From NCBI GenBank assembly GCA_031269465.1, contig JAISZB010000110.1, forward strand, positions 1 through 64,000: a stretch of 64,000 nucleotides of DNA. Reading direction: 5' to 3'. The stretch comes from Clostridiales bacterium (lineage in GTDB: Bacteria > Bacillota > Clostridia > Lachnospirales > WQUN01). Made by a program: the position numbers and the translations under genes. The notes under the pieces were generated by a model that saw only the letters and a program-made list of their open reading frames with translations, ran no database searches and had not been told where the DNA came from. Shown here piece after piece: positions 1-64,000 of the stretch; the first letter of the stretch is position 1, and every line of letters begins with the position of its first letter.

Positions 1-149
1 TTATTGATAAGTTTTGCAAATTTAAACATATATTCTCTTCAATTTTGAACTTTTCTGCAAGAATTTTATGCTCTTTTGACTGGTAAATAATGCAAATAGA
101 GTTGTCGGAACAGTTCCGATTTCTTTTGCAGAAACTTTACAGAGAGATT

Positions 150-342
150 TTACTTACCGTTCTCAAAGCGGCTAATGTTGCTCTGCTTAGTGTCAGCCCT
201 CTCCGCTAACTTAGCTTGCGTTATTTGCTTTTCCATGCTGGCGGCGATAACAGCGTCAATAATATGGTACTGAGGCGCAAGCGCTTCGTACTCCTTGCGA
301 AGTTCGGAGTTTCCCTCAAGGGAGGCTTTTTTGTACTCCTTG
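150..342 (-). pseudogene. XRE-type antitoxin remnant
   Basis: Read on the minus strand, this stretch encodes a helix-turn-helix protein: a Lys/Glu-rich start (KEYKKASLEGNSELRKEYEA), then the HTH core with TQAKLAERA and the recognition-helix end SNISRFENG. This pattern is typical of HigA-type antitoxins that partner RelE/HigB toxins. The frame stops at TAA (150-152) where the family normally continues with Tyr-Asn-Pro-like residues, and recognisable coding sequence (NLSVKFLQK) follows the stop, so the gene is broken. Its 5' end abuts the palindromic element at 343-476. The toxin remnant lies on the other side of that element, so an ancestral toxin-antitoxin pair was split by it. Seen: HTH motifs and the stop. 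Inferred: antitoxin role. Confidence 0.6.
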
Positions 343-476
343 TATACCGCTTTTCATCAAATGTTACTTTTTTGGAGCTTGATTATACATTGAGTGGTGC
401 GAAATGCCGATTTCTGCATTTCGCACTCGCTGTATAATCAAGCTCCAAAAAAGGTAATTTTTAAGAAAAGCAGTAT
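343..476. repeat. Palindromic element, copy 1 (Gctttt subfamily)
   Basis: Near-perfect palindrome with ends TACCGCTTTTCAT and GAAAAGCAGTA, an outer stem around GGAGCTTGATTAT / ATAATCAAGCTCC, and the central GAAATGCCGAT. It sits between the toxin and antitoxin remnants, at the antitoxin's 5' end. Confidence 0.9.
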
Positions 477-479
477 GGT

Positions 480-712
480 CGTGACTGTTCCTCCTCTGAT
501 AGTCATTTAAATAATTGATTGCTGTTTCAATTTTCCTTATTCTGTGTTTTTTGCTGCTTTTTCACAAAGCCGTGAAGTACAGCAATTCTTTTGCCTGCAG
601 GAACGAAATAGAAAATCCTTGATATGCCGCTTGCCGATTTTATGCCCAGCTCCCCAAACTTGCCCTTGATATGCTTTACATGCAGCTCAGTGAGCGACTG
701 AAGGCGGGGTAA
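480..712 (-). pseudogene. RelE/HigB-type toxin remnant
   Basis: The minus strand encodes a fragment with the hallmarks of RelE/HigB toxins (phage-derived Gp49-like family): HVKHIKGKFGELGIKS, then SRIFYFVPAGKRIAVLHGF, then VKKQQKTQNK. A frameshift after that point moves the C-terminal helix (KIETAINYLNDYQRR) into another frame. The N-terminus is also missing. It would have been the first gene of an operon with the HTH antitoxin at 150-342. The broken frame argues that no active toxin is made. Family assignment rests on the GELGIKS...FYF...VLHGFVKK pattern. Confidence 0.6.
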
Positions 713-714
713 AA

Positions 715-1288
715 AAATTCATAATTACGTAGAATTTTACAGGATTCTATTGAGAAAAAATCGCTATATGCTATAATAGCTACGAGGGCATGTTGTCAAT
801 TTTTGTTTTCATGTGCGCATGTAAATCATTTTACTCCTGAGTTGCTTGATGGCCTAAAGAGCTTTCTTGACAAATGCAGGAGAAATTTAATGCACCTATT
901 TTAGTTTGACCTGTCTCATAGAGGCAAGGTAGAGTAGAACTCCATATGCAAAACTGCATACATAGAGATTGATTAGTTATCAATACATCTATAAATGATG
1001 AAAATAAGAGATTTTTAAAGATCATATCCTAAAATAGGCCATGAATAGTTCCAATTTATGTATCAAGCAGAATCTTTTCTAACTGATTTTTTTTGAATCA
1101 GAGACATTTATAGCAGGATATAGTTGCAACTGGCTGCGCTACTTGTTATACTGTTTTAGGTAGAAAAGTCAAAAATTGATGCGCAAGCGGAATTATCGCC
1201 GCAATACGCCTTTAGAGAGTTTAGCGGGAATGCAAGAAAATCCAGGAAATTAACTTTTAAATGTTGACTCTGCTGTTTTACTGTTTTG
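715..1288. other. Intergenic, no gene recognised
   Basis: AT-rich sequence with only short overlapping reading frames that have no ribosome binding site or family resemblance. I see no RNA gene or clear terminator here. Confidence 0.5.
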
Positions 1289-1376
1289 CAAATGAACCCA
1301 TATGAGCTTAGCTTCACCACCAAGGATGAAACAATTCCCAAGCCATGGCTTTATTTCCGCTAAATTCGGCAAAAAA
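1289..1376 (-). repeat. Second dispersed repeat module (about 90 bp)
   Basis: In reverse orientation this matches blocks at 47380-47470 and 51125-51220: a TTTAGCGGAAATAAA word, a spacer, then TTCATCCTTNGTGGTGAAG and a pyrimidine/GGGTT end. The same GGTGAAG...CATAGGGG end also occurs inside the long palindromic elements at 24826, 35841 and 58074, so the two repeat types share parts. Confidence 0.6.
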
Positions 1377-1499
1377 ACAATCGATCAAGAGGCAGTGCAT
1401 CCAGCTTTGTCGATACAGCCGCGCATATGAAGAACACAGCAGCATAGTCCAAGAGTACCGCCAATTATCCGCCGCATTCCCAAGTACGCGAGGAATTTC

Positions 1500-2299
1500 G
1501 GCAACGACGGAAAAAGAGGCCGAACTTTTTGGTTGCGAACCGATATTGACTTTGTCAACGCGGCGCCAATACGGGCGCTGAAGGCGCAATCGAAAAACGC
1601 CCCCTCGCAAGGCGCAGCCGGAAAACACGGTACCGCCAGCCCCGCTTCGATAGCCGCATTCGCTTAAAGCGCAAGATTGAAAGCAAAATTCAAACGCATA
1701 TCAAAACGTCGCTCAATGTAAACAGGATATTGCAGTAGATTAAGACGATTGTCGAGGTTGCCGCCTTCGACATTCAGAAAATCAAAAATCCTGATAAATA
1801 CTGCTTTTCATATAAAATTACTTTTTTTGGAGCTTGATTATACAGCGAGTGCAAAATGCCGATATCAATCGCACCACTCAATGGATAATCAAGCTCAAAA
1901 AAAGAACATTTGATGAAAAGCGGTATATCTGGAGCTGACTGTCAAAAAGGGGATCAGCTTGGCTTTTGGAGCGCGCGGGAATGCGTGCTATTTCGCGACG
2001 CCGCTTTCATGGGCTTTATGAGATGGGCGTCCGCGGCAGGCTCAAAAATATGTACGGGAATGCCGGCATGACCTTTGGATGCACTGCGAAAAACACGCCT
2101 ATCAGAAATGGCTTGGAAAAGAAAAGCGCCGTGGACGCGAGGCGCAACCGGCGGCAATCCAACATCCATGCCGCTTAAGGTTCTATATGCAAAAGGCGGC
2201 GGGGCGGACATTTTGACGCGTGCGCTGGACGGCGAGAAAATATCCGCAGGCGCAGGTTGCAAGAAGCTCAAGCCACTGAACAGGCGAACGGCTATACTG
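1500..2299 (+). pseudogene. IscB-like (RRXRR/HNH) nuclease relic, split by a palindromic element
   Basis: Two decayed halves of one IscB-type protein, the IS200/IS605-associated relatives of Cas9. The left half (about 1555-1797) shows an Arg-rich bridge-helix-like stretch, RRNRK...RYRQPRFDSR, then KIESKIQTHIK and IVEVAAFDIQKIKNPD, interrupted by stops and a frame change. The right half (about 2040-2299) shows TAKNTPIRNGLEKKSAVDA, the region of the third RuvC motif, and, after another frameshift, LDGEKISAGAGCKKLKPL, which recurs in a second relic at 45108. The element at 1798-1927 lies between the halves and has replaced or displaced the HNH region. Not functional. Seen: motifs. Inferred from memory of the family: IscB identity. 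Confidence 0.6.
1798..1927. repeat. Palindromic element, copy 2, inside the iscB relic
   Basis: Ends TACTGCTTTTCAT and ATGAAAAGCGGTA, with the usual stem and the centre GCCGATATCAATCGC. It interrupts the IscB-like relic. Confidence 0.9.
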
Positions 2300-2469
2300 A
2301 TTTTCATTCAATGTTCCTTTTTTGAAGCTTGATTATACAGCGAGTGCAAAATGCCGATTTCGGCATTTCACACCATTCAGTGGATAATCAAGCTCCAAAA
2401 AAGGAAAATTTGATGAAAAGCGGTATAATCAAGCCGCAAAAAAGGTGATTTTCTATGAAAATCAGTATA
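2293..2469. repeat. Palindromic element, copy 3, plus an abutting half copy
   Basis: A full copy at 2293-2427 (ends TACTGATTTTCAT and ATGAAAAGCGGTA) is followed without a gap by the right half of another copy (2428-2469, ending ATGAAAATCAGTA). This suggests insertion into an older element whose left half is lost. A further right-half fragment lies at about 2603-2665. Confidence 0.85.
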
Positions 2470-2908
2470 TTTAAGCAGAAAGCGAGAGGCGCATTCCTCC
2501 ACCGCCCATTGCCCGGCGGCATTTGAGGCAGTGGTCTCCCGCGCCAAATCTGATGAAGAGCGGCGCAACTGATGCGAGCAGTGATTTAAAGCTTGGTGTC
2601 CCAGCGTGAAAGTGGGCGGCCAAGCTCCAAAATCGGTACATTTGATTGCACATCGGCATAGACGCCGCTATAAACATGGAAATGAAGCTGCAAGAATGCT
2701 CGCGACCGCATGGAAAACAGCAAGTAAACTGCGGCGCGGGGTTGGCTCTCTGCTGAGAGAGCCATTAGACGCTTTGAGCGGAAAGCTCCAGAATTTTTAG
2801 GCGGCGGGATTATGTCACTTAAGGGCGTTTCATTACTGACACCCTATGCTCTTCATCATGCCTATATTTATTCGCCATTTTTATTAACTAAATGCGGAGG
2901 TGGCGCTA

Positions 2909-4525
2909 ATGAATATTTACAATTTCGAAGATTATGTGGATGATGTTATTTTAGAAAGAGGTTGGGACTACTTTAAAAAAGGAAGGGTTTTAAGCATTGA
3001 GAATATTGATGGGGAGTGGGTGGCTGAAATCTCTGGAAAAGGCGGGGACTATTCAGTCAGTGTTACGGTGTCAGCCTCCGGAGATATCGAGAGTTCATGC
3101 TGCGACTGCCCTTATGATTGGGGAGGGCATTGCAAGCATGAGGTTGCGGTGTTTTATAGCCTAAGGGAAGAAAATCTGTTTGCGACGCAGAAAGGCTCCG
3201 ATTTGGAGGAAGGCCTTTCAAAGCTTGATAAGAGCGAATTGCTTCAGATTTTGATTCAAAAAGCGTCTGTAGATCGCAAATTTAAAAGCCATCTGAAAAA
3301 ATATCTTGAGACGCATATAGATCTTGTAAAGACAGAGAGGAATAATCTTAGGCGTACTATATCCATGTACGCGGAAAAAGGATTTCAATGCTACGAGGAC
3401 ATGGAGGAAGCTGTAAAAGGCGCGGATAAAGCGCTGGAGGATCTTAGGGCCAAGGGCTACAGCCGCCAGAGGCTGATTCAGATCTACATAGGCTCTGTTG
3501 AGGAGCTTATGGACATGATGGGTCTAATCGACGATTCTACCGGATACATAAGCGGCGTTGCTGAAAAGGCGATAGAGTCCCTGTCAGCAATTGCGGAGCA
3601 GGATGAGCTTTCGCATGATGATTTTGAATTGATTTTCAATTTCTCAAAGCAAAGCATATTTGACAACTGGTCTGAATGGCGTTTCGAGATTATTGATTCT
3701 CTTTTGCCTATGTGCTCAAATCCATCGATAAGAATGGAGATTGTCTCATATCTTCGGCAGATAATGAACGGAGAAGCCGAAAGAGCGCTGAAGTACGACA
3801 AAGAGAAGGCTGAGGAGGCTGAGCACAGGATAATAAAGACCTTTGACGGGGATGACGAAGCAGAGGAGTATGTTAACAATCACCTTAGCAATAGCGATTT
3901 CAGAGAGATGGCTATAGATTCAGCGATAAAAAGAGGACAGCTGGATAGGGCGTTGAAGCTCTGCGTTGACGGCGAGCAACTGGATAAAGATCTAGCCGGG
4001 CTGGTCTTGAAATGGAAGAAGAGCCGCTATGAGGTGTATGAAAAGCAAGGCGACATAGAGAATCAGAAAAAGCTGGCATTTGAGTTTGTCAGGGAGAACG
4101 AGTACGAGTACTTCGTGAAGCTGAAGAATCTTTACAGCACTGAAGACTGGCCGGATATGAGAAGGCGCGTTGTAGAGCTTTCAGATCTAAGAACCAGCCT
4201 GCTGGAGAGAATCGTTGTAAGCGAAGGCATGAAGGATAAAATTCTGGAGATGTGCAAACGGAATATCCCGTCCATCATGAGCCTGCACAATCATCTGATT
4301 CCCGACTACGAGCTTGAGGTGGAAGGGCTGTTTTTGAAATTTATAACAAGCCAGGCCCATCTGGCGACTAGCGTCGATCAGTACCGCACAGTTTGCGCCG
4401 CACTGGAACTCTACGGCAAGGACTGCGGGTATGACAAAGCTAGGATGTTTAGAAATATATTAGCTGAGACATTCAAAGGCAAGGCTGATTTTCGAGAGGA
4501 GCTGATAAAAGCCAAGCTCGGGTGA
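2909..4525 (+). CDS. SWIM zinc-finger domain protein
   Basis: A 538-residue protein with an N-terminal SWIM zinc finger at about residues 50-75: CCDCPYDWGGHCKHE gives the C-x-C-x(n)-C-x-H metal ligands. SWIM domains bind DNA or protein and occur in bacterial SWI/SNF-partner proteins. The rest (about 100-538) is helical and charged with no motif I recognise, resembling the repeat-rich tail of other SWIM-domain proteins. The ATG at 2909 is chosen because GGAGG (2896-2900) lies 8 nt upstream; an in-frame GTG at 2900 overlaps that site and is unlikely. The gene stands alone, and a degenerate palindromic repeat starts at its stop codon. It converges with the small gene at 4773-5129 on a bidirectional terminator. 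Function beyond zinc and nucleic-acid binding is not known. Confidence 0.85.
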   Translation: MNIYNFEDYVDDVILERGWDYFKKGRVLSIENIDGEWVAEISGKGGDYSVSVTVSASGDIESSCCDCPYDWGGHCKHEVAVFYSLREENLFATQKGSDLEEGLSKLDKSELLQILIQKASVDRKFKSHLKKYLETHIDLVKTERNNLRRTISMYAEKGFQCYEDMEEAVKGADKALEDLRAKGYSRQRLIQIYIGSVEELMDMMGLIDDSTGYISGVAEKAIESLSAIAEQDELSHDDFELIFNFSKQSIFDNWSEWRFEIIDSLLPMCSNPSIRMEIVSYLRQIMNGEAERALKYDKEKAEEAEHRIIKTFDGDDEAEEYVNNHLSNSDFREMAIDSAIKRGQLDRALKLCVDGEQLDKDLAGLVLKWKKSRYEVYEKQGDIENQKKLAFEFVRENEYEYFVKLKNLYSTEDWPDMRRRVVELSDLRTSLLERIVVSEGMKDKILEMCKRNIPSIMSLHNHLIPDYELEVEGLFLKFITSQAHLATSVDQYRTVCAALELYGKDCGYDKARMFRNILAETFKGKADFREELIKAKLG

Positions 4526-4612
4526 TATGACTGATTCGATAGGAACTTTCGGTATCGGAGCTTGACTGCATAGCGAGCGCGAAATGCCGATATCGCACCT
4601 TGAAAGCGGGCA
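4526..4612. repeat. Degenerate palindromic element directly after the SWIM gene
   Basis: Left part of a copy: GGAGCTTGACTGCATAGCGA, then GAAATGCCGATATCGCACC. The right arm is lost. It begins at the stop codon. Confidence 0.6.
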
Positions 4613-4650
4613 AAATAGACGTTGACTTCGCGGCGGCATATTGCGGTCAT

Positions 4651-4692
4651 AAAAGGAAGCTGATTTGCATGTGGCAAATCAGCTTCCTTTTT
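4651..4692. terminator. Bidirectional Rho-independent terminator
   Basis: Perfect 18-bp stem AAAAGGAAGCTGATTTGC (4651-4668) with its complement (4674-4691) and a 5-nt loop, A-rich on one side and T-rich on the other. It serves the two convergent genes around it. Confidence 0.85.
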
Positions 4693-4772
4693 ATTCAAGA
4701 GGATTATGCTGATGCTCATAGGAAATTTCCGGCTTTGGAATCTGCTAAAAATCGCTGATATCTGCTGTCGGT

Positions 4773-5129
4773 TTAGACGATAGCCTGTTCGAAAGCCGTC
4801 AGCACTGAATCGTAGAATTCCCATTCCTGCAAGTGCCTTCTGTTGGCGGGCATTGCATGTACACTCTTAAGCTGGCGGCTTGAACCAGAGCTGTATACAG
4901 TGATCCAGGACATGGATTTCGAACGGGATATCTCAGCTACAATTTGAAAATATTCATTTTTGTGCTGTGGATGGTATATAACCAAGCGCTCCACATCTGA
5001 GCGAACCTCTTTCTTGCTTATGACATCCACGTCGTAGATGTCTGCTTTTCTCAGAAACGCAGAGTGCAGCTCTTGCAGAGATACGTTGACCTTGCCTTTG
5101 TACTTCACTGGGCCAATGAGTTTTGTCAT
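4773..5129 (-). CDS. Small protein of unknown function
   Basis: A 118-residue soluble protein without a signal peptide or recognised domain. The first in-frame ATG (5144) carries GGAGG inside its own second and third codons, so translation most likely begins at the internal ATG (5129) giving MTKLIGPVKYKG, 8 nt after that GGAGG. The sequence has alternating hydrophobic and charged stretches and a Trp-containing segment SMSWITVYSSGSSRQL. It is a single gene, convergent with the SWIM gene. I cannot name a family. Confidence 0.6.
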   Translation of the reverse strand: MTKLIGPVKYKGKVNVSLQELHSAFLRKADIYDVDVISKKEVRSDVERLVIYHPQHKNEYFQIVAEISRSKSMSWITVYSSGSSRQLKSVHAMPANRRHLQEWEFYDSVLTAFEQAIV

Positions 5130-5970
5130 TATTAATTCCTCCATATCTGTGAATTAGGTTATCGCCGAAATTTACAGGCGGCTGTAAGAGAATTGAGGAT
5201 GTTTCAAATGTGAATTGGAAGGGAAGGATTTAAGGACGCTTAACGGTAATATGAGTTGACGCTTCGATTAGAGCTGAATTGTTTTAGCTTTGAAAGGAAA
5301 AAGAAGGGTTTAAAGCATGCATTGAAGCCTGAAATAAAGAGGATATATTCTTTACCGCTTGCATTGGATAGACTTAAGCAGGAGAGTTTTTTGACAGGCA
5401 GGCTGAATTGATTTGTGAAATATTTCTCATCTCTTTGCTGTAATAATACAACGTTTTATTTTCATGAATGCAGCATGCAAAGATGGAAAGTAAAAAATTC
5501 AGATCTACTAGTAGAGCTTAACTAAGATTAGGCAAATTGCGGTTATACCATTTGCCCTGTAGCGCTGCATGTCCATGCAGCGCTTTCTTATTGTGAGGCA
5601 AAGGATATATAGAAAGCGTATCCAGAGGTTAAGCGCTAAAACAGCTCTGTTTCAAAGGCATTTATAGTCTCGGCTGAGAGCGGGCAAGCTGCAGTTAAGA
5701 CAATTTAAACGGGGAAAGTTTTTTGGCAAGCGGGCTAAAAGAACATTTAGGTCTTTTAACTCAGTTGCTCAAAAAGCTAAGCTCTGAGTTTGAGGCAATG
5801 GACGGGCTCCAGGGCAAGTCTTTCAGAACTCTTGACAGTGCTCAGTTGCAATAAAATAGATTTGCATCATATTGATTTTCGATTATTTTACTGATTTGCA
5901 ACTATAATGCATATTTGCTCCAATTAATGAAGTCAAGTTGCATACTGCTGAGGACAGAACATATATGCAT

Positions 5971-6484
5971 AAATTCGAGCTTATTAGCGCTTTTCAGCAT
6001 TGACCTTTGACGAGTCAGCTTTAGATATTGAAAAGCGGCCTTATGAGTATTTTTAACCCTAAATAGAGGTTGGCTTAAGATCGTAAAAGAATGAACCTAC
6101 ACGTTTTCAGCCTATTTTGAGCTGGAGAGCCTCTATATATATTATAATAAAAATGATACATATGTCAATAAAATATGAATATATACTCTGATTTAAATAT
6201 CGATATTTATTACACTGATATATAGTTTAGTGAAGCAGAAATTCGAGCATATTAGCGCTTTTCTGTGTTGACCTTTAAAAATCGAGCTTAAATTATATTG
6301 ATAAGATCCATTATGATGAGCATTTTGCCCCAGTAACAGAGGATGGCTTAAAGGATTGTTTTATTGGAGCTGAAGAGGCCTTTATATAGATTATATATGA
6401 AATAGATATGCATGTCAATATATTTTTTTAAAATGAAAATTGATTTAAATATTTTATTTTTATTACAAATATAATATAGTTTAG
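5971..6484. repeat. Diverged tandem duplication (two units of about 250 bp)
   Basis: Unit 1 (5971-6230) and unit 2 (6239-6484) share, in order, ATTCGAGC-TATTAGCGCTTTT, TTGACCTTT, a GG-TGGCTTAA word, GAGCTG-AGAG-CCT, ATGTCAATA, TGATTTAAATAT and the end TATAGTTTAG. Neither unit codes for a protein. The role is unknown. Confidence 0.7.
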
Positions 6485-6774
6485 AATACTGCCTCTATCC
6501 TCATTGAGAGCAATATATACGAATTCTTCACAAACAAACCAAAGGCTGAACAAATTTCAGCAGCATACAGCTTTATATAGAACTTAATAAGGACAGGTAC
6601 CATATAATAAGATGAGCGCAAATGAAAAGAGAATTCGAAAAGGGCGATTTAGCCTGATTTTTCGTTGCATAAGGCTGCGCAGCGTCTTAAGGGGTCCTTA
6701 TGCCGCTTATTTGCTCTAAGCTTCGCCATGCCGCAAAGGTTTATTGTCGAAGCCGAATATGAAGCGGTTGCAGG

Positions 6775-6907
6775 TATACTGGAGCACATTGGAAAGTTCC
6801 TATTTTGAGAGCGGATTATACGATGAGTGCGAAATGCCGATATCAATACCACCTTGAAAGTGGATAATCCCTCCCCAAAATCGGTGCAATTGACTGAGCA
6901 TCAGTAT
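6775..6907. repeat. Palindromic element
   Basis: Gatttg-type copy with TATTTTGAGAGCGGATTAT, then GCGAAATGCCGATATCAAT, then ATCGGTGCAATTGACTG and the end CAGTA. Stem pairing is partly lost. Confidence 0.75.
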
Positions 6908-7021
6908 GTCAAAGGCTAACGAATTCGGCGTTGGTTGGCTTGTCAAGCGCATCTAAGCGAACTCAAGCGCGCGGAGGCTGTTGCGGGAATAAACGCGCTC
7001 TAATTGAAAGGGGGCATGAGT

Positions 7022-7660
7022 ATGTCTAAAAACGGTAGGCTCAAGTATCTGTATCTGATTCCCATCCTCTTGATGATTTGGTTCAGCCTGTTTTTCATGA
7101 AGCTCAACCAGACTATCAGTGATGCTCTTGTTAATGACAACCTCTTGGAGCAAATGCGGGAAGTAGACATTATGGCGGCGCAGATGGAAGAGTTCATCGA
7201 CAACGATTGGGAAGAAAAAAATCAAGAGTACAGAAGCAACTTGGTAATGTCGATTGATAAAATGAATGGAGCATACACAGCGTTTAGAGGTTTATACGAT
7301 GAGGATTTTAATGAAGTGACGCACAATGAAATTCAGATTATGGACTCTATCGACTTTAAAGTTGCTGTCAGCATGAGTTCTTCAGGATACTTTAAGCTGG
7401 AAAAAAATGAAGACAGCAGCATGTCGGAAGACATGTTCGTTTATTTTAGATGGGTTCCTGAAGAGTCTGCATATGAAAATCGCTACCTTGCAGTTGTGGG
7501 AGTGACAAGGGAATCTGCTCAGTTGAAACTTACCAACTGGATTTTTGCTGGTGAACTCCTTTTGATTATAGCCACATCGGTTCTTAATGCAATCCTTATC
7601 TATTTTATCTGCAAATTCAGCAGCATGTGCAAGGCTGCAAGCGAAAAAGGGGGCGAATAA
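7022..7660 (+). CDS. Membrane protein with an extracytoplasmic loop, paired with a holin-like gene
   Basis: A 212-residue protein with one hydrophobic helix near the N-terminus (about 9-27, LYLIPILLMIWFSLFF) and one near the C-terminus (about 175-200), separated by an acidic loop of about 145 residues rich in Asp, Glu, Met and Asn. This helix-loop-helix layout resembles sensor input domains, but no output domain follows. Start at ATG 7022, 7 nt after AAAGGGGG; an ATG at 7016 is too close to that site. Its stop is 3 nt from the start of the holin-like gene at 7664, so the two are co-translated. It may modulate the holin, as phage antiholins or membrane partners do, but that is inference. Confidence 0.65.
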   Translation: MSKNGRLKYLYLIPILLMIWFSLFFMKLNQTISDALVNDNLLEQMREVDIMAAQMEEFIDNDWEEKNQEYRSNLVMSIDKMNGAYTAFRGLYDEDFNEVTHNEIQIMDSIDFKVAVSMSSSGYFKLEKNEDSSMSEDMFVYFRWVPEESAYENRYLAVVGVTRESAQLKLTNWIFAGELLLIIATSVLNAILIYFICKFSSMCKAASEKGGE

Positions 7661-7663
7661 TAA

Positions 7664-7957
7664 ATGCTTGGCATGCAAGACGCATTTCAGATTTTAACGC
7701 AGGCTCTTTTGGCTTCCTTCGGCGGTCTTGCAAGACAACTATACGACAAGGATAAAAAGAAAATCAATACTAGCTTGTTGGTTAGAGCCTGCCTTATCGC
7801 CGCTTTCATAGGCGTATTGACATATTTCGTTACAAAAAGCTTTGAAATTGAAAGCAATCTGTCATTCGCCGCATCAGGGCTATGCGGGTGGATAGGTCCT
7901 CAGATTATAGATTATGTCACTGAATATGCGATTAGGAAGTCGGGACTCAAAACATGA
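7664..7957 (+). CDS. LydA/superfamily-III-like phage holin
   Basis: A 97-residue protein with the layout of LydA-type holins: a short N-terminal amphipathic part, ASFGGLARQLYDKDKKK, then two hydrophobic helices (about 41-60 and 68-88) with a GLCGWIGPQIID segment. Holins form membrane pores that release a muralytic enzyme or other proteins. It is preceded by AAAGGGGGCG at proper distance and tightly linked to the membrane protein at 7022. An amidase and another membrane protein follow on the opposite strand (9011-10355), which together look like a phage lysis cassette without head or tail genes. It may be a remnant or a domesticated export module. Confidence 0.6.
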   Translation: MLGMQDAFQILTQALLASFGGLARQLYDKDKKKINTSLLVRACLIAAFIGVLTYFVTKSFEIESNLSFAASGLCGWIGPQIIDYVTEYAIRKSGLKT

Positions 7958-9010
7958 TAAATTTGACGGATGTCTGGGAAATAGCGATAAGAAAGGAAGT
8001 TAACCGCAAAACCTCAATGTTTTGAAGTCATATTTATGCTGATTTGCATATGGAATCCTGCTTTAGCGTGGCTGTACAATGTCTCGTGGATAATCAAGAT
8101 CCAGAATAGGCGCATTGGCCGCAAATCGGCACAGCTCAATTGGACGTGAAAAACGGCATGCGCTTTCCAATCCGAGCAAAGTCAAGGAGCTCTGCCAGCA
8201 GCGTGAAGAAGCCGTTCGACGCAAGTTTTGGCCTGGGAAAAGGTTACGCTTTTTCTCAGGCTGATTCAGCTTTTGTGGAGGAAACGCAAGGACTTCCGCA
8301 ACGTTTAAAAGCAGAAAAAACCGGCTGCCCATGACCCGGCTTTGCGTTTAATAGCAAGCGGGGAGTGGATAGCCGGTTCAAATTATTTGCTGCAACTTGC
8401 TGGGCGCCTTTTGCGCCGCTGCGCCATAGAGGCGCTTTTCATGGCTATGCGCTTGCGCAATGCTCCGCAAAACACAAGGATCTTTTCGGAATGATGAGAA
8501 CATTTTTTTGCAGCGCGCAGGCATTGCAATCATCAGACAGAAGTTCAACTAAATATGACCACCATCCCTTATGCTCCGAGGCAAGATTCATTTTAGCAGG
8601 CTGCATTTTGGCCGCTCAAAGGCAGCGAGAATATCAGCAGTATAAGTCATCGATGCCCAGCTTTATAAGCGTCTGATTCTCTGTTGGGCATCTCATTCTA
8701 TATTTCGGATGTGGAATGATGAGCAGCAATCAGGAGGCGCATAGTCAAGCCGCCGCCATTAGTGGGTTCATCGTCCCAAGGCAAAATCCTATTAGCTATT
8801 CTCAAATAGCGCGCAATGCGCCACTCTAAATGGCGTTTCTCGCCACTCTAAATGGCGCATCTCGCTACTCTAGCTAAGTGTTGCAGAACCAAAGGTTCAG
8901 CTGCAGAGCCTATCTCTTTTAAGCTCTAAAGTCATCTTCATTTTATTTTATCGCTTATCTATTGCATTCCTCCCAGAAGCATTTGCGATAAGCGGAAATA
9001 TATATTCTAT
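7958..9010. other. Intergenic with a decayed palindromic element and a short tandem repeat
   Basis: No credible gene. A degenerate Gatttg-type palindromic copy lies at 8035-8132. At 8815-8874 a 21-bp unit (CGCCACTCTAAATGGCG plus 4 nt) occurs twice and partly a third time. The Gly/Cys-rich short frames around 8365-8676 have no ribosome binding site or recognisable domain. Confidence 0.5.
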
Positions 9011-9736
9011 TTATCGCGCATCAGCCCCTTTGCCGGCTTTTGCATTGAGCAAAAAGCTTATATCCTTGGCCAGCTCTTTTATCCTTTCAATATCTGCATC
9101 GGTGATCGCCTCATCCTTTTTCAATGATACGTATCCAATTGGCTTGGATTCCATATCTCTGAGCGAGGAGCAAAGGCTCTGGGAAGCTTCCTGAGCCCTG
9201 ACCAGCTCAAAGCCCGCCTTCGATGTGGCATCCTGATCCTTCAAGTCGAGTATTACATAAGGCTCAGTTTGCAGCTTGATGATGAATTTTGAGAACAATG
9301 TGGTTGAAATCTGCTGCATTATATGGCATACAGGAAGTTTGCCCTCTCTGTAGACCTCAAATGTGCACGACATGAACGCATATGGCAAGACAGCCAGGCT
9401 TGGGGGATTTGGGGTGTTGTATTCCATTATGGTAACCCGATCTCCTCCGGAGTCGCGCATCGCTCTGTCCATCAAAGTTTTTATCTCGCCTTCAACTTCA
9501 ATATGCTTATTTTGCTTTTCTTCAGTCCTCGGCCTCTCAATGCTGTAGGGTTCTTGTGAAAGCTGAACCTTAGGCAAAGTAGCAAGAAGCATGTTTGTCT
9601 GAGCTACAGACTGCTGCTGCTTTGTTTTTAGCATTGATATTCCGATGTTGATCAACTGCAGGGCTGCATATAGGAAAACGCCGTTAATTAAAATCGATAC
9701 CCCGTAGTCTTTGAATATTTCCATTATCTCTTGCAA
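9011..9736 (-). CDS. Membrane-anchored protein linked to the amidase
   Basis: A 241-residue protein with a single N-terminal transmembrane helix (about 12-35, VSILINGVFLYAALQLINIG), then a soluble part with an acidic linker and a domain of about 150 residues containing FEVYREGKLPVCH and a KDEAITDADIERIKELA tail. It starts at TTG 9736, supported by AAAAGGGATGA inside the last codons of the upstream amidase; an ATG 12 nt further in is possible. It lies directly downstream of the amidase (4-nt gap), so the pair forms one transcript. No family recognised. The context suggests a spanin- or regulator-like role in cell-wall lysis, which is inference only. Confidence 0.6.
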   Translation of the reverse strand: MQEIMEIFKDYGVSILINGVFLYAALQLINIGISMLKTKQQQSVAQTNMLLATLPKVQLSQEPYSIERPRTEEKQNKHIEVEGEIKTLMDRAMRDSGGDRVTIMEYNTPNPPSLAVLPYAFMSCTFEVYREGKLPVCHIMQQISTTLFSKFIIKLQTEPYVILDLKDQDATSKAGFELVRAQEASQSLCSSLRDMESKPIGYVSLKKDEAITDADIERIKELAKDISFLLNAKAGKGADAR

Positions 9737-9740
9737 CGAA

Positions 9741-10355
9741 TCATCCCTTTTCTTTAATATGGGTCTTTTCAGTTAGTTGCGACTGTGGCAGCCCTGCCAA
9801 GTTTTCGACAGTTTCCCAACGAGATTGAGCCGACATTGCGTACTCAACAGCAATTCTTGTCTTGAGATCGTTCCATGCCGAAGGATTCTCGACATAATAT
9901 TTCGGGCAAGCTTTGCCAGTTGCATCGTAATGGCGCATTATATTGGCTGTTGGATCCAAGCTCCAGCGCTTGCATATTTCAACGCACAGCTCTATCAGAC
10001 TGTTTTCGGTTAATTTGTTGAACTTGCCGTCTGATCCTGCATGACAGCACTCAATGCCGATTAATGTGGAATTGTTGGTCTTGCATGCCTCTTTAAAGCA
10101 AGCGGCGTAAGCTCTGCCTGCATGCGCGGCGCATTCGGTTTCAGGTATGCAAAGAAGAATTTCGCCGCCGAGCCCTATTATATAATGGGCTGAGGTGCAA
10201 TTTCCGCCGGCGCCGGACTCAAAGTAATTCCTGCGGCCGATGGGGCTTGAGCCGGGGTTTCCGACGCAATGAATCGCAATGCCTTTGGGGGTCATGCCAT
10301 TTCCGCTTCTGCCGTGTTGAGTTCCAAGCGTCAGGAGACTATTTTCAATTTCCAT
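9741..10355 (-). CDS. N-acetylmuramoyl-L-alanine amidase (Amidase_2/PGRP type)
   Basis: A 204-residue zinc amidase that cleaves the bond between MurNAc and the stem peptide. Zinc ligands match the T7 lysozyme pattern: His29 in KGIAIHCVG, His142 in IMRHYDATG and Cys150 in GKACPKYY. The fold core SAHYIIGLGGEILLCIPE and IGIECCH is present. Start at ATG 10355, 6-7 nt after GAAAGGAG; an upstream in-frame extension lacks a site. No signal peptide is present, as expected of an endolysin that leaves the cell through a holin; a holin-like gene lies 2.7 kb away on the other strand. The C-terminal 40 residues are polar with no clear wall-binding domain. Confidence 0.85.
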   Translation of the reverse strand: MEIENSLLTLGTQHGRSGNGMTPKGIAIHCVGNPGSSPIGRRNYFESGAGGNCTSAHYIIGLGGEILLCIPETECAAHAGRAYAACFKEACKTNNSTLIGIECCHAGSDGKFNKLTENSLIELCVEICKRWSLDPTANIMRHYDATGKACPKYYVENPSAWNDLKTRIAVEYAMSAQSRWETVENLAGLPQSQLTEKTHIKEKG

Positions 10356-10455
10356 ATGCTTCTCCTTTCGTGTTGGAATCCCGCAAGGCAGATGCCTGGT
10401 TGCAGTCAAATGAACCTGTCTTGGAGCTTTATAATCTATTTTCACGCAAGACAAA

Positions 10456-11058
10456 GCTCCAAATAATTTTCATCCGCAAATCAACATAGATTTCAGGCGT
10501 CTCGATATTAGCGGCTCTAGGCGATGCTTTCTATGAAACCCTTTGCGGCTGCATTAGAACCACTATACGAAATTGCAAATTTCCCGCTCAATCTCCAGAG
10601 CTTCTGATAGGACAACTTTCATTATTATCCTATGTACAAGTTTCTGAAGTGGTTACAAAAAAAACTCCTAGTCAGCGAAATAGGAGCTTGTTTTTAGAAT
10701 TGTAATGCAATTGTAAGATTATATGGCTTATGAAGAGTGCGTCGCAAAGAGGAGCAAGGCAAATATACTGATTTTATTATAAAAATGCCTTTTAGCGTCT
10801 CAATGGATATCAAGCTCTAAAAAAGGAGCATTGCATTAAAATAGGCATAGCTAAAAACTACTATTTCCTAAGCGCAAATCTTCATGCAGTGACCAAGTCA
10901 AAGCTCCCTTAAGGCTTAGCGTACAACTTAAATTTTTTTTATATGAGATTTCTCAATTTTAAGCTTGGCCATGCAGCTGATGAGAGATGGCGATTTCTGC
11001 ATATCACGCCTTGAAAGTGAGCATTAAATCTCAAAAATAGGTGTATTTGCCTGTAATT
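10456..11058. other. Intergenic with two decayed palindromic copies and a terminator-like hairpin
   Basis: CTCCTA...TAGGAG followed by a T-run near 10670-10695 could end transcription in the plus direction. Degenerate palindromic copies lie at 10764-10849 (Gatttt type, internally shortened) and about 10930-11058. No gene is evident. Confidence 0.5.
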
Positions 11059-11164
11059 AATAAAATTTGGACTGGCCTTCTCTAAGGAAGAAATGCCGAC
11101 TAGAGAAGAAGCCCAGGAAGCTATTTGCAGCTACAGACTTTGGAGCTTGTGCAGATGGCTTTTG

Positions 11165-11432
11165 ATATGCTGATTTGCAACCGAACGTACCGATTTTGAG
11201 GTCGGATTATCTATACTGATTTTCATTGAAAATTACCTATTTTGGAGCTTTGATTATACAGCGAGATTGATATCTGCATTATCAGAGGATAATTAAGCTC
11301 CAAAACCGGTTCATTTGACTGCAGATCTGCATAGGTTGACAGTTAAGCGGGCGCGAATTGCAGATATCAATCGCCCCTTGAAAGTGGGCAGTCAAACTCC
11401 AAAACAGGTGCGCTTGACCGCAAATGGTTATG
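11165..11432. repeat. Nested palindromic elements
   Basis: An outer Gatttg-type copy with a GAGGTCGGATTAT left stem is interrupted at a TA by an inner Gatttt-type copy (11212-11333). The outer right half resumes with GATATCAATCGCCCCTTGAAA and ends CGCAAATGGTTA. Confidence 0.8.
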
Positions 11433-11639
11433 CTGATAAACTTTTATTATCCTCTATCTCCAGTGCCGATTCCGTTGCAATCAAGCTGCAGCCCGCACTT
11501 TCTTTGGGCGGCTTAAGAATGCAACGGCTTGCCTTGAATTGGCCTAAATAGAATATTCTGCATTCTGCGGAAAGACCATCGTAATGCGAAATTGACGCAC
11601 TCAAAGCTTGAAAATCCGCCATCATATGCTTGAACGGCG

Positions 11640-12150
11640 CCGGCTCGACCGAGGGCGGCCGTCCGGAGCTGAAGCCCCGGTTCAATGCGCCTGCAAGGCG
11701 GACTGCAAGAGGAGGCCGCGGAAATGGAGCGCCCGCTGGAGGATGCTGGCCATGGCGGGGATCTGAAGAACATACTTGGCGGGCGGCTCCCCATGCTTTT
11801 CGAAAAGCTTGGAGAGATTGAGGATCCGCGGAAGCATCCATCCCATAATATCAAGACAGTTCTGCCGCGCAGGAATATCATGCCGGTTTTATGCCTTTCC
11901 TCAAAGGGGAATGGCTGGCCGCCACTATTAAGGAGAAAGAGGTTTTCATAAGCTGCAAAGGGAAGATTCCGGGCTGCGAGACAGGCCGCCTTCCCGGCTG
12001 GGAAGGCGCCGGCAAGACGCTGGGCGCGCCTTGCCGGAGAAGCCAGGAGAAACGCCCGCGGACGCCCGTCTGAGGCCGGCGGGCCTGAATGACGAAAAAA
12101 ATCAAGGAGCGTGCGGAAATTGCGTTCAAAACCTTATGGCGCTGCATATT
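11640..12150 (+). pseudogene. Decayed transposase-like relic, GC-rich
   Basis: GC-rich remnant with broken frames. One segment reads LFEKLGEIEDPRKHPSHNIK, like the Asp-Pro-Arg motif preceding the catalytic part of several DDE transposases. Another reads GKIPGCETGRLPGWEGAGK. Both have diverged counterparts in the same order at 55100-55560 (LEDVCHDVNLNSL; GKIPSCKAGRLPGWKCVGK), so the two loci descend from one mobile element. The reading frame is not continuous and I see no intact catalytic triad. GC-rich sequence without a recognisable gene continues to about 12540. Confidence 0.4.
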
Positions 12151-12672
12151 TCAATTCAAGCCGCGCGCGCATCGGAGCCCATGATCCTGCCATTGCGCGC
12201 CGCGGCGGCGAAGGGAATCCGCGCTCGGCCTTCAGCGCAGCCTGGCGCTGGAGGCTAAGCTGGCGGCTGCGATAAAACAGCCGTTTACCTGGGGCCGGCA
12301 TTCGCCGAAAGCAAGAAGCCCGGCATCAGAGCCGGAAGACGCAAATGCATCCCGCGCATAGATCCGGCAAGAATCCTAAAGCCATGAAGGCGCAGCGCCA
12401 TTCGGTTCAAATGGCGCGCAGCTCGCAACGCAAAGAATAAAGCTTTAAATGCATGAACTTCCGATTTTAGGCCTCGGTTCCCAAGGGAAAGTTGCGCCCA
12501 CGACCGCCGGCAAAGCCGGCGGGCATGCCGCAAGTGGCTTGCTGGATCCGAATAGCTGCCTTGAATTGATATATCTCAAGATCAATCTTGCGCTCTGCCC
12601 AGTGCTCCCGCATCTATAGATATATCCATTTATCCTAAAGGATTCGGCACTGCTCTATCACCCTGCATAATC

Positions 12673-12808
12673 TATACTGGCTTTCATTGAAAATTACCTT
12701 TTTTGGAGCTTGATTATACAGCTAGTGCAAAATGCCGATACAGGGCACTTCATACCGACCAATTGATAATCAAGCTCCAAAAAGGTATATTTGATGAAAA
12801 TCGGCATA
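12673..12808. repeat. Palindromic element in front of the radical SAM operon
   Basis: Gatttt-type copy with intact TTTTGGAGCTTGATTATAC and TGATAATCAAGCTCC arms. It ends 51 nt before the first start codon of the operon at 12860, so it lies in the leader or the promoter. Confidence 0.85.
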
Positions 12809-12859
12809 TCTCAAAAATCAGAGCCTTCCCAGCGCATCAGTAAAGAATGGGGTGAAAAG

Positions 12860-14137
12860 ATGATTGATGTAAATGCCCTGTACGGTTATCCGTCATGGGA
12901 ATATTCAGGATTTACCCATATGCTTTTGCCATGCGATGGGCTAATAGCGAAGTTTAGGCCAAATTTGAACTCAGGTTTGGCATATTCAGCCCTTTTTGAG
13001 CGCGGACTCATCAAGCGCTTTCGTTTTCACGCCAATGACGCCCCCTTGAGGGACGGCTTTGCATTGTACATGACGTCCAGATGCAACTGCCAGTGTGAAT
13101 ATTGTGAATCCGAACACATTTCGCCTGTCCGGGATATGGGGCTGGAGACCCTGAACGCCGCATTTGAGTTCTGCGCCTGGACAGCGCGAAGGCTGGGTGG
13201 AAGGAAGCTTTCAATTACGCTTCTTGGCGGGGAGCCCACAATCATGGCGGATGCCATCGCAGGGCTGATGGAAAGGCTGCGGCTTGCAAACGTGGATGCG
13301 ATTGCCAGCCTTTGCACGAACGGAATGCTCTCGGAAGAAAATCTCCGCAGGCTTCTTCTATATGACAATATAGAGTGGCGGATTTCTCTGGATGTTCCAG
13401 GCAAGGAGCATTCCTGTTTGGACTATCGCAGGGGGATAGATTATTTTCAGGTTTATAAGGCTATTAAAGCAGTTGTAAAACATAAACGCCCGCACCAGAT
13501 ACGTACAACCGTTACTGACAGGAATTTGTCTTTGATGGAAGCGATTGCGAGTGAATGCGAGGCTCTTGGAGCAAGGAAGATAACGTTCACTCCCATGCGA
13601 TATGCCTATGGAAGGTCTCTGAACATGCCAAACGCAGTTGTCGATCCAGAAGAATATGCAAAGGCTTGGTTCAGTTGCAGGCGAAAATTCAACAGCGTAT
13701 CGGACACCCACTTCGACATGCTGTTCGGGAAGACAACCGCGTATTGCTCCAGCGTGTTCATCATGCCTGACGGCACGATACTTCCGACAATTTCAGAGTC
13801 GTATAAAGACAAGCGCTTTCATATTGGAAATGTGCTCGAAAGGGATTGGACTGCGCTTGAAGAGAAGCTGAACAGCCATAGGAAGCAATTCCTGAATCAA
13901 GTTGAGGAGAACTGCAAAGACTGCGTGGGGCGTCACATTTGCAGCGGCGGTTCCATGGCGCCCCAGCTCCATATGGGAAGGCGAGGGCAAAGCGGAACTT
14001 GCCTGCATCTGCGAGCCATGGCAGCACTGGCAGCAGAAAGGATAAATGAACTTCTTCCTGATTATGGACGTGCCGTGGAGTCCTTGCCGGAAGGCATTGA
14101 GCTTATAGACTACCGCAGCTTGAAAAGCAGAGTATGA
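12860..14137 (+). CDS. Radical SAM/SPASM protein 1
   Basis: A 425-residue radical SAM enzyme. The [4Fe-4S]-SAM motif is C75-x3-C79-x2-C82 (TSRCNCQCEYCESE), followed by the LLGGEPT SAM-binding loop. The C-terminal quarter has a SPASM-like Cys set, NCKDCVGRHICSGGS and a later GTC, expected to bind auxiliary clusters. Residues 1-65 form an extra N-terminal segment shared in style with the second radical SAM protein of the operon. Start at ATG 12860, 5 nt after GGGGTG; the longer frame from 12791 would begin inside the palindromic repeat. It is first in a seven-gene operon. SPASM proteins usually modify peptides, so the acidic Pro/Trp-containing protein next door is a candidate substrate, but nothing in the sequence proves it. 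Confidence 0.85.
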   Translation: MIDVNALYGYPSWEYSGFTHMLLPCDGLIAKFRPNLNSGLAYSALFERGLIKRFRFHANDAPLRDGFALYMTSRCNCQCEYCESEHISPVRDMGLETLNAAFEFCAWTARRLGGRKLSITLLGGEPTIMADAIAGLMERLRLANVDAIASLCTNGMLSEENLRRLLLYDNIEWRISLDVPGKEHSCLDYRRGIDYFQVYKAIKAVVKHKRPHQIRTTVTDRNLSLMEAIASECEALGARKITFTPMRYAYGRSLNMPNAVVDPEEYAKAWFSCRRKFNSVSDTHFDMLFGKTTAYCSSVFIMPDGTILPTISESYKDKRFHIGNVLERDWTALEEKLNSHRKQFLNQVEENCKDCVGRHICSGGSMAPQLHMGRRGQSGTCLHLRAMAALAAERINELLPDYGRAVESLPEGIELIDYRSLKSRV

Positions 14138-14147
14138 GGTGAATTAT

Positions 14148-14615
14148 ATGTCAGGTTCCATTTGGTCGGATGAAGATATTGAATCTTGGGACCCAAGTCC
14201 CCCGGCTCCACCGAAACCCCCGGATCTTTATGAAGGCAGCATGAGGCTTAAAATGAAATCTGATGAGATTGAACCCGCCCGGGACAGTTTCTCCGACAAG
14301 GCCGGCGCTTTAAAGCAAGAATTGATGAAGCTGCTGTCGATTGCCGCGGAGGCTGCGGACTTCAAAGATGGCGAAATTGCCGAGGCGGCTATCAGAATAT
14401 GCAGCGACGTGTTTGAACTCTCCCTCGACATATCCAACGAAACTGAAAGGGATATGCACGCGGTATGCGATCTGCTGGCAATAAGCCTTGCGGCTACGTG
14501 CGCGGAAAAATCGGACGAGCTTTTTTCCGGCAAGGAGATGGCAGGACGGGATATTGCCTACCTTTCAAAGGCGTTTGCTGCAGCAGGGTTGAAAGGCAAG
14601 AGGCAACGCTTATGA
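14148..14615 (+). CDS. Small acidic protein, Trp- and Pro-rich N-terminus; unknown
   Basis: A 155-residue protein. The first 30 residues are unusual: SIWSDEDIESWDPSPPAPPK, with two Trp, many acids and a Pro run, likely disordered. The rest is helical with regular Ala, Leu, Asp and Glu spacing. Start at ATG 14148 after GAGGTGA; an in-frame GTG at 14139 overlaps that site. It begins 11 nt after radical SAM 1 stops and overlaps the RtcB-like gene by 4 nt (ATGA), so its synthesis is coupled to both. It could be a partner, chaperone or substrate of the radical SAM enzymes. No family is recognised. Confidence 0.65.
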   Translation: MSGSIWSDEDIESWDPSPPAPPKPPDLYEGSMRLKMKSDEIEPARDSFSDKAGALKQELMKLLSIAAEAADFKDGEIAEAAIRICSDVFELSLDISNETERDMHAVCDLLAISLAATCAEKSDELFSGKEMAGRDIAYLSKAFAAAGLKGKRQRL

Positions 14616-15796
14616 GAACTATAGGCCCTGATCATATTTTCAATGCCGCGCACAGTTGGCGCGAATTAAGCGTAGCTGAGCGAATAAAGCGCCTGCCTGG
14701 CGTATCGCGGGACATTGTGCTGTCGCCGGAGAGCAAGTATGATAAAAACGGAGATCTGACGGGCATCATGTTCCGATCGGAAGGAGATGGCGCAATTGCG
14801 TATCCTGGGCTTGTTCCGGACAATGGATGCGGATTTTGCCTGGCGCTGATAAAAGGCGTTCGGCATGGAGGCATAGATTGGAATGGATTCGCCGAATCCC
14901 TGATTCTCGCGGCTGGCGTTTATAGCGTAGACAGAAGAAATTCAACGCCAGATGATCTTTTTGGAGCGATGGTTTTAGGACTCCCGAACCTGGAAAATCA
15001 CTTTTTCTTTAACTTGGCCGAACAAGCCGAAAAATCTGATTTTTATAAATCACTGGTTATGGACGAAGCAATGCCTATTTTGCTGAAGCAGCCTTTTGGA
15101 TGCTTTCTGGGGCATTTTCTTGAAATACGAAAGCCAGAATCCGGCGGAATGTTCCGAGATGACGAATACATTTTGATTATTCATGCAGGCTCGCAAGGAA
15201 TCCATCGACTGCTTAACAATCTGCTTCATGAGAGGCATCATTATCATTCCCGAGTATACGGAGCCCCGCTCTCCAACCAGGAGGGGCAGGATAGAAAGCT
15301 GTCAGCTCAAATGGCGATGAATTACTCAAGAGCCAGTCGGCTGCATTCGCTTAAAATTATATCGGAGCGCGTATATGATTATTTTGGAGCGGAGACTTTT
15401 TTCTTGTCTGACATATTTCACAGCTACATCCAGTACGAGGATGGCGGAATCCTGCATTGCCGCGGCGTGCAAAACGCGGATTGCCCGTATAATGACTCTG
15501 AGTTTCCTTACTGCCTGCTAGGCGGAACGCTATCGACCAGCTCATATATTCTTTCTCCAACAGTTGCATGCGCAAGCATATGCCATGGAACTCCTGAAGC
15601 ATTCTATTCCGATCCCATGTGTGAAAGATTCGATTCGCCGGATACGCTCGCTTGGAAAGACACATCGCCTCGAGGAGATCCGCGCCTTTTCGAATCTGTG
15701 ACAAGGGAATTGGCAAACTGGTTTGAAACTCAGGGATGCATGAAGATATGCGCAAGGCTTCTGCCTGTTTTTAACATGCAGCTGGCCGACAAATGA
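14612..15796 (+). CDS. Divergent RtcB-like RNA ligase homologue
   Basis: A 394-residue protein that I align to RtcB, the Mn/GTP-dependent ligase joining RNA 3'-phosphate (or 2',3'-cyclic phosphate) and 5'-OH ends. The metal and catalytic residues are present in order: D70 and C73 in VPDNGCGF, H168 in FLGHFLEI, H191 in IIHAGSQGI, H270 in IFHSYIQYE, and the guanylylated His as H325 in SICHGTPEA. These match E. coli D75, C78, H168, H185, H281 and H337. Also seen are NYSRASR for NYAxxNR and GGTLSTSSYIL for PGSMGTxSYV. Differences: the N-terminal PDVHxG motif is not recognisable, the Asn before H168 is missing, and HGAGR is changed to HGTPE. It may therefore act on another substrate. Translation is coupled to the previous gene by ATGA. 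No archease is in the window. Confidence 0.7.
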   Translation: MRTIGPDHIFNAAHSWRELSVAERIKRLPGVSRDIVLSPESKYDKNGDLTGIMFRSEGDGAIAYPGLVPDNGCGFCLALIKGVRHGGIDWNGFAESLILAAGVYSVDRRNSTPDDLFGAMVLGLPNLENHFFFNLAEQAEKSDFYKSLVMDEAMPILLKQPFGCFLGHFLEIRKPESGGMFRDDEYILIIHAGSQGIHRLLNNLLHERHHYHSRVYGAPLSNQEGQDRKLSAQMAMNYSRASRLHSLKIISERVYDYFGAETFFLSDIFHSYIQYEDGGILHCRGVQNADCPYNDSEFPYCLLGGTLSTSSYILSPTVACASICHGTPEAFYSDPMCERFDSPDTLAWKDTSPRGDPRLFESVTRELANWFETQGCMKICARLLPVFNMQLADK

Positions 15797-15808
15797 GGAG
15801 GCGCTGGC

Positions 15809-17083
15809 ATGAAGCATTATTTGCCGCCTGCCGCAAGGCTGGATGAGAAAAAAATGGCCGGGGTGCTGGATAAGGCAAAGAAAAAAGGAACGCTTGAAAA
15901 AGTTGCCCAGGAATCAATCAAGCTAATAATAGACAACCCCAATGCGCCCATTCTTGAAAGCGTCGTATTGGGCCAGCTTATAAAGCTCATTTCAGCCGAA
16001 GAGTTATTTGCGATGTTTATATCCATGGAAGATGAGAATTTTTCTTCGTATAATGATTATAGCAGAATAGACGGATGGGTAAACGCGGCGCTTGCGTTCT
16101 CCCGCTTTCCTTCAGTGCATAAGAAAGCGGTTTCTGCAGGCAATGCCATGCTTGCGAACATGGCGGTAAAACTTTTCATGGAGATGACAGAGGTCAATGC
16201 TGAAAACTGGAGACGCAACCAGGAAAGATCACGGGAGATAAGAAAATGCGCTGAAATGATCCAGAAAACTGACGTCATCGAAGCCGGGCTTTTTTATCTG
16301 CCAGCTTCTTTATCGGAAAGGCTTGAGAGGTTTATTGACTCCTATTATGACTTCTCTGTTAGAGACGATATGGCCTTTTTCGCCCGCATATTCACTAGCC
16401 GGGACGCTTTGGAAGCGTGCGTGGAGAACTGGAGCGATTATGAGATATCCCGAACAGGCAAGGAATCTCTTAATTACATCTCATTGACTGAAGCTTCAAT
16501 GATGCCGGTTTCTGAAGATTTAGCCGGACTGTTGGAAAAGGATGGGCGCATCGCCATAAAATGCGCTGTTCTTAAAAGGCTTCAGGGTAACATGCGAGAT
16601 TCTTACGTGGATCCGGTTTATGGTCTTTTATCTGACAGGGAGCCGATTATCGCCGTCAGCGCTCTGACGCTGCTATGTGAATGCTGGGAAGCCTACAGGA
16701 TTTCAAGCGTTGCGTCGGAGCTGCTTGGAATGCGTAGCGAACCGTTTGTTGTTCTGTATGTTCTCAGGCTTTTATTTTTGCTTCGAAATACTTGGATTTC
16801 ATCTTCAGTAGAAAATGACATCGCTGCTTTCTTAGAACAAAAATCTCTTCACGAAAACTCCGTTTGGGTAATGCGCTCCGCAGCCGCTAGGCTTTTGGGC
16901 ATTTGCGGAAAAAGGGAAGAACTTCTGGAATTGCTTTATAGCGATCGCAACTATGATGTACGCGCAGCCGCATTTTCAGGCCTGGGTGGAATTGAGACGA
17001 AAAACATCAAAAAACCCAAGCACCTGGCGACTGACATCAATGCCCTTGAAGCGCTTAAAATGGAGTGGAATATAGATGGATGA
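15809..17083 (+). CDS. HEAT-like helical repeat protein
   Basis: A 424-residue all-helical protein. The second half carries HEAT-like repeats (about 250-400), for example RIAIKCAVLKRLQ, PIIAVSALTLLCECW and NYDVRAAAFSGLGG, typical of protein- or nucleic-acid-binding solenoids. The N-terminal half is helical without a named motif. Start at ATG 15809, 6-7 nt after GAGGAGGCG. It starts 12 nt after the RtcB-like gene, and radical SAM 2 begins inside its last codons (8-nt overlap). A scaffold joining the ligase-like and radical SAM proteins would fit. No signal peptide, so it is cytoplasmic. Confidence 0.7.
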   Translation: MKHYLPPAARLDEKKMAGVLDKAKKKGTLEKVAQESIKLIIDNPNAPILESVVLGQLIKLISAEELFAMFISMEDENFSSYNDYSRIDGWVNAALAFSRFPSVHKKAVSAGNAMLANMAVKLFMEMTEVNAENWRRNQERSREIRKCAEMIQKTDVIEAGLFYLPASLSERLERFIDSYYDFSVRDDMAFFARIFTSRDALEACVENWSDYEISRTGKESLNYISLTEASMMPVSEDLAGLLEKDGRIAIKCAVLKRLQGNMRDSYVDPVYGLLSDREPIIAVSALTLLCECWEAYRISSVASELLGMRSEPFVVLYVLRLLFLLRNTWISSSVENDIAAFLEQKSLHENSVWVMRSAAARLLGICGKREELLELLYSDRNYDVRAAAFSGLGGIETKNIKKPKHLATDINALEALKMEWNIDG

Positions 17084-18425
17084 GCGTGAAAAGCTTTTAA
17101 ATATTGCAGGCTATCCTGTTCTGACTAAAAATATATGTGGCGGTATAGCTGTTTTGGCTTTCATTCACGAATCTGGATTATTTAGAACTCTCGTTTTGGA
17201 TCAATCAAAGAGCGTTCATAATGAGTTGATCAAGAAATGGGGATTTCATGCGCCTAATCGCATACCATCATTTATGCCTCCATTTCGCTCTGCAGCCTTG
17301 ACGATAACGAGCCGCTGCAATATGGACTGCCCGTACTGCTTTGTATATCCGATCCCTCGCAAATTGGACATAAGCGAATCCTTCGCTAAAACTGCCGTAA
17401 AAGCTCTTGCGGAGCATATGACAAAGGGCCGGAGACAGATTTATCTATGGGGCGGTGAACCTACGCAAAATCCCAAAGGGCTGTTTTCCGCCCTGAATGC
17501 CGTTTCGCATGATGAATGCGCGGTGACGCTTACGACCAATGGATGTGCGGAGGATGAAATGCTAATCAGGCTGGCGAGATACGATTTCCTGGAATTTCAA
17601 ATTTCCTTCGATGGCGTTGCTCAAGACAGGCAAAAGCGGATCGCTGGAGGCTCCTACAACAGGGTTATGCATAGCGTCCATTTGCTTAATGCCGCGGGAA
17701 AGCGGCCTATTTTAAGAATAACCGTTACAACGGAGAATATAGGAAACTTGCGGGATATGTTCAAGCGAATCATAGAAATGAATTTAACGGATCGCATATG
17801 CATAGAGCCCGTGCATGCATATGCAGGGCGTTCCCGCTTGCAGCAGCCATCCCAGCCCGACCCCAATCACTATGTTGAGGAGCTTTTCCACTGCATACGA
17901 TATGCCGAGCAGCACGGCCGCGCAGTCTATTCCCAGCCGCTGCGCCCGCTGACATCCAGCAAAGCGTACGACTGGGGATTCATCAACATCCTGCCGGATG
18001 GAAACGCTGTATCTACTGTATCCATAATCGACTCGTCCCATCCGGACGCAGGCGTCTTCCAGTGCGGTCGCATTGTGGATGGAAAGCTTGAGATTTCTGA
18101 AAATGCCGCCAGGCAAAGCAGCGCGTTCATCGGCGCCGTCGCGAGAAAATGCGTGATGTGCCCGGTATTTAGCATCTGCAAGGGAAATGAGCAGCGTGAT
18201 TATTTTGCGTCCGGCACCCCTGCGGCAGAATACAGATGCGAGGTATTTCGCGCAATCATGAAGACTTGGATGAGCTGCATGATGGAGAAAGCCCTGCCGA
18301 TGATGCTCAGAGCGGGAGGCGAATCCAGCTTCACCCTTAAGCGCAAGGCCGGCGAACAGGCAGTCATTTTGAATGTTTCTTTGCAAGAGGAGGGGGCATA
18401 TGCCAAGATCAAAAACGGTGGATGA
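17076..18425 (+). CDS. Radical SAM/SPASM protein 2
   Basis: A 449-residue radical SAM enzyme with C81-x3-C85-x2-C88 in TSRCNMDCPYCFVYP, the WGGEPTQNP loop, and LTTNG and QISFDGV strands. A SPASM-like C-terminal cluster region follows (CVMCPVFSICKGNEQ, later EYRC). It is a distant paralogue of radical SAM 1 with the same 70-80 residue N-terminal extension. Start at ATG 17076, after TGGAGTGGA and overlapping the HEAT-like gene by 8 nt. Two such enzymes in one operon suggest sequential modifications or a heteromeric complex. Substrate unknown. Confidence 0.85.
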   Translation: MDEREKLLNIAGYPVLTKNICGGIAVLAFIHESGLFRTLVLDQSKSVHNELIKKWGFHAPNRIPSFMPPFRSAALTITSRCNMDCPYCFVYPIPRKLDISESFAKTAVKALAEHMTKGRRQIYLWGGEPTQNPKGLFSALNAVSHDECAVTLTTNGCAEDEMLIRLARYDFLEFQISFDGVAQDRQKRIAGGSYNRVMHSVHLLNAAGKRPILRITVTTENIGNLRDMFKRIIEMNLTDRICIEPVHAYAGRSRLQQPSQPDPNHYVEELFHCIRYAEQHGRAVYSQPLRPLTSSKAYDWGFINILPDGNAVSTVSIIDSSHPDAGVFQCGRIVDGKLEISENAARQSSAFIGAVARKCVMCPVFSICKGNEQRDYFASGTPAAEYRCEVFRAIMKTWMSCMMEKALPMMLRAGGESSFTLKRKAGEQAVILNVSLQEEGAYAKIKNGG

Positions 18426-19347
18426 TATGGCGTCCATGCTAAAGCCAAACGCTGAAAGCTTTCATGATCCCGGAGCGGAAGCCTCTTTGAAATTCCACTG
18501 GAATGGCATGGGTTTTCGAAGCATGGATGAATTGGCGTCATGGACGCTTTCGATCATTGAGGCTTCGTTTTATGATTTGGAAAGAGAAAAGGCGCGTAAA
18601 GTCTCTTTATGGAATCCTAATTGCAATATCAAGCGCGCAAGGTGGAGAAGGCGCCTGGAAGAAATGCTTGAGAAAAAAGCGCTTTCCTCTTACCTTGAAA
18701 GCATCAGGGGCGACAAGGGCATGATGCTGGAGGTTCAGTCAATTGAAGCCCAATATATGAAAAACAATGGCTCAGACCAATTTTGGGCTGCTATATTTTG
18801 GAAGCTTGCATATGCCATAGGAAGTGATATAAAAGGCTTTTTTTGGATGAACAGGACATTTTCCGATTTAGAGGAGTTTGGGAGGGACATGAAGCTTAAA
18901 CTTGCACAGCGAGAAAATAAGAGCGCGTTCGAAATCCCATTTGGCTACGCGGATATGCTGCGGCTTGGCATCCTCTCTAAATACTTGAGCTATATAGATG
19001 CCGATGCCGAAACTATGGAAACTATTAAAAGCTTTGAGGACGAGCTCTTAATAGTGGAAAAAGGAAAAGTGGATTTTGATTTTGAACTCGCTTTGAATAG
19101 GCTCGCATTTATGCTATCTGATGATGCGTTCTTTTTTGACGGCAAGTTTTTCCTTAGATTAGAGGAATTGATTGCCTATCTGGAAAAAGCATTGAAAAAA
19201 TCCCTTGACAGCTTTAGAAACTTGGTAGAAAGGCTTATAAGCTTGGAAATCGGCAAGCCGTCCCCATCTTTTGCCGTATGGATGGAAGCGCTTGGCAAGA
19301 AGGAGCAGCTGGAATCGCTGTCCAGCAAATTCCTTATTTTAAAATAG
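18400..19347 (+). CDS. Unknown protein of the radical SAM operon
   Basis: A 315-residue soluble, helical, Lys/Glu-rich protein with no recognised domain. A central stretch has several Trp and Phe (FWAAIFWKLAYAIG; GFFWMNRTF), and the C-terminal third (about 230-300) looks like long amphipathic helices. Start at ATG 18400, after AGGAGGGGG at 18388-18396, so the gene overlaps radical SAM 2 by 26 nt; a longer frame from 18373 lacks a site. The strong site and overlap show it belongs to the operon. Confidence 0.65.
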   Translation: MPRSKTVDDMASMLKPNAESFHDPGAEASLKFHWNGMGFRSMDELASWTLSIIEASFYDLEREKARKVSLWNPNCNIKRARWRRRLEEMLEKKALSSYLESIRGDKGMMLEVQSIEAQYMKNNGSDQFWAAIFWKLAYAIGSDIKGFFWMNRTFSDLEEFGRDMKLKLAQRENKSAFEIPFGYADMLRLGILSKYLSYIDADAETMETIKSFEDELLIVEKGKVDFDFELALNRLAFMLSDDAFFFDGKFFLRLEELIAYLEKALKKSLDSFRNLVERLISLEIGKPSPSFAVWMEALGKKEQLESLSSKFLILK

Positions 19348-19366
19348 GGGCTGGGAGGCGGTTTTA

Positions 19367-20206
19367 TTGAAGCATAAAAGACATGCGGGAAAGAACGCGA
19401 TATTTTGGATCCTTGCGCTGTGCATGGTTGTAAATCTCGCCCTCCTTCTGTGCCTGTCGGAATGCGCGCTTCGCGTTTCTAAGCTCGCAGCGCCACTAAG
19501 CGCGGCGTCTGAGAAAGAGATGCTCTACATGATGGGTTCAGTTGTATTGGGGAGCTTCGCGGCTTGCGGATATGCGCTTGTTTATTTTTCAGTTTCTCTT
19601 GCGGTAGGGGAGCGCATCTGCGGGCTATGCAATTGGAATGCGGAGTTTGTTTTTGAGCTGGTTGTACTGGGCATTCCAACATTTTTGCTGTTTGCCGGCT
19701 TCTTTTTTTTCCAAGCTCTTCCTGAGGGAGGCATTGCGTCAGCATTCAAACTGATATATTCCTGCAAGGATCCATTTGCTCTTGCTGAAGCCGCGCTTTT
19801 AATATCTTTTCCATTCATGGCTCTCGTGAAGCTTTGCGTTATGAATATATATTTGGATCGCAGGAAAAAGGACAAAGTGAAGGCAAGCCAGTATCGGCAT
19901 ATGAATGGATTTGTCAAAATCATGGTTCACCTCGCTCCGGGAAGAGAGTCCCGAAGCCTAAGCCATGCGCTAAGGCGCAATCGGGAGAACGCCAGCATGA
20001 GAGAATTTTATCTGAACGATAAATATCCTTCCAGGCATGCCGTTATATTTATAATCATAGAGGCGCTTCTGCTTTTTGCGTTTTGGGAGTTCAGCATCAG
20101 AGAAGGAAAAATAGAATCGGCTATAAAGGCTGGCAATTTCCTTCATATAGAAAAGTCCTATTATGAAATGAAAGAAGAAAAACACCCTGTCAGAGAAGCT
20201 GATTAA
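19367..20206 (+). CDS. Polytopic membrane protein closing the radical SAM operon
   Basis: A 279-residue protein with about five hydrophobic segments (roughly 12-33, 52-80, 92-116, 138-160 and 225-243) and a basic cytoplasmic loop between the last two (DRRKKDKVKASQYR). It starts at TTG 19367, 8 nt after GGGAGGCGG, and lies 19 nt behind the previous gene. It has no transporter signature I recognise. It could anchor the complex or export a product. Family unknown. Confidence 0.65.
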   Translation: MKHKRHAGKNAIFWILALCMVVNLALLLCLSECALRVSKLAAPLSAASEKEMLYMMGSVVLGSFAACGYALVYFSVSLAVGERICGLCNWNAEFVFELVVLGIPTFLLFAGFFFFQALPEGGIASAFKLIYSCKDPFALAEAALLISFPFMALVKLCVMNIYLDRRKKDKVKASQYRHMNGFVKIMVHLAPGRESRSLSHALRRNRENASMREFYLNDKYPSRHAVIFIIIEALLLFAFWEFSIREGKIESAIKAGNFLHIEKSYYEMKEEKHPVREAD

Positions 20207-21012
20207 GCCATTGCTTGCTTTGCCAAAGCAGCGCGCTATGCTGATCTGCATCCTTAATATGTGCATTTGGCTTCAAATGGGCATGCATTGATGCTCTTTG
20301 GCTATCGAAGCGTCCAAGCAATGGCGGGATGCGGCCTGTTCCCGCGACGATTTCCGCAGGCGCCGGAAAATGCCGCTTCGCCTTCGAAAATGCAAACTGC
20401 ATCGCCCCTGGGCTGCATTCAGCGATCCATGCATGAATGCGGCTCCTCGCGCGGCTTCTCCATCATGGCCGTTAAGGAGGAAGCGCGGCCGAATTAAACG
20501 TCCTGCCGTCGGCGGCTTTTTCTGGGAAATCGCGGCAAAAGAGCCCCATAGATTTTCTCGCTTGCTTTTATAAGCCCGCAGACAAGGCTCGCGTCAATTC
20601 ATCTATTGCCATTTCGATATTTCCGGGCTGAAACGATATCGCGTTACCATGCTCAAATATGTTCAGTTCGCGCAGCAGAAACTCTTTTTTGAGGTAAGAG
20701 TCGGGATTATTTGACTTTATTCTTTTTATACCTCGCTTTCTTCACTCTCCTTCGGCAGGAGGATTTTAGCCGCCAGAAGAATGCGCCACCCAACGCGGCG
20801 GGTTATATATACTGATTTTCATAGAAATTCGGCTTGCTTGCGCGCATAGAAAAGTCCTTATTTTGGAATTCAAAAATCTGCTTATTTGATGGCTGATTGG
20901 CGCAAGATACTGATTTGCATTCAAACGCAACTGCTTCGGAGCTGATTATCCGCTGATACTCGGTAAAGTCAAGCTTGAAATAGGGATTTACCAGTCAGCG
21001 GGGCAGTCGTGA
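20207..21012. other. Intergenic with GC-rich relic and decayed palindromic pieces
   Basis: No credible gene. GC-rich, Arg-coding frames at 20297-20573 have no start site or family. Decayed palindromic pieces lie from about 20805 to 20990. Confidence 0.45.
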
Positions 21013-21040
21013 GGCCTGGCTGCCGCATGGCAGCCAGGCC
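21013..21040. terminator. Hairpin downstream of the ferritin-like gene
   Basis: Perfect 12-bp stem GGCCTGGCTGCC, 4-nt loop, GGCAGCCAGGCC, located 7 nt past the stop codon of the minus-strand gene at 21047. No long T-run follows, so it may be a processing or stability hairpin instead. Confidence 0.6.
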
Positions 21041-21046
21041 CCATAA

Positions 21047-21496
21047 TCATCTGAAATTCCTCCGGTTCAAGGAGTTTAAAAGATGCTCCACCCTTAACGC
21101 GTTATTTTGCTCATCTACAATTATTTCGAATATAGCATCCTTTATATCGTTATTTGAAGTGCTGGAGTATATGCTTCTGTAAAAATCCGCTGCATCCAAA
21201 AGATAGAAAAAAGTCTCTTCATATTCTTTCGCAAGCACTTTTCCCGCGCTTTTACGAGTTGGTTTGGAAGATGCGCAATCTTTGCCTGTCAGCTTTTTAA
21301 ATAAGCACCCAAGCAAGAAAGCATGCTTCTTCTCATCCAGCTTTATAAGGCTCAGCAGATCTTTGTGGCTTTTGTCAACAGCGATTTGCGACAACTCTTC
21401 TATATATAGGCAGTTTTTTCTCTCATCTTCCAGCGCCGCAAGAAATGCATCCGCCATGTGATGATCCGATGGTGAAATCCTCTTGTAAACTTCCAT
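21047..21496 (-). CDS. Ferritin-like (rubrerythrin-like fold) protein
   Basis: A 149-residue protein with two helix pairs that carry ferritin-like metal motifs: FLAALEDERKNCLYIEE with LDEKKHAFLLGCLF (E...DExxH), and EYEETFFYLLDAADFY with VDEQNNALRVEHLL. Ferritin-like diiron proteins of this size in anaerobes often act in peroxide or oxygen defence, but here the second motif lacks a clear ExxH, so metal content is uncertain. Start at the internal ATG 21496, 6 nt after GGGGAGG, rather than the earlier ATG at 21526. Single gene. Confidence 0.55.
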   Translation of the reverse strand: MEVYKRISPSDHHMADAFLAALEDERKNCLYIEELSQIAVDKSHKDLLSLIKLDEKKHAFLLGCLFKKLTGKDCASSKPTRKSAGKVLAKEYEETFFYLLDAADFYRSIYSSTSNNDIKDAIFEIIVDEQNNALRVEHLLNSLNRRNFR

Positions 21497-21858
21497 GCCA
21501 TCCTCCCCAATTACCCTGATGCGCATTGCAAAGCCCCTGTTTTGAGGCGAATTATTCAGCGTTCATGAATAATCCTCATAATGGGGTTTATATGTACATC
21601 AATAAGTAATGTCCATAATTTACCATCATTTTTGCCAGTATATTTATTTTAAGGCAAACAATAATAAATATGGTAAATATTTGTCTTGAAAATGAACTGA
21701 CGAATGAAATTTTCTTTCATGCGAAATGTGTTCCTGCATTTTCATCCAAATAAATAATATGCAGCTTGCGGCATCAATAGGACTGAAATAGTATGCCGGT
21801 TTGCAGCAGAATGTACAGAAGATGGGATTGACTGTCCACTTTCATTTTTCAGTCAAGA

Positions 21859-22024
21859 CATACTGTTTGGCAAATGAAAGTTCAGAATTTGAAGCTTGTT
21901 TATACAGAGAATGCGATTGATATCGCCATTTCGCACATTGAAAGTGCTTAATAAAGCTTCAAAATCGGTAGTACGTTTGACTGCAAATCTGCATAGCATC
22001 GGAACTTATATGCAAATCAGCATA
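21859..22024. repeat. Palindromic element plus a half copy
   Basis: Gatttg-type copy (21859-21995) with GCGATTGATATCGCCATTTC in the centre. The right end of a second copy (TATGCAAATCAGCATA) follows to 22024. It lies about 40 nt before the CAP-domain gene. Confidence 0.75.
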
Positions 22025-22064
22025 TCGAGAGATTCCCAAAGCGCAAATCCACGGAGTGATTAAA

Positions 22065-22811
22065 GTGAGCAAAAGATTTATTATTCTGCCTGCTGCTATC
22101 GCAGTATTATTCAGCATCATGGGCGCGCAAAGCAAAAAGGCGGAATTTGCTTCAACGCTTGAGAGGGAAGCTGTGGTCGAAGCGGCAACGCTTAATGTAA
22201 GAACCGGCCCCGGCATGACATACCCGATTATAGGAGCTGAAAAAAAAGGCGCCGCCCTGGAGATAATAGGGGCTATGGGCAATTGGTATCTCGTAAAAAG
22301 GCGGGATGATTCCATTGGCATGGTTTCAAGCAGATACGTCAGGGTGACAAAGATAGAAGAGGCGGATGTGAAAGAGGGAGACGACGCAGGCGAAGAACTC
22401 TCCGGAGGCGTGCAGGCTGGCGCTGATGAAGAGCTTCTTTTCCGGCTTGTCAATGAAGAAAGGGTAAAGGGTTCCCTTGAACCGTTCGAATGGGATGAGC
22501 GTCTTAACAAGGCGGCGCAAACGAAGTTGGAGGACATGCTTCGAGAGAATTATTTCGGGCACAATTCCCCGAATTACGGCACCCCCTTCTCAATGCTGAA
22601 GCAACTTGGAATAACGTACAAAACGGCGTCAGAGAATCTTAGCAAAGACAAGTCGGTGGAGCTTGGCTATGAAAAAATGATGGGGAGCTTGTCGCACAGA
22701 GCCAACATGATGAGCATGCGCTTCAATAAAATGGGTGTGGCTGTGGGAGAGCCGGATGACGGAGGAAAGAAGGCGATTGTTCAAATTTTCATAGAAGAGC
22801 TGACCTCTTGA
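22065..22811 (+). CDS. Secreted SH3b plus CAP-domain protein
   Basis: A 248-residue exported protein with an N-terminal hydrophobic signal segment (about 5-22), a bacterial SH3 domain at about 38-95 (ATLNVRTGPGMTYPIIG...GNWYLVKR...VSSRYVRV), and a CAP/SCP domain at about 120-245 (LFRLVNEERVKGSLEPFEWD, YFGHNSP, ASENLSK, SHRANMM, KMGVAV). SH3b domains bind cell wall. CAP proteins of this kind (YkwD-like) are common in spore-forming Bacillota. Start at GTG 22065, 6 nt after GGAGTGA. The FliK-like gene follows 53 nt later. Confidence 0.85.
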   Translation: MSKRFIILPAAIAVLFSIMGAQSKKAEFASTLEREAVVEAATLNVRTGPGMTYPIIGAEKKGAALEIIGAMGNWYLVKRRDDSIGMVSSRYVRVTKIEEADVKEGDDAGEELSGGVQAGADEELLFRLVNEERVKGSLEPFEWDERLNKAAQTKLEDMLRENYFGHNSPNYGTPFSMLKQLGITYKTASENLSKDKSVELGYEKMMGSLSHRANMMSMRFNKMGVAVGEPDDGGKKAIVQIFIEELTS

Positions 22812-22864
22812 CGGGCTTCCTAACTGACTGAACCGCTGAGCGCCGCTGTATAGGGGAGGATATC

Positions 22865-24400
22865 ATGGATGTCGGAAAAATAGATGATTCAGGAGGTTCT
22901 ATCCGCGCTTGCGGCCAAGGAAAGCCTGAACAGCAAATAAAGTCGCAAAGGGTTGCGCCGGGAGGCGCTTCGATGGCCGGGGAGCTTCCTGAAAAGGATC
23001 TGATAAAGCTTTTGAAGTCCATCGGCTTGAGCCAAACCGAAAAGGAGCTGAAGATGCTTGACGCGCTTCTTGACAACGGGTTTCCTTTGGACAGGGAGAC
23101 GGTAATTAAGATGAATCAGGCTCTGAAGCTCACAAATGACATGCAACAAGCTCTGTTCTTTCTGAAAAATGACATGAAGCCGACAAAGGAGAACTTGGAA
23201 TCACTAGACTTTTTCAAGGAAGGCGGAGAGTTATCAAATGAGATCATGAAGCTCCAAGATGCTCTGGAGAGTATGCCCGACAAGGCTTTAAGCCTTTTTG
23301 CCAGCAAGATTCTCTCAGGCGCCGCTCCTCTGCATACGCAGGCCGGTCTAGCAAAAAGCGAAGAGGCGGGCGATGCATTGAAAACTCTTCAGCATGATGG
23401 CCAGGCAGGCTTGAAAATGGAGCTCGAAGCTGAAATGGGACTTGCAAAGCTTGATATGCATCCTGGGAAATTGGATTATATAATCTCGGAGCCTAAAAAA
23501 CTTTCTATGGAGAGGCTTTTGGAGCATGTCGGGCCTGAAGCCGTCCAAATTCTGAAAAAAGATTTGCTGAAAGGGGAAATTTCTTCAGAAAAATTCAGAA
23601 AGGCTATTGCCGGCGCTTCAGATGAAGACTTCGAGTTCCTAAATGAAGCAAAGGAAAGGATAAAGCTCATAGAGCTGAATCCTCTAGAAAAATCGGAAGA
23701 CGTGAGAGCGTTTGAGCGCTTTAAAGCCAGGCTTAGGCATCAGATTGAGCATGGCTACGGCCGCGAAGGAGCGGGAATCCCGCGTGTTGCGTTGGCTAGG
23801 CGGCATGCAGTTGACATTAAGAGGCTTTCAATGTCAAAGGCGGGAGGGCGCCCTTTAGAGATTGATGAATTTTTCGACGATTTTAAAGCAAGGCTCGCGG
23901 CAGCGAAGCTGGAGCTGTCCCACTCTGATTCCCAAGAGGCTAGGAAGTCGGCAGAGATCATTGGAAAGCTGAGTGATAGGATCACATTCATGTCTCAAAT
24001 GAAAAGCGCTCCTTTCGCTCAGATTCCGATTAATATAGGAGAATCCCCGTATAACGTTGAATTGCATATTTTCAAAGACAAGAGGAAAAAGAATCTAAAA
24101 AGCGCTTCAAGCGCTCTAGTAGCGCTTAATACTCTTAATTTGGGCAAAGTTGAAGCTTATCTTAAAAAGGAAGAAGCTTCGGTTTCCATACAATTCAGGC
24201 TTGAAAATCCAGAGATCGAAAAACTGGCAAAAGGTTCCTATGCAGTGCTCGAAGAATTGATGAAGCAGCGCGGCATAAGGATTATTGCATGCGGCTACTC
24301 CTCCTCTGCCTCTCGATTTACTCTTCTCGATAGTGAAAAGGATCTTCTGGAAGTTGAAAAGCCAAGCGGAAAGCATATAACTATCGACATGAGAATGTAA
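22865..24400 (+). CDS. FliK-like (hook-length-control C-terminal domain) protein
   Basis: A 511-residue protein without a signal peptide. Its C-terminal part (about 400-480) resembles the flagellar hook-length control domain: LNTLNLGKVEAYLKKEEAS, then a SIQFRLENPEIEKLAKGSY strand-helix segment and VLEELMKQRGIRI. The N-terminal region has KLLKSIGLSQTEKELKMLDA and NGFPLDRETVIKMNQAL, a repeat-like pattern I have seen in uncharacterised clostridial proteins (possibly DUF6240). Start at ATG 22865 after GGGGAGGAT. No other flagellar genes are in the window, so a flagellar role is uncertain. Confidence 0.5.
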   Translation: MDVGKIDDSGGSIRACGQGKPEQQIKSQRVAPGGASMAGELPEKDLIKLLKSIGLSQTEKELKMLDALLDNGFPLDRETVIKMNQALKLTNDMQQALFFLKNDMKPTKENLESLDFFKEGGELSNEIMKLQDALESMPDKALSLFASKILSGAAPLHTQAGLAKSEEAGDALKTLQHDGQAGLKMELEAEMGLAKLDMHPGKLDYIISEPKKLSMERLLEHVGPEAVQILKKDLLKGEISSEKFRKAIAGASDEDFEFLNEAKERIKLIELNPLEKSEDVRAFERFKARLRHQIEHGYGREGAGIPRVALARRHAVDIKRLSMSKAGGRPLEIDEFFDDFKARLAAAKLELSHSDSQEARKSAEIIGKLSDRITFMSQMKSAPFAQIPINIGESPYNVELHIFKDKRKKNLKSASSALVALNTLNLGKVEAYLKKEEASVSIQFRLENPEIEKLAKGSYAVLEELMKQRGIRIIACGYSSSASRFTLLDSEKDLLEVEKPSGKHITIDMRM

Positions 24401-24426
24401 ATGCGGGAATGCTGGAGCAGATCAAA

Positions 24427-24462
24427 TTGGGGCTTGATTATCCTTGATAATCAGGCCTCAAA
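24427..24462. repeat. Isolated hairpin from the palindromic family
   Basis: A stem of about 15 bp, GGGGCTTGATTATC with GATAATCAGGCCTC, loop CTT, 26 nt past the FliK-like stop. It is the family stem alone and may act as a terminator. Confidence 0.6.
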
Positions 24463-24592
24463 ACTCTTTTGCATCAAGCGGAATGATCAAGGCTTAATGG
24501 AGGTTTTCGAAAAGTGAATGTTTTGGAATAAAACAGCCCCAATCTTTCAACAATAATTTCAGAGCAATGTCCGGCATGAGTGAAATCTTTCA

Positions 24593-25049
24593 GATATACG
24601 GATTTGCATAGGAAAGTTCCTATTCAGCTTGACTGTCAGGGTCTCATATCAATATCCCAAACAGGAGCGTATGGCTCATAATCGTCGGTACATACTGATG
24701 AGTTTAGGCAAGATCCAATTTTAGCTTGACTGTACAGCGAGCGCGATTGATATCTGCATTTTGCGCTTTGCAAGGGATAATCATGACTTTACATCGCTGC
24801 ATTTGAATGCGCGCCAGCTTGTTTATATACTGATTTTCATAGAAACCCCTATGAAGCTTCTCTTCACCACTAAGGATGAAAATATTAAGCCATTTGTGTG
24901 TTTGAATCATGGACAAATGTCCATAAAATGTATTTTCGTACTAAACTGGCTTTTTTTGCTGATTATACAACTGCAAAATGCCGATATCAGTCGCGCCAAT
25001 CAATGGACAGTCAAGCTCTAAAAAGGAACATTTGATGAAAATCGGTATA
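24593..25049. repeat. Decayed palindromic pieces and a long composite element
   Basis: 24593-24815 holds decayed copies (AGCTTGACTGTACAGCGAGC, GATTGATATCTGCATTTTGC). 24826-25049 is a composite: left end TACTGATTTTCATAG, then about 100 bp of the second module (CCCCTATGAAGCTTCTC, ATGGACAAATGTCCAT palindrome, TTTTCGTACTAAACTG), then the usual centre and right end ATGAAAATCGGTA. The same composite occurs at 35841 (inverted) and 58074. Confidence 0.8.
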
Positions 25050-25218
25050 GTGATTATGAATTGCCGAAATTTCTTGTTTGCATATGTAACCGCCTATTTT
25101 AGCTTGGCTGCAAAGCGCCTCTATGGAATAAGTATATAGGAGGATGTAACTGCAAAAAAGTCTTATATAAGGCTTTTTCGCCAATCTTTCTTTCAACGGG
25201 CAATCTCATTGCCCTTAA

Positions 25219-25352
25219 TTTACTGATTTGCGTCTGAAAATTCCTGTTTTAGAGCTTGAGAGCACAGCGAGCGCGAAATGCCGATATAAATCGCACCTTG
25301 TAAGTGGATAATTTAGCTTTGGAAAAGGTGCATTTGACTGCAAATCGGTATA
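25219..25352. repeat. Palindromic element before the histidine kinase
   Basis: Gatttg-type copy ending CAAATCGGTATAATTCC, so its right end plus two bases makes a TATAAT -10-like hexamer 32 nt before the kinase start. Confidence 0.8.
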
Positions 25353-25383
25353 ATTCCAAAGATGAGTCAAAGGAGGCTGCCGA

Positions 25384-27915
25384 TTGAATAAGCTGTTGCA
25401 TAGAACAGATTATTTGCTCGTTTTAATAAGCACGATAATTCTCATATATATAAGCATAGTCTATATGAGTTCCATTACGCTTCTGCGTGAAGACTCCAAG
25501 ATAGTCAACTACGGCGGCCTTATTCTGACTCAAACGCAGCAACTTATTGAGATTAACGGGAAGCTTTTCAGCGGAAACGCCACAAAGGAGCAGCTGGAGG
25601 CAGAGCTGGAAGAAATAGAAATCTTATTGAGTGAATTCGTAAAATACCTTAAAGATCCAATGAAACGGCACAATGTTCAAAGCGAGACCGATATGGTGTA
25701 CAATGCCTGGAATGTACTCAAGGAAGAGCTTTTGACCAAAAGCCCGGACGATTACAGAAATATGATTGATACTTACCATCAGGCGTTTTTGCACATAATC
25801 AGTGAAACCATGTCTATAACGGTAACCGTATCCGATTCAGACAGCTCCGAAATGGTGCGCCAGCTTTTCATTGGGAACTTCGCCATAATAATTATCATTG
25901 CCTCAATTACAGTTGTGATGCAACGCGCCGCGCATTTTAGCAAAATGGCGTCTCAAGCCAGGCAGATTATGCTGGATAAGGCTCCGATGGCATGTTTTGT
26001 AAGGGATTCAGAGTTCAGGCTTGTAGATTGCAACAAAGAAGCTGTAAAAATGCTGGGCGCCATTTCAAAGGATAACATCATGGGGACAATGCTGATGAAC
26101 TTCATGCCCGAATATCAGGATGGAGGAAAAAGAAGCGATGAAATGCTCGCGGAGGTTGAAGAAAAGGTAGATGAACTCGGGCAGTATCAGCTGAACTGGA
26201 CGTATGTAAACTTAAAAGGCGAAATCATACCGGTGGAAGAACGAATAGTGAGGGTCAGAGGCGAAGGGGATCTCAGCTACGCAACCTACTCCAGGGATTT
26301 GAGGGAGTTGATAGAAGCCAAGCGGGAAGTCGCCGAGGCTGACGAGCGGCTTAACGCAATACTGGATGCAATGCCTATGGTATGCTGCTTTTTGGAAGAT
26401 TATCAGCCTGTTTATTGCAATGAAGTGGTGGTGAGCATTTTCAACTGCAGCGAATGGGAGTTCTGTCAAAATTTCTGGAAACTGATGCCTGAAAAGCAGC
26501 CGGACGGATCGGATTCCGTGGCAGCTGGAAAGGAGCGCATCAGGATAGCAAAGGAGCAAGGGGAAAACCGCTTTGAGTGGATGCATAGAACTGCTGACGG
26601 AGAGCCTCTGCCTTCCGAGGTGTTTCTTAAGAGGGTGAACTGGAAGGATGGCTATCAGCTGGCTGTATACCTGGTTGACTTGCGCAGGGTCAAGGAGAAT
26701 GAGCTGAAGGTGCAGGAGGTTGACTTGCAGAGGCGTGAGATGGAGATCCAGACAGCCGCGGCCAAAGCTTCAAATGAGGCCAAGAGCAACTTTCTGGCGC
26801 TCATGAGCCATGAAATAAGGACTCCTATGAACGCCATCCTAGGCATGAGCGATTTGATAAAAGTGGACAATCTTGATGAAAGCCAGCTTAACTACTTCAG
26901 GGACATAAAGCTAATGTCAAACTCTTTGTTGCAAATCATAAATGACATTTTGGATTTCTCGAAGATTGAAGCGGGAATGTTCGAGATCAATCCAGTTCAT
27001 TTCAACATTCGCGAGAAGCTGGATAATGCCGCGTCAGTCTGCAGATTCAGCGCTCTGCAAAAAGGGTTGGATTTTTCTTGCTCAGTCGCGGATGATGTGC
27101 CTGAAGTGCTGTACGGAGATGACATCAGATTCAGGCAGGTGATAATGAACATCGTCAACAATGCAATCAAGTACACGAAAGAAGGAAGCGTAGACATTCG
27201 GGTTGAGCTCGCTAAAGAGCAGGGCCTTGATATCGTGAATTTTAGAGTTAGTGATACAGGCATAGGCATTAAAGAAGAGCATCTGGAAGCCATCTTTGAA
27301 GTGTTCCGCCAAGTGGACGGAAGCAATAACCGAGGAATAACAGGCACTGGTTTAGGGCTTTCCATTTCAAAGAACCTCGCCAAGCTCATGGGCGGGGATA
27401 TAAAAGTGAAGAGCATTTACGGACAAGGATCTGAATTCATTTTCACTCTTCCGCTTAAAGAGGGGGATGCCTCCTTGATTGAAAAAGAGGATATCGGCAA
27501 ATTCGTAGTTGGAAGCGACAGAGTAAACGTCCTTGTAGTAGATGACAATGAAATAAACAGAAAAGTGGCGCTTGCCTACCTGCAGAAGCATAGCATCGTC
27601 GCGGACTACGCCGACAGCGGAATGCAGGCTATTGAAATGGTAAAGTCCAAGGATTACGATCTTGTCTTTATGGATCACATGATGCCTGAAATGGATGGCA
27701 TAGAGGCAACTCGAATTATCAGAGGGCTGGATGGAGACAAGTTCAAGGCGCTGCCGATTGTGGCTCTTACGGCAAACGCTGTGAGCGGGGCAAAGGAAGA
27801 GTTTTTTGAAGCTGACATGAACGACTTCATATCAAAGCCTATAGTCGCTTCTCATCTCAATAAAGTTTTGAAGAGGTGGCTTCCTGATGATAAGATAACT
27901 GTTGTGCAGAAGTGA
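25384..27915 (+). CDS. Hybrid sensor histidine kinase/response regulator
   Basis: An 843-residue membrane sensor kinase. Order: transmembrane helix (about 9-32), extracytoplasmic region of about 130 residues, second helix (about 160-182), two PAS-like domains (about 190-310 and 325-440), a coiled linker, HisKA with phospho-acceptor H476 in LMSHEIRTPMNA, HATPase with N box IMNIVNNAIKYT and G boxes SDTGIGI and GTGLGLSIS, then a receiver domain with VVDDN and phospho-acceptor D764 in VFMDHMMPEMDG. It starts at TTG 25384 after AAAGGAGG. No separate regulator or output gene is adjacent, so phosphorelay to a distant partner is likely. Confidence 0.95.
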   Translation: MNKLLHRTDYLLVLISTIILIYISIVYMSSITLLREDSKIVNYGGLILTQTQQLIEINGKLFSGNATKEQLEAELEEIEILLSEFVKYLKDPMKRHNVQSETDMVYNAWNVLKEELLTKSPDDYRNMIDTYHQAFLHIISETMSITVTVSDSDSSEMVRQLFIGNFAIIIIIASITVVMQRAAHFSKMASQARQIMLDKAPMACFVRDSEFRLVDCNKEAVKMLGAISKDNIMGTMLMNFMPEYQDGGKRSDEMLAEVEEKVDELGQYQLNWTYVNLKGEIIPVEERIVRVRGEGDLSYATYSRDLRELIEAKREVAEADERLNAILDAMPMVCCFLEDYQPVYCNEVVVSIFNCSEWEFCQNFWKLMPEKQPDGSDSVAAGKERIRIAKEQGENRFEWMHRTADGEPLPSEVFLKRVNWKDGYQLAVYLVDLRRVKENELKVQEVDLQRREMEIQTAAAKASNEAKSNFLALMSHEIRTPMNAILGMSDLIKVDNLDESQLNYFRDIKLMSNSLLQIINDILDFSKIEAGMFEINPVHFNIREKLDNAASVCRFSALQKGLDFSCSVADDVPEVLYGDDIRFRQVIMNIVNNAIKYTKEGSVDIRVELAKEQGLDIVNFRVSDTGIGIKEEHLEAIFEVFRQVDGSNNRGITGTGLGLSISKNLAKLMGGDIKVKSIYGQGSEFIFTLPLKEGDASLIEKEDIGKFVVGSDRVNVLVVDDNEINRKVALAYLQKHSIVADYADSGMQAIEMVKSKDYDLVFMDHMMPEMDGIEATRIIRGLDGDKFKALPIVALTANAVSGAKEEFFEADMNDFISKPIVASHLNKVLKRWLPDDKITVVQK

Positions 27916-27921
27916 TTTAGG

Positions 27922-28060
27922 AGATGCCGCTTTGCAGTCAAATGTACCGATTTTGATGCCTGAAAGTCCACTTGAAGGGTGCGAAATGACTATATCCGCA
28001 TTTCTCACTAATTGTATAATCAGGCATCAAAACCGGAACTATCCAATGCAAAGCAGTATA
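27922..28060. repeat. Palindromic element 7 nt after the kinase stop (TGATGCCTGA stem variant)
   Basis: Gctttg-type copy. Stem arms are ATTTTGATGCCTGA and TCAGGCATCAAAAC, differing from the common GGAGCTTGATTAT arms on both sides, so pairing is kept. Confidence 0.85.
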
Positions 28061-28173
28061 TATGGTTATTTTGTGTTGGAGTGTTTCATTTTGAGCCTTT
28101 TTTTGTGAAGGGCTTGACCTGATTTAAAAAGAAGATTAAGATCAAGTGGTAGCTTTTCGATAAAATTCTTTCT

Positions 28174-28310
28174 TATACTGATTTGCATATGAAAGTTCCG
28201 ATTTTGAGGTCGGATTATACAGCTAGTGCAAAATGCCGATTTCGGCATTTCGCACCATTCAATGGATAATCCGACCTCAAAATCGGTACAATTGATTGCA
28301 AATCAGTATA
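28174..28310. repeat. Palindromic element (GAGGTCGGATTAT stem variant)
   Basis: Arms TTTTGAGGTCGGATTATAC and GGATAATCCGACCTCAAAAT pair perfectly although they differ from the common stem. The centre TGCCGATTTCGGCATTTCGC is also palindromic. It shares its last TATA with the next copy. Confidence 0.9.
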
Positions 28311-28440
28311 TACCGCTCTTCATCAAATGTTCCTTTTTTGCAGCTTGACTGTCCATTGAGTGGTGCGACTGATATCGGCATTTTGCACTCGCTGTATAAT
28401 CAAGCCCCAAAAAAGGTAATTTTATACGAAAAGCAGTGTA
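28309..28440. repeat. Palindromic element adjoining the previous copy
   Basis: Gctttt-type copy in direct contact with the one at 28174. The pair forms a head-to-tail dimer sharing a TATA. Confidence 0.85.
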
Positions 28441-28535
28441 GCAGGATGAAAAATAGGATAAAGGGCTCTTAAGCGTTGCCTATTAATCTTATTAAAGAAG
28501 ATTTCTTCTTACTAAGGCTGTGAAGGGAATGGCTC

Positions 28536-29456
28536 ATGAGAAATATAAAGCTGGGAAAAACAAACCTGGAAGTTCCCGCAATCGCAGTGGGATGCATGCG
28601 CATCGGCTCTTTGGAAAAGAAAGCCGCAGAGGCTTTCGTTAAAAACGCGCTGGAAATCGGCGCGAATTTCTTTGACCATGCCGACATTTATGGGGGAGGC
28701 GTCTGCGAGACTGTTTTTTCAGAGGCAATCGGCATGAACAGCTCTATTAGAGGAAAAATTTTCCTCCAATCCAAATGCGGCATCGTGCCTGGAAAGATGT
28801 TTGATTTTTCCAAAGAGCACATATTGAAGTCAGTTGATGGAATACTTGGAAGGCTTAAGACTGACTATTTGGACGTTCTTCTATTGCACAGGCCGGATGC
28901 CTTGATGGAGCCTGAAGAAGTCGCGGAGGCTTTCAATATTCTTGAAGAAAGCGGCAAAGTGAGGTATTTCGGCGTATCCAATCAAGATCCCAGCACTATA
29001 GCGTTGCTTCAAAGGTTCATGAAGCAGCCGATAGCAGCTGATCAGCTCCAGCTCAGCATAACAAACGCATCGATGATAGCGCAGCCTCTTAACATCAATA
29101 TGGCAGATGAACTCTCGCTTGACAGGGATAATGGGGTCTTAAACTATTGCCGTCTGAACGAGATAACTATTCAGCCATGGTCGCCGCTCCAGCATGGCAT
29201 GTTTGCCGGGACTTTCTTGGGGAATGAGAAATTTGCGGGACTTAACGCTACGCTTGATGAGATTGCCAAGAAGTACGAAGTCTCAAGCGCATCGATTGCC
29301 ATGGCATGGCTTTTGCGCCATCCCGCCAAGCTCATGCCGGTCACGGGAACCACTAGCCCGCAAAGGCTCAGAGACTGCGTAAAAGCTTCAGAGATTACGC
29401 TTTCACGCGAGGAATGGTATCAGATTTACTTGGCTGCAGGGCATAGGCTCCCGTAA
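28536..29456 (+). CDS. Aldo/keto reductase, YdhF-like
   Basis: A 306-residue NADPH-dependent oxidoreductase with a TIM-barrel fold. The catalytic tetrad fits D47, Y52, K80 and H118 in FFDHADIYGGG, FLQSK and LLHRPD. The C-terminal cofactor-binding end has PVTGTTSPQRL. Closest in pattern to the E. coli YdhF group (EEVAEAFNILEESGKVRYFGVSN). Start at ATG 28536 after GAAGGGA. The substrate cannot be read from sequence. Single gene. Confidence 0.9.
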   Translation: MRNIKLGKTNLEVPAIAVGCMRIGSLEKKAAEAFVKNALEIGANFFDHADIYGGGVCETVFSEAIGMNSSIRGKIFLQSKCGIVPGKMFDFSKEHILKSVDGILGRLKTDYLDVLLLHRPDALMEPEEVAEAFNILEESGKVRYFGVSNQDPSTIALLQRFMKQPIAADQLQLSITNASMIAQPLNINMADELSLDRDNGVLNYCRLNEITIQPWSPLQHGMFAGTFLGNEKFAGLNATLDEIAKKYEVSSASIAMAWLLRHPAKLMPVTGTTSPQRLRDCVKASEITLSREEWYQIYLAAGHRLP

Positions 29457-29567
29457 AAATACTGTAAAACAATGCATATTTTATTAAAAAAAGTCCAATC
29501 TAACTTTAGGATTCTTGCCTGAGACTATGGCGCGTAAAAGAAAATCTAAATTAGGAGGACTTTACTT

Positions 29568-30755
29568 ATGCTAAAGAAAAAAGCATTGGCGGGGGCGATC
29601 GCTCTAGTTCTGATTCTTTCGCAGGCACTGCAGGCGTTTGCCGAAGAAAGCCAGCCGCAGGCGGAAACCTTGCCCAAGCTGAATGTCAACGCTAAAGCTG
29701 CGCTTCTTATGGAGCCAGTGACCGGGACAATCCTGCTAGAGCAGAATGCTCACGAAAAACTGCCGCCTGCAAGCGTAACAAAAATCATGACGATCCTTCT
29801 CATTTTTGAAGCTCTCGATCAGGGAAAGATAAGCTGGGACGACATGGTAACCTGCAGCGAGCACGCTGCCAGCATGGGTGGATCACAGGTTTATCTTGAA
29901 GCTATGGAGCAGCAGACAGTAAGGGATCTCACCAAAGCTATCGTCATATCGTCCGGAAATGACGCGGCGGTTGCCATGTCTGAATTCATTGCTGGAAGTG
30001 AAGACGGATTCGTCACTATGATGAATACAAGGGCGAAAGAACTGGGAATGGATGACACTCATTTCGCAAATGCATGCGGACTTGATGAAACAGGCCATGT
30101 TACAAGCGCCTATGACATAGCGCTTATGACGCGCGAACTGATTACGAAGCATCCCAAGGTATTTGAATTCTCCACCATATGGATGGATAAAATAGTGCAC
30201 AAGACTGCAAGAGGCTCTTCGGATTTTGGCCTGTCAAATACAAATCGCCTGCTTAAAAGCTATCCGGCCTCAACCGGGCTTAAAACAGGATCCACTGCGG
30301 CAGCGTTGTACTGCATCTCCGCAACCGCTCAGAAAAACGGCCTTCAACTTAACGCAGTCGTTCTTGGAGCTCCGGATCCAAATACTCGTTTCGGTGAAGC
30401 CATAAAGATGATGGATTACGGATTTGCGAATTATGCGATTGCTTCAGGCGATGAGGCTGATGCAGTAATGGGCGAAGTGTCAGTTCTTAAAGGCAATCTT
30501 GATAAAGTCAGCGTAAAGATCAACAAGCAAGTGAACGCGCTCATACCAAAGGGCAAATCCTCTGAGCTTGAAAAGAAAGTGGAGCTTCTGTCGGCGGTTC
30601 CAGCGCCGTTTGCAGCCGGCACAAAAGCTGGTGAAGTTGTTTATTTCTATGAAGGCAAAGAGGTGGGCAGAAGCGATTTGGTTACCGTTGAAGCGGCCGC
30701 AAGGGCGAAATTGGGAGATACCATGGGCAGGATGATTGAGAAGTGGTTCAGATGA
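29568..30755 (+). CDS. D-alanyl-D-alanine carboxypeptidase (DacF type)
   Basis: A 395-residue secreted or membrane-bound penicillin-binding protein that trims the terminal D-Ala from peptidoglycan stem peptides. Signal peptide 1-25, then catalytic S69-x-x-K72 (PASVTKIMT), SGN at 129-131 and KTG at 239-241. A C-terminal PBP5-like beta domain and a terminal amphipathic helix (ARAKLGDTMGRMIEKWFR) for membrane attachment follow. Start at ATG 29568 after TTAGGAGG. A second paralogue lies at 43570. Confidence 0.95.
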   Translation: MLKKKALAGAIALVLILSQALQAFAEESQPQAETLPKLNVNAKAALLMEPVTGTILLEQNAHEKLPPASVTKIMTILLIFEALDQGKISWDDMVTCSEHAASMGGSQVYLEAMEQQTVRDLTKAIVISSGNDAAVAMSEFIAGSEDGFVTMMNTRAKELGMDDTHFANACGLDETGHVTSAYDIALMTRELITKHPKVFEFSTIWMDKIVHKTARGSSDFGLSNTNRLLKSYPASTGLKTGSTAAALYCISATAQKNGLQLNAVVLGAPDPNTRFGEAIKMMDYGFANYAIASGDEADAVMGEVSVLKGNLDKVSVKINKQVNALIPKGKSSELEKKVELLSAVPAPFAAGTKAGEVVYFYEGKEVGRSDLVTVEAAARAKLGDTMGRMIEKWFR

Positions 30756-30858
30756 ATGACTTTTAAGCGAGAGTATTCCCGAACGCCTCGATTTATGATA
30801 TACTGATTTGCAGCCAAATATACCGATTGATCATTTATTTATATGCGATTTAAGAAGT

Positions 30859-30905
30859 TATACCGATGTGCGTCCGGTTTTTGAATGTACATCGGTATAT
30901 TTTTC
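30859..30905 (+). terminator. Terminator-like hairpin after the first DacF gene
   Basis: ATACCGATGT and ACATCGGTAT arms with a loop of about 19 nt followed by ATTTTTC. The arms resemble palindromic-family ends, and a left end of that family lies just before (30798-30833). Confidence 0.55.
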
Positions 30906-31038
30906 AGTTAATTTGCCGTCCAACTTGAAATCTACATAAAATAAACGCAAAATCCCATGAAAGCAATATTTTATTAATTCACGTCGCTATGCTCATTAGA
31001 CTTCTTACAAGAGAAAAGATTGCAGGATAAACGGCGAT

Positions 31039-31335
31039 TATACCGCTTTGCAGTCAAATGTACCGATTTCATCAAATGTTCCTTTTTTTGTTGATTATCA
31101 ATTGATGGTGCGAAATGCCGATATACCGCTTTTCATCAAATGTTCCTTTTTTTGTTGATTATCCATTGAATGGTGCGAAATGCCGAAATCGGCATTTTGC
31201 ACTCGCTGTATTATCAAGCTCCCAAAAAGGTAATTTTATATGAAAAGCAGTATATCAATCGCGCTCGCTGTATAATCAAGCTCCAAAAAAAGTAATTTTC
31301 TATGAAAATCAGCATATCTAATGCAAAGCAGTATA
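31039..31335. repeat. Three palindromic elements nested in one another
   Basis: The outer Gctttg copy (31039-31335) contains a middle copy (about 31059-31316), which contains an inner copy (31124-31252). The inner copy is flanked by TA on both sides (31122-31123 and 31253-31254). Removing it with one TA restores the exact family centre GCCGATATCAATCGC, so it inserted there with TA duplication. Confidence 0.95.
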
Positions 31336-31369
31336 TGATGCCGTTGCTCCAACGCAAAGAGGTGATAAT

Positions 31370-32038
31370 TTGTCTTTGAACTATGCAGATTTTGCACAGG
31401 CTAAAAATAAGATGGCAAATTTCTTCAACCTATTCTCTAGGAAAAGTGAAAAAACTGTGAATAAGGAGAGAATGGGAGGGGAGCTGCACCTGTTCTTCCT
31501 GGTTGAATGCTCATCTGGCATGGCTGGGGATAAAATCGGCATGATAAACAGCTTTTTCAGAACGCTTTTGGATAAGCTCTCCCAACTGTCCCCGACAGAA
31601 AAATTCGTTTGCGATAAGATCATGATAAGGGTCATATCCATCGCAAGCGAAGCGTGGTGGCACATAGGCCCGAATGGAGCATCTGTTGAAAACGCTTCTT
31701 GGAGCGATCTCATCGCAGGCGGAGGCCGCAACGCGGCAGAAGCTATGGAGATGCTGTACAAAGCTTTGGTCTATAACGGCAGCTTTGACGTACCGCCGAT
31801 GATCTTTTTCATAACCGCCAATGCCCCCTGCACTGATGAAACAGCTCCAAATTACAAGACTTCCGTGCAAAAGCTCAATGAAAGCCTTTTCGGCCCTTGG
31901 AACAGACGGTACTCAATTGTTCTGGGAATGGAAGGGGAGGCGGTGCATGAAGAAATCGCCAGTTTCAGCAGCGACCGGCTTCAACTTGACGCCGGAGAGG
32001 CTGCGCATTTGATTGAAACGGCTATGAAAGAAGGCTGA
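31370..32038 (+). CDS. von Willebrand A-like (TerY-like) protein
   Basis: A 222-residue protein with a vWA-like Rossmann fold. The N-terminal metal site would be VECSSGMAGDK (about 40-50), where the usual first Asp of D-x-S-x-S is Glu. Later segments DLIAGGGRNAAEAMEML and PPMIFFITANAPCTDE match TerY-type vWA proteins. It starts at TTG 31370, 6-7 nt after AGAGGTGAT. Such proteins act as adhesion or assembly factors, in stress operons often with Ter proteins, none of which are here. The metal site may be weakened. Confidence 0.65.
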   Translation: MSLNYADFAQAKNKMANFFNLFSRKSEKTVNKERMGGELHLFFLVECSSGMAGDKIGMINSFFRTLLDKLSQLSPTEKFVCDKIMIRVISIASEAWWHIGPNGASVENASWSDLIAGGGRNAAEAMEMLYKALVYNGSFDVPPMIFFITANAPCTDETAPNYKTSVQKLNESLFGPWNRRYSIVLGMEGEAVHEEIASFSSDRLQLDAGEAAHLIETAMKEG

Positions 32039-32039
32039 C

Positions 32040-32086
32040 AACGGATGAAGCGGCCGGAAGATGATTATCCGTCCGCTTCATCCGTT
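32040..32086 (+). terminator. Hairpin after the vWA gene
   Basis: AACGGATGAAGCGG (32040-32053) pairs with CCGCTTCATCCGTT (32073-32086), starting 1 nt after the stop. A weak T-rich stretch follows. Confidence 0.6.
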
Positions 32087-32102
32087 GGGGAGATTTTATT
32101 AA

Positions 32103-32375
32103 ATATACCGACATTCAATGAACAGTCAAGCTCCAAAAAAGGAACGGTATATACTGATTTGCGGTCAAATGCACCTGCTTTGGAGCCTGGTTATACCGCT
32201 TTTCATCAAATGTTCCTTTTATGGAGCTTGATTATCCATTGAGGGTGCTAAATGCCGATTCGGCATTTAGCACTACCTGTATAATCAAGCTCCAAAAAAG
32301 GTAATTTTATATGAAAAGCAGTATATCCGCTGAGACGCTGTGCAGCCAAGCTATAATAGGAACTTCAAAACACTA
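32103..32375. repeat. Shortened and nested palindromic elements
   Basis: A 48-bp internally deleted copy (32103-32150) is followed by an outer Gatttg copy (32148 to about 32375) interrupted by an inner Gctttt copy (32194-32323). TA flanks the inner copy on both sides (32192-32193 and 32324-32325). Confidence 0.85.
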
Positions 32376-32420
32376 TAAATAAGCGGAGTATTGCGCGTTC
32401 GCGTTGTGCAAATTTCCCTG

Positions 32421-32714
32421 CTACGATGATGAAACACCGCTTTCCGGCTCGTCGCTTTCTGCGGAAACCTGCAGGAATCGCATCATATTGTTTGTGCGCG
32501 GGTCTTGCTCCATGACATAAGCTATGGCGAGGTACAAGGTCCAGGTCAAGGGTCTTCTCCAGTTTTCGACTGCGGCTATTGTTTGCCTTGTCACCCCAAC
32601 CAGCCTTCCCAGCTCCTGCTGAGTGATGCCGAGCGTGGCTCTGAGAACTGGAAGCGACCGAGTCATTTTAGCTGTATAGTTATCCTTTTCTTCCGAAGAT
32701 GTCAGTTGCTTCAT
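32421..32714 (-). CDS. XRE-family HTH transcriptional regulator
   Basis: A 97-residue DNA-binding protein. The HTH lies at about 24-50 (RATLGITQQELGRLVGVTRQ then TIAAVENWRR), followed by WTLYLAIAYVME and an acidic Ser-rich tail. Start at ATG 32714 with AAGGAG 8-9 nt upstream. It stands alone on the minus strand. Targets unknown; its own upstream region is a plausible autoregulatory site. Confidence 0.85.
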   Translation of the reverse strand: MKQLTSSEEKDNYTAKMTRSLPVLRATLGITQQELGRLVGVTRQTIAAVENWRRPLTWTLYLAIAYVMEQDPRTNNMMRFLQVSAESDEPESGVSSS

Positions 32715-33230
32715 GTGTTTATTCTCCTTTGGTTTGTTGAGCTTTTCTCTGGTAGTAAGAGTTTAAGCCAGCGCCGCGCTGATGGTTGATGTCTTTGCCG
32801 CCGAGCGGCAGGATTCGCAGTGAATCAATTGATGCCGGGCTATTCCAATGCGCATCATTTCTCAGCGATTTATGGGCTGGATTATGCACCCTTAAATCTG
32901 CGCCAGGCATGGGCGAATCGGCTTTGAAGGATTAATCCGTCGCTAATCGGCTTAGATTCCAAATGGCATAAGCCAGAATCTGCACAAGAAAATGTCTTTA
33001 ATGGTTGGTGGCGGCAATGAGATTGTCGGATAGTCATCTGATGAGAATATGAGGATTCAGATTCAAGCCTGAGTGAGAAAGTTGAAAAAATCCATTAAGC
33101 AGGATATAAAATTCAGCAATAACATATCCTTGCCCATAAGAAAAATGCTTTAATGGAATCAGATGCAGTTTAAAAATGCCTTTCGTGTTGCTTCGAACAT
33201 TCCTTGGCGTCGGATAACGGCAGGATCCTG

Positions 33231-33362
33231 TACCGATTTGAAGTAAAATGCACCTATTTTTGGGCTTGAATATCTGCTTTCAAGGTGCGACTGATATCGG
33301 CATTTAGCGCTCGCTGAACGCTCAAGCTCCGAAATAGGAGCTTTCATATGCAAATCAGTATA
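33231..33362. repeat. Palindromic element
   Basis: Gatttg-type copy with CGACTGATATCGGCATTTAG in the centre and the right end ATATGCAAATCAGTA. Confidence 0.8.
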
Positions 33363-33836
33363 TAAGCGACATAGGCAAGAGATCAAGCTGTTCGCACTGT
33401 TGCGAGGACAAAAGGCTTGCATGTGAGCTTAAGAAAGGACAGCTAATCATGCGAGGGGTATATTGCGTCGCCCGCAACCTGCATTGCAACCCTTTGAGAT
33501 ATTGATTAACGAGATATAAATATTTACTTTTTTACCTCGGGTTGCATATCTAATAATAACTATTAAAGCTAGAATTGTCAATGCGTTTTTGTCAAATTAG
33601 CAAGCATTAAGTCGGCAATTATATCGCTGATAATCCTTTTATTGCTGGAATTCACAGCCTAGGCTGCAGAAATCCAGGTTCAATTGTAAAAATAAATAAT
33701 AGCAGCACCTTGGCTAAGTTATGCATATTCGGTCGAATTATGTCGAATATACCAATGAACGATTAGCAGTTTCCATACATGGCGCCCAAAGACGCATCCT
33801 TTCCGCCCGGGTTGCGGGTTGCTGCGCCACTTGCAA

Positions 33837-34080
33837 ATATACTGATTCGCAACCAAATGTACCTTTAGAAGCCGGATTATCTATATTTGCATATGATAGT
33901 TCCTATTTTAGCTTGGCTGTGCAGTGGCTATACCGATTTTCTTCAAATGTTCGGAGCTTGACTGTCCATTGAGTGGTGCGACTGATATCGGCATTTCGCA
34001 CTCGCTGTATAATCAAGCTCCAAAAAAGGTAATTTTCTATGAAAATCAATATTAGTGGATAGTCATGCTCCAAAACAGGC
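33837..34080. repeat. Nested palindromic elements
   Basis: A left half with GAAGCCGGATTAT and a second left half TATTTTAGCTTGGCTGTGCA are followed by an inner near-complete copy (33931-34051) and the resumed outer arm AGTCATGCTCCAAAACAGG. Three insertion layers can be read. Confidence 0.75.
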
Positions 34081-34500
34081 CGGAGGGCGTGATGAAAAAA
34101 ACCGCCGCAAAGACGCGAGCAAGGCGCCTAAATCCACTCCCTCCAAATTCAAGCCTTGATTTGGGTGGCTTAGAGAAGTAAACTCCCTCTCTATTGCGAC
34201 GAGCAATTGCTCTTGACGAGGGGCGTAAAATTCTTCCGCTAAAAACATAGAATTCCCAAAAATCAAGAGCAAGGAGAATCCTCTGACGCGAGGCCAGCCT
34301 TGGCGTGAAATCTCGACTAACGAGGGAAACCGCTTGTCAATGCGAAGATGCTGCTCTAATGAGGCAAGGCGCGTCTGGACTGCGGAGCATAGAAAAAGGC
34401 AGGCTGCTCATTTCGATCCCGCTTGAGTGCTTGTTATGCAATGAAGCGCACATTAGTCCCTCCTTGAAATCTGAACTTTGCGCCAGCATATCTGCAGACA

Positions 34501-34529
34501 TTGACTTTAAAGCTTAGCGCCAATATAAT
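34501..34529 (+). promoter_or_regulatory. Consensus sigma-A promoter for the pot operon
   Basis: TTGACT (34501-34506) and TATAAT (34524-34529) are separated by exactly 17 nt. It lies about 225 nt before potA with no gene in between. The leader has no regulator site I can name. Confidence 0.65.
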
Positions 34530-34755
34530 ATACCTACAATAAATTTTCAGGCCTGAAAGAAACGGTATTAAATAAGGATGTAAAGTTTTTATGCGACAGG
34601 TTTACTGGCCTTATTTAGGACGCGTTCAGAACCGTCTTGTATGAGCGGCATGCTCGAGCCATTATGAGCGCTCCCTTAACGGATGGGAAAGCGCATGTTT
34701 CTTGTAGTACGCCGCTGCGCAACGAAGCGAGAACAGGCCTGTTTTTCGGCATTTT

Positions 34756-35823
34756 ATGGAGGCGAGTCATACGGAACCATTGCTGGAGTTAATTGAACTT
34801 GAAAAAAGCTTCGGAGGCGTAAAAGTTCTAAACGGCTTGAGCCTTGCGGCTTTGCCTGGGGAGTTCATAACGCTTTTAGGTTCTTCGGGATGCGGAAAGA
34901 CTACGACTCTTCGCATAATTGCGGGGCTGGAACGCCCTGACGCAGGATGCGTCCGGTTGGAAGGCAAAGATGTAACATTCGCCGCTCCGAATAAGCGAAA
35001 TGTAAACACTGTCTTTCAAAATTACGCTTTGTTCCCGCATATGAGCGTTGAGTCGAACGTGGGATATAGCCTCAGGCTTAAGAATGAGTCGAAAGGCGAG
35101 ATAAAGGAAAAGGTCTCCCAGGCATTGTCGCTTGTACGGATGGAGTCGTTTGAGAAAAGGTTGCCTTCAGAGCTTAGCGGCGGGCAGCGCCAGCGAGTGG
35201 CCATAGCTCGCGCAATCGTGAACAAGCCTAAAGTCCTGCTTTTGGATGAGCCTCTTGGAGCGCTGGATCTTCAACTTCGCAGGAAGATGCAGGTTGAGCT
35301 TAAAAGGCTTCAGAAGCAGCTTGGCATCACATTCATATACATAACCCACGATCAGGAAGAAGCCCTTAACATGTCTGACAGAATCGCAGTCATGCGCGCA
35401 GGTGTTTTTGAACAGGTCGGAAGCGCGGCTGAAATATATGACTTGCCTAAAACAAGCTATGTTGCTGGTTTCGTAGGAAGCGCCAACATTCTTAGGGGGA
35501 TTTCTCCGGAGGGGAAGCTCGCCTCTGGCGTGGCTTCAGCCATCAGAAGTGAAAATGTGGCTCTTTTTCCCAAAGAGAACGAAGCCTTCTGCAAAAGCCT
35601 GTTTCAAGATGAAAATGACGGCCTGATTCCTGGTCTGCCCGCAATTGTAACTGACAAGCGATTTGCCGGGGGCATGCTGCGCATTTCAGCAGTTCTTGAG
35701 ATAAATGGCGCGGAGATAGTTTCCAGCAGGCACGGAATAGACTCGCCGCTCATTGCTGGAGACAAAGTGCTTGTAAAATGGGCGCCTGAAAAAGTTGTGA
35801 TAGTTGAAGATGTCGGTGTATGA
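34756..35823 (+). CDS. potA: Spermidine/putrescine ABC transporter ATP-binding protein
   Basis: A 355-residue ATPase that energises polyamine import through PotBC. Walker A GSSGCGKTT, Q-loop FQNYALFPHM, signature LSGGQRQRVAIARA, Walker B VLLLDEPLGALD and switch ITHDQEEAL are all present, followed by a C-terminal TOBE-like regulatory domain (about 260-355). The ATG at 34756 has no good upstream site; GGAGG lies inside its second and third codons with no start codon at proper spacing behind it, so the exact start is uncertain. It is followed by potB after a 360-nt gap filled by a composite repeat. Confidence 0.9.
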   Translation: MEASHTEPLLELIELEKSFGGVKVLNGLSLAALPGEFITLLGSSGCGKTTTLRIIAGLERPDAGCVRLEGKDVTFAAPNKRNVNTVFQNYALFPHMSVESNVGYSLRLKNESKGEIKEKVSQALSLVRMESFEKRLPSELSGGQRQRVAIARAIVNKPKVLLLDEPLGALDLQLRRKMQVELKRLQKQLGITFIYITHDQEEALNMSDRIAVMRAGVFEQVGSAAEIYDLPKTSYVAGFVGSANILRGISPEGKLASGVASAIRSENVALFPKENEAFCKSLFQDENDGLIPGLPAIVTDKRFAGGMLRISAVLEINGAEIVSSRHGIDSPLIAGDKVLVKWAPEKVVIVEDVGV

Positions 35824-35840
35824 ACTCTCAAGCTTTTAAA

Positions 35841-36067
35841 TATACAGATTTACATCAAATGTTCCTTTTTTTGTTGATTATCCATTGAGCAGCGTGAAAT
35901 GACGAAATCGGCATTTCGCACCTACTGTATAATCAACAAAAAAGGCAGTTTAGTACGAAAATATATTTTATGGATATTTGTCCATGCCTCAAACACTCAA
36001 ATGGCTTAATATTTTCATCCTTGGCGGTGAAGCGAAGCTTCATAGCGGGTTATATGAAAATCGTATA
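35841..36067. repeat. Composite palindromic element between potA and potB (TTGTTGATTAT stem variant)
   Basis: Arms are CTTTTTTTGTTGATTAT and ATAATCAACAAAAAAGG, another compensated stem variant. The right end is extended by the second module in inverted order (CAGTTTAGTACGAAAATA, the TGGATATTTGTCCA palindrome, TTCATCCTTGGCGGTGAAG, then ATGAAAATCGTATA). It begins 18 nt after the potA stop. Confidence 0.85.
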
Positions 36068-36186
36068 GCTATAATATTGACCCTGCAAGACGTCATTGAC
36101 TAAGCCTGCTCAAGCTGTTTTATAACGCTTTATTAGCTTCATGAAAAACTGAATGCAAAAAGCCTCTTGTTTGGGAGCTGACGCGT

Positions 36187-37050
36187 ATGAATGCGAGCTT
36201 TGTGCGAAAACGATCAGCGATCGCTGCGGTTTTGCCTATGTATATCTTTTCAATTGCGTTTGTATTGGGGCCTCTGATTTACATGCTCGTCCTGAGTTTT
36301 TTGACTCGCGGGCAACAGTGGGGAGTCTCGGCGATATTTACTTTGAAGAACTACACGGACATCTTCGAACCGGTTTATCTGGCCACTTTCGCCCAGTCGC
36401 TGAAGCTGGCGCTGATAAGCACGGCGCTTGTAGCTTTAGCGGGCTATCCGTTTGGGTACTTCATGGCTAGGCTAAGCCCGAGATGGCGCAGTAGATGCAT
36501 GATGCTCCTGATCATTCCGTTTTGGACCAGCAGCCTTATGAGACTGTATGGCTGGATGATTATCTTCAGAGCCAACGGAACGCTTGACTCTTTGCTTATC
36601 AGCCTTGGGCTGATAGAAAGCCCGTTGAAGCTTTTATACTCTTTTCCCGCAGTAAGCGTAGGCATGGTGTATTCCTTGCTTCCGTTCATGATTTATTCGG
36701 TGTTTGCCAGCGCGGAAAAGCTGGACTGGAGCTTGGTGGAAGCAGCGAGGGATCTTGGAGCTTCTCCCTTTTCAGCCTTTGCCACTGTGAGTCTGCCCTT
36801 AACCATGCCAGGCTTGTATTCAGGCGTGGTTCTGACTTTCATCCCGACTATGGGGCTTTACTTCATAGCAGATATACTAGGCGGCAATAAAATCGCGCTG
36901 GTAGGAAATTTAATCCAGGAGCAGCTTTTGCGCGTTCGCAATTGGCCGTTCGCAGCGGCCTTAAGTGTTGTTCTCATGCTTCTTACGAGCCTGTTCTTGC
37001 TGGCCTACAGGAGATTGTCCCATTCGGGCGAACTGGAAGGGTTGGTGTGA
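36187..37050 (+). CDS. potB: Spermidine/putrescine ABC transporter permease
   Basis: A 287-residue inner-membrane permease with about six helices. The ATPase-contact EAA loop is EAARDLGASPFSAFATVSLP (about 180-200). Start at ATG 36187 after GGGAGCTGA. Pairs with PotC to form the channel. Its stop is separated from potC by one base. Confidence 0.95.
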   Translation: MNASFVRKRSAIAAVLPMYIFSIAFVLGPLIYMLVLSFLTRGQQWGVSAIFTLKNYTDIFEPVYLATFAQSLKLALISTALVALAGYPFGYFMARLSPRWRSRCMMLLIIPFWTSSLMRLYGWMIIFRANGTLDSLLISLGLIESPLKLLYSFPAVSVGMVYSLLPFMIYSVFASAEKLDWSLVEAARDLGASPFSAFATVSLPLTMPGLYSGVVLTFIPTMGLYFIADILGGNKIALVGNLIQEQLLRVRNWPFAAALSVVLMLLTSLFLLAYRRLSHSGELEGLV

Positions 37051-37051
37051 C

Positions 37052-37867
37052 ATGAAGAGAAGGAGCGCCCTCCCTGGGATTTATATGGGGGCCATACTGA
37101 CGCTGATGTACCTGCCGATAGTACTCGTGATAATCTACTCCTTCAACGAGAGCAAGACCTCAAGCGTATGGACTGGAGCTACATGGGATTGGTACATTCA
37201 GCTATTTAAAGATGGCTCAATGATATCAGCGCTTAAAAATTCAGTAGTGCTGGCGCTTGCCAGCAGCGTAAGCGCCGCGTTCATCGGAACGCTTGGCGCG
37301 GTTGGAATGTCAAAGGCGAAGCTTAGAGGAGCTTCGGCCATGGAGTATATCTCGACGCTTCCCATTATGCTTCCTGAAATAATACTGGGAATGGTGTTTC
37401 TGGCTTTCTTTTCCCTTATCAGGCTCCCTTTCGGCATGCTTACGCTAATCATCTCCCATACGTCCTTTTCAATACCATATGTGCTGCTCCTGGTCAAAGC
37501 CAGGTTATCAGGCATGGATAAGAGCTATGAAGAAGCGGCGCGCGATCTTGGGGCTAGCGAGCTTCAAGCGTTTCTCACTGTGACTCTTCCGCTTGTGGCG
37601 CCCGCTATAGTATCAGGGATGCTTCTAGCCATAGCTATGAGCTTTGATGATGTGATAATAAGCGTCTTTGTAACGGGAGTGAATACCAATACGCTCCCCA
37701 TAAAGATATACACTCAGATTAAAACAGGAGTGACTCCAAAAACGAATGCGCTTTGCGCACTTTTGTTTCTTGCGACCGTTTTCTTGGCGATTCTGTCATC
37801 TTGGCTGGGAAAGTCCAAGAAAAGCGAGATGCCTCCAATTGAAATAATACCGTCGCAATCCCATTAG
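37052..37867 (+). CDS. potC: Spermidine/putrescine ABC transporter permease
   Basis: A 271-residue permease with about six helices and the EAA loop EEAARDLGASELQAFLTVTL. It starts 1 nt after potB (ATG 37052, after GGAAGGGTTGG). Its last codons and TAG stop lie within the 22-bp palindrome (37860-37881) that marks the left side of the inserted IS605-type element, so its natural C-terminus may have been altered by the insertion. Confidence 0.95.
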   Translation: MKRRSALPGIYMGAILTLMYLPIVLVIIYSFNESKTSSVWTGATWDWYIQLFKDGSMISALKNSVVLALASSVSAAFIGTLGAVGMSKAKLRGASAMEYISTLPIMLPEIILGMVFLAFFSLIRLPFGMLTLIISHTSFSIPYVLLLVKARLSGMDKSYEEAARDLGASELQAFLTVTLPLVAPAIVSGMLLAIAMSFDDVIISVFVTGVNTNTLPIKIYTQIKTGVTPKTNALCALLFLATVFLAILSSWLGKSKKSEMPPIEIIPSQSH

Positions 37868-37881
37868 CTTTAGCTGATGGG
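37860..37881. repeat. 22-bp palindrome, left copy, at the IS605-type element
   Basis: CCCATTAGCTTTAGCTGATG plus GG, an imperfect palindrome identical to 39354-39375. The two copies bracket tnpA and tnpB, as end hairpins of an IS200/IS605 element would. Confidence 0.75.
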
Positions 37882-37894
37882 TCAAGACGGGGTT

Positions 37895-38299
37895 TTAGCC
37901 TTGATTTTCTATATATTTTCTCAATATATCTTCACTGACATTGCCTACGGAGCAGATAAAATATCCGTCAGTCTAAAAAGTATGTTCTTTCCAGAGATGT
38001 TTTTTCAGAAAAGATTCGTGATGTTCCCAAATATGGAAGGTTGTATAGCTTTTTATGGTGCGCACTAAATCAGACAGGGCGATAGTCGGTATGGTTTCTA
38101 TCATATAGTGTATATGGTCTTTGTCTGTTTCCATGTGTTTTATTATTACAGCGTGCCTTGAGCAAACATCAGAAGAAAATTGTTTTATATCTTCTGATAT
38201 TTGGGAGTAAGACAATAAATTTTACGATATTTACAAACAAATATCAAGATGATACTGCAAAAGATACTTATTTCTGTTTGCAGATTTCCAACTGCTCAT
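37895..38299 (-). pseudogene. IS200-type Y1 transposase TnpA, decayed
   Basis: Minus-strand remains of a HUH single-strand transposase: start MSSWKSANRNKYLLQYH, HUH motif DKDHIHYMIE, then LSDLVRTIKSYTTFHIW. There are three defects. Two compensating frameshifts around 38225-38250 turn HLIFVCKYRKNLLSYSQ into broken frames, and a TAG at 37973-37975 replaces the usual Trp in HTFW-DGYF. Coding sequence continues to TAA at 37895 (GYFICSVGNVSEDILRKYI). The start ATG (38299) has a GGAG site. Catalytic Tyr would lie in the C-terminal half. Confidence 0.85.
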
Positions 38300-38329
38300 T
38301 ACTAACAACTCCAATTTATTAAAGATAAC

Positions 38330-39268
38330 ATGTATATCAGGACAGGCGAAAACACGGCAAAAATCAAGATATTTCATAAAAACGGCTGGATATGGCTGCC
38401 TATTGATTTTAGAGCGCAAGACGTAAAATATATACAAAAATATTTATCGTTATGTAAAGAATTAGCGCCGGCGCTAAAGCAAACAGGCAAACAATGGCAT
38501 CTCGCAGTTCCTTTCGAGAAAAAGATTGCGTTTGAGGACAAGCCCGTTAATGAAAGAGCCGTATGCGCCGTGGACTTAGGGCTTAACAACAATGCCGTAT
38601 GCTCCACCGTTTTATCAAACGGAACTGTCGCCGCGAGAAAATTTATAAATCTTGCGGCGGAAAAAGACCATTTAGATAAGGCGATTGGAAGAGTGAAAAA
38701 AGCGCAGCAGCACGGAGCAATCAAAACGCCCATATTGTGGAGGCATGCAAATGGCCTTGGTAAAGGCATAAGCATAAAAACGGCGAGAGCCATTGCAGAT
38801 TTTGGGTCATCGGCAGGCGCTGATGCTATTGCATTTGAGTTTTTAGATGTTTCGGGCAAAATAAAAGGCTCGAAAAAACAAAAGCTTCACATGTGGCGAA
38901 GGAAAGGGATACAACAAATAACGGAGCATAAAGCCCATAAAAGCGGCATGCGAATAAGCCGAATTTGCGCTTGGAATACGTCTAAATTAGCTTGCGGCGG
39001 AAGCGGGGCCGTCTCGCGCGGAACATACAAGCAGAACGGAAAAGAAAAATGCAGCTATTCTATTTGCGTGTTCCAAAGTGGAAAAACCTATAATTGCGAC
39101 CTAAACGCAAGCTATAATATCGGAGCAAGATATTTTACAAGGGAAATTCTAAAATCCGAACCAGCAATGGCAAGGTTGCCGAACGAAGCAAAAGTCCTTC
39201 GTTTTGGTACGGGAACAACACGTACCCTATCTACGTTAATTAGGCTTAATGCGGACTTGTGTGCGTAA
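38330..39268 (+). CDS. TnpB-family RNA-guided nuclease, N-terminally truncated
   Basis: A 312-residue TnpB (usual length near 370-400). The RuvC-like triad is kept: D82 in CAVDLGLNNN, E170 in DAIAFEFLDVSGK and D257 in TYNCDLNASYNIG. The usual CxxC...CxxC zinc finger is replaced by SKLACGGSGAVSRG and CSYSICVFQSGKTYNC, as in a clostridial subgroup that has lost it. The first 80-100 residues of a normal TnpB are missing because the frame starts 31 nt from the tnpA start without a ribosome binding site. Likely inactive or a relic. Confidence 0.8.
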   Translation: MYIRTGENTAKIKIFHKNGWIWLPIDFRAQDVKYIQKYLSLCKELAPALKQTGKQWHLAVPFEKKIAFEDKPVNERAVCAVDLGLNNNAVCSTVLSNGTVAARKFINLAAEKDHLDKAIGRVKKAQQHGAIKTPILWRHANGLGKGISIKTARAIADFGSSAGADAIAFEFLDVSGKIKGSKKQKLHMWRRKGIQQITEHKAHKSGMRISRICAWNTSKLACGGSGAVSRGTYKQNGKEKCSYSICVFQSGKTYNCDLNASYNIGARYFTREILKSEPAMARLPNEAKVLRFGTGTTRTLSTLIRLNADLCA

Positions 39269-39375
39269 GCGTATAAGATCTGGGTTTAGCCTTTATGGTA
39301 GACGGGAACTCCAGCTTCCTAAAGAAGCTATGTGTCGCATGATGCGTTGGAAGCCCATTAGCTTTAGCTGATGGG
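39269..39375 (+). ncRNA. Likely omega-RNA/right-end region of the TnpB element
   Basis: TnpB guide RNAs are made from the 3' end of tnpB and the element's right end. This stretch is structured (CCAGCTTCCTAAAGAAGC, then the terminal palindrome ending GATGGG) and directly follows tnpB. The flank AGTGTTCAC would be the guide-adjacent end. The role is inferred from position. Confidence 0.45.
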
Positions 39376-39462
39376 AGTGTTCACGACTTAAAAATATGAA
39401 AAGAAAGGGGAAGCCGCTTCGCGGCGCGGCGTCGCCCGCATGCCGAAGCGGCGAAATCGACT

Positions 39463-40515
39463 TTGAAAAGAGCTAAAATAACAATCGCTCTGGCGTTGCT
39501 GGCCATAATTATGGCTACTCCCGGCTGCTCCGGAAAAAACAAGGGAGTTTTGAACCTATACACATGGGAGGGCATGTTCCCTCAGGAAATATTGGATTCT
39601 TTCCAAGCGGAAACAGGCTATACAATAAACTACAGCAACTTCGACTTCGATGAGACTATGCTTTCAAAGCTTGAGGCGGCGCAAGGGGGAGACTATGATC
39701 TTATAATTGCGGACGACTACATAATCGAAACTGCAATTGGAGAAGGCTTGGTCAGAAAGCTCGACAAGTCGAAGCTTAGCAATTTGGGAAATATAAATCC
39801 TGTGTATTTAAAGCCCTTTTATGATCCGACCGATGAATATAGCGTCCCGTATGGGGCGGGCATTCAGACCATACTCTATGATCCTGCCGCTGTAAGCGTT
39901 GAGATAAAGGGATACGCCGATTTATGGGATCCCAGCTTCAAAGACAATGTAGGAGTCATTGCCAATTATAGGGTAATAAACGGCATGGCTCTGAAGGTTT
40001 TGGGTTACAGCTACAATACGGATGACCTGGATGCAATACAAAGCGCTGGAGACAAGCTGGTTGAGCTTGCGCCAAATATCCGCTTGATTAAGGACGACAA
40101 CCTTCATGAAGATTTGCTCTCTGGAGAAGTAGGGGCAATAGTCGCCTATACTTCACAGGTTACTACCGCTATGCTTGAAAACCCTGAACTGAAGCCTGTA
40201 TTTCCTGAAGAAGGGATTGGCTTCGGCATCATGGGCGCCTTCATACCTTCAAAAGCTCCGACGCCTGATGCAGCATACGCCTTCTTGGATTTTCTGATGG
40301 ATCCGCAGCGCGGGGCGCAGTGCTTTGAATACTTGGGATACTACAGCACTTTCTCTGCATCGGATCCTTTTATAGCGGAAGAATTCAAATCATTTCTTAC
40401 TCTTCCCAGCGGAATCGGAAGCAATATGGAGATGATACAGAACATTTCCTCTGAAGCAAACGACAAGCATGAGCAGATATGGACGCAGTTCAGATCAGCC
40501 GCAGGACAGCAGTAG
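39463..40515 (+). CDS. potD: Spermidine/putrescine-binding lipoprotein
   Basis: A 350-residue extracytoplasmic polyamine-binding protein. The signal peptide ends at a lipobox-like ATPGC (Cys22), so it is a lipoprotein. Family motifs include LNLYTWEGMFPQEILDSF, YDLIIADDYIIE, VPYGAGIQTILYDP and LWDPSFKDNVG. It starts at TTG 39463 with no good ribosome site; a 9-bp inverted repeat (GCCGCTTCG and complement) lies just upstream. The IS605-type insertion separates it from potC and probably from the operon promoter. Confidence 0.9.
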   Translation: MKRAKITIALALLAIIMATPGCSGKNKGVLNLYTWEGMFPQEILDSFQAETGYTINYSNFDFDETMLSKLEAAQGGDYDLIIADDYIIETAIGEGLVRKLDKSKLSNLGNINPVYLKPFYDPTDEYSVPYGAGIQTILYDPAAVSVEIKGYADLWDPSFKDNVGVIANYRVINGMALKVLGYSYNTDDLDAIQSAGDKLVELAPNIRLIKDDNLHEDLLSGEVGAIVAYTSQVTTAMLENPELKPVFPEEGIGFGIMGAFIPSKAPTPDAAYAFLDFLMDPQRGAQCFEYLGYYSTFSASDPFIAEEFKSFLTLPSGIGSNMEMIQNISSEANDKHEQIWTQFRSAAGQQ

Positions 40516-40520
40516 ATCCG

Positions 40521-40561
40521 CAAACAGAAGAAGGCCGGCAAAGCCGGCCTTCTTCTGTTTG
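40521..40561 (+). terminator. Rho-independent terminator after potD
   Basis: 19-bp perfect stem CAAACAGAAGAAGGCCGGC, loop AAA, and its complement, 6 nt after the stop. TCTGTTTG gives the T-rich 3' side. Confidence 0.9.
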
Positions 40562-40583
40562 CGTGGCCGACATGAATAGCAAC

Positions 40584-40679
40584 TATACCGTACTTGCAAG
40601 GTGCGAAATGCCGATATCAATCGCGCTCGCTGCGAAGTCTAGCTCAAAAATCGGAACCTTGCCTATGCTCGTCAGTATA
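40584..40679. repeat. Shortened palindromic element
   Basis: Left arm partly deleted; centre GAAATGCCGATATCAATCGC and right end CTCGTCAGTATA kept. Confidence 0.7.
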
Positions 40680-40930
40680 ACTGCAGGAGATTTAGATGAA
40701 ATGCCTTTTAACGGTTGAATAGATGAACAAAAGCATATATAATGAGTATCGGGCAAGAAGAAGCATGCAAAGTGAATTAGGGTGCCAAAAAGATATATAA
40801 AACTGCGTCATAATGAATCAAGGCATATTTTTTATGCTGACGCGCATTGGAAGGACGGGGCGGGCGTTGCAGTTGATAATCCAGCCCTTAAATCTGCGCG
40901 TCAGAGTTAGGGCGCGTTCAAACGCGTCCC

Positions 40931-41163
40931 ATTCTGATTTGCAGCCAAATGCACCTATTTCTCAGATTGATTATCCATAGAGCAGTGCGAAATGCCGATA
41001 TCAATCGCACTCGCTGCATAATCAAGCTGCAAATTATACTGCTTTTCATATAAGAGCTTGATTATACAGCGAGTGCAAAATGCCGATATCGCCATTTTCA
41101 AGCTCCAAAAAAGGAACATTTGATGAAAAGCGGTATAGGAAATTTCATATGCAAATCAGTATA
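40931..41163. repeat. Nested palindromic elements before the S2P-like gene
   Basis: An outer Gatttg copy is interrupted at TA by an inner Gctttt copy (41037-41135; TA at 41035-41036 and 41136-41137). Removal restores CAAATTAGGAAATTTCATAT, the normal right arm. Confidence 0.9.
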
Positions 41164-41225
41164 AATTGCGTGCAAACGCCCGATTTCCTGTGAATGATTT
41201 CAGGCTGCATCGCTGGAGGTAGATT

Positions 41226-41906
41226 ATGTTAACAAAAAGTTTGCTGGGAATTGTTCTGTCATTGCCGGGCATTATATTAGCCCCTGCGATCCATGAATAC
41301 TTCAAAGCGCTGTGCTCAAGCAGGCAGGGAGATCCGTTCCCCAGAGTAAGAGGTAGGCTGAGGCTCAACCCATTCAGGCACTTTGAGCCTGTGGGGTTCT
41401 TTCTTTTGCTTGTGTTCGGATACGGGTGGGGAAACCCTGTGGAAACCAATTCTTCCCGCTACAAAGACAGGAAAAGGGGTACGCTCATAACTTACGTCGC
41501 GCCTTCTCTAATGAATGTGCTGTTTGCGTTCGCAGCCGCAAGCATTCTAGCCATATCAAAGGTTGTGGCAAGAAACTACGGCTTCCCGATTATGGATGCG
41601 GCGTCAGCCTTGCGAGCGGCGGACGGCGCTCTGGCTTCATTTGGCCCGCTGGCTTTCAGCCTGAGCTACCAGATGGTCTACTATTTCGTCCAGTATAATC
41701 TAGGAATGGCATTTTTCAACCTGCTTCCGGTATACCCTCTTGACTGCAATAAAATACTAAGCGTCTTCCTGTCTCCTGCCAACGCGATAAAGTTGGGCCA
41801 ATATGAGAAGATGCTTCAAGTCATACTTGTAGTGCTGCTCGCGTTTGGAACTATAAACGCAATTTTCGATCCGATTGTCCGGTTTCTACTAAGGTTCGCG
41901 CTATGA
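41226..41906 (+). CDS. Site-2-protease (M50) family membrane protein, altered active site
   Basis: A 226-residue polytopic protein with the layout of small clostridial S2P proteins. The HExxH zinc motif reads HEYFK (H23, E24, K27), so the second His is replaced by Lys. The later LPPLDG motif reads LLPVYPLDCNKIL. The usual G-RxxLNPxxHxDP stretch is kept as RGRLRLNPFRHFEPVG. With one zinc ligand missing it is probably not a normal protease and may be regulatory. Start at ATG 41226 after GGAGGT. The next gene, scpA, overlaps by 4 nt, the common clostridial arrangement. Confidence 0.8.
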   Translation: MLTKSLLGIVLSLPGIILAPAIHEYFKALCSSRQGDPFPRVRGRLRLNPFRHFEPVGFFLLLVFGYGWGNPVETNSSRYKDRKRGTLITYVAPSLMNVLFAFAAASILAISKVVARNYGFPIMDAASALRAADGALASFGPLAFSLSYQMVYYFVQYNLGMAFFNLLPVYPLDCNKILSVFLSPANAIKLGQYEKMLQVILVVLLAFGTINAIFDPIVRFLLRFAL

Positions 41907-42700
41907 AGCAAGGAATCTTCAAACGTCCGGTCCTTCTTGTGAGGCTTGACGCTTATGAAGGTCCATTTGATCTTCTTTTGGGACTTTTGGAGAAAAACAG
42001 CATAAGCATCTACGACATACCAATATCAGAGATTGCGGATCAATACATCGAGATAATAAAGGGCTTCCCTGAAGATATGGAATTTATAAGCGAATTCATT
42101 ATCATGGCGGCCACTTTGCTTGAGATAAAATCCAGAATGCTGATACCTGAATCATCAAAGGGCGATGCGAAAGGGGAGGATCCGAGGAGCCTTTTGGTAA
42201 ACAGGCTTTTGGAGTATAGGAGATACAAGAAGATTAGCCTGATGCTTCGCGAATTGGACGCTAAAGGGACTATGCAGCTCTTTAAGGGGCCTGAGGCGGA
42301 TATTGTGGAAGACTTCAAAGCCAGGCCAAAGGTCGGCTTAGATGAAGCGCTGGGTTCTCTAAGCCTGGGTGAACTGGAGAGAATATACAAGGAGGTTTTG
42401 GCGCGCCGCGAAAACCGCACGGACAAAATACGGGCGGGATTCGGGGATATACCAAAGGACGCCTATACGATTGAGGAAAAGCTTGATTATTTGCGTAAGA
42501 TTATAGAAGCCAAGGCAAGGCTGAATTTTACCAAAGTGCTTCATGGCTGCTTGGACAAGTCAGAGAAAGTGGTCATGTTTTTAGCCTTGCTGGAACTTAT
42601 TAGAAATTTCAGCGTAGAGGTCACCCAAGAAGACGTTTTTTCAGAGATTATTATAGAAAAGACTGCCGCAAGCCGAGGCGACTATGCCAACGCCTATTGA
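41903..42700 (+). CDS. scpA: Segregation and condensation protein A
   Basis: A 265-residue kleisin subunit that with ScpB and Smc forms the chromosome condensin. The N-terminal LDAYEGPFDLLLGLLEKNSI (about 12-31) is the Smc-binding hallmark. The middle IPISEIADQYIEI and the C-terminal winged helix (VVMFLALLELIRN) follow. Start at ATG 41903, coupled by a 4-nt overlap to the S2P-like gene. A palindromic repeat separates it from scpB. Confidence 0.95.
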   Translation: MKQGIFKRPVLLVRLDAYEGPFDLLLGLLEKNSISIYDIPISEIADQYIEIIKGFPEDMEFISEFIIMAATLLEIKSRMLIPESSKGDAKGEDPRSLLVNRLLEYRRYKKISLMLRELDAKGTMQLFKGPEADIVEDFKARPKVGLDEALGSLSLGELERIYKEVLARRENRTDKIRAGFGDIPKDAYTIEEKLDYLRKIIEAKARLNFTKVLHGCLDKSEKVVMFLALLELIRNFSVEVTQEDVFSEIIIEKTAASRGDYANAY

Positions 42701-42701
42701 T

Positions 42702-42785
42702 CTTACCGATTTTTGAGCTGGACATGCAGCGCTCAAGGGATGATCCGACCCCGAAGCCGGCTCATTTGACTGCATATCAGCATAT
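42702..42785. repeat. Palindromic element between scpA and scpB
   Basis: Short copy: TTACCGATTTTTGAGCTGGA, a reduced centre, CTCATTTGACTGCATATCAG and the end CATA. It splits two genes that normally lie close together. Confidence 0.75.
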
Positions 42786-42818
42786 TTAGGATACGGCGCA
42801 AGGAGGAGGGGTGCATGA

Positions 42819-43439
42819 GTGAATGAAAAAGCGAAAGTCCTGGAAGCCTTGCTTTTTGCGACAGGAGCTCCGCTGCCGCTTTCTGATCTTGCCGATGCCA
42901 TTTGCGAAACCCAAAAGGAGACCTTTGGACTTATAGAAGAGCTGAGCCTCTCCTACAGGGAGCAAAGGCGCGGGATTTTGATTCGGCGGGTGAATGATTC
43001 ATATCAGATGTGCACCAACCCGATTTACTACGACGAGCTTAAGAGGATGCTTCAAGTGCCGCAGCGCAAAGTCATGACGCAGCCTATATTGGAGACCTTG
43101 GCTATAATCGCCTACCAGCAGCCTGTCACAAAGGCTGTTATTGAAGAAATACGCGGGGTCAATGCGGATCACTGCGTCAATAAGCTCCTTGAATACAATC
43201 TCATAATGGAAAAAGGCAGGATGGACATGCCCGGCAGGCCTCTCCTATTTGGAACTACAGAGGAATTCCTGCGCCATTTCGGATTTGAGAATCTATCTCA
43301 GCTGCCAGACTTATGCGTCGGTGACGATGAAGCTTCTGAACCTTCGGGAGACTCTGCGCAAGCTGGAGAAGCGACGTCAGGCGGGGAATTTTCCTTTGGA
43401 GAGGATCTGAGGCTTGAAACTGAAAATGTCGATTCTTAG
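42819..43439 (+). CDS. scpB: Segregation and condensation protein B
   Basis: A 206-residue ScpB with two winged-helix domains. EALLFATGAPLPLSDLAD opens the first, and LETLAIIAYQQPVTKAVIEE and EIRGVNADHCVNKLLEY mark the second. Start at GTG 42819, 8 nt after AGGAGGAGGG. The acidic C-terminal tail (about 170-206) is low complexity. Confidence 0.95.
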   Translation: MNEKAKVLEALLFATGAPLPLSDLADAICETQKETFGLIEELSLSYREQRRGILIRRVNDSYQMCTNPIYYDELKRMLQVPQRKVMTQPILETLAIIAYQQPVTKAVIEEIRGVNADHCVNKLLEYNLIMEKGRMDMPGRPLLFGTTEEFLRHFGFENLSQLPDLCVGDDEASEPSGDSAQAGEATSGGEFSFGEDLRLETENVDS

Positions 43440-43569
43440 CATATATTCAGCATTAAGTAAAATTAGAGCGAAAAAAGAAAATTAATGGATCCTATGGCAT
43501 AAAACCCCGAGAAAGGCGCAAACTATATGCGTTGGCATGATGCTTTTAATAAAGGAGCTATAAGCGCAT

Positions 43570-44769
43570 ATGAAGAGATTTGCTACTATTGGAACAGCGT
43601 TTCTGACTTTATTTTTGCAATTGGCGCCCCTAGCCTGCGAGGCGGGGGAGACAGCCCCGCAAGTCAAAGCTATAGGGGCTGTGCTCATGGATTACAAAAC
43701 CGGCCGTGTTTTATGGGGCAAAAACGAGCATACGCCTATGGCAATGGCGAGTACTACAAAGATAATGACAGCAGCGCTTGCTCTGGAGAGCGGCAAGCTT
43801 GAAGAAACCGTGACCGTCTCAAAGCGAGCCGCCTCGGCGCCTGAGGTTAAAATGGGACTCTCAACCGGCGAGAAGGTAAAGATGAACGAACTTCTGTACG
43901 CTCTCATGCTGGAGTCTCAGAATGACGCAGCAGTTGCCATAGCGGAAGGAATCAGCGGCTCGGTGGAGGAATTTTGCGCTTTAATGACTGCGAAAGCTAG
44001 CGAGCTTGGAGCGAAGAACACGGTTTTTGAGACTCCCAACGGCCTGGACAAGGGGGATCATCACTCCACTGCTTATGACATGGCCCTGATAACGCGCTAT
44101 GCGCTGAGCAAGCCAGAGTTTATGAAGCTTATAAATACCAAGAGCATTTCTTTTTCTAGCGACAGGAGATCATATGTTTTTAACAACAAAAACAGGCTCC
44201 TCACAGAATATCAAGGAGCAAACGGCGTCAAGACAGGATTTACCGGAAAGGCCGGGCACTGTTTTGTAGGGGCTGCGCAGAGGGGCGAAATGGAACTCAT
44301 ATCCGTTGTGCTTGCCAGCGGATGGGGCAGAGTCGGAAAAGAAGGAAAATGGAGCGATACTAAAGCTCTATTGAACTATGGATTTGCAAATTTCAAATAT
44401 GTCGATTTGGTTCAAGCGGGCAAAGTAGCTGGAGAAATTCCAATCACCAGATCCAAGACTGGCAAGGTGAGGTTCTGCTTCAACGAAGCTTTGACGCTGC
44501 CTCTTAACGAGCAAGAGCTTCAAAGCGTCCAGGTTAGCGTAAAAGTGCCTGATAGCATTAAAGCTCCGGTTAAGACTGGAGATCAAGTCGGCACCGCTGA
44601 GGTCAGCATCGGAGGGATGGCGGTAAAAGCAATTCCGCTTACAGCTGCAGACGATGCATTGCGGCATGATTTCAAGACTTCCCTTGAAAAAGTCATAGAT
44701 AGCTGGCTGAAGCTTGGAAGCGATCATGAAATTGAGATCATCCTGCCGGAATTCCTGAGCGAAAGCTGA
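43570..44769 (+). CDS. dacF: D-alanyl-D-alanine carboxypeptidase (DacF type), second copy
   Basis: A 399-residue penicillin-binding protein. Signal peptide about 1-24, S61-x-x-K64 (ASTTKIMT), S116-Q-N118 and KTG at 221-223 (VKTGFTGKAGH). The C-terminal PBP5-like domain ends with an amphipathic helix. Start at ATG 43570 after AAAGGAG. It lies in the scpAB-dacF-rluB order common in clostridia, where DacF is often sporulation-linked. It is the paralogue of the gene at 29568. Confidence 0.95.
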   Translation: MKRFATIGTAFLTLFLQLAPLACEAGETAPQVKAIGAVLMDYKTGRVLWGKNEHTPMAMASTTKIMTAALALESGKLEETVTVSKRAASAPEVKMGLSTGEKVKMNELLYALMLESQNDAAVAIAEGISGSVEEFCALMTAKASELGAKNTVFETPNGLDKGDHHSTAYDMALITRYALSKPEFMKLINTKSISFSSDRRSYVFNNKNRLLTEYQGANGVKTGFTGKAGHCFVGAAQRGEMELISVVLASGWGRVGKEGKWSDTKALLNYGFANFKYVDLVQAGKVAGEIPITRSKTGKVRFCFNEALTLPLNEQELQSVQVSVKVPDSIKAPVKTGDQVGTAEVSIGGMAVKAIPLTAADDALRHDFKTSLEKVIDSWLKLGSDHEIEIILPEFLSES

Positions 44770-44785
44770 AGCTAATGTCTTAAGA

Positions 44786-44850
44786 TGTACCGGTTTTGCA
44801 GATTGATAAGACATTCAAGCTTCTATCATTCAATCTGCAAAATCTGTACG
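44786..44850 (+). terminator. Hairpin after dacF, palindromic-family variant (GCAGATTGATA stem)
   Basis: TGTACCGGTTTTGCAGATTG with CAATCTGCAAAATCTGTAC form a long stem 17 nt after the stop. The stem differs from the family norm on both sides yet pairs. It probably acts as the transcript end. Confidence 0.65.
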
Positions 44851-45107
44851 ATATACTGCGTATCAGCTTGCGATGCGCTTAGTTAGGCATAAAAGGCTGC
44901 CTTTAAAGATATGAGAAGCTCGCAAAAGGCTTCGCGTTTTTGAGCAAGTCAGCTTCATGCTGATTAGGTCAGGAAATCGGAAGCTAGAATATTAAATAGA
45001 GGCTTATGTCAATCATCCCATAGCTAAGTATGGCTATCAGCTGTTCGACAGGGTCCAAATGCCAGATAAGGCGAAAAGGGTTCATTTTTGGGAGGCGGCT
45101 AAGAGGA

Positions 45108-45200
45108 AGCTTTGATGTTCGCACGCTGGACGGAACAAAGCTGTCTGCGGGAACCAGCTGCAAAAAACTCGAGCCTTTAGAGAAGCGCAAAACAATACTG
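45108..45200 (+). pseudogene. IscB C-terminal relic
   Basis: Encodes FDVRTLDGTKLSAGTSCKKL then EPLEKRKTILTER in one frame, closely like the end of the IscB relic at 1500-2299 (LDGEKISAGAGCKKLKPL). No start or upstream domain remains. It is the second trace of IscB elements in the window. Confidence 0.55.
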
Positions 45201-45270
45201 ACAGAAAGGAACATGCGGCTTCCTCCTCATGCCTAAAAGCAGAGGTACCCGCTGCATAACAATTTTGATG

Positions 45271-46011
45271 ATGGAACGATTGCAGAAATTTCTTTCTCGA
45301 GCGGGCGTTGCGTCCCGCAGGAAAGCGGAGGAGATAATCCTCCAGGGCAGGGTGACTGTAAACGGGCAGACTGCGGCTCTGGGAGCAAAGGTCTCACCAG
45401 AGTCGGATGCAGTAGCTATTGACGGGAAAGCCGTGAAGGCGGACATAAAGCATGTATACTTAATGCTTCATAAACCTGAAGGATACATAACTACAACGAA
45501 AGATCAGTTCAACAGGCCGACGGTGCTTGATCTCATACCTGATTCATATGAGCGGGTGTACCCTATCGGGAGGCTCGACTTTGATACTTCTGGACTCTTA
45601 ATTCTTACCAACGACGGGAATTTGACCCAGGCGCTAACTCATCCCAGCCACCAGGCTGAAAAAGTGTACATTGCCAAGCTAGGCGCAGTTCCAACTGAGG
45701 AGGCTTTGGAGAAGTTCAGGAAAGGCGTGGATCTGAATGGCTATGTAACGGCCCCGGCAGGAATTCAGATAGTTAAGAGGGATGAAAGCACCTGCAGCGC
45801 CAAGATTACGATCCATGAAGGAAAAAACCGTCAGGTGAGGAGGATGTGCGAGGCTTTAGGCTATACAGTGCTATTTCTCAAGCGCGTTGCCGAAGGAAAG
45901 CTTTATCTTGGAGATCTGCCAAGAGGAGCTTACAGGGAGCTCACGCAAGACGAGGTCAAGCATTTAAAGGGCTATGAAGGCCAGAAGTCTGAAAGATCTA
46001 AAAAAGGCTGA
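45271..46011 (+). CDS. rluB: 23S rRNA pseudouridine synthase, RluB/RsuA family
   Basis: A 246-residue enzyme with an N-terminal S4 RNA-binding domain (MERLQKFLSRAGVASRRKAE) and a pseudouridine synthase core with the catalytic Asp in GRLDFDTSGLLILTNDG. The KxxNRQVRRM motif is present (GKNRQVRRMCEALG). Start chosen at ATG 45271, where family similarity begins; no clear ribosome site is visible, and an in-frame ATG at 45229 is an alternative. The C-terminal tail is Lys-rich. Confidence 0.9.
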   Translation: MERLQKFLSRAGVASRRKAEEIILQGRVTVNGQTAALGAKVSPESDAVAIDGKAVKADIKHVYLMLHKPEGYITTTKDQFNRPTVLDLIPDSYERVYPIGRLDFDTSGLLILTNDGNLTQALTHPSHQAEKVYIAKLGAVPTEEALEKFRKGVDLNGYVTAPAGIQIVKRDESTCSAKITIHEGKNRQVRRMCEALGYTVLFLKRVAEGKLYLGDLPRGAYRELTQDEVKHLKGYEGQKSERSKKG

Positions 46012-46099
46012 GATTTTAAGCTTCAATCATAAAAGCTTTGAAAATATCTTTTTTGCCATTTCGTCCAGCGCCGACATCCTTAATAGCGTTCATCCACTG

Positions 46100-46220
46100 A
46101 TGCGATTATGCGTAGAGCGGTGCGAAATGCCGATATCAATCGCACTCGCTGTATAATCAATCTCCAAAACAGGCGCATTGATTAAAGGTATGCGTAATTT
46201 CAATATGCAGAATCAGCATA
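46100..46220. repeat. Palindromic element after rluB
   Basis: Gatttg-type copy with GAAATGCCGATATCAATCGC and the right end CAGAATCAGCATA. The left end is eroded. Confidence 0.7.
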
Positions 46221-46257
46221 TGAGCCGTCTAAATAAGAGAACGGGCAAACTTTGGTG

Positions 46258-46286
46258 AAAGGCGGGGGCGGCTATCCCGCCTTTTT
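46258..46286 (+). terminator. Rho-independent terminator
   Basis: AAAGGCGGG, a 9-nt loop, CCCGCCTTT and TT. It ends the scpAB-dacF-rluB region. Confidence 0.85.
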
Positions 46287-46399
46287 CTGTGCGCTGGCCT
46301 CAATGCACTCGCAAACGCGGCGCATTTCATCTTTGCGCTTGAATCCCCCACTCGATGACCGCAATTTCCCCTCTAAATCCGACAAATCCGTGATGTGGT

Positions 46400-46532
46400 T
46401 ATACTGATTTTCATCAAAAGTTCTTTTTTTGGAGCTTGATTATCCATTGAGTGGGCCCGAAATGCCGATATCAATCGCACTCGTTGTGTAATCAAGCTCC
46501 AAAACAGGCAGTTTAGTACGAAAATCAGCATA
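46400..46532. repeat. Palindromic element
   Basis: Gatttt-type copy. Its right end is CAGTTTAGTACGAAAATCAG, the exact boundary at which the second module is found inserted in the composite copies. Confidence 0.85.
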
Positions 46533-47379
46533 ACCTGCAGGAAACAAAGGAATTTCGCGCCTTCTTTAAGATTTGTTATTGTGTGTCTGTAGCTTTTGTT
46601 CAATATCGTGGAAAAATATCATACAGGGTGGGCGACTTGGTGTTCGAGGTTTCCTTGTCAAGCCATTTTTGAAGTTTGTTTATCCGTGTTTTTTGCTACT
46701 AGCTTATTCGTTACCTCGATTTCTCTGATATTCCAGTACGCGGTACGAATACAGCGCCGTTCCATTTGCACGGTGGCTACGCCTAAATGCACGGTGGGAA
46801 TTCCATACCGCTTTTCATTAAATATTTCTTTTTTGTTGATTATCCATTCAATGGATAATCAAGCTCCAAAAAAGGTAATTATATATGAAAAGCAGTATAT
46901 CTATGCCCTGCCGCTTATAATTTCGGTAGTCTATGCGGGTTTCGCTTTCTGCCGCTCAAAATATCCGTTGACGGTATCAGCCTACGCCGCTCGCCATTGC
47001 TCCGCTTTGGCGGTTTACTATTATACTGCCGCTTTTTCGGGTCATAAATTCTCCCCCAGCTAGCGCAGGGGTGCTTAAAGCCAACTTCATACCCGCATCA
47101 GCGCGGGATCTCCGAGTTCTGACGAGTTATGACAAGATGCCGCAGGCACACTGCATAAGACATCCGAACTCAAAAGAACCGCATATAAAGACTCCTTCAA
47201 CGCAAAGGCTTCAAGCTTCCGGCATTTTCAGCGGAAGCGTAACAGCATCGATATCTGCAGCACATCTTTTATGCCGGTTTTTTGCGGACACTATGAATTC
47301 CGCGCATTTGCGACAAGCATATCAATTTCTCAGCCAAATGCCCTTTCTGCGATGTCGCAGGCTACTTTATTTTTGCAGA
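46533..47379. other. Intergenic with a shortened palindromic copy, no gene recognised
   Basis: A copy with a deleted centre lies at 46804-46899 (arms CCGCTTTTCATTAAAT and ATGAAAAGCAGTA). The other sequence has broken frames on both strands without a recognisable family. Confidence 0.5.
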
Positions 47380-47470
47380 ATTTAGCGGAAATAAAATGCA
47401 GCTTGGTGATGGTTTCATCTTTGGTGGTGAAGTGTAGCTTCATAAGGGTTCATATGCAAATCAGTCAGTA
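47380..47470 (+). repeat. Second dispersed repeat module
   Basis: TTTAGCGGAAATAAAATGCA, then TTTCATCTTTGGTGGTGAAG and an end like a palindromic-element right arm (ATATGCAAATCAGTCAGTA). It matches 1289-1376 and 51125-51220. Confidence 0.65.
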
Positions 47471-47474
47471 TAGA

Positions 47475-47602
47475 TATACCGCTTTTCATCAAATGTTCAT
47501 TTATTGTTGATTATCCATTGAATGGTGCGATTGATATCGGCATTTTGCACTCGCTGTATAATTAAGCTCCAAAAAAGGCAGTTTTATATGAAAAGCAGTA
47601 TA
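47475..47602. repeat. Palindromic element
   Basis: Gctttt-type copy, left arm ATTGTTGATTATCCATTGAA, right arm CTGTATAATTAAGCTCC. The mismatched arms suggest a hybrid between stem variants. Confidence 0.85.
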
Positions 47603-47736
47603 TGAAGTGGAAAGAGGAAGCCGAAGCGCTTTAAAGTGCGCTCAAGCGCATCAACAGGCGCTCTAAGACCTGCCGTTTCATCGCGATTCCAAGCCGGTTC
47701 ATCTGAACAGAGGAGGGAAAAAGCCTTGAGTCGGGG

Positions 47737-48777
47737 CTATGTGGATTTCCTATTTCCAGTGACAGTTATTTCCGATCTGTTATGAAAGAGTTGCTTGGCC
47801 CTTAAATTCTCATATCCAGACTCTAGGATTTGCATCCCTTTATTCATAGCAGCCAACGGCTTCTTTTCAGGAAGTTTGAATGTCATGACGGCAATTCCAT
47901 CAGATGCCAGCTTAGGCGCAAGGGAGACCATGATCTTGGCTGAGTTGCCGACATCCATTCTCATGTCGTTAGCTATTAAGCTATAGCTTTTTTTGTCTTT
48001 GGACATGAATTTCTGAACTGCGTATGGATAGTGGACAATGTTCTTATTGCCTTTAAGCAGAGGAGACAAATTCGCTGGATCCACCGCGGTGACGAAGAAG
48101 TCTCTATCAGCGAGCGCTTTGCTCCAGCTTCCTGGGGCGGCGCCTAAATCAAGCGCTTGAAGCTGCACTTGGCCTTCTGGCATGGAGAATGAGGAAAGAT
48201 CGATGGAAAAAACTTCTAGGGCTTCAAGGAGCTTGAATTCAGCCCGGCTGATCTGGTCATCGCGCCTAGCGAACCTTCGCATGCCTCCGGGCCAGGAACT
48301 CATGTTCTGACTGGGTTCGGAAAGGCCTATGTACATGGCGAAGTTGTAGGCTATAATTGATACGATGAAGTCAGGAGTCTGCATATCGGGCCAAAACCCT
48401 CCTTTTTGGAGCTCCTCTGAAATCCACTGGGTCAGGTCGAATTTGCTGAATGCGTAAAGAGTGGGATCCAAAATGCGAACCTGAACGTTAAAAGACGACT
48501 TTGGGCGCAGCCTCGATATGGTTTGAGCAATGGCGCTTTCCCAGCCGTTTATTGGAGTCACATGGTCAAGGGGGAAAATGTGCCTCGTAAAGATTGGCGG
48601 ATTTTTCAAAAGTTGTTGGGATACTTCGGAAAATCCGAGCGGGGATCTCATTATGCCGATCCCTCGCACCAGCCATGTCATCAGCTCAGAATCTGAAAGA
48701 TAGCTTAAAAGCTCGTTCATGGCCAACTCCCAGGAGTCATCCTGTGATGTGAAAATGAAATCTGACAATTGTCGCAC
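47737..48777 (-). CDS. RlmM-like 23S rRNA 2'-O-methyltransferase (FtsJ fold)
   Basis: A 346-residue SAM-dependent methyltransferase. The C-terminal RrmJ/FtsJ domain (about 175-340) has the SAM motif ALDLGAAPGSWSKALAD and the K-D-K-E catalytic set: K in SRAEFKLLEALE, D in LIANDMRMDVG, K in VMTFKLPE and E in NRSEITVTG. The N-terminal half (THUMP-like position) would bind rRNA. It resembles RlmM, which methylates C2498, but orthology is not certain. It starts at GTG 48777 with a weak AAGAAG site. It lies behind the YycI-like gene on the same strand (42-nt gap). Confidence 0.8.
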   Translation of the reverse strand: MRQLSDFIFTSQDDSWELAMNELLSYLSDSELMTWLVRGIGIMRSPLGFSEVSQQLLKNPPIFTRHIFPLDHVTPINGWESAIAQTISRLRPKSSFNVQVRILDPTLYAFSKFDLTQWISEELQKGGFWPDMQTPDFIVSIIAYNFAMYIGLSEPSQNMSSWPGGMRRFARRDDQISRAEFKLLEALEVFSIDLSSFSMPEGQVQLQALDLGAAPGSWSKALADRDFFVTAVDPANLSPLLKGNKNIVHYPYAVQKFMSKDKKSYSLIANDMRMDVGNSAKIMVSLAPKLASDGIAVMTFKLPEKKPLAAMNKGMQILESGYENLRAKQLFHNRSEITVTGNRKST

Positions 48778-48819
48778 CTGCTTCTTTGGTTTTGCGCGGC
48801 TGCGCCGACAAATGCGGCT

Positions 48820-49656
48820 TTACGCGCCGAAAATTGTATTGGTGTAAGCATTGATGAAAAAAGGATCTTGATTTTCGTCGACATAGACTCTGTAGACCGG
48901 GATCGCCTTCTGGCTGTTTTTTTCTTGGCTGTAGACCAGATCTATGCGGCTTATTTCGATTTCTTCGCCTTTTGATGAGCTTTTTATTCGTTGCATGACA
49001 TTAAGAAGAGCTTCATCTGGAGAGCAAATTTCACCGGGGTTGCCAGAGAAGCCTACAGGCTTGCTGTAAATGCAGTCAATCTGGATTATTCCTTCTTCTG
49101 TGACCATAAACTCGACAAAATTCGTTATTATAAAGTATCCTTTGTATTCCTGAAAATATTGAACCAGATATCCATTTCCAAGCTCAATGATGTTGTCGAG
49201 CTGGAAGGATGAAAAATCCTCATTCATGGTTTTTAGAAATTCGTCGCAGGCATAGGTCAAGGATTCTTTTGAAAGATCGTTTTCTCCGGTGCCTGAGGGG
49301 TTTTCAAAGGATATATACCCATTTTGGATGGTAAGGGTTTTGTCTGCCCAAGCGTAGACCTCTTTATCGATATCGTAAATTTGCTCTATTTCATGGAGAT
49401 TTGGAAAAAACATCATGAGTATTTCTTCAGTTTCATACTCATATGCTGACATTGCAAGCTGGCGTAAAGGCTTATAGGATTTGGGTATTGTCGCGCTTAA
49501 GGAGATGCTGTTTTTTTCGAGCAAATCTGTTATTGCTTTTGCCTTTTTCGCGTCTAGATTATATTTGTTGCTGTCCCGGTATACCAGAACGCCTAAGAAA
49601 GCGTTTAGTATCAGCAGGAAAATGATGGTCAAAGTCTTTGCTTTGCTCCAGTTCAA
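48820..49656 (-). CDS. yycI: YycI-like membrane protein
   Basis: A 278-residue protein with one N-terminal transmembrane helix and the family opening NWSKAKTLTIIFLLILNAFL, then an extracytoplasmic domain. YycI with YycH controls the WalK sensor kinase of cell-wall homeostasis. It starts at TTG 49656 after AAGGGATGA. No walRK or yycH gene is in the window, so it is separated from its usual operon and regulation of a distant WalK is only presumed. Confidence 0.75.
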   Translation of the reverse strand: MNWSKAKTLTIIFLLILNAFLGVLVYRDSNKYNLDAKKAKAITDLLEKNSISLSATIPKSYKPLRQLAMSAYEYETEEILMMFFPNLHEIEQIYDIDKEVYAWADKTLTIQNGYISFENPSGTGENDLSKESLTYACDEFLKTMNEDFSSFQLDNIIELGNGYLVQYFQEYKGYFIITNFVEFMVTEEGIIQIDCIYSKPVGFSGNPGEICSPDEALLNVMQRIKSSSKGEEIEISRIDLVYSQEKNSQKAIPVYRVYVDENQDPFFINAYTNTIFGA

Positions 49657-50284
49657 GTGATCATCCCTTGCTCGTGGGCGACTGCCCAGGCGTTTTGAAA
49701 AAAGACTTAAAGCCTAAATTTTATTTTAACCCAATGTCAAGGGGTTTGACAACATATTTATTTACTGAAGCGTGCCCAACGAGTTTTTTAGCTTTATACT
49801 GATGTGGATTAAAGGGATCAGATGCTAAGTATATATGGCGACGCTATGATTTCTGAGCCTATAGATAAAATGAATTTTATACAATAAAACCATTTGGAAT
49901 ATAGTTCTTTAAACTTGATTATGCTTTTTTGCTCAACAGCGAACCTAAAAGCCTTCGCTGACATCAGCGCTAGATCCTGCAAAGCATGAAAAGGCATTTA
50001 AAAATAATTCATGTCGTACAGTTCTGGATTATTACACGATGATATAACTAATTGCAGTCATACCCACCTATTTTGAATATCCATTGAAACGCTGCGAATT
50101 CTAGTGCAGACGGTTTAAATGATCAAAAGTCCTATTTGGCTATAATTAAGCATTTTACAGGCTAAAAGCTTATTGCGCAATTAAGACCGACAGCACTAGC
50201 GTCTTGTAAAGCTTAAAACTGTAACAAAAATTTGGATGCTGGAGAGTCTCTCACAAGACATAAGCCATTCAGCAATAATGAATT
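49657..50284. other. Intergenic, no gene recognised
   Basis: AT-rich, no credible frame. A TTGACA on the minus strand about 75 nt before the YycI-like start may be part of its promoter, but the -10 element is not clear. Confidence 0.5.
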
Positions 50285-51000
50285 ATGAAAACAGCGGTGT
50301 TGGATACATGCGTCTCCGGCAGCCCGGTTTGCGGGGCGAACTCGGAAGCGGCTTCGCCGATGTCCGTTTTAATGCTTTTTTGGCGGTTCGACAATAAATC
50401 CAGCATGCCGGGCATTCTGCGGAGGCGGCGCCTTCCGGGCGGATCGAGGAGGCCGTCGGGGGCGAAGGGCGCATCCTCCGCCTTGCGCCTTGCGGCGCCG
50501 CGCAAGCCGCCGCGGATGCCTCCAGGCGATATTCCCCCTTTTCCGCGGAGGGCTCCCGGCGAATTCCGGCCGGACGCCCCAGCCGCGTCCGCCGAAAATG
50601 CCGGACGCTTGAGGCCTTAGCGCTGGAGGAGCCTTTCCAGCCGGTTCGTTTGGGCGCGAACATCTTGCGCGATATGCTTGCGCCGCCTTGCGGGATCCCG
50701 CAAATCCCGCGCGGACGCCTCGGGCGTGAAGCTGCCTTTAAGAGCCACCGCGCGCGGCGGCGGTATCCGCAGGGCATCCTCCCCGCCGCTCTTTTTTCCG
50801 CAGGCGCTGCGCATATCTCGCGCATTTGCGGCAATAACGCCGGCGCCTCCGCAGAATGCCCCTTTACAGGACGCCGCAGGCGGGGCGCCAATAAGCGCCG
50901 GCGCCCTCCATTCCGCAGCCAGCATCCAATATGCCTTCCATAAAAGCAGCCTCCTGAAAATATAAAACCGGCGGGAATATGGCCCAAGAAATTTGTTGAA
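50285..51000 (-). pseudogene. IS110-family transposase relic
   Basis: GC-rich minus-strand remnant. In one frame ARDMRSACGKKSGGEDALRI, VALKGSFTPEASARDLRD and HIAQDVRAQTNRLERLLQR match the DEDD-domain end and linker of IS110 transposases. In the next frame FSADAAGASGRNS continues the typical IF-GASGR segment, and LLDPPGRRRLRRMPGMLDLL follows. Frames shift several times and the N-terminal catalytic part and C-terminal Tnp_IS116 domain are incomplete. IS110 family members use bridge RNAs, but no flanking RNA structure is evident here. Confidence 0.6.
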
Positions 51001-51124
51001 ATTCACTGCTCAAGCTATCGCGAAAGAAGAACGCGATGGACGGTTGGCGGCGGTCTCGGGCCATTTGGCTGTGTTTATACGCGCTGGCTGAACCGGCAAA
51101 AATTGATGAACGCGTCCTGCTTCC

Positions 51125-51220
51125 CACATTTTTGCCGATTTTAGCGGAAATAAAACAATGGCTTCATCCTTAGTGGTGAAGCGCAGCTTTATAGGGGTTT
51201 ATATGAAAAGCAGTATACAA
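51125..51220 (+). repeat. Second dispersed repeat module with palindromic right end
   Basis: TTTAGCGGAAATAAAACAAT, then CTTCATCCTTAGTGGTGAAG and the end ATATGAAAAGCAGTATA. Same module as at 1289 and 47380. Confidence 0.65.
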
Positions 51221-51274
51221 GGACGCTAAGGCTGGCCTTTCAACGCAGAGAAGGAGACCGGCGAGGGGGTTCAC

Positions 51275-51802
51275 GTGGAGGCCGGGGCGCTTCCGGGGGA
51301 TCAAGCTGCTGTAGCCGCCGCCTGCTCTGAAATTTTGGCGCAATATAAGGAGCAAATGGATAAGGGCATAATTCCAGTTCCGGAACTGATGGGCTTGGTT
51401 CAAGAGCACGCAGGCGAAATCAAGGACGACGGCGGGGAATTCATCGGCGCACTGCGCGATTTAGAGGAAAAAGCCAAGGAATTGGCGGATCCAAGGCGAA
51501 AAGGGAAGGTCCGCTACAGTCTGGCGTGCATGGCGGCCGTAGCCACAGCCGCTATTTTCAGGGGATGCCGCACTTTCGCCGGCTTCGCCTCCTTCGCCAA
51601 GGCGAACGGAGCCTGGCTGAACCTGTGCGGCGCCCGTTGCGAGACATGCGCCGCCGCTTGCAGGAGAACGCTTTCAAGAATCGACTCGAACGAGTTGCTG
51701 GAGGAGCTCGGCGGCTTTTTCGCGGAAAGGGCCGGAGCTGCTCTCGCCGCCTGCGGATTCTCCGCCGGGGAGAATGAGGGTGTCAGGGGAAAAATATGTT
51801 GA
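51275..51802 (+). pseudogene. ISAs1-like transposase N-terminal fragment
   Basis: A 175-codon frame whose middle matches the domain found at the start of ISAs1-family DDE transposases: LADPRRKGKVRYSLACMAAV, RGCRTFAGFASFAKANG, then TLSRIDSNELLEELGGFF. The catalytic DDE part is absent, because the sequence runs directly into a serine-recombinase fragment. The upstream 50 residues are not recognised. Probably a relic although the frame is open. Confidence 0.55.
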
Positions 51803-51952
51803 GGAACGTCCCGCGATAAATCGTCTGTTGGCAGATGTTGAGAGTTGCAAAGTCAATAACATATTGACACACAAAATTGACAGGTTCACGCGGTCAACAA
51901 AAAACTTGATTGAACTGGTAGAACTGTTCAATCAGAGGTTTCGCGGAGTTTG
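51774..51952 (+). pseudogene. Serine recombinase fragment
   Basis: Encodes VSGEKYVEERPAINRLLADV then ESCKVNNILTHKIDRFTRST and KNLIELVELFNQR, the classic second half of a serine-recombinase catalytic domain. The nucleophile-bearing N-terminus and the DNA-binding region are both absent. It overlaps the end of the ISAs1-like frame in another frame. Confidence 0.75.
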
Positions 51953-51961
51953 AGCGCGAAA

Positions 51962-52144
51962 ACCTTGCAGAACGGGTACGGTGGTTGGGCTTTGAATGTA
52001 AAGCCCGAGAGGGATCCCGCAGATTACGTTCTCGTTTATTGAGAGGCTGATAAAGAACGCGCCGAAGCAAGAAGGCTTGGACTGACAACCGGCAACGCCC
52101 CACTCCAAGAGTTGGTCATAGCTATGACAGAGAAAGGGGAGTAA
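51962..52144 (+). pseudogene. C-terminal fragment, probably of an ABC transporter ATPase
   Basis: About 60 codons ending 4 nt before the permease gene: ADYVLVY, a TGA at 52040, then EADKERAEARRLGLTTGNAP and LQELVIAMTEKGE. The end resembles tails of ABC-2-type ATP-binding proteins. With the permease next, this would be the stump of its ATPase, truncated by the recombinase fragment. Family call is tentative. Confidence 0.4.
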
Positions 52145-52148
52145 GCGC

Positions 52149-52754
52149 ATGAAGGTCAAACTGGTAAAATATATACTAATGAAAATGACGCTCATTTCCG
52201 CGATATACCTTGCTGGATTTACCGGCGTTATAACATTGCTGACGATAGTCTTTCGTATATTCGGAGTGCTTTCGGAAGGCAAAGCATTCTCCTTTATTTC
52301 GGTTGTCCCCGCATCCAACAGCATATTTATGCTCATCATCGGTTTTGTTATGCCTTTGATGATGCTAAGACATTTTGTCGAATTAGGCGTCACGCGGAAG
52401 CAATACTCTCTCTCGCTGGGGTGCGCGGGAGTTGGCGTCGCACTATGTTTCACTCTGGTAGCCGCAATAGCGGCCTTGTCGTCAAGCGGAATCAACATGC
52501 CCGCGCTTGCGGCTGTATTCGCGCGGCATATCGCTGCGTTTGCAATCGGCGGGTTAGCCGCATCTGGCTATTTGCTGAAACGAGTCATATCGGCGATTGC
52601 TTCAAGCCTGTTGTTCTGCGTTTTGACGTTTGACTTGCAAAGCTATATCTCCATAGAAAACGACCTCGTATGGTCTTTGCTCTACATTGCCGTCTTTGCG
52701 CTTTGCACATTCCTTGCAGCAAAGGTTGCACACTACGCTCCGATAAAAGCGTAA
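52149..52754 (+). CDS. ABC-2-like membrane permease, probably orphaned
   Basis: A 201-residue protein with about six hydrophobic helices (roughly 12-36, 50-75, 85-105, 112-135, 140-160, 170-192) and no enzyme motif. Start at ATG 52149 after GAAAGGGGAG, which overlaps the end of the ATPase-like fragment. Such permeases work only with their ATPase, which here is a stump, so activity is doubtful. A palindromic element starts 3 nt after the stop. Confidence 0.6.
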   Translation: MKVKLVKYILMKMTLISAIYLAGFTGVITLLTIVFRIFGVLSEGKAFSFISVVPASNSIFMLIIGFVMPLMMLRHFVELGVTRKQYSLSLGCAGVGVALCFTLVAAIAALSSSGINMPALAAVFARHIAAFAIGGLAASGYLLKRVISAIASSLLFCVLTFDLQSYISIENDLVWSLLYIAVFALCTFLAAKVAHYAPIKA

Positions 52755-52756
52755 CT

Positions 52757-52894
52757 TATACTGCTTTGCATTGAATAGCTCCGATTTTGATGTCGGATTA
52801 TACAATGAGTGGAAAACGCCGATGTCGGCATTTCGCACCTTGAAAGTGGATAATCAGACATCAAAATCGATACATTTGACTGCAAATCGGTATA
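52757..52894. repeat. Palindromic element after the permease (TGATGTCGGATTAT stem variant)
   Basis: Arms GATTTTGATGTCGGATTAT and GGATAATCAGACATCAAAATC: both arms differ from the common stem and nearly all positions pair. A left-end fragment of another copy follows (52895-52935). Confidence 0.9.
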
Positions 52895-53169
52895 ACTGAT
52901 TTGCATATGAAACTGCATATTTTGGAGCATAATGATGATCTCAGTACAAACTGAGCCTCTAAACTATAGCTGGGCTGCCTGAGTTTATTGGAGTAAATGT
53001 GATTCCAAAGGGTTTTTCATGCGCTTTTTGCTTAATGCCCGCAGGGCGAGAGACTATCCTTTCCCCTGCGGGAAAGTTGCGAGTTTAACTTCAATCAGCA
53101 GATATCGACTTTTCGCGCTACTTGAATAATTCGAATCCGCAATCGACGCATTTGGTTGCAAATCGCATA

Positions 53170-54303
53170 TCAAACAAGGGTGACAGCCTGGCGCCCCATC
53201 TGCTCCCATGCCTTGATGAAGCGCTCTCTTGGCGCGCGCTCAGACAGTCCCATAGGATCGTTGAAATAGATATAAGATGAGTCATAGCCAGTTACAAGCA
53301 CGGAATGCTCTCTGTATGTTATTTCTATTCGCCCCTCGGGAGTTATCCATTCAACAAACTGAGATTTGGGAAGCTCAGTGTACCGTGCATTTGTTATGAT
53401 CCAAACAGGAGCTCCTGAGCTGAGAAAGTACATGACATCATCGAAGTCGCAACCGGTGAGATCCAAGGCCGCTTCGGGAGCATATTCCTTCAGCAGGTTG
53501 TAAATAGGCTCGTGGTATACGCCATACCCATTTTTAGAAAGATTTAGCATGCTTCCTACGAAACCGGTATTAGGATTTCCGTAGTATATGGCACCTTTTT
53601 TTCTCTCATAAGGAGTGTCATCCTTTGCGATTCGCTGGGAGAGTTCAATCTTATCAATGTTTAGGCCATAGCTGCCTATAAGCATTGCAAGGCTAGTTAC
53701 TTCGCATCCTCTAGGAAGCTCTGGCATTTGGAGCAACTGGGGAGCGTAGTTCTCGACTGAAGCGGGGAGGCCTCCCAAGTTGTCCCATAGCAAGGCGTCT
53801 CTTTTTCGGCAGTATATATATGAATCGGATTGTTCTTTGGCAAAATCCAGAGCTTCAATGAAGCTCCCTTCCTCTACGAAGGTGCTTAAAGGCTTGCTTT
53901 CGTTTGCAATCAAAGCCGAACCAGTAGTCTTTAAAGCTGTTTGCAAATAAAATATGCCGACATCAGGTATATCCATCTTTTCCATAGCCTCACTATAATT
54001 GTGCACTTCAAAGCAAGCGGCAAGCTCCAATTCATCCTGTTCGAGAGATATTGAAGGTGAAGGTTCAGGCGTCGGAGAAGGCATAGAAGACGATGAAGCC
54101 TCTTTTGCTTCAGAGGCATTTGATGATTTGATTGATTCACCGCAATCTTCAGTTTCTTTATCCGCAACCATATTTTCCTGCAAAACTGTACTAGAGACTG
54201 TAAAATCCTGAAGCGATGTTTCGGCATTGCCGGTTGCGCTCCGGATTGATAGGCAAAATACAGTGAAAGAGGCAAATCCAATAATGACAATATTCCTGTT
54301 CAT
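53170..54303 (-). CDS. Secreted C39-type cysteine peptidase
   Basis: A 377-residue exported protein. N-terminal signal segment (about 3-22), a Ser/Pro/Glu-rich linker (about 55-90), and a C-terminal papain-like domain of the Peptidase_C39_2 type: Cys200 in LPRGCEVTSLAMLIG, His333 in REHSVLVTGYD and Asp349 in YIYFNDPMG. The linker and signal suggest a surface enzyme. Start at ATG 54303 after GGAGGG; the longer frame to 54384 lacks a site. Substrate unknown; no bacteriocin exporter is adjacent. Confidence 0.85.
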   Translation of the reverse strand: MNRNIVIIGFASFTVFCLSIRSATGNAETSLQDFTVSSTVLQENMVADKETEDCGESIKSSNASEAKEASSSSMPSPTPEPSPSISLEQDELELAACFEVHNYSEAMEKMDIPDVGIFYLQTALKTTGSALIANESKPLSTFVEEGSFIEALDFAKEQSDSYIYCRKRDALLWDNLGGLPASVENYAPQLLQMPELPRGCEVTSLAMLIGSYGLNIDKIELSQRIAKDDTPYERKKGAIYYGNPNTGFVGSMLNLSKNGYGVYHEPIYNLLKEYAPEAALDLTGCDFDDVMYFLSSGAPVWIITNARYTELPKSQFVEWITPEGRIEITYREHSVLVTGYDSSYIYFNDPMGLSERAPRERFIKAWEQMGRQAVTLV

Positions 54304-54385
54304 GAGACACCCTCCGTAAATGATAATAGCCATGCTTAAGAGCTGATTTCTCGCGGCATGAAAGAGCTTCTCTTTAAAGTCCATG

Positions 54386-54488
54386 CATACTGATTTGCAG
54401 ATGCAGCCTCTTATTTTGGAGGTTGATTATATAGAACAGGCGGATAATCAATCTCCGAAATAGGCGCATTTGACTGCAAATCGGCATA
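54386..54488. repeat. Palindromic element upstream of the C39 peptidase
   Basis: Shortened Gatttg-type copy: TATTTTGGAGGTTGATTATA and CGGATAATCAATCTCC arms, right end CAAATCGGCATA. Confidence 0.75.
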
Positions 54489-55099
54489 TGAGAAAGGCCT
54501 TTCTAAGCAACTTCGCAACTATTTCGCTTGAATCGAAATCGAAGTGATGTAGGAGGGCCATTTTCATTAAGCATCCAAGCGCAAAATATAATCTAGCAAT
54601 CACTGCAAGCAAAACGCGGGTTGGAACCTTATAATAAAAAGTTTTGTCATTGTTTGGAAATTATAAACCAGTTTTTTAAACGCAATATTCGACTGTTTGA
54701 TTGCAGCCAATCTATTGCAAAATACAGTATGAGCACATTCTATTTCTGTTGTTTTATTTCTGTTTTATACTTGTTTTCATTTGTTTTGGAAGCATCTCCA
54801 GGGCTTTATTGCATGGAATCTAATGAATGGCATTTTAAAAAACCGTTATTGAATATACAGCGTCTCTATGGATAGTCAAACTCTAATATAGGTACCCTTG
54901 ACTTGACTTCAAATCGGAATAGTCGGGAATGGCAGGTCTTAGCTATTGGATTTAATAATCTGAGACAGAGAGACATGCAGAAGCGTTTCAGCTTGCACAG
55001 CAGTTATACTGATTCACATATGAAATCTCCTTTTTTGGAGCTTGATTATGCGACGTCTCAATGCAGTGCCGATATGTTTGCAGTTCAGATCCTTTAGCA
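54489..55099. other. Intergenic with palindromic fragments
   Basis: No credible gene. Palindromic fragments at about 54847-54928 and 55003-55066 (TTTTTTGGAGCTTGATTATG). Confidence 0.5.
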
Positions 55100-55560
55100 T
55101 GCTCTAGAAGGCGCCGACAAGGCGGACTGCAAGCGGGCTTGCGGAAATGGAACGTCTGCCGAAGGGACGCGAAGGGCTAGGAATGCAGGTAAAGGCTGCC
55201 TTAGGAAAGCCTGGCAAATTAAGACTTTGAGTGAATCCTTGGAGGATGTCTGCCATGACGTGAATCTGAATTCCCTGCAAGAAAGGCGGCCCCACGCTAG
55301 CGGACAATCTTGGCGAGGCTGCGTACGCTCGGAAGAATCCATGCCCCAAAAACAAAAAGTTTTGCTCTGCAGGGTTGCCGCAAAGGCTTGCGAAGATATT
55401 TCTGCAGAAAGCATAGGAAAGATTCCGAGCTGCAAAGCAGGTCGCCTTCCCGGCTGGAAATGCGTCGGCAAGGCGTTGGCGCGAGCGCCTGAAAGGAAGT
55501 GAAGCGAAATCAAGGAGCATGTGGAAATTTTCGCGCAAATCACTACAGATGTCGCATGCC
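55100..55560 (+). pseudogene. Decayed mobile-element relic, partner of 11640-12150
   Basis: Coding traces LEDVCHDVNLNSL and GKIPSCKAGRLPGWKCVGK match 11640-12150 in order and spacing, and the DNA words GGAAAGATTCC and CGCCTTCCCGGCTGG are shared. Frames are broken. The parent family is not identified. Confidence 0.4.
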
Positions 55561-55645
55561 TGAATTCAGGCTGCAAGCGCATAGGTCGACCGCGATCCTG
55601 CGTATCGTATCATAGCGGCGAATGGACTCTTCGCTCAGTCTTCTA

Positions 55646-55758
55646 TATATACTGATTTTCATTGAAAATTACCTTTTTTGGAGCTTGAGTATAGCGCCTT
55701 CGCCCACCCGTCCCCAAGCCCGCCTTGCCTACGGCAAGGCGGGCTTGGGGACGGGTGG
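55646..55758. repeat. Palindromic left end followed by a 26-bp perfect inverted repeat
   Basis: A left end with TTTTTTGGAGCTTGAGTATA runs into a GC-rich hairpin: 55704-55729 pairs without mismatch with 55733-55758, loop TAC. No T-run follows. The hairpin sequence (CCACCCGTCCCCAAGCCCGC...) is unlike the family centre, so it replaced the normal middle and right half. Confidence 0.8.
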
Positions 55759-55947
55759 AGGAGTCCCGCTCCAGCGTCTCCCGGAGGAAGAAAATCCCTA
55801 TGGCGTCTGTTGCATTTGATATTGCAATTTATAGATAAAATATAGTACTGATTTTTTAAAATATCCTCTTGACAAAGATGAAGCCATCTGATATATTAAT
55901 AAAATCAACACATTTAATTCATATTTGAATAGTATGTATTATAAATG

Positions 55948-56078
55948 ATTGCCAATTTGCAGTCAAATTCACCTATTTTGATGTGTGATTATCCACTTTC
56001 AAGGTGAGAAATGCCGATATCAATCGCACTCGCTGTACAGTCAAGTTAAATAGGGAATTTTATATGCGAAACGGTATA
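55948..56078. repeat. Palindromic element before yezD
   Basis: Gatttg-type left end, GAAATGCCGATATCAATCGC centre, right end ATATGCGAAACGGTATA. It ends 23 nt before the yezD start. Confidence 0.75.
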
Positions 56079-56100
56079 TCTAAAAGAGGAGGCAGGCGCT

Positions 56101-56262
56101 ATGCAGCCAATCCCCAAAAGGATAGAAAATGTAGTCTCAGCAGAAACACTTGCAACTGTATTGCGATATATTGAAGAGGTTAAGCATGGCACCGTAACGC
56201 TTATCATTCAAGACGGAAAGGTTGTGCAAGTGGATAAGCTGGAAAAAATCCGCGTTAGATAG
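56101..56262 (+). CDS. yezD: YezD-like (DUF2292) small protein
   Basis: A 53-residue protein: NVVSAETLATVLRYIEEVKH followed by GTVTLIIQDGKVVQVDKLEK. This is the DUF2292/YezD pattern, known from sulfur-starvation regulons in Bacilli but of unknown activity. Start at ATG 56101, 7 nt after GAGGAGG. It is placed just upstream of the nitrogenase-like/cysK genes, which fits a sulfur theme. Confidence 0.75.
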   Translation: MQPIPKRIENVVSAETLATVLRYIEEVKHGTVTLIIQDGKVVQVDKLEKIRVR

Positions 56263-56609
56263 GAAAGCATTTCACGGGTTTACATTGAGCTGAAGATGCG
56301 CAAGGAATGCGGGGTCTTTAAACTTAAGCGGGGTTAACTCTGCGTCCATTTCATTATAAGTGGATTTCATGGGATTTATTTTACTTTATTTAACATTTTA
56401 CCCGGTTAAATAAAGACCCGGAATGCGGAGGCTTTGCTTAATCCGGCGCAGCATTTATTGCGATAGGCGGACGGGGGAGTGGACTGTAAACTCTGTAAAT
56501 TCATATGAAAAATGCAATCTATTGTTTGACCGGTAAACCGGAGAGCAGGGAGGAAACTCTTTGCCTTCCGGTTTTTTGATGTTAAAGCTCTTAGGAGCAA
56601 ATGTTTCGC
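56263..56609 (+). other. Leader region with a terminator, possible regulatory RNA
   Basis: About 350 nt between yezD and the nitrogenase-like gene. It contains several paired segments and ends in a Rho-independent terminator (56535-56576: AACCGGA...TCCGGTT followed by TTTTT). Because genes follow, this could be an attenuator or riboswitch leader. I do not recognise a known riboswitch consensus. Confidence 0.4.
56535..56576 (+). terminator. Terminator upstream of the nitrogenase-like genes
   Basis: Outer stem AACCGGA with TCCGGTT, inner GAG-GAAA-CTC, then TTTTTT. It either ends the yezD transcript or attenuates the next operon. Confidence 0.75.
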
Positions 56610-56713
56610 TATACTGATTTGCATATGAAAATCCGATTTTGGAGATTGATTATACGTCGCCTCTATTGATAATTAACCTTCAAAACCGGTGTATTTGACT
56701 GCAAATAGGTATA
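56610..56713. repeat. Palindromic element in the leader of the nitrogenase-like operon
   Basis: Shortened Gatttg-type copy: TTTTGGAGATTGATTATAC and TGATAATTAACCTTCAAAAC arms, right end CAAATAGGTATA. It ends 23 nt before the start codon. Confidence 0.75.
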
Positions 56714-56736
56714 ACTCGTATAAGGAGTTGCTTTAA

Positions 56737-58071
56737 ATGCCTGATTTTATAGAACGGGCGAAGTTTTCATGCGCGTTGGGAGGCGCGCTTTCAACGGTTG
56801 CCGGGATTGCGCGAGTAGTTCCAATAGTTCATGCGGCAGGCGGATGCGCAGGCTCTCTTTCCGGGGCGTACAACCTGGCGGCAGGTTATCGAGGCGTGGG
56901 TTATTGCGGCGGAAATATGATACCTACAAGCAACATTGCCGAAAATAATATTGTGTTCGGCGGAGAAGAACGTTTGGAAGAGCAGATTGAACATACTGTA
57001 AAGGCCTTTAACGGCGATTTGTACATCGTGCTCACCGGATGCCAGGTAGAGATAATCGGAGATGACGCTGTAGGAGTAGCCAGGCGCTTCAAGGATGAAA
57101 ATGTAATAGGCGCCAGTACGCCTGGGTTTTTGGGAAATGCGCTTAAAGGGTATGACGCGGTAATGGAAGCTCTTATTGAGAGCTTCATTGAGCCTTCGCC
57201 GGTGCACGATACCTTGTCTGTAAACATCCTAGGCGTCGTTCCAGGCCAAGATGTCTTTTACCACGGAAATCTCGATGAGATAAAGCGCCTGCTGGGGCTT
57301 ATCGGCGTTAGCGCGAATACTTTCTTCAGCACGGGAGAAAGCGTATCTGCAATTCGCGGATACGGAAGAGCAGCTCTTAACATTGTGCTCTCTACGCAGG
57401 CTGGGTTGGGTCCTGCCGAGAAATTCAAGTCTGTGCATGGCATCCCGTACATAGTCTCAGAGCTTCCGATAGGGCCTGCAGGAACTGAGGCGTTTCTTCG
57501 CCAAGTCGCGGAAGAGCTTGGAATCAGCGCGGCTTTAGCAGAAGAGGCGTTTCGGGCTGAAAAAGCTTACTACTATTCGTTTCTCGAGCGCATCGTAGAC
57601 ATATATTCAGACATCGATTTTCAAAGATATGCAGTTGTAGTTGCTGACAGCTATTACGCGCACGCTCTTACGAGGTTTTTGGCGAATGATCTAGGATGGA
57701 TTCCCCATCTCACGGCTATAAACGACATTGAGGATGAAGCTGAGCAAGCTGAGTATTTAAAGAAATTTGACGACATATCCTCGAAAACAAAGCCAAAGGT
57801 TATTTTCCAGCGCCACGCTGGGCTTTTGCTCGGAGAGGTGCGAAACAGCTGGCAGTTGAACCGCAACAGCAGATATTATGACTCATTCTCCCCTGCGTAT
57901 GTTATAGGCAGCGGCATTGAACGAAGCCTTGCCGATAAGCTTGGAGCGGGATTCCTCAGCGTAGCTTATCCTGTGAGCAACCGCGCAGTCCTCAACAAGG
58001 GGTATGCGGGTTGCAGAGGCGCGCTTTCTCTTATTGAAGATCTGATAACAAACCTTGTAGCTGCGCGTTAA
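56737..58071 (+). CDS. Nitrogenase component-1-like protein (NifK/NifN-like half)
   Basis: A 444-residue protein of the nitrogenase alpha/beta superfamily. Three Cys sit where P-cluster ligands of NifK lie: C12 in KFSCALGG, C37 in HAAGGCAGS (25 residues apart, as NifK C70/C95) and C102 in VLTGCQVE. The three-domain Rossmann-like pattern follows (NILGVVPGQDVFY, YIVSELPIGPAGTEAFL, YAVVVADSYYAHAL). It is the smaller partner of the protein at 58356. Start at ATG 56737 with AAGGAG 10 nt upstream. In nitrogenase-like enzymes (NifEN, methylthio-alkane reductase, chlorophyllide reductase) such pairs reduce diverse substrates. No NifH-like reductase is in the window. Confidence 0.8.
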   Translation: MPDFIERAKFSCALGGALSTVAGIARVVPIVHAAGGCAGSLSGAYNLAAGYRGVGYCGGNMIPTSNIAENNIVFGGEERLEEQIEHTVKAFNGDLYIVLTGCQVEIIGDDAVGVARRFKDENVIGASTPGFLGNALKGYDAVMEALIESFIEPSPVHDTLSVNILGVVPGQDVFYHGNLDEIKRLLGLIGVSANTFFSTGESVSAIRGYGRAALNIVLSTQAGLGPAEKFKSVHGIPYIVSELPIGPAGTEAFLRQVAEELGISAALAEEAFRAEKAYYYSFLERIVDIYSDIDFQRYAVVVADSYYAHALTRFLANDLGWIPHLTAINDIEDEAEQAEYLKKFDDISSKTKPKVIFQRHAGLLLGEVRNSWQLNRNSRYYDSFSPAYVIGSGIERSLADKLGAGFLSVAYPVSNRAVLNKGYAGCRGALSLIEDLITNLVAAR

Positions 58072-58073
58072 CA

Positions 58074-58299
58074 ATACTGCTTTTCATATAAACCCCTATG
58101 ACGCTGCGCTTCACCGCCAAGGGTGAAAATATTAAGTCATTTGTGTATTTGAGGCATGGACAGATATCCATAAAATGTATTTTCGTACTAAACTGCCTTT
58201 TTTGGAGCTTGATTATACAGCGAGTGCGATTGATATCGGCATTTCGCATCGCTCAATGGATAATCAAGCTCCAAAAAGGATTTGATGAAAAGCGGTATA
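58074..58299. repeat. Composite palindromic element between the two nitrogenase-like genes
   Basis: Left end TACTGCTTTTCATATAAA, second module (CCCCTATGACGCTGC, ATGGACAGATATCCAT palindrome, TTTTCGTACTAAACTG), then a normal centre and right end ATGAAAAGCGGTATA. It starts 3 nt after the stop codon and lies inside what should be one operon. Confidence 0.9.
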
Positions 58300-58355
58300 A
58301 TAGATGAGCTTGAAAAGCTACAAAATGCAATCGCGTTTTGAAAGGGGTTTCTTAA

Positions 58356-59888
58356 ATGTCTAAATATTCCGATGAACTGACTTACGGTTTTGCCAAAGCG
58401 GCGGCGCCCCCGGTGCGCGAGACCCGCATTGGCGTTTGCGCCGCATTTTGCGGTACTTGCGGCAAGCTGAACGAGAATGTGAAAAGCGGCTGCGCTCAGC
58501 TTCAAAGCCGCAAATTTTCTCAGAGCGGAGGTTGCCAGCTGATGCTCGCCATGGGGATTCTAAGCAGCCTCACAAACATTGTGGTAATTATTCATTCTCC
58601 GCTGGGATGCTGCTCCGGCTTCGGGGGTATAGCCGGCTTGCTTAAGACGATGAGGGCCTCCAAGGGAAAGAAGGAACAGGAATTTGTCTGGATTCACACG
58701 AATATGGATCAGCTGGATGTAGTGAACGGCGGCACTGAAAAACTCCGCAATGCCATATTGCATGCGGAGAAGCACTGCCATCCGGAAGCGATCATCATTG
58801 CCAACGGTTGCGTCCCGGGCATAATAGGAGACGACATTGACTCGCTGGCTTCTGAACTTGAGCATCAGCTTTCTGCAAAGCTTGTTCCCGTTCATTGCGA
58901 GGGATTCAAGAGCCGCTATGTGGCTTCAGGATACGACTCGGCGTATCACGGCGTTCTACGCCATTTGATTGAGCCGATTAAGAAGCAAGATCTCATATTT
59001 CCCGATGAAGGGCTTGACGCGTTGGAACGCTGGCAGAAAAGCCGCACAGTCAATATCTTCAATGTCGGCTCAAATTCGAATGGAGATGAGGTTGAGCTTT
59101 CCCGACTGGTATCGGCTCTCGGACTTATTCCGCGCTTTCTGCCGCTTCACGCGAGCATTGAGGATTTGGAGAGAATCAGCGAGGCGGCGCTAAATGTCAG
59201 CGTTTGCGCCACGCATGACGATTATTTGCTTGGACATTTAAAAGAGCGGTTTGGCACGCCGTATATTATAGACACGCTTCCGATAGGCATAAAGAACACA
59301 AATAAATGGCTGAGGCGGATTGCGGAGTATTTCCATCTCGAAGATGAAGCGGAGCGTCTGATTAGGCTTGAAAATGAGCAGCTTCTTGAAGCGCTTGAAC
59401 CTTTCAAGAGAGTTCTGGAAGGAAAGAGCGTGTTTGTCGGAGGAGGGGAGACGCGAATCCTTACAACTGCAGAGTTCTTCAATTCGCTAGGGATGAAGCT
59501 TCTCGGGGTGAAGGCTCACAATGTCGACAGGTTTGTAGAGGACATTCTTGAAGAGACGGCAGGCCCGGAGCTTGCAATTGAGGTTGCGGCCGGCCAGCCC
59601 GCTGAGGAGCTCAATATACTGAATAAGTTGCGCCCGGATCTTTACTGCGGCCATATGGGGGCGAACGGTTGGGTTGCCCGGCTGGGAATTCCCAATTTAC
59701 CTCTTTTTGGACAGTCGCTCAATTACATGGGCTACTCCGGAGCGTTCGAACTGGCGCGCAAAGCGGTGAAAGTTCTGAAAAACACGAATTTTGTCCAAAA
59801 CATCTCCGCCAATGCGCAGCTTCCGCTTCGCAAAGAGTGGTTCGATTCTGACGTTAGAGAAAATATAAAAGAGACCGAATCAGCGTAA
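58356..59888 (+). CDS. Nitrogenase component-1-like protein (NifD-like half)
   Basis: A 510-residue NifD-superfamily subunit. Ligand positions follow A. vinelandii NifD closely: C60 in SQSGGCQLM, C85 in SPLGCCSGF and C152 in ANGCVPGIIGDD (NifD C62, C88, C154). C284 in LNVSVCATHDDYL fits the cofactor ligand C275. The region of the second cofactor ligand, NifD MHSWDYSGP, reads QSLNYMGYSGAF, with Asn where H442 would be. An extra N-terminal Cys set (C28, C32, C35, C46) precedes the domain and may bind another cluster. So it resembles a catalytic subunit, not simply NifE. Start at ATG 58356 after AAAGGGG. CysK, NifX-like and DUF4418 genes follow directly. Confidence 0.8.
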   Translation: MSKYSDELTYGFAKAAAPPVRETRIGVCAAFCGTCGKLNENVKSGCAQLQSRKFSQSGGCQLMLAMGILSSLTNIVVIIHSPLGCCSGFGGIAGLLKTMRASKGKKEQEFVWIHTNMDQLDVVNGGTEKLRNAILHAEKHCHPEAIIIANGCVPGIIGDDIDSLASELEHQLSAKLVPVHCEGFKSRYVASGYDSAYHGVLRHLIEPIKKQDLIFPDEGLDALERWQKSRTVNIFNVGSNSNGDEVELSRLVSALGLIPRFLPLHASIEDLERISEAALNVSVCATHDDYLLGHLKERFGTPYIIDTLPIGIKNTNKWLRRIAEYFHLEDEAERLIRLENEQLLEALEPFKRVLEGKSVFVGGGETRILTTAEFFNSLGMKLLGVKAHNVDRFVEDILEETAGPELAIEVAAGQPAEELNILNKLRPDLYCGHMGANGWVARLGIPNLPLFGQSLNYMGYSGAFELARKAVKVLKNTNFVQNISANAQLPLRKEWFDSDVRENIKETESA

Positions 59889-59912
59889 GCGCAAAACAAG
59901 GAGTTGCTTGCC

Positions 59913-60881
59913 ATGAGCAATATCATTGCGAACAATTTGACGGAGCTGATAGGCAATACGCCGGTGCTCCGCCCACGCAAGTTTTCGAAGCTGGCAGGGC
60001 TTTCGGATTCGGAGCTGCTACTAAAGCTGGAATACTTCAATCCCCTCGGCAGCGTAAAGGACAGGATTGCCTACGCCATGATTGCGGATGCTGAGGAAAG
60101 AGGGCTTCTCACGCCGGATTCGGTTATCATCGAGCCGTCCAGCGGAAATACCGGCGTTGGCTTGGCATTTGTAGCGGCGGCCAAGGGATATAGAATTGTA
60201 ATTGTCATGCCTGACACTATGACCCATGAGCGGCGGGATCTCGTCTGCGCGCTTGGCGCCGAGCTGGTTCTCACCCCTGGCGCTCAAGGCATGAAGGGGG
60301 CGATACGAAAAGCTGAAGAGCTTCAGGCGCAACTTGCCGATGGAATAATCCTACAGCAGTTCAATAACCCCGCAAATCCGCGCATACATAGGGCGACGAC
60401 TGGGCCTGAAATATGGGAGGCGACGGAGGGCAGAATAGATATCCTTGTCGGAGGGGTTGGCACTGGCGGCACAATAACCGGCGCCGGATTATTTTTAAAA
60501 GAGAAAAAGCCTTCTGTGCAGGTTGTCGCCGTGGAGCCGTCCGCCTCTCCTGTTCTTTCAGGCGGGAATCCTTCTCCGCACAAGATACAAGGCATAGGGG
60601 CGGGTTTCATCCCGCAGGTTTTGGATTTGTCGCTTATTGATGACATCTATGCGGTACTGGATGAAGAGGCGGCAGACACGGCTCGCGTGCTTGCCAGAGA
60701 GGAAGGCCTGCTTGTCGGCATATCCTCGGGCGCCGCCGCGTTTGCAGCGGCGCGTTTGGCTCGTCGGCCGGAAAACTGCGGCAAGGTCATACTCGCGATT
60801 CTTCCGGATACAGGAGAGCGCTACTTGTCCTACGATTTGTTTAAGCAGCCGCGCAATGAAAAAAGCCGATTTTGGTATTGA
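59913..60881 (+). CDS. cysK: Cysteine synthase (O-acetylserine sulfhydrylase)
   Basis: A 322-residue PLP enzyme that makes cysteine from O-acetylserine and sulfide. The PLP Lys is K49 in [11 protein letters not shown]. The SSGNTG substrate loop and the [13 protein letters not shown] phosphate loop are present, as is GISSGAA near the end. Start at ATG 59913 with AAGGAG 9 nt upstream; an in-frame TTG at 59904 is less likely. It lies 24 nt after the NifD-like gene, so the sulfide used may come from the reductase next door. Confidence 0.9.
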
Positions 60882-60885
60882 TGCC

Positions 60886-61257
60886 ATGAAATACAGGCTA
60901 GCGGTGGGAACTACCGACGGAATAAACGTAAATGAGCATTTCGGGCGGGGCAAAAGCTTTTTCATTTATGAAATACAGCAGGAGACCGGGGAGTCGACTC
61001 TGATTGAACGGCTCGCCTTCGAGCACGGAGGTGATGACTGCGGGCAGCATAGCTTTGAGTCTATAGCGGAAAAGCTTTTTGCATTTAGAAATTGCCAAAT
61101 AGTGGTTGCAGCCAGAATCGGAGGCAAGTCAGAAAAACAGCTGACGTTGAGTCGCATCGTTCCCTTGCAATTTGAGGGCGAACTCGAGACTGCTTTGCAG
61201 AAGATCAAGAAGGCCTACAAACACAGAATATTTGAAAGCGGAGGAGATTTGCAATGA
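60886..61257 (+). CDS. NifX/NifB-C-terminal-like Fe-Mo cofactor-binding protein
   Basis: A 123-residue protein of the dinitrogenase iron-molybdenum cofactor family (NifX, NafY, NifB C-terminus). RLAVGTTDGINVNEHFGRGK with the conserved His, then FFIYEI and IVVAARIGGKSEKQL, follow the family pattern. The start is uncertain: ATG 60886 lies 4 nt after cysK, while ATG 60856 overlaps it; neither has a strong site. The ATGA overlap with the next gene couples translation. It would carry or deliver the cofactor of the nitrogenase-like pair. Confidence 0.8.
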   Translation: MKYRLAVGTTDGINVNEHFGRGKSFFIYEIQQETGESTLIERLAFEHGGDDCGQHSFESIAEKLFAFRNCQIVVAARIGGKSEKQLTLSRIVPLQFEGELETALQKIKKAYKHRIFESGGDLQ

Positions 61258-61706
61258 AAAATCGAATCTTCGGCGGAATTGCGGCTATTATCGCGGGTAC
61301 GCTCACAGCCGCAGGCCCTCAGACGATTTTTAAAATCTGAGATCAAAGCCATCACCATGGGGTTGCAAGCACGTGATTTTGGACAGGACAGGCGGCAATT
61401 GCCATCGGATTGGCTTTATCGCTGCTGGGCGGCGCTTATCTTCTTTTTTCATCAGAGCAGGTACGCGCGGGACTGAGCACTGCGATGAGCGGGAATGCGG
61501 CTCTTGCAATTCTCATCGCAAACGCGCTCATAGGCATGAATGATTACGCGATGATGGCTTGCCGGCTATACACTTTGCCAGCGCTTAACATCATAAGCAT
61601 AGCCGCGATTATCCTTGCGGAGGGAAATGCCGCATATCTGCTGCGGCGAAATCCAACAGGGAAGGAATCGTCAGGAAATGCGAGGGCAGGCGCTTATAGC
61701 GCTTAG
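61254..61706 (+). CDS. DUF4418 membrane protein with two in-frame UGA codons, possible selenoprotein
   Basis: Read from ATG 61254 in one frame, the sequence is a complete DUF4418-type protein (150 codons, about four hydrophobic helices) except for UGA at 61338-61340 and 61374-61376. Both fall where family members have conserved Cys: FKI-UGA-DQS against FKVC, and AST-UGA-FWTGQA against MKCHWTAQA. The rest is intact (GIAAIIAGTLTAAGPQTIFK; IGMNDYAMMACRLYTLPAL). Two independent stops landing only on Cys codons suggests selenocysteine insertion; decay by chance is the alternative. Other genes in the window end in UGA, so a code change is excluded. GAGGAG lies upstream, and ATGA overlaps the NifX-like gene. 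No clear SECIS hairpin could be established by eye. Confidence 0.6.
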
Positions 61707-61708
61707 GC

Positions 61709-61799
61709 TATGCCGATGATTTGCAGCAAGCATTTTGGAGCATGATCATCCACTCTCAATCAAGCTCCGAAACAGGCGGTTTCATATGCATATCAGTAT
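61709..61799. repeat. Shortened palindromic element after the DUF4418 gene
   Basis: ATTTTGGAGCATGATCATCC and AATCAAGCTCC arms with a reduced centre, right end ATATGCATATCAGTA. Confidence 0.7.
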
Positions 61800-61956
61800 T
61801 AACCGCAATTGCCGAGAAGTCGCCCGCCTCTTTAGGAGCGGGAGTATGCTGCTGCGTAAAACCAACCTTGCGCGGTCAAGCATTGATTGGGCGCATGGAA
61901 ACGTTGCGATTGAAGTGCTTGCATCATGAGCAGCTCCACCTATAGTTAATGAAAAA

Positions 61957-61998
61957 CCCGGAAAGACGGCATAAGAGCGCTGTCTTTCCGGGCTTTTC
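61957..61998 (+). terminator. Rho-independent terminator
   Basis: CCCGGAAAGAC (61957-61967) and GTCTTTCCGGG (61982-61992) with CTTTTCTC following. It ends the nitrogenase-like operon. Confidence 0.8.
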
Positions 61999-62081
61999 TC
62001 GTGCTTGAAATCGTCTTCAGAGCTTGATTTATTCAGCGCGCCAGCTTGCTGATGCGCATAGGAAGCCTTGATTTTGGTTGC

Positions 62082-62164
62082 GATACTGATTTGCGGGAAT
62101 ATTATGCTGGTTTTCATATGAAAGCTCATGCTTAAGCAGGTGCTTAGACTCAAAAATCAGCATG
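62082..62164. repeat. Decayed palindromic copy
   Basis: TACTGATTTGCGGG and a second end ATGCTGGTTTTCATATGAAA, then TCAAAAATCAGCATG. Confidence 0.5.
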
Positions 62165-62385
62165 CCTGGGCAGATTCATATCAATATATTTGAAAATATC
62201 GTCATAATAGGTATGTACAGAAGTCCTGAAATAGTATATAATAAATGTCGAAACTCGCTTGTATCTCCAATTTTTAAGCTGATTGCCATAGAGTTTGACA
62301 TTTTTTATAAATTTAACAACTTAGAAATACCTATAAATTGGGATTTTAATGTAGATTCTGAAACTTTCTACTAATGACGCTTAGG

Positions 62386-62513
62386 TATACTGACTTTCAT
62401 AGGAAATTACCCTTTTTAGCTTGATTATACAGCGAGTGCGAAATGCCGAATCGGCATTTCGCACCACTCAATGGATAATCAAGCTAAAAAGGAACATTGA
62501 ATGAAATCGGTAT
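62386..62513. repeat. Palindromic element
   Basis: Gacttt-type ends, arms TTTTTAGCTTGATTATAC and GGATAATCAAGCTAAAAA (shortened on both sides), perfectly palindromic centre GCGAAATGCCGAATCGGCAT. Confidence 0.9.
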
Positions 62514-62593
62514 GAAAACTTGAAGGTGATGCTTGGAGCATGTTGCTCATAGAGTTTGCGGCAATGGCGCCGCTGTACTTTATGATCTCGCAT

Positions 62594-62657
62594 TTATACT
62601 GATTTGAATGTGAAAGTTCCTATTTAAATAGGCGTTTGACCGCAAATTGTCGTTATA
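62594..62657. repeat. Palindromic element with the middle deleted
   Basis: Left TACTGATTTGAATGTGAAAG joins right ATAGGCGTTTGACCGCAAAT directly. Confidence 0.65.
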
Positions 62658-62719
62658 GTATAAATGTGTGAATTTCAGTGAACACTTTAGGGGACGCCGT
62701 CAGGTAGATGGAGGTTTGC

Positions 62720-62852
62720 TATACTGCTTTTCATATGAAATTACCTTATTTGGAGCTTGATTATACAGCGAGTGCAAAATGCCGATATCGGCATTTCGCA
62801 CCATTCAATGGATAATCAACAAAAAAAGGAACATTTGATGAAAAGCGGTATA
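62720..62852. repeat. Palindromic element
   Basis: Gctttt-type copy with centre TGCCGATATCGGCATTTCGC; right arm GGATAATCAACAAAAAAAGG is of the other stem variant, a hybrid. Confidence 0.9.
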
Positions 62853-62885
62853 TTGGCTTATTTCAGTTCGGCGCTTATGCCCGGG

Positions 62886-62988
62886 TATGCTGATATGCAT
62901 ATGAAAACTCTGATTTTGGAGTTTGATTCGCACTTTCGCTCTTTAAAATCAAGCTCCAAAATTGGAGCATCTGACTGAAAATCGGCAT
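62886..62988. repeat. Palindromic element, reduced centre
   Basis: ATTTTGGAGTTTGATTCGCA and AAATCAAGCTCCAAAATTGG arms, right end GAAAATCGGCATG. Confidence 0.7.
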
Positions 62989-63147
62989 GATATTTTTCCG
63001 CAACTTAAAATTTGGGAACTCTGCCTGCATGCGAGGGCTTGTCGAAGCGTCATAGGCTGAAGTCGCAGTTAGGGGTTTCAATGGCCATGAGGCCGAGCGA
63101 AATGGATGAACGAGCGAGCTTTACAACTGTTGACAGGAGATGAATTT

Positions 63148-64000
63148 ATGTACAATCAGAAGATAAGGGTAGTGCAGTATGGCTGCGGAAAGATGGCAAA
63201 GGTCATTCTTCGCTACCTCTACGAGAAAGGCGCGGAAATAGTAGGAGCGATTGACGTCAATCCCGCTGTTGTCGGAATGGATGTCGGAGACTATGCCGAG
63301 CTGGGATTCAAGCTTGGGGTAACTATTAGGAGTGACGCGGACGCTGTATTGGATGAATGCGATCCAGACATAGCGGTTGTAACTTTGTTCAGCTTTATGA
63401 AAGATGTTTACCCGCATTTTGAAAAGTGCGCTTCTCGAGGCATAAATGTAGTCTCTACATGCGAGGAGGCTATTTATCCATGGACGACAGCCAGCTCCTT
63501 CACAAACAAGTTGGATAGATTAGCAAAGGATAACAATTGTACAGTTGTAGGCTCCGGGATGCAGGATGTGTACTGGATCAATCTGATCGCCTGCGTGGCC
63601 GGCGGAGTCCATAGGATTGATAGAATTGAAGGCGCGATAAGCTACAATGTTGAAGACTATGGCTTAGCGCTTGCGAAAGCTCATGGAGTAGGATTGACAG
63701 CTGATGAATTCGAAAAGCAACTGGCTCATCCCGAAACTCTGGAGCCTTCATATGTATGGAATTCAAATGAGTCCCTCTGCGCAAAATTGGGGTTGACTAT
63801 CAAAACGCAAACGCAAAAATCAGTTCCATACTTCTATCATGAGGATGTGTATTCATCCACCATGGGAGAGACGATTAAAAAGGGCTTGTGCATAGGCATG
63901 AGCGCGGTTGTGACGACTCAAACCCATCAAGGGCCTGTGATAGAAACCCAGTGCATAGGGAAGGTCTATGCTCCAGATGATGGCGACATGTGCGATTGGA
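63148..64000 (+). CDS. 2,4-diaminopentanoate dehydrogenase-like amine dehydrogenase, partial
   Basis: The first 284 codons of a gene that runs off the window (family about 345 residues). N-terminal NAD(P)-binding fold with [17 protein letters not shown] and [16 protein letters not shown]. Then [26 protein letters not shown] and [12 protein letters not shown], the pattern of Ord-type NAD(P)H-dependent amine dehydrogenases related to dihydrodipicolinate reductase. Ord oxidises 2,4-diaminopentanoate in ornithine fermentation. Start at ATG 63148, 6-7 nt after CAGGAGATG. Other genes of that pathway would be expected just beyond the right edge. Confidence 0.8.

Follow-up and report, generated by a model that had tools for sequence, protein, structure and literature searches.

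Here, we identify seven tightly packed genes in a Clostridiales bacterium that encode a remote homologue of RtcB (protein C) together with a pair of paralogous radical SAM enzymes (proteins A and E). The genes lie in a window of 64,000 nucleotides, the whole stretch of DNA that was analysed, and form an intact accessory unit of single-transcript type in the strain's lineage. By fold comparison and residue alignment, C has the RtcB fold and a complete metal-and-GMP centre within an otherwise rebuilt protein, although retention of these residues is no proof of activity. As a tentative explanation, we favour a conflict- or stress-type accessory system in which radical modification of a protein may be coupled to a reaction that depends on GTP and has a non-standard acceptor.

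Layout and setting of the operon

The seven open reading frames (positions 12860-20206, plus strand; Table 1) are all intact and overlap or nearly abut. Three of the six junctions overlap, by 4 nt (ATGA, 14612-14615), 8 nt (17076-17083) and 26 nt (18400-18425). The codon-usage score is positive for the annotated frame in all seven genes and strongly negative in the other five frames, and a purine-rich, ribosome-binding-like sequence precedes most starts, clearly so for D, F and G. The first-pass annotation had proposed this layout, with junctions at 14612, 17076 and 18400, and its coordinates were reproduced. The operon genes score lower in codon usage (0.04-0.13) than the household genes on either side (0.18-0.27), as might be expected for acquired or weakly expressed genes.

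Table 1. Features of the operon and its surroundings (positions in the window)
Feature	Position	Strand	Basis or remark
Accessory region	10643..21046	.	Approximate borders; tblastx and blastn against congener G001, contig C368
Dispersed palindromic repeat, ~137 bp, one copy	12673..12808	+	Directly upstream of gene A; RNA fold z = -4.0
Gene A, radical SAM enzyme, 425 aa	12860..14137	+	Pfam Radical_SAM
A, SAM-cluster motif C75-X3-C79-X2-C82	13082-13105	+	Motif positions
A, GGEPT motif	13226-13240	+	Motif positions
A, auxiliary-cluster motif C352-X2-C355-X5-C361	13913-13942	+	Plus C381
Gene B, protein without family, 158 aa	14139..14615	+	ORF
Gene C, highly diverged RtcB-fold protein, 394 aa	14612..15796	+	Pfam RtcB and Foldseek
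C, D70-N-G-C73-G	14819..14833	+	RtcB Asp95 and Cys98 (metal ligands); alignments
C, G-H168-F-L-E171	15110..15124	+	RtcB His203 and Glu206; Asn202 position lost
C, H191-A-G-S-Q-G	15182..15199	+	RtcB His234; next Arg of HSGSR replaced by Gln
C, F-H270-S-Y-I	15416..15430	+	RtcB His329 (HNY)
C, C-H325-G-T-P-E	15581..15598	+	GMP-accepting RtcB His404; HGAGR replaced by HGTPE
Gene D, helical protein with HEAT repeat, 424 aa	15809..17083	+	Pfam HEAT
Gene E, second radical SAM enzyme, 449 aa	17076..18425	+	Pfam Radical_SAM
E, SAM-cluster motif C81/C85/C88	17316-17339	+	Motif positions
E, auxiliary motif C359/C362/C368	18150-18179	+	Plus C388
Gene F, helical protein, 315 aa	18400..19347	+	Likeness to Ser/Thr kinase tails
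Gene G, polytopic membrane protein, 279 aa	19367..20206	+	Hydropathy

The operon sits in a variable region rich in dispersed repeats. It is missing from the only congener, in which the flanking genes lie ~1 kb apart and the sequence between them holds no recognised gene. An inverted repeat 5' of gene A, at first read as an operon-specific hairpin, proved to be one copy of a dispersed repeat, and a decayed transposase suspected in the upstream part of the region found no support in Pfam. Because the operon was seen in one genome only, the case that its seven genes function together rests on their overlaps and common strand. That they are unrelated accessory genes sharing a transcript but no function would agree with this single occurrence and with the repeat-rich surroundings; however, the three overlapping junctions and the placement of full-length paralogues A and E on either side of C and D make such an adventitious cluster very improbable.

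An RtcB homologue with a complete metal-and-GMP centre

The established task of RtcB-type ligases is to seal or repair RNA. C is a genuine, though remote, homologue of these proteins, with 21-25% identity to RtcBs. Its match to Pfam RtcB (PF01139; E = 6.6e-5, 22.7 bits) is under the gathering cut-off of 27. In a Foldseek comparison with the PDB, the top nine matches were all RtcB (E = 5e-11 to 9e-10, probability 1.00), using a low-confidence structure model (mean pLDDT 51, pTM 0.57) whose alignment was seeded with RtcBs. All six metal-binding or GMP-accepting residues are kept (D70, C73, H168, H191, H270 and H325), compared to 17 of 49 RtcB-invariant positions (hypergeometric p ~9e-4). The same six residues of RtcB have been reported to function in metal binding and guanylylation (PMC10630183, PMC10944509). 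Outside this centre, C has lost the Asn before the metal His (lost or Gly at the Asn202 position), HSGSR, RKGA, HGAGR and the C-terminal Lys (Gln at the Lys480 position), none of which varies among 12 canonical homologues. The homology to RtcB proposed in the first-pass annotation holds by fold, residues and a sub-threshold Pfam match, while the label "ligase" goes beyond the evidence.

These data bear on two alternative explanations. In the first, C is a pseudo-enzyme that senses GTP, Mn2+ or RNA ends, and A and E alone perform the chemistry of the operon. The low identity of C to RtcBs and the loss of many otherwise invariant residues fit this idea, but retention of all six metal and GMP residues is not favoured by drift, and we regard the sensor reading as improbable. 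In the second, C is an RNA 3'-phosphate ligase that evolves fast and has changed its substrate, A and E modify or reopen the same damaged RNA, and D and F serve as scaffold. C is indeed homologous to RtcB with the full catalytic centre kept, sporadic counter-toxin operons are known in which RtcB genes have gained accessory genes, some of them for helical scaffold proteins (PMC6514570), and RtcB2-PrfH repairs toxin-cut rRNA (PMC9223846). However, the operon contains no gene for a nuclease, RtcA, archease or PrfH, and A and E most resemble peptide maturases (see below). Moreover, canonical RtcBs are encoded elsewhere in the same genome, one of them in a Hen1-like/Pnkp/RtcB cluster on contig C119; together with the loss of much of the family signature beyond the metal centre, this weakens RNA repair or modification, which we consider rather unlikely. 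In contrast to the rtcBA, RtcB-archease, RtcB2-PrfH and Hen1-like/Pnkp/RtcB operons, C is encoded beside a pair of radical SAM genes, with none of the known partners of RtcB.

The radical SAM pair and the associated proteins

A and E match Pfam Radical_SAM (E = 1.5e-9, 38.7 bits and E = 3.5e-19, 70 bits, respectively; cut-off 29.5). Both keep the CX3CX2C SAM cluster and a C-X2-C-X5-C...C auxiliary set. The first-pass annotation had classified them as SPASM enzymes; this label holds for the one auxiliary set, whereas the full seven-cysteine SPASM set (AuxI and AuxII) is absent from both. The AuxI cysteines are incomplete in A and absent at the PDG turn of E, and Pfam SPASM (PF13186) matches A below cut-off and E not at all. 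A and E are full-length paralogues with 30% identity, and every search showed each to be closest to the other. A joint A/E profile scores the two at 870 and 789 bits and any other protein in 399 genomes of the phylum at 64 bits or less. A and E are a lineage-specific sister pair.

The closest curated families and solved structures are peptide maturases (PapB, CteB and sulfatase maturase) and not RNA-modifying radical SAM enzymes. A and E share the CX3CX2C core and C-terminal CX2CX5C...C with the SPASM-type maturases of ranthipeptides (PapB) and SCIFF (CteB) and the anaerobic sulfatase maturase; they differ from them in having only ~25% identity, far under equivalog cut-offs, and in lacking the full AuxI cysteine set and a recognisable precursor. 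A RiPP pathway, in which A and E install cross-links in a precursor (B or a small peptide missed by annotation), C attaches GMP or activates a carboxylate or phosphate group and the product is exported by G, would agree with PapB being the nearest NCBIfam family of both enzymes, with the match of A to CteB in the PDB, with the position of the small B, which has no relatives in family libraries, between A and C, and with another radical-SAM peptide cluster on contig C36 of the same genome. However, A and E score 76.6 and 71.2 bits against the PapB cut-off of 340, and neither the equivalog score nor the Cys-rich precursor of PapB-type ranthipeptide systems was found; the region yielded no gene for a short, Cys-rich precursor preceded by a ribosome-binding site, and B has 158 residues and only three Cys. 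Nor did we see a dedicated recognition element, or a peptidase or ABC exporter gene in the operon. A RiPP pathway is, therefore, quite unlikely.

B has a Pro-rich N-terminus with WSDED/SWDPSPPAPPKPP and belongs to no family in Pfam, NCBIfam, PADLOC or PHROGs, the best Pfam match being a non-significant one to DUF768; it is possibly a substrate or adaptor. The HEAT-like protein and the membrane protein of the first-pass annotation were both recovered: D matches Pfam HEAT just over the cut-off (24.2 versus 23.5 bits) and may be a scaffold, and G has five hydrophobic segments by hydropathy and no Pfam family over cut-off. F has no Pfam match, and its single-sequence structure model (pLDDT 35) was too poor for use. 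Residues 116-310 of F are similar (24-28% identity) to repeats found in C-terminal tails of Ser/Thr kinases of bacteria. A tblastn search of all plasmids gave a match at E = 3e-4; three stretches match two Aristaeella kinases, and a kinase of the same genome was matched with E = 1.7e-15 and 4e-15. These kinases are encoded at DUF4011-helicase loci (Aristaeella plasmid NZ_CP069422.1 and contig C98 of the same genome), and the plasmid helicase, the one tested, matches the PADLOC candidate-defence family PDC-S37 (1308 bits). In contrast to these kinases, F lacks a kinase domain, and genes for a kinase, phosphatase or helicase are absent from the operon; helical tails of this type are poor markers of function. 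The resemblance is a single, indirect support for the link to stress or phage made in the first-pass annotation, of which the RNA-repair part is weakened.

Distribution and proposed function

No relative of C was found in 61 relatives, 392 genomes of the order or plasmids; in 399 genomes of the phylum, which gave only two weak matches, both canonical RtcBs; or in phages, where the single match was a canonical RtcB. Viral contigs were searched in three ways, with C by itself, with C and canonical RtcBs together (which recovered only eight canonical RtcBs) and with artificial alignments steered by motifs, and genome contigs with C alone and with a query steering the scan to the catalytic motifs of C and the SAM-cluster motif of A; again, no relative was found. 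Searches of the large collections, among them limited motif scans of 85,000 species that gave no relative of C, depend on identical stretches of peptide and detect close relatives only. D has no orthologue in the 399 phylum genomes, and the A/E pair has none in the genomes searched, no match in viral contigs and only generic radical SAM matches in plasmids and phages. Radical SAM pairs of jumbo phages (Erwinia phage ChrisDB) looked promising, but the stretch read contained no RtcB, and the neighbourhoods of four of the best A/E-like matches elsewhere held no second match to an operon protein. The recurrence in unrelated species on which the first-pass annotation had based its check was, therefore, not observed; of the single lineage with decayed frames that it had named as refutation, the restriction to one genome was found, while the frames are intact. 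The operon is best read as a lineage-restricted accessory module, possibly of conflict type.

PADLOC assigned the operon proteins to no known anti-phage defence family, A and E giving only weak generic matches to viperin models. In the collection of papers searched, none combined radical SAM, RtcB and SPASM; radical SAM and RtcB occurred together in five, incidentally to judge by the titles and by mention counts of one to two. This agrees with the earlier view that no such system has been described. The nearest precedent is a subtype of bacterial conflict system in which a radical SAM protein is predicted to modify a peptide effector (Kaur et al., PMC7159879). The operon shares scaffold repeats and radical SAM enzymes with these NTP-dependent systems but lacks vWA, MoxR, STAND or any other NTPase, and RtcB is not mentioned in that work.

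We tentatively favour a conflict- or stress-type accessory role for the operon over household RNA repair. This reading draws on the intact, overlapping coding frames, the lineage-specific A/E pair, the six retained residues of C and its signature losses, the canonical RtcBs elsewhere, the gap in the congener, the kinase-tail likeness of F and the precedent of a peptide-modifying radical SAM protein; against it stand the single genome and the absence of defence-family matches beyond generic similarity to viperin models. We suggest that C would react with GTP at a two-metal centre to give a covalent His325-GMP and would transfer GMP to, or join, an acceptor other than the standard RNA 3'-phosphate/5'-OH pair. 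The target of SAM-radical modification by A and E would be a protein or peptide, either B or one of the host or an invader, while D and F may hold the enzymes together and G may fix the complex at the membrane. A more specific version, in which the RtcB-fold enzyme of a new, conflict-type accessory system has left RNA ligation and applies its histidine-GMP intermediate to a protein or peptide modified by the radical SAM pair, is unlikely. An RtcB homologue with a new task in an unusual radical-SAM operon, as raised in the first-pass annotation, is supported as a possibility.

We found no description of another RtcB homologue coupled to a pair of paralogous radical SAM enzymes in the literature and databases searched. 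Because C combines an intact metal-and-GMP centre with the loss of family-invariant residues, it offers a direct test of whether RtcB chemistry can turn to another substrate, and the operon is small enough to be expressed whole in E. coli.

Operon integrity and genomic context

All seven genes of the operon, A to G, are present, and the junctions at which the first-pass annotation had them overlap or nearly touch match the sequence exactly on re-examination. In each gene, the annotated frame has a positive codon-usage score and the five alternative frames strongly negative ones; scores in the operon are somewhat lower than those of the flanking household genes, and the seven reading frames are intact. 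On either side of the operon, gene order is that of the congener, the nearest sequenced relative. The operon is thus no product of a foreign contig misjoined during assembly. The flanking genes lie ~1 kb apart on the congener's syntenic contig compared to ~10.4 kb here. In the congener's genome, the only one of a congener available and 76% complete, searches found no match to C or F and only generic radical SAM matches. The difference between the two genomes reflects either gain here or loss in the congener. We conclude that this is a real, unusual accessory operon; that it is an adventitious cluster is improbable.

The window also contains a palindromic, MITE-like repeat of ~137 bp at 42 intergenic places, in either orientation, i.e., about one per 1.5 kb (0.66 per kb). 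This repeat is also found on four other contigs of the source genome (C257, C346, C98, and C36), was not found in stretches of two more (C103 and C119), and is absent from the syntenic contig of the congener over 35 kb. The source genome is 7.7 Mb in size versus ~2 to 4 Mb elsewhere in the family, and spread of the repeat may contribute to this size. The window has a TnpB/Cas12f-like gene flanked by the permease and solute-binding-protein genes of an ABC transporter, and a single gene run for two nitrogenase component 1-type proteins and a PLP enzyme, in which a further ORF carries a FeMo-cofactor-type domain.

Coordinates of the operon genes and of the other features described
Feature	Location	Positions
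Operon	window, + strand	12860-20206
Gene A (radical SAM)	window, + strand	12860-14137
Gene B	window, + strand	14139-14615
Gene C (RtcB-like)	window, + strand	14612-15796
Gene D (HEAT)	window, + strand	15809-17083
Gene E (radical SAM)	window, + strand	17076-18425
Gene F	window, + strand	18400-19347
Gene G (membrane protein)	window, + strand	19367-20206
~137 bp repeat, example copies	window	343-476, 2293-2468, 12673-12808, 31059-31254, 62386-62513
TnpB/Cas12f-like gene	window	38330-39268
Nitrogenase-type gene run	window	56737-61257
Radical-SAM peptide cluster	L034 (own contig C36)	9749-16859
Radical-SAM peptide cluster	L039 (same-family genome)	3516-10026
Apparent RNA-repair cluster	L037 (own contig C119)	2106-7208
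Helicase/kinase locus	L040 (Aristaeella lactis plasmid)	15062-32924
Helicase/kinase locus	L045 (own contig C98)	

The radical SAM pair and its partner proteins

A and E are 30% identical over their length and are mutual closest relatives; their joint profile gives them 870 and 789 bits, compared to ≤64 bits elsewhere in 399 phylum genomes. Both contain CX3CX2C and GGEPT and retain CX2CX5C...C close to the C-terminus; for the first SPASM cluster, A has an incomplete cysteine set and E lacks the cysteines at the PDG turn. For A, the closest solved structures are CteB (PDB entry 5wgg) and the sulfatase maturase; for E, the closest is SkfB. The closest curated families are peptide maturases (PapB), with scores far under the cut-off. 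A peptide pathway is an unlikely role for the operon. Separately, a conserved radical-SAM peptide cluster is present in the source genome and in a same-family genome, and by inspection encodes a SPASM-type enzyme, a short PqqD-like protein, a peptide with many C-x-C/V-C repeats, a second radical SAM protein, and a U32-peptidase-like protein.

B is an orphan, D has a HEAT repeat and no orthologue among the 399 phylum genomes, and G is a polytopic membrane protein. F residues 116-310 match helical tails of Ser/Thr kinases, i.e., three stretches within two kinases on an Aristaeella lactis plasmid and one kinase on C98 of the source genome (E=1.7e-15). Both kinase loci encode a large DUF4011-type helicase protein (the own-genome one judged by inspection), and the Aristaeella protein scores 1308 bits against the PADLOC candidate-defence family PDC-S37. 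The two loci are related, and their kinases bear unclassified helical tail repeats that matched no Pfam family; the plasmid locus additionally has AAA ATPase, PP2C, FHA, and 4Fe-4S activase genes, and the C98 locus tubulin-like and vWA genes.

The catalytic centre of the RtcB-like protein

Against the RtcB family, with its cut-off of 27 bits, C reaches no more than 22.7 bits. A low-confidence structure model (mean pLDDT 51; pTM 0.57), built from C and seven RtcBs from viral contigs, has RtcB as all of its best nine PDB matches (E 5e-11 to 9e-10), the tenth match having E=0.15. Among 49 positions invariant across twelve canonical RtcBs, C keeps 17, including all six residues that bind the two metals or accept GMP (PMC10630183, PMC10944509); these are D70, C73, H168, H191, H270, and H325, corresponding to P. 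horikoshii D95, C98, H203, H234, H329, and H404, and their joint retention has a chance probability of ~9e-4. Lost are the Asn beside a metal His, the Arg of HSGSR, the RK of RKGA, the AGR of HGAGR, and the C-terminal Lys. This pattern is as expected for an enzyme that would have retained its chemistry with an altered acceptor. A role of the operon in RNA repair is doubtful, and that C is a sensor is quite unlikely. Scans of phylum and order genomes, plasmids, phages, viral contigs, and an 85,000-species collection found no relatives of C; the collection scans need exact shared 8-residue stretches and, therefore, exclude close, not distant, relatives. Elsewhere in the source genome, an apparent RNA-repair cluster has adjoining genes for Hen1-like, Pnkp (kinase, phosphatase, and ligase domains), and RtcB proteins.

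Relation to known systems

No paper combining radical SAM, RtcB, and SPASM was found in the literature searched, which did not include the broad survey of RNA-repair systems by Burroughs and Aravind (2016); the five papers naming radical SAM and RtcB appear, from titles and counts, to do so incidentally. The literature describes conflict systems that have scaffold repeats and a radical SAM protein whose predicted target is a peptide effector (PMC7159879), and accessory genes, including helical scaffolds, accrete to RtcB operons (PMC6514570). The operon has themes in common with both but lacks the defining features of either. Our strongest single finding is that C, encoded between sister radical SAM enzymes, has selectively kept the RtcB catalytic centre although the rest of the protein is rebuilt. 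Of the roles considered, we tentatively favour an accessory one of the conflict type, in which the operon would couple radical chemistry to GTP-dependent chemistry.
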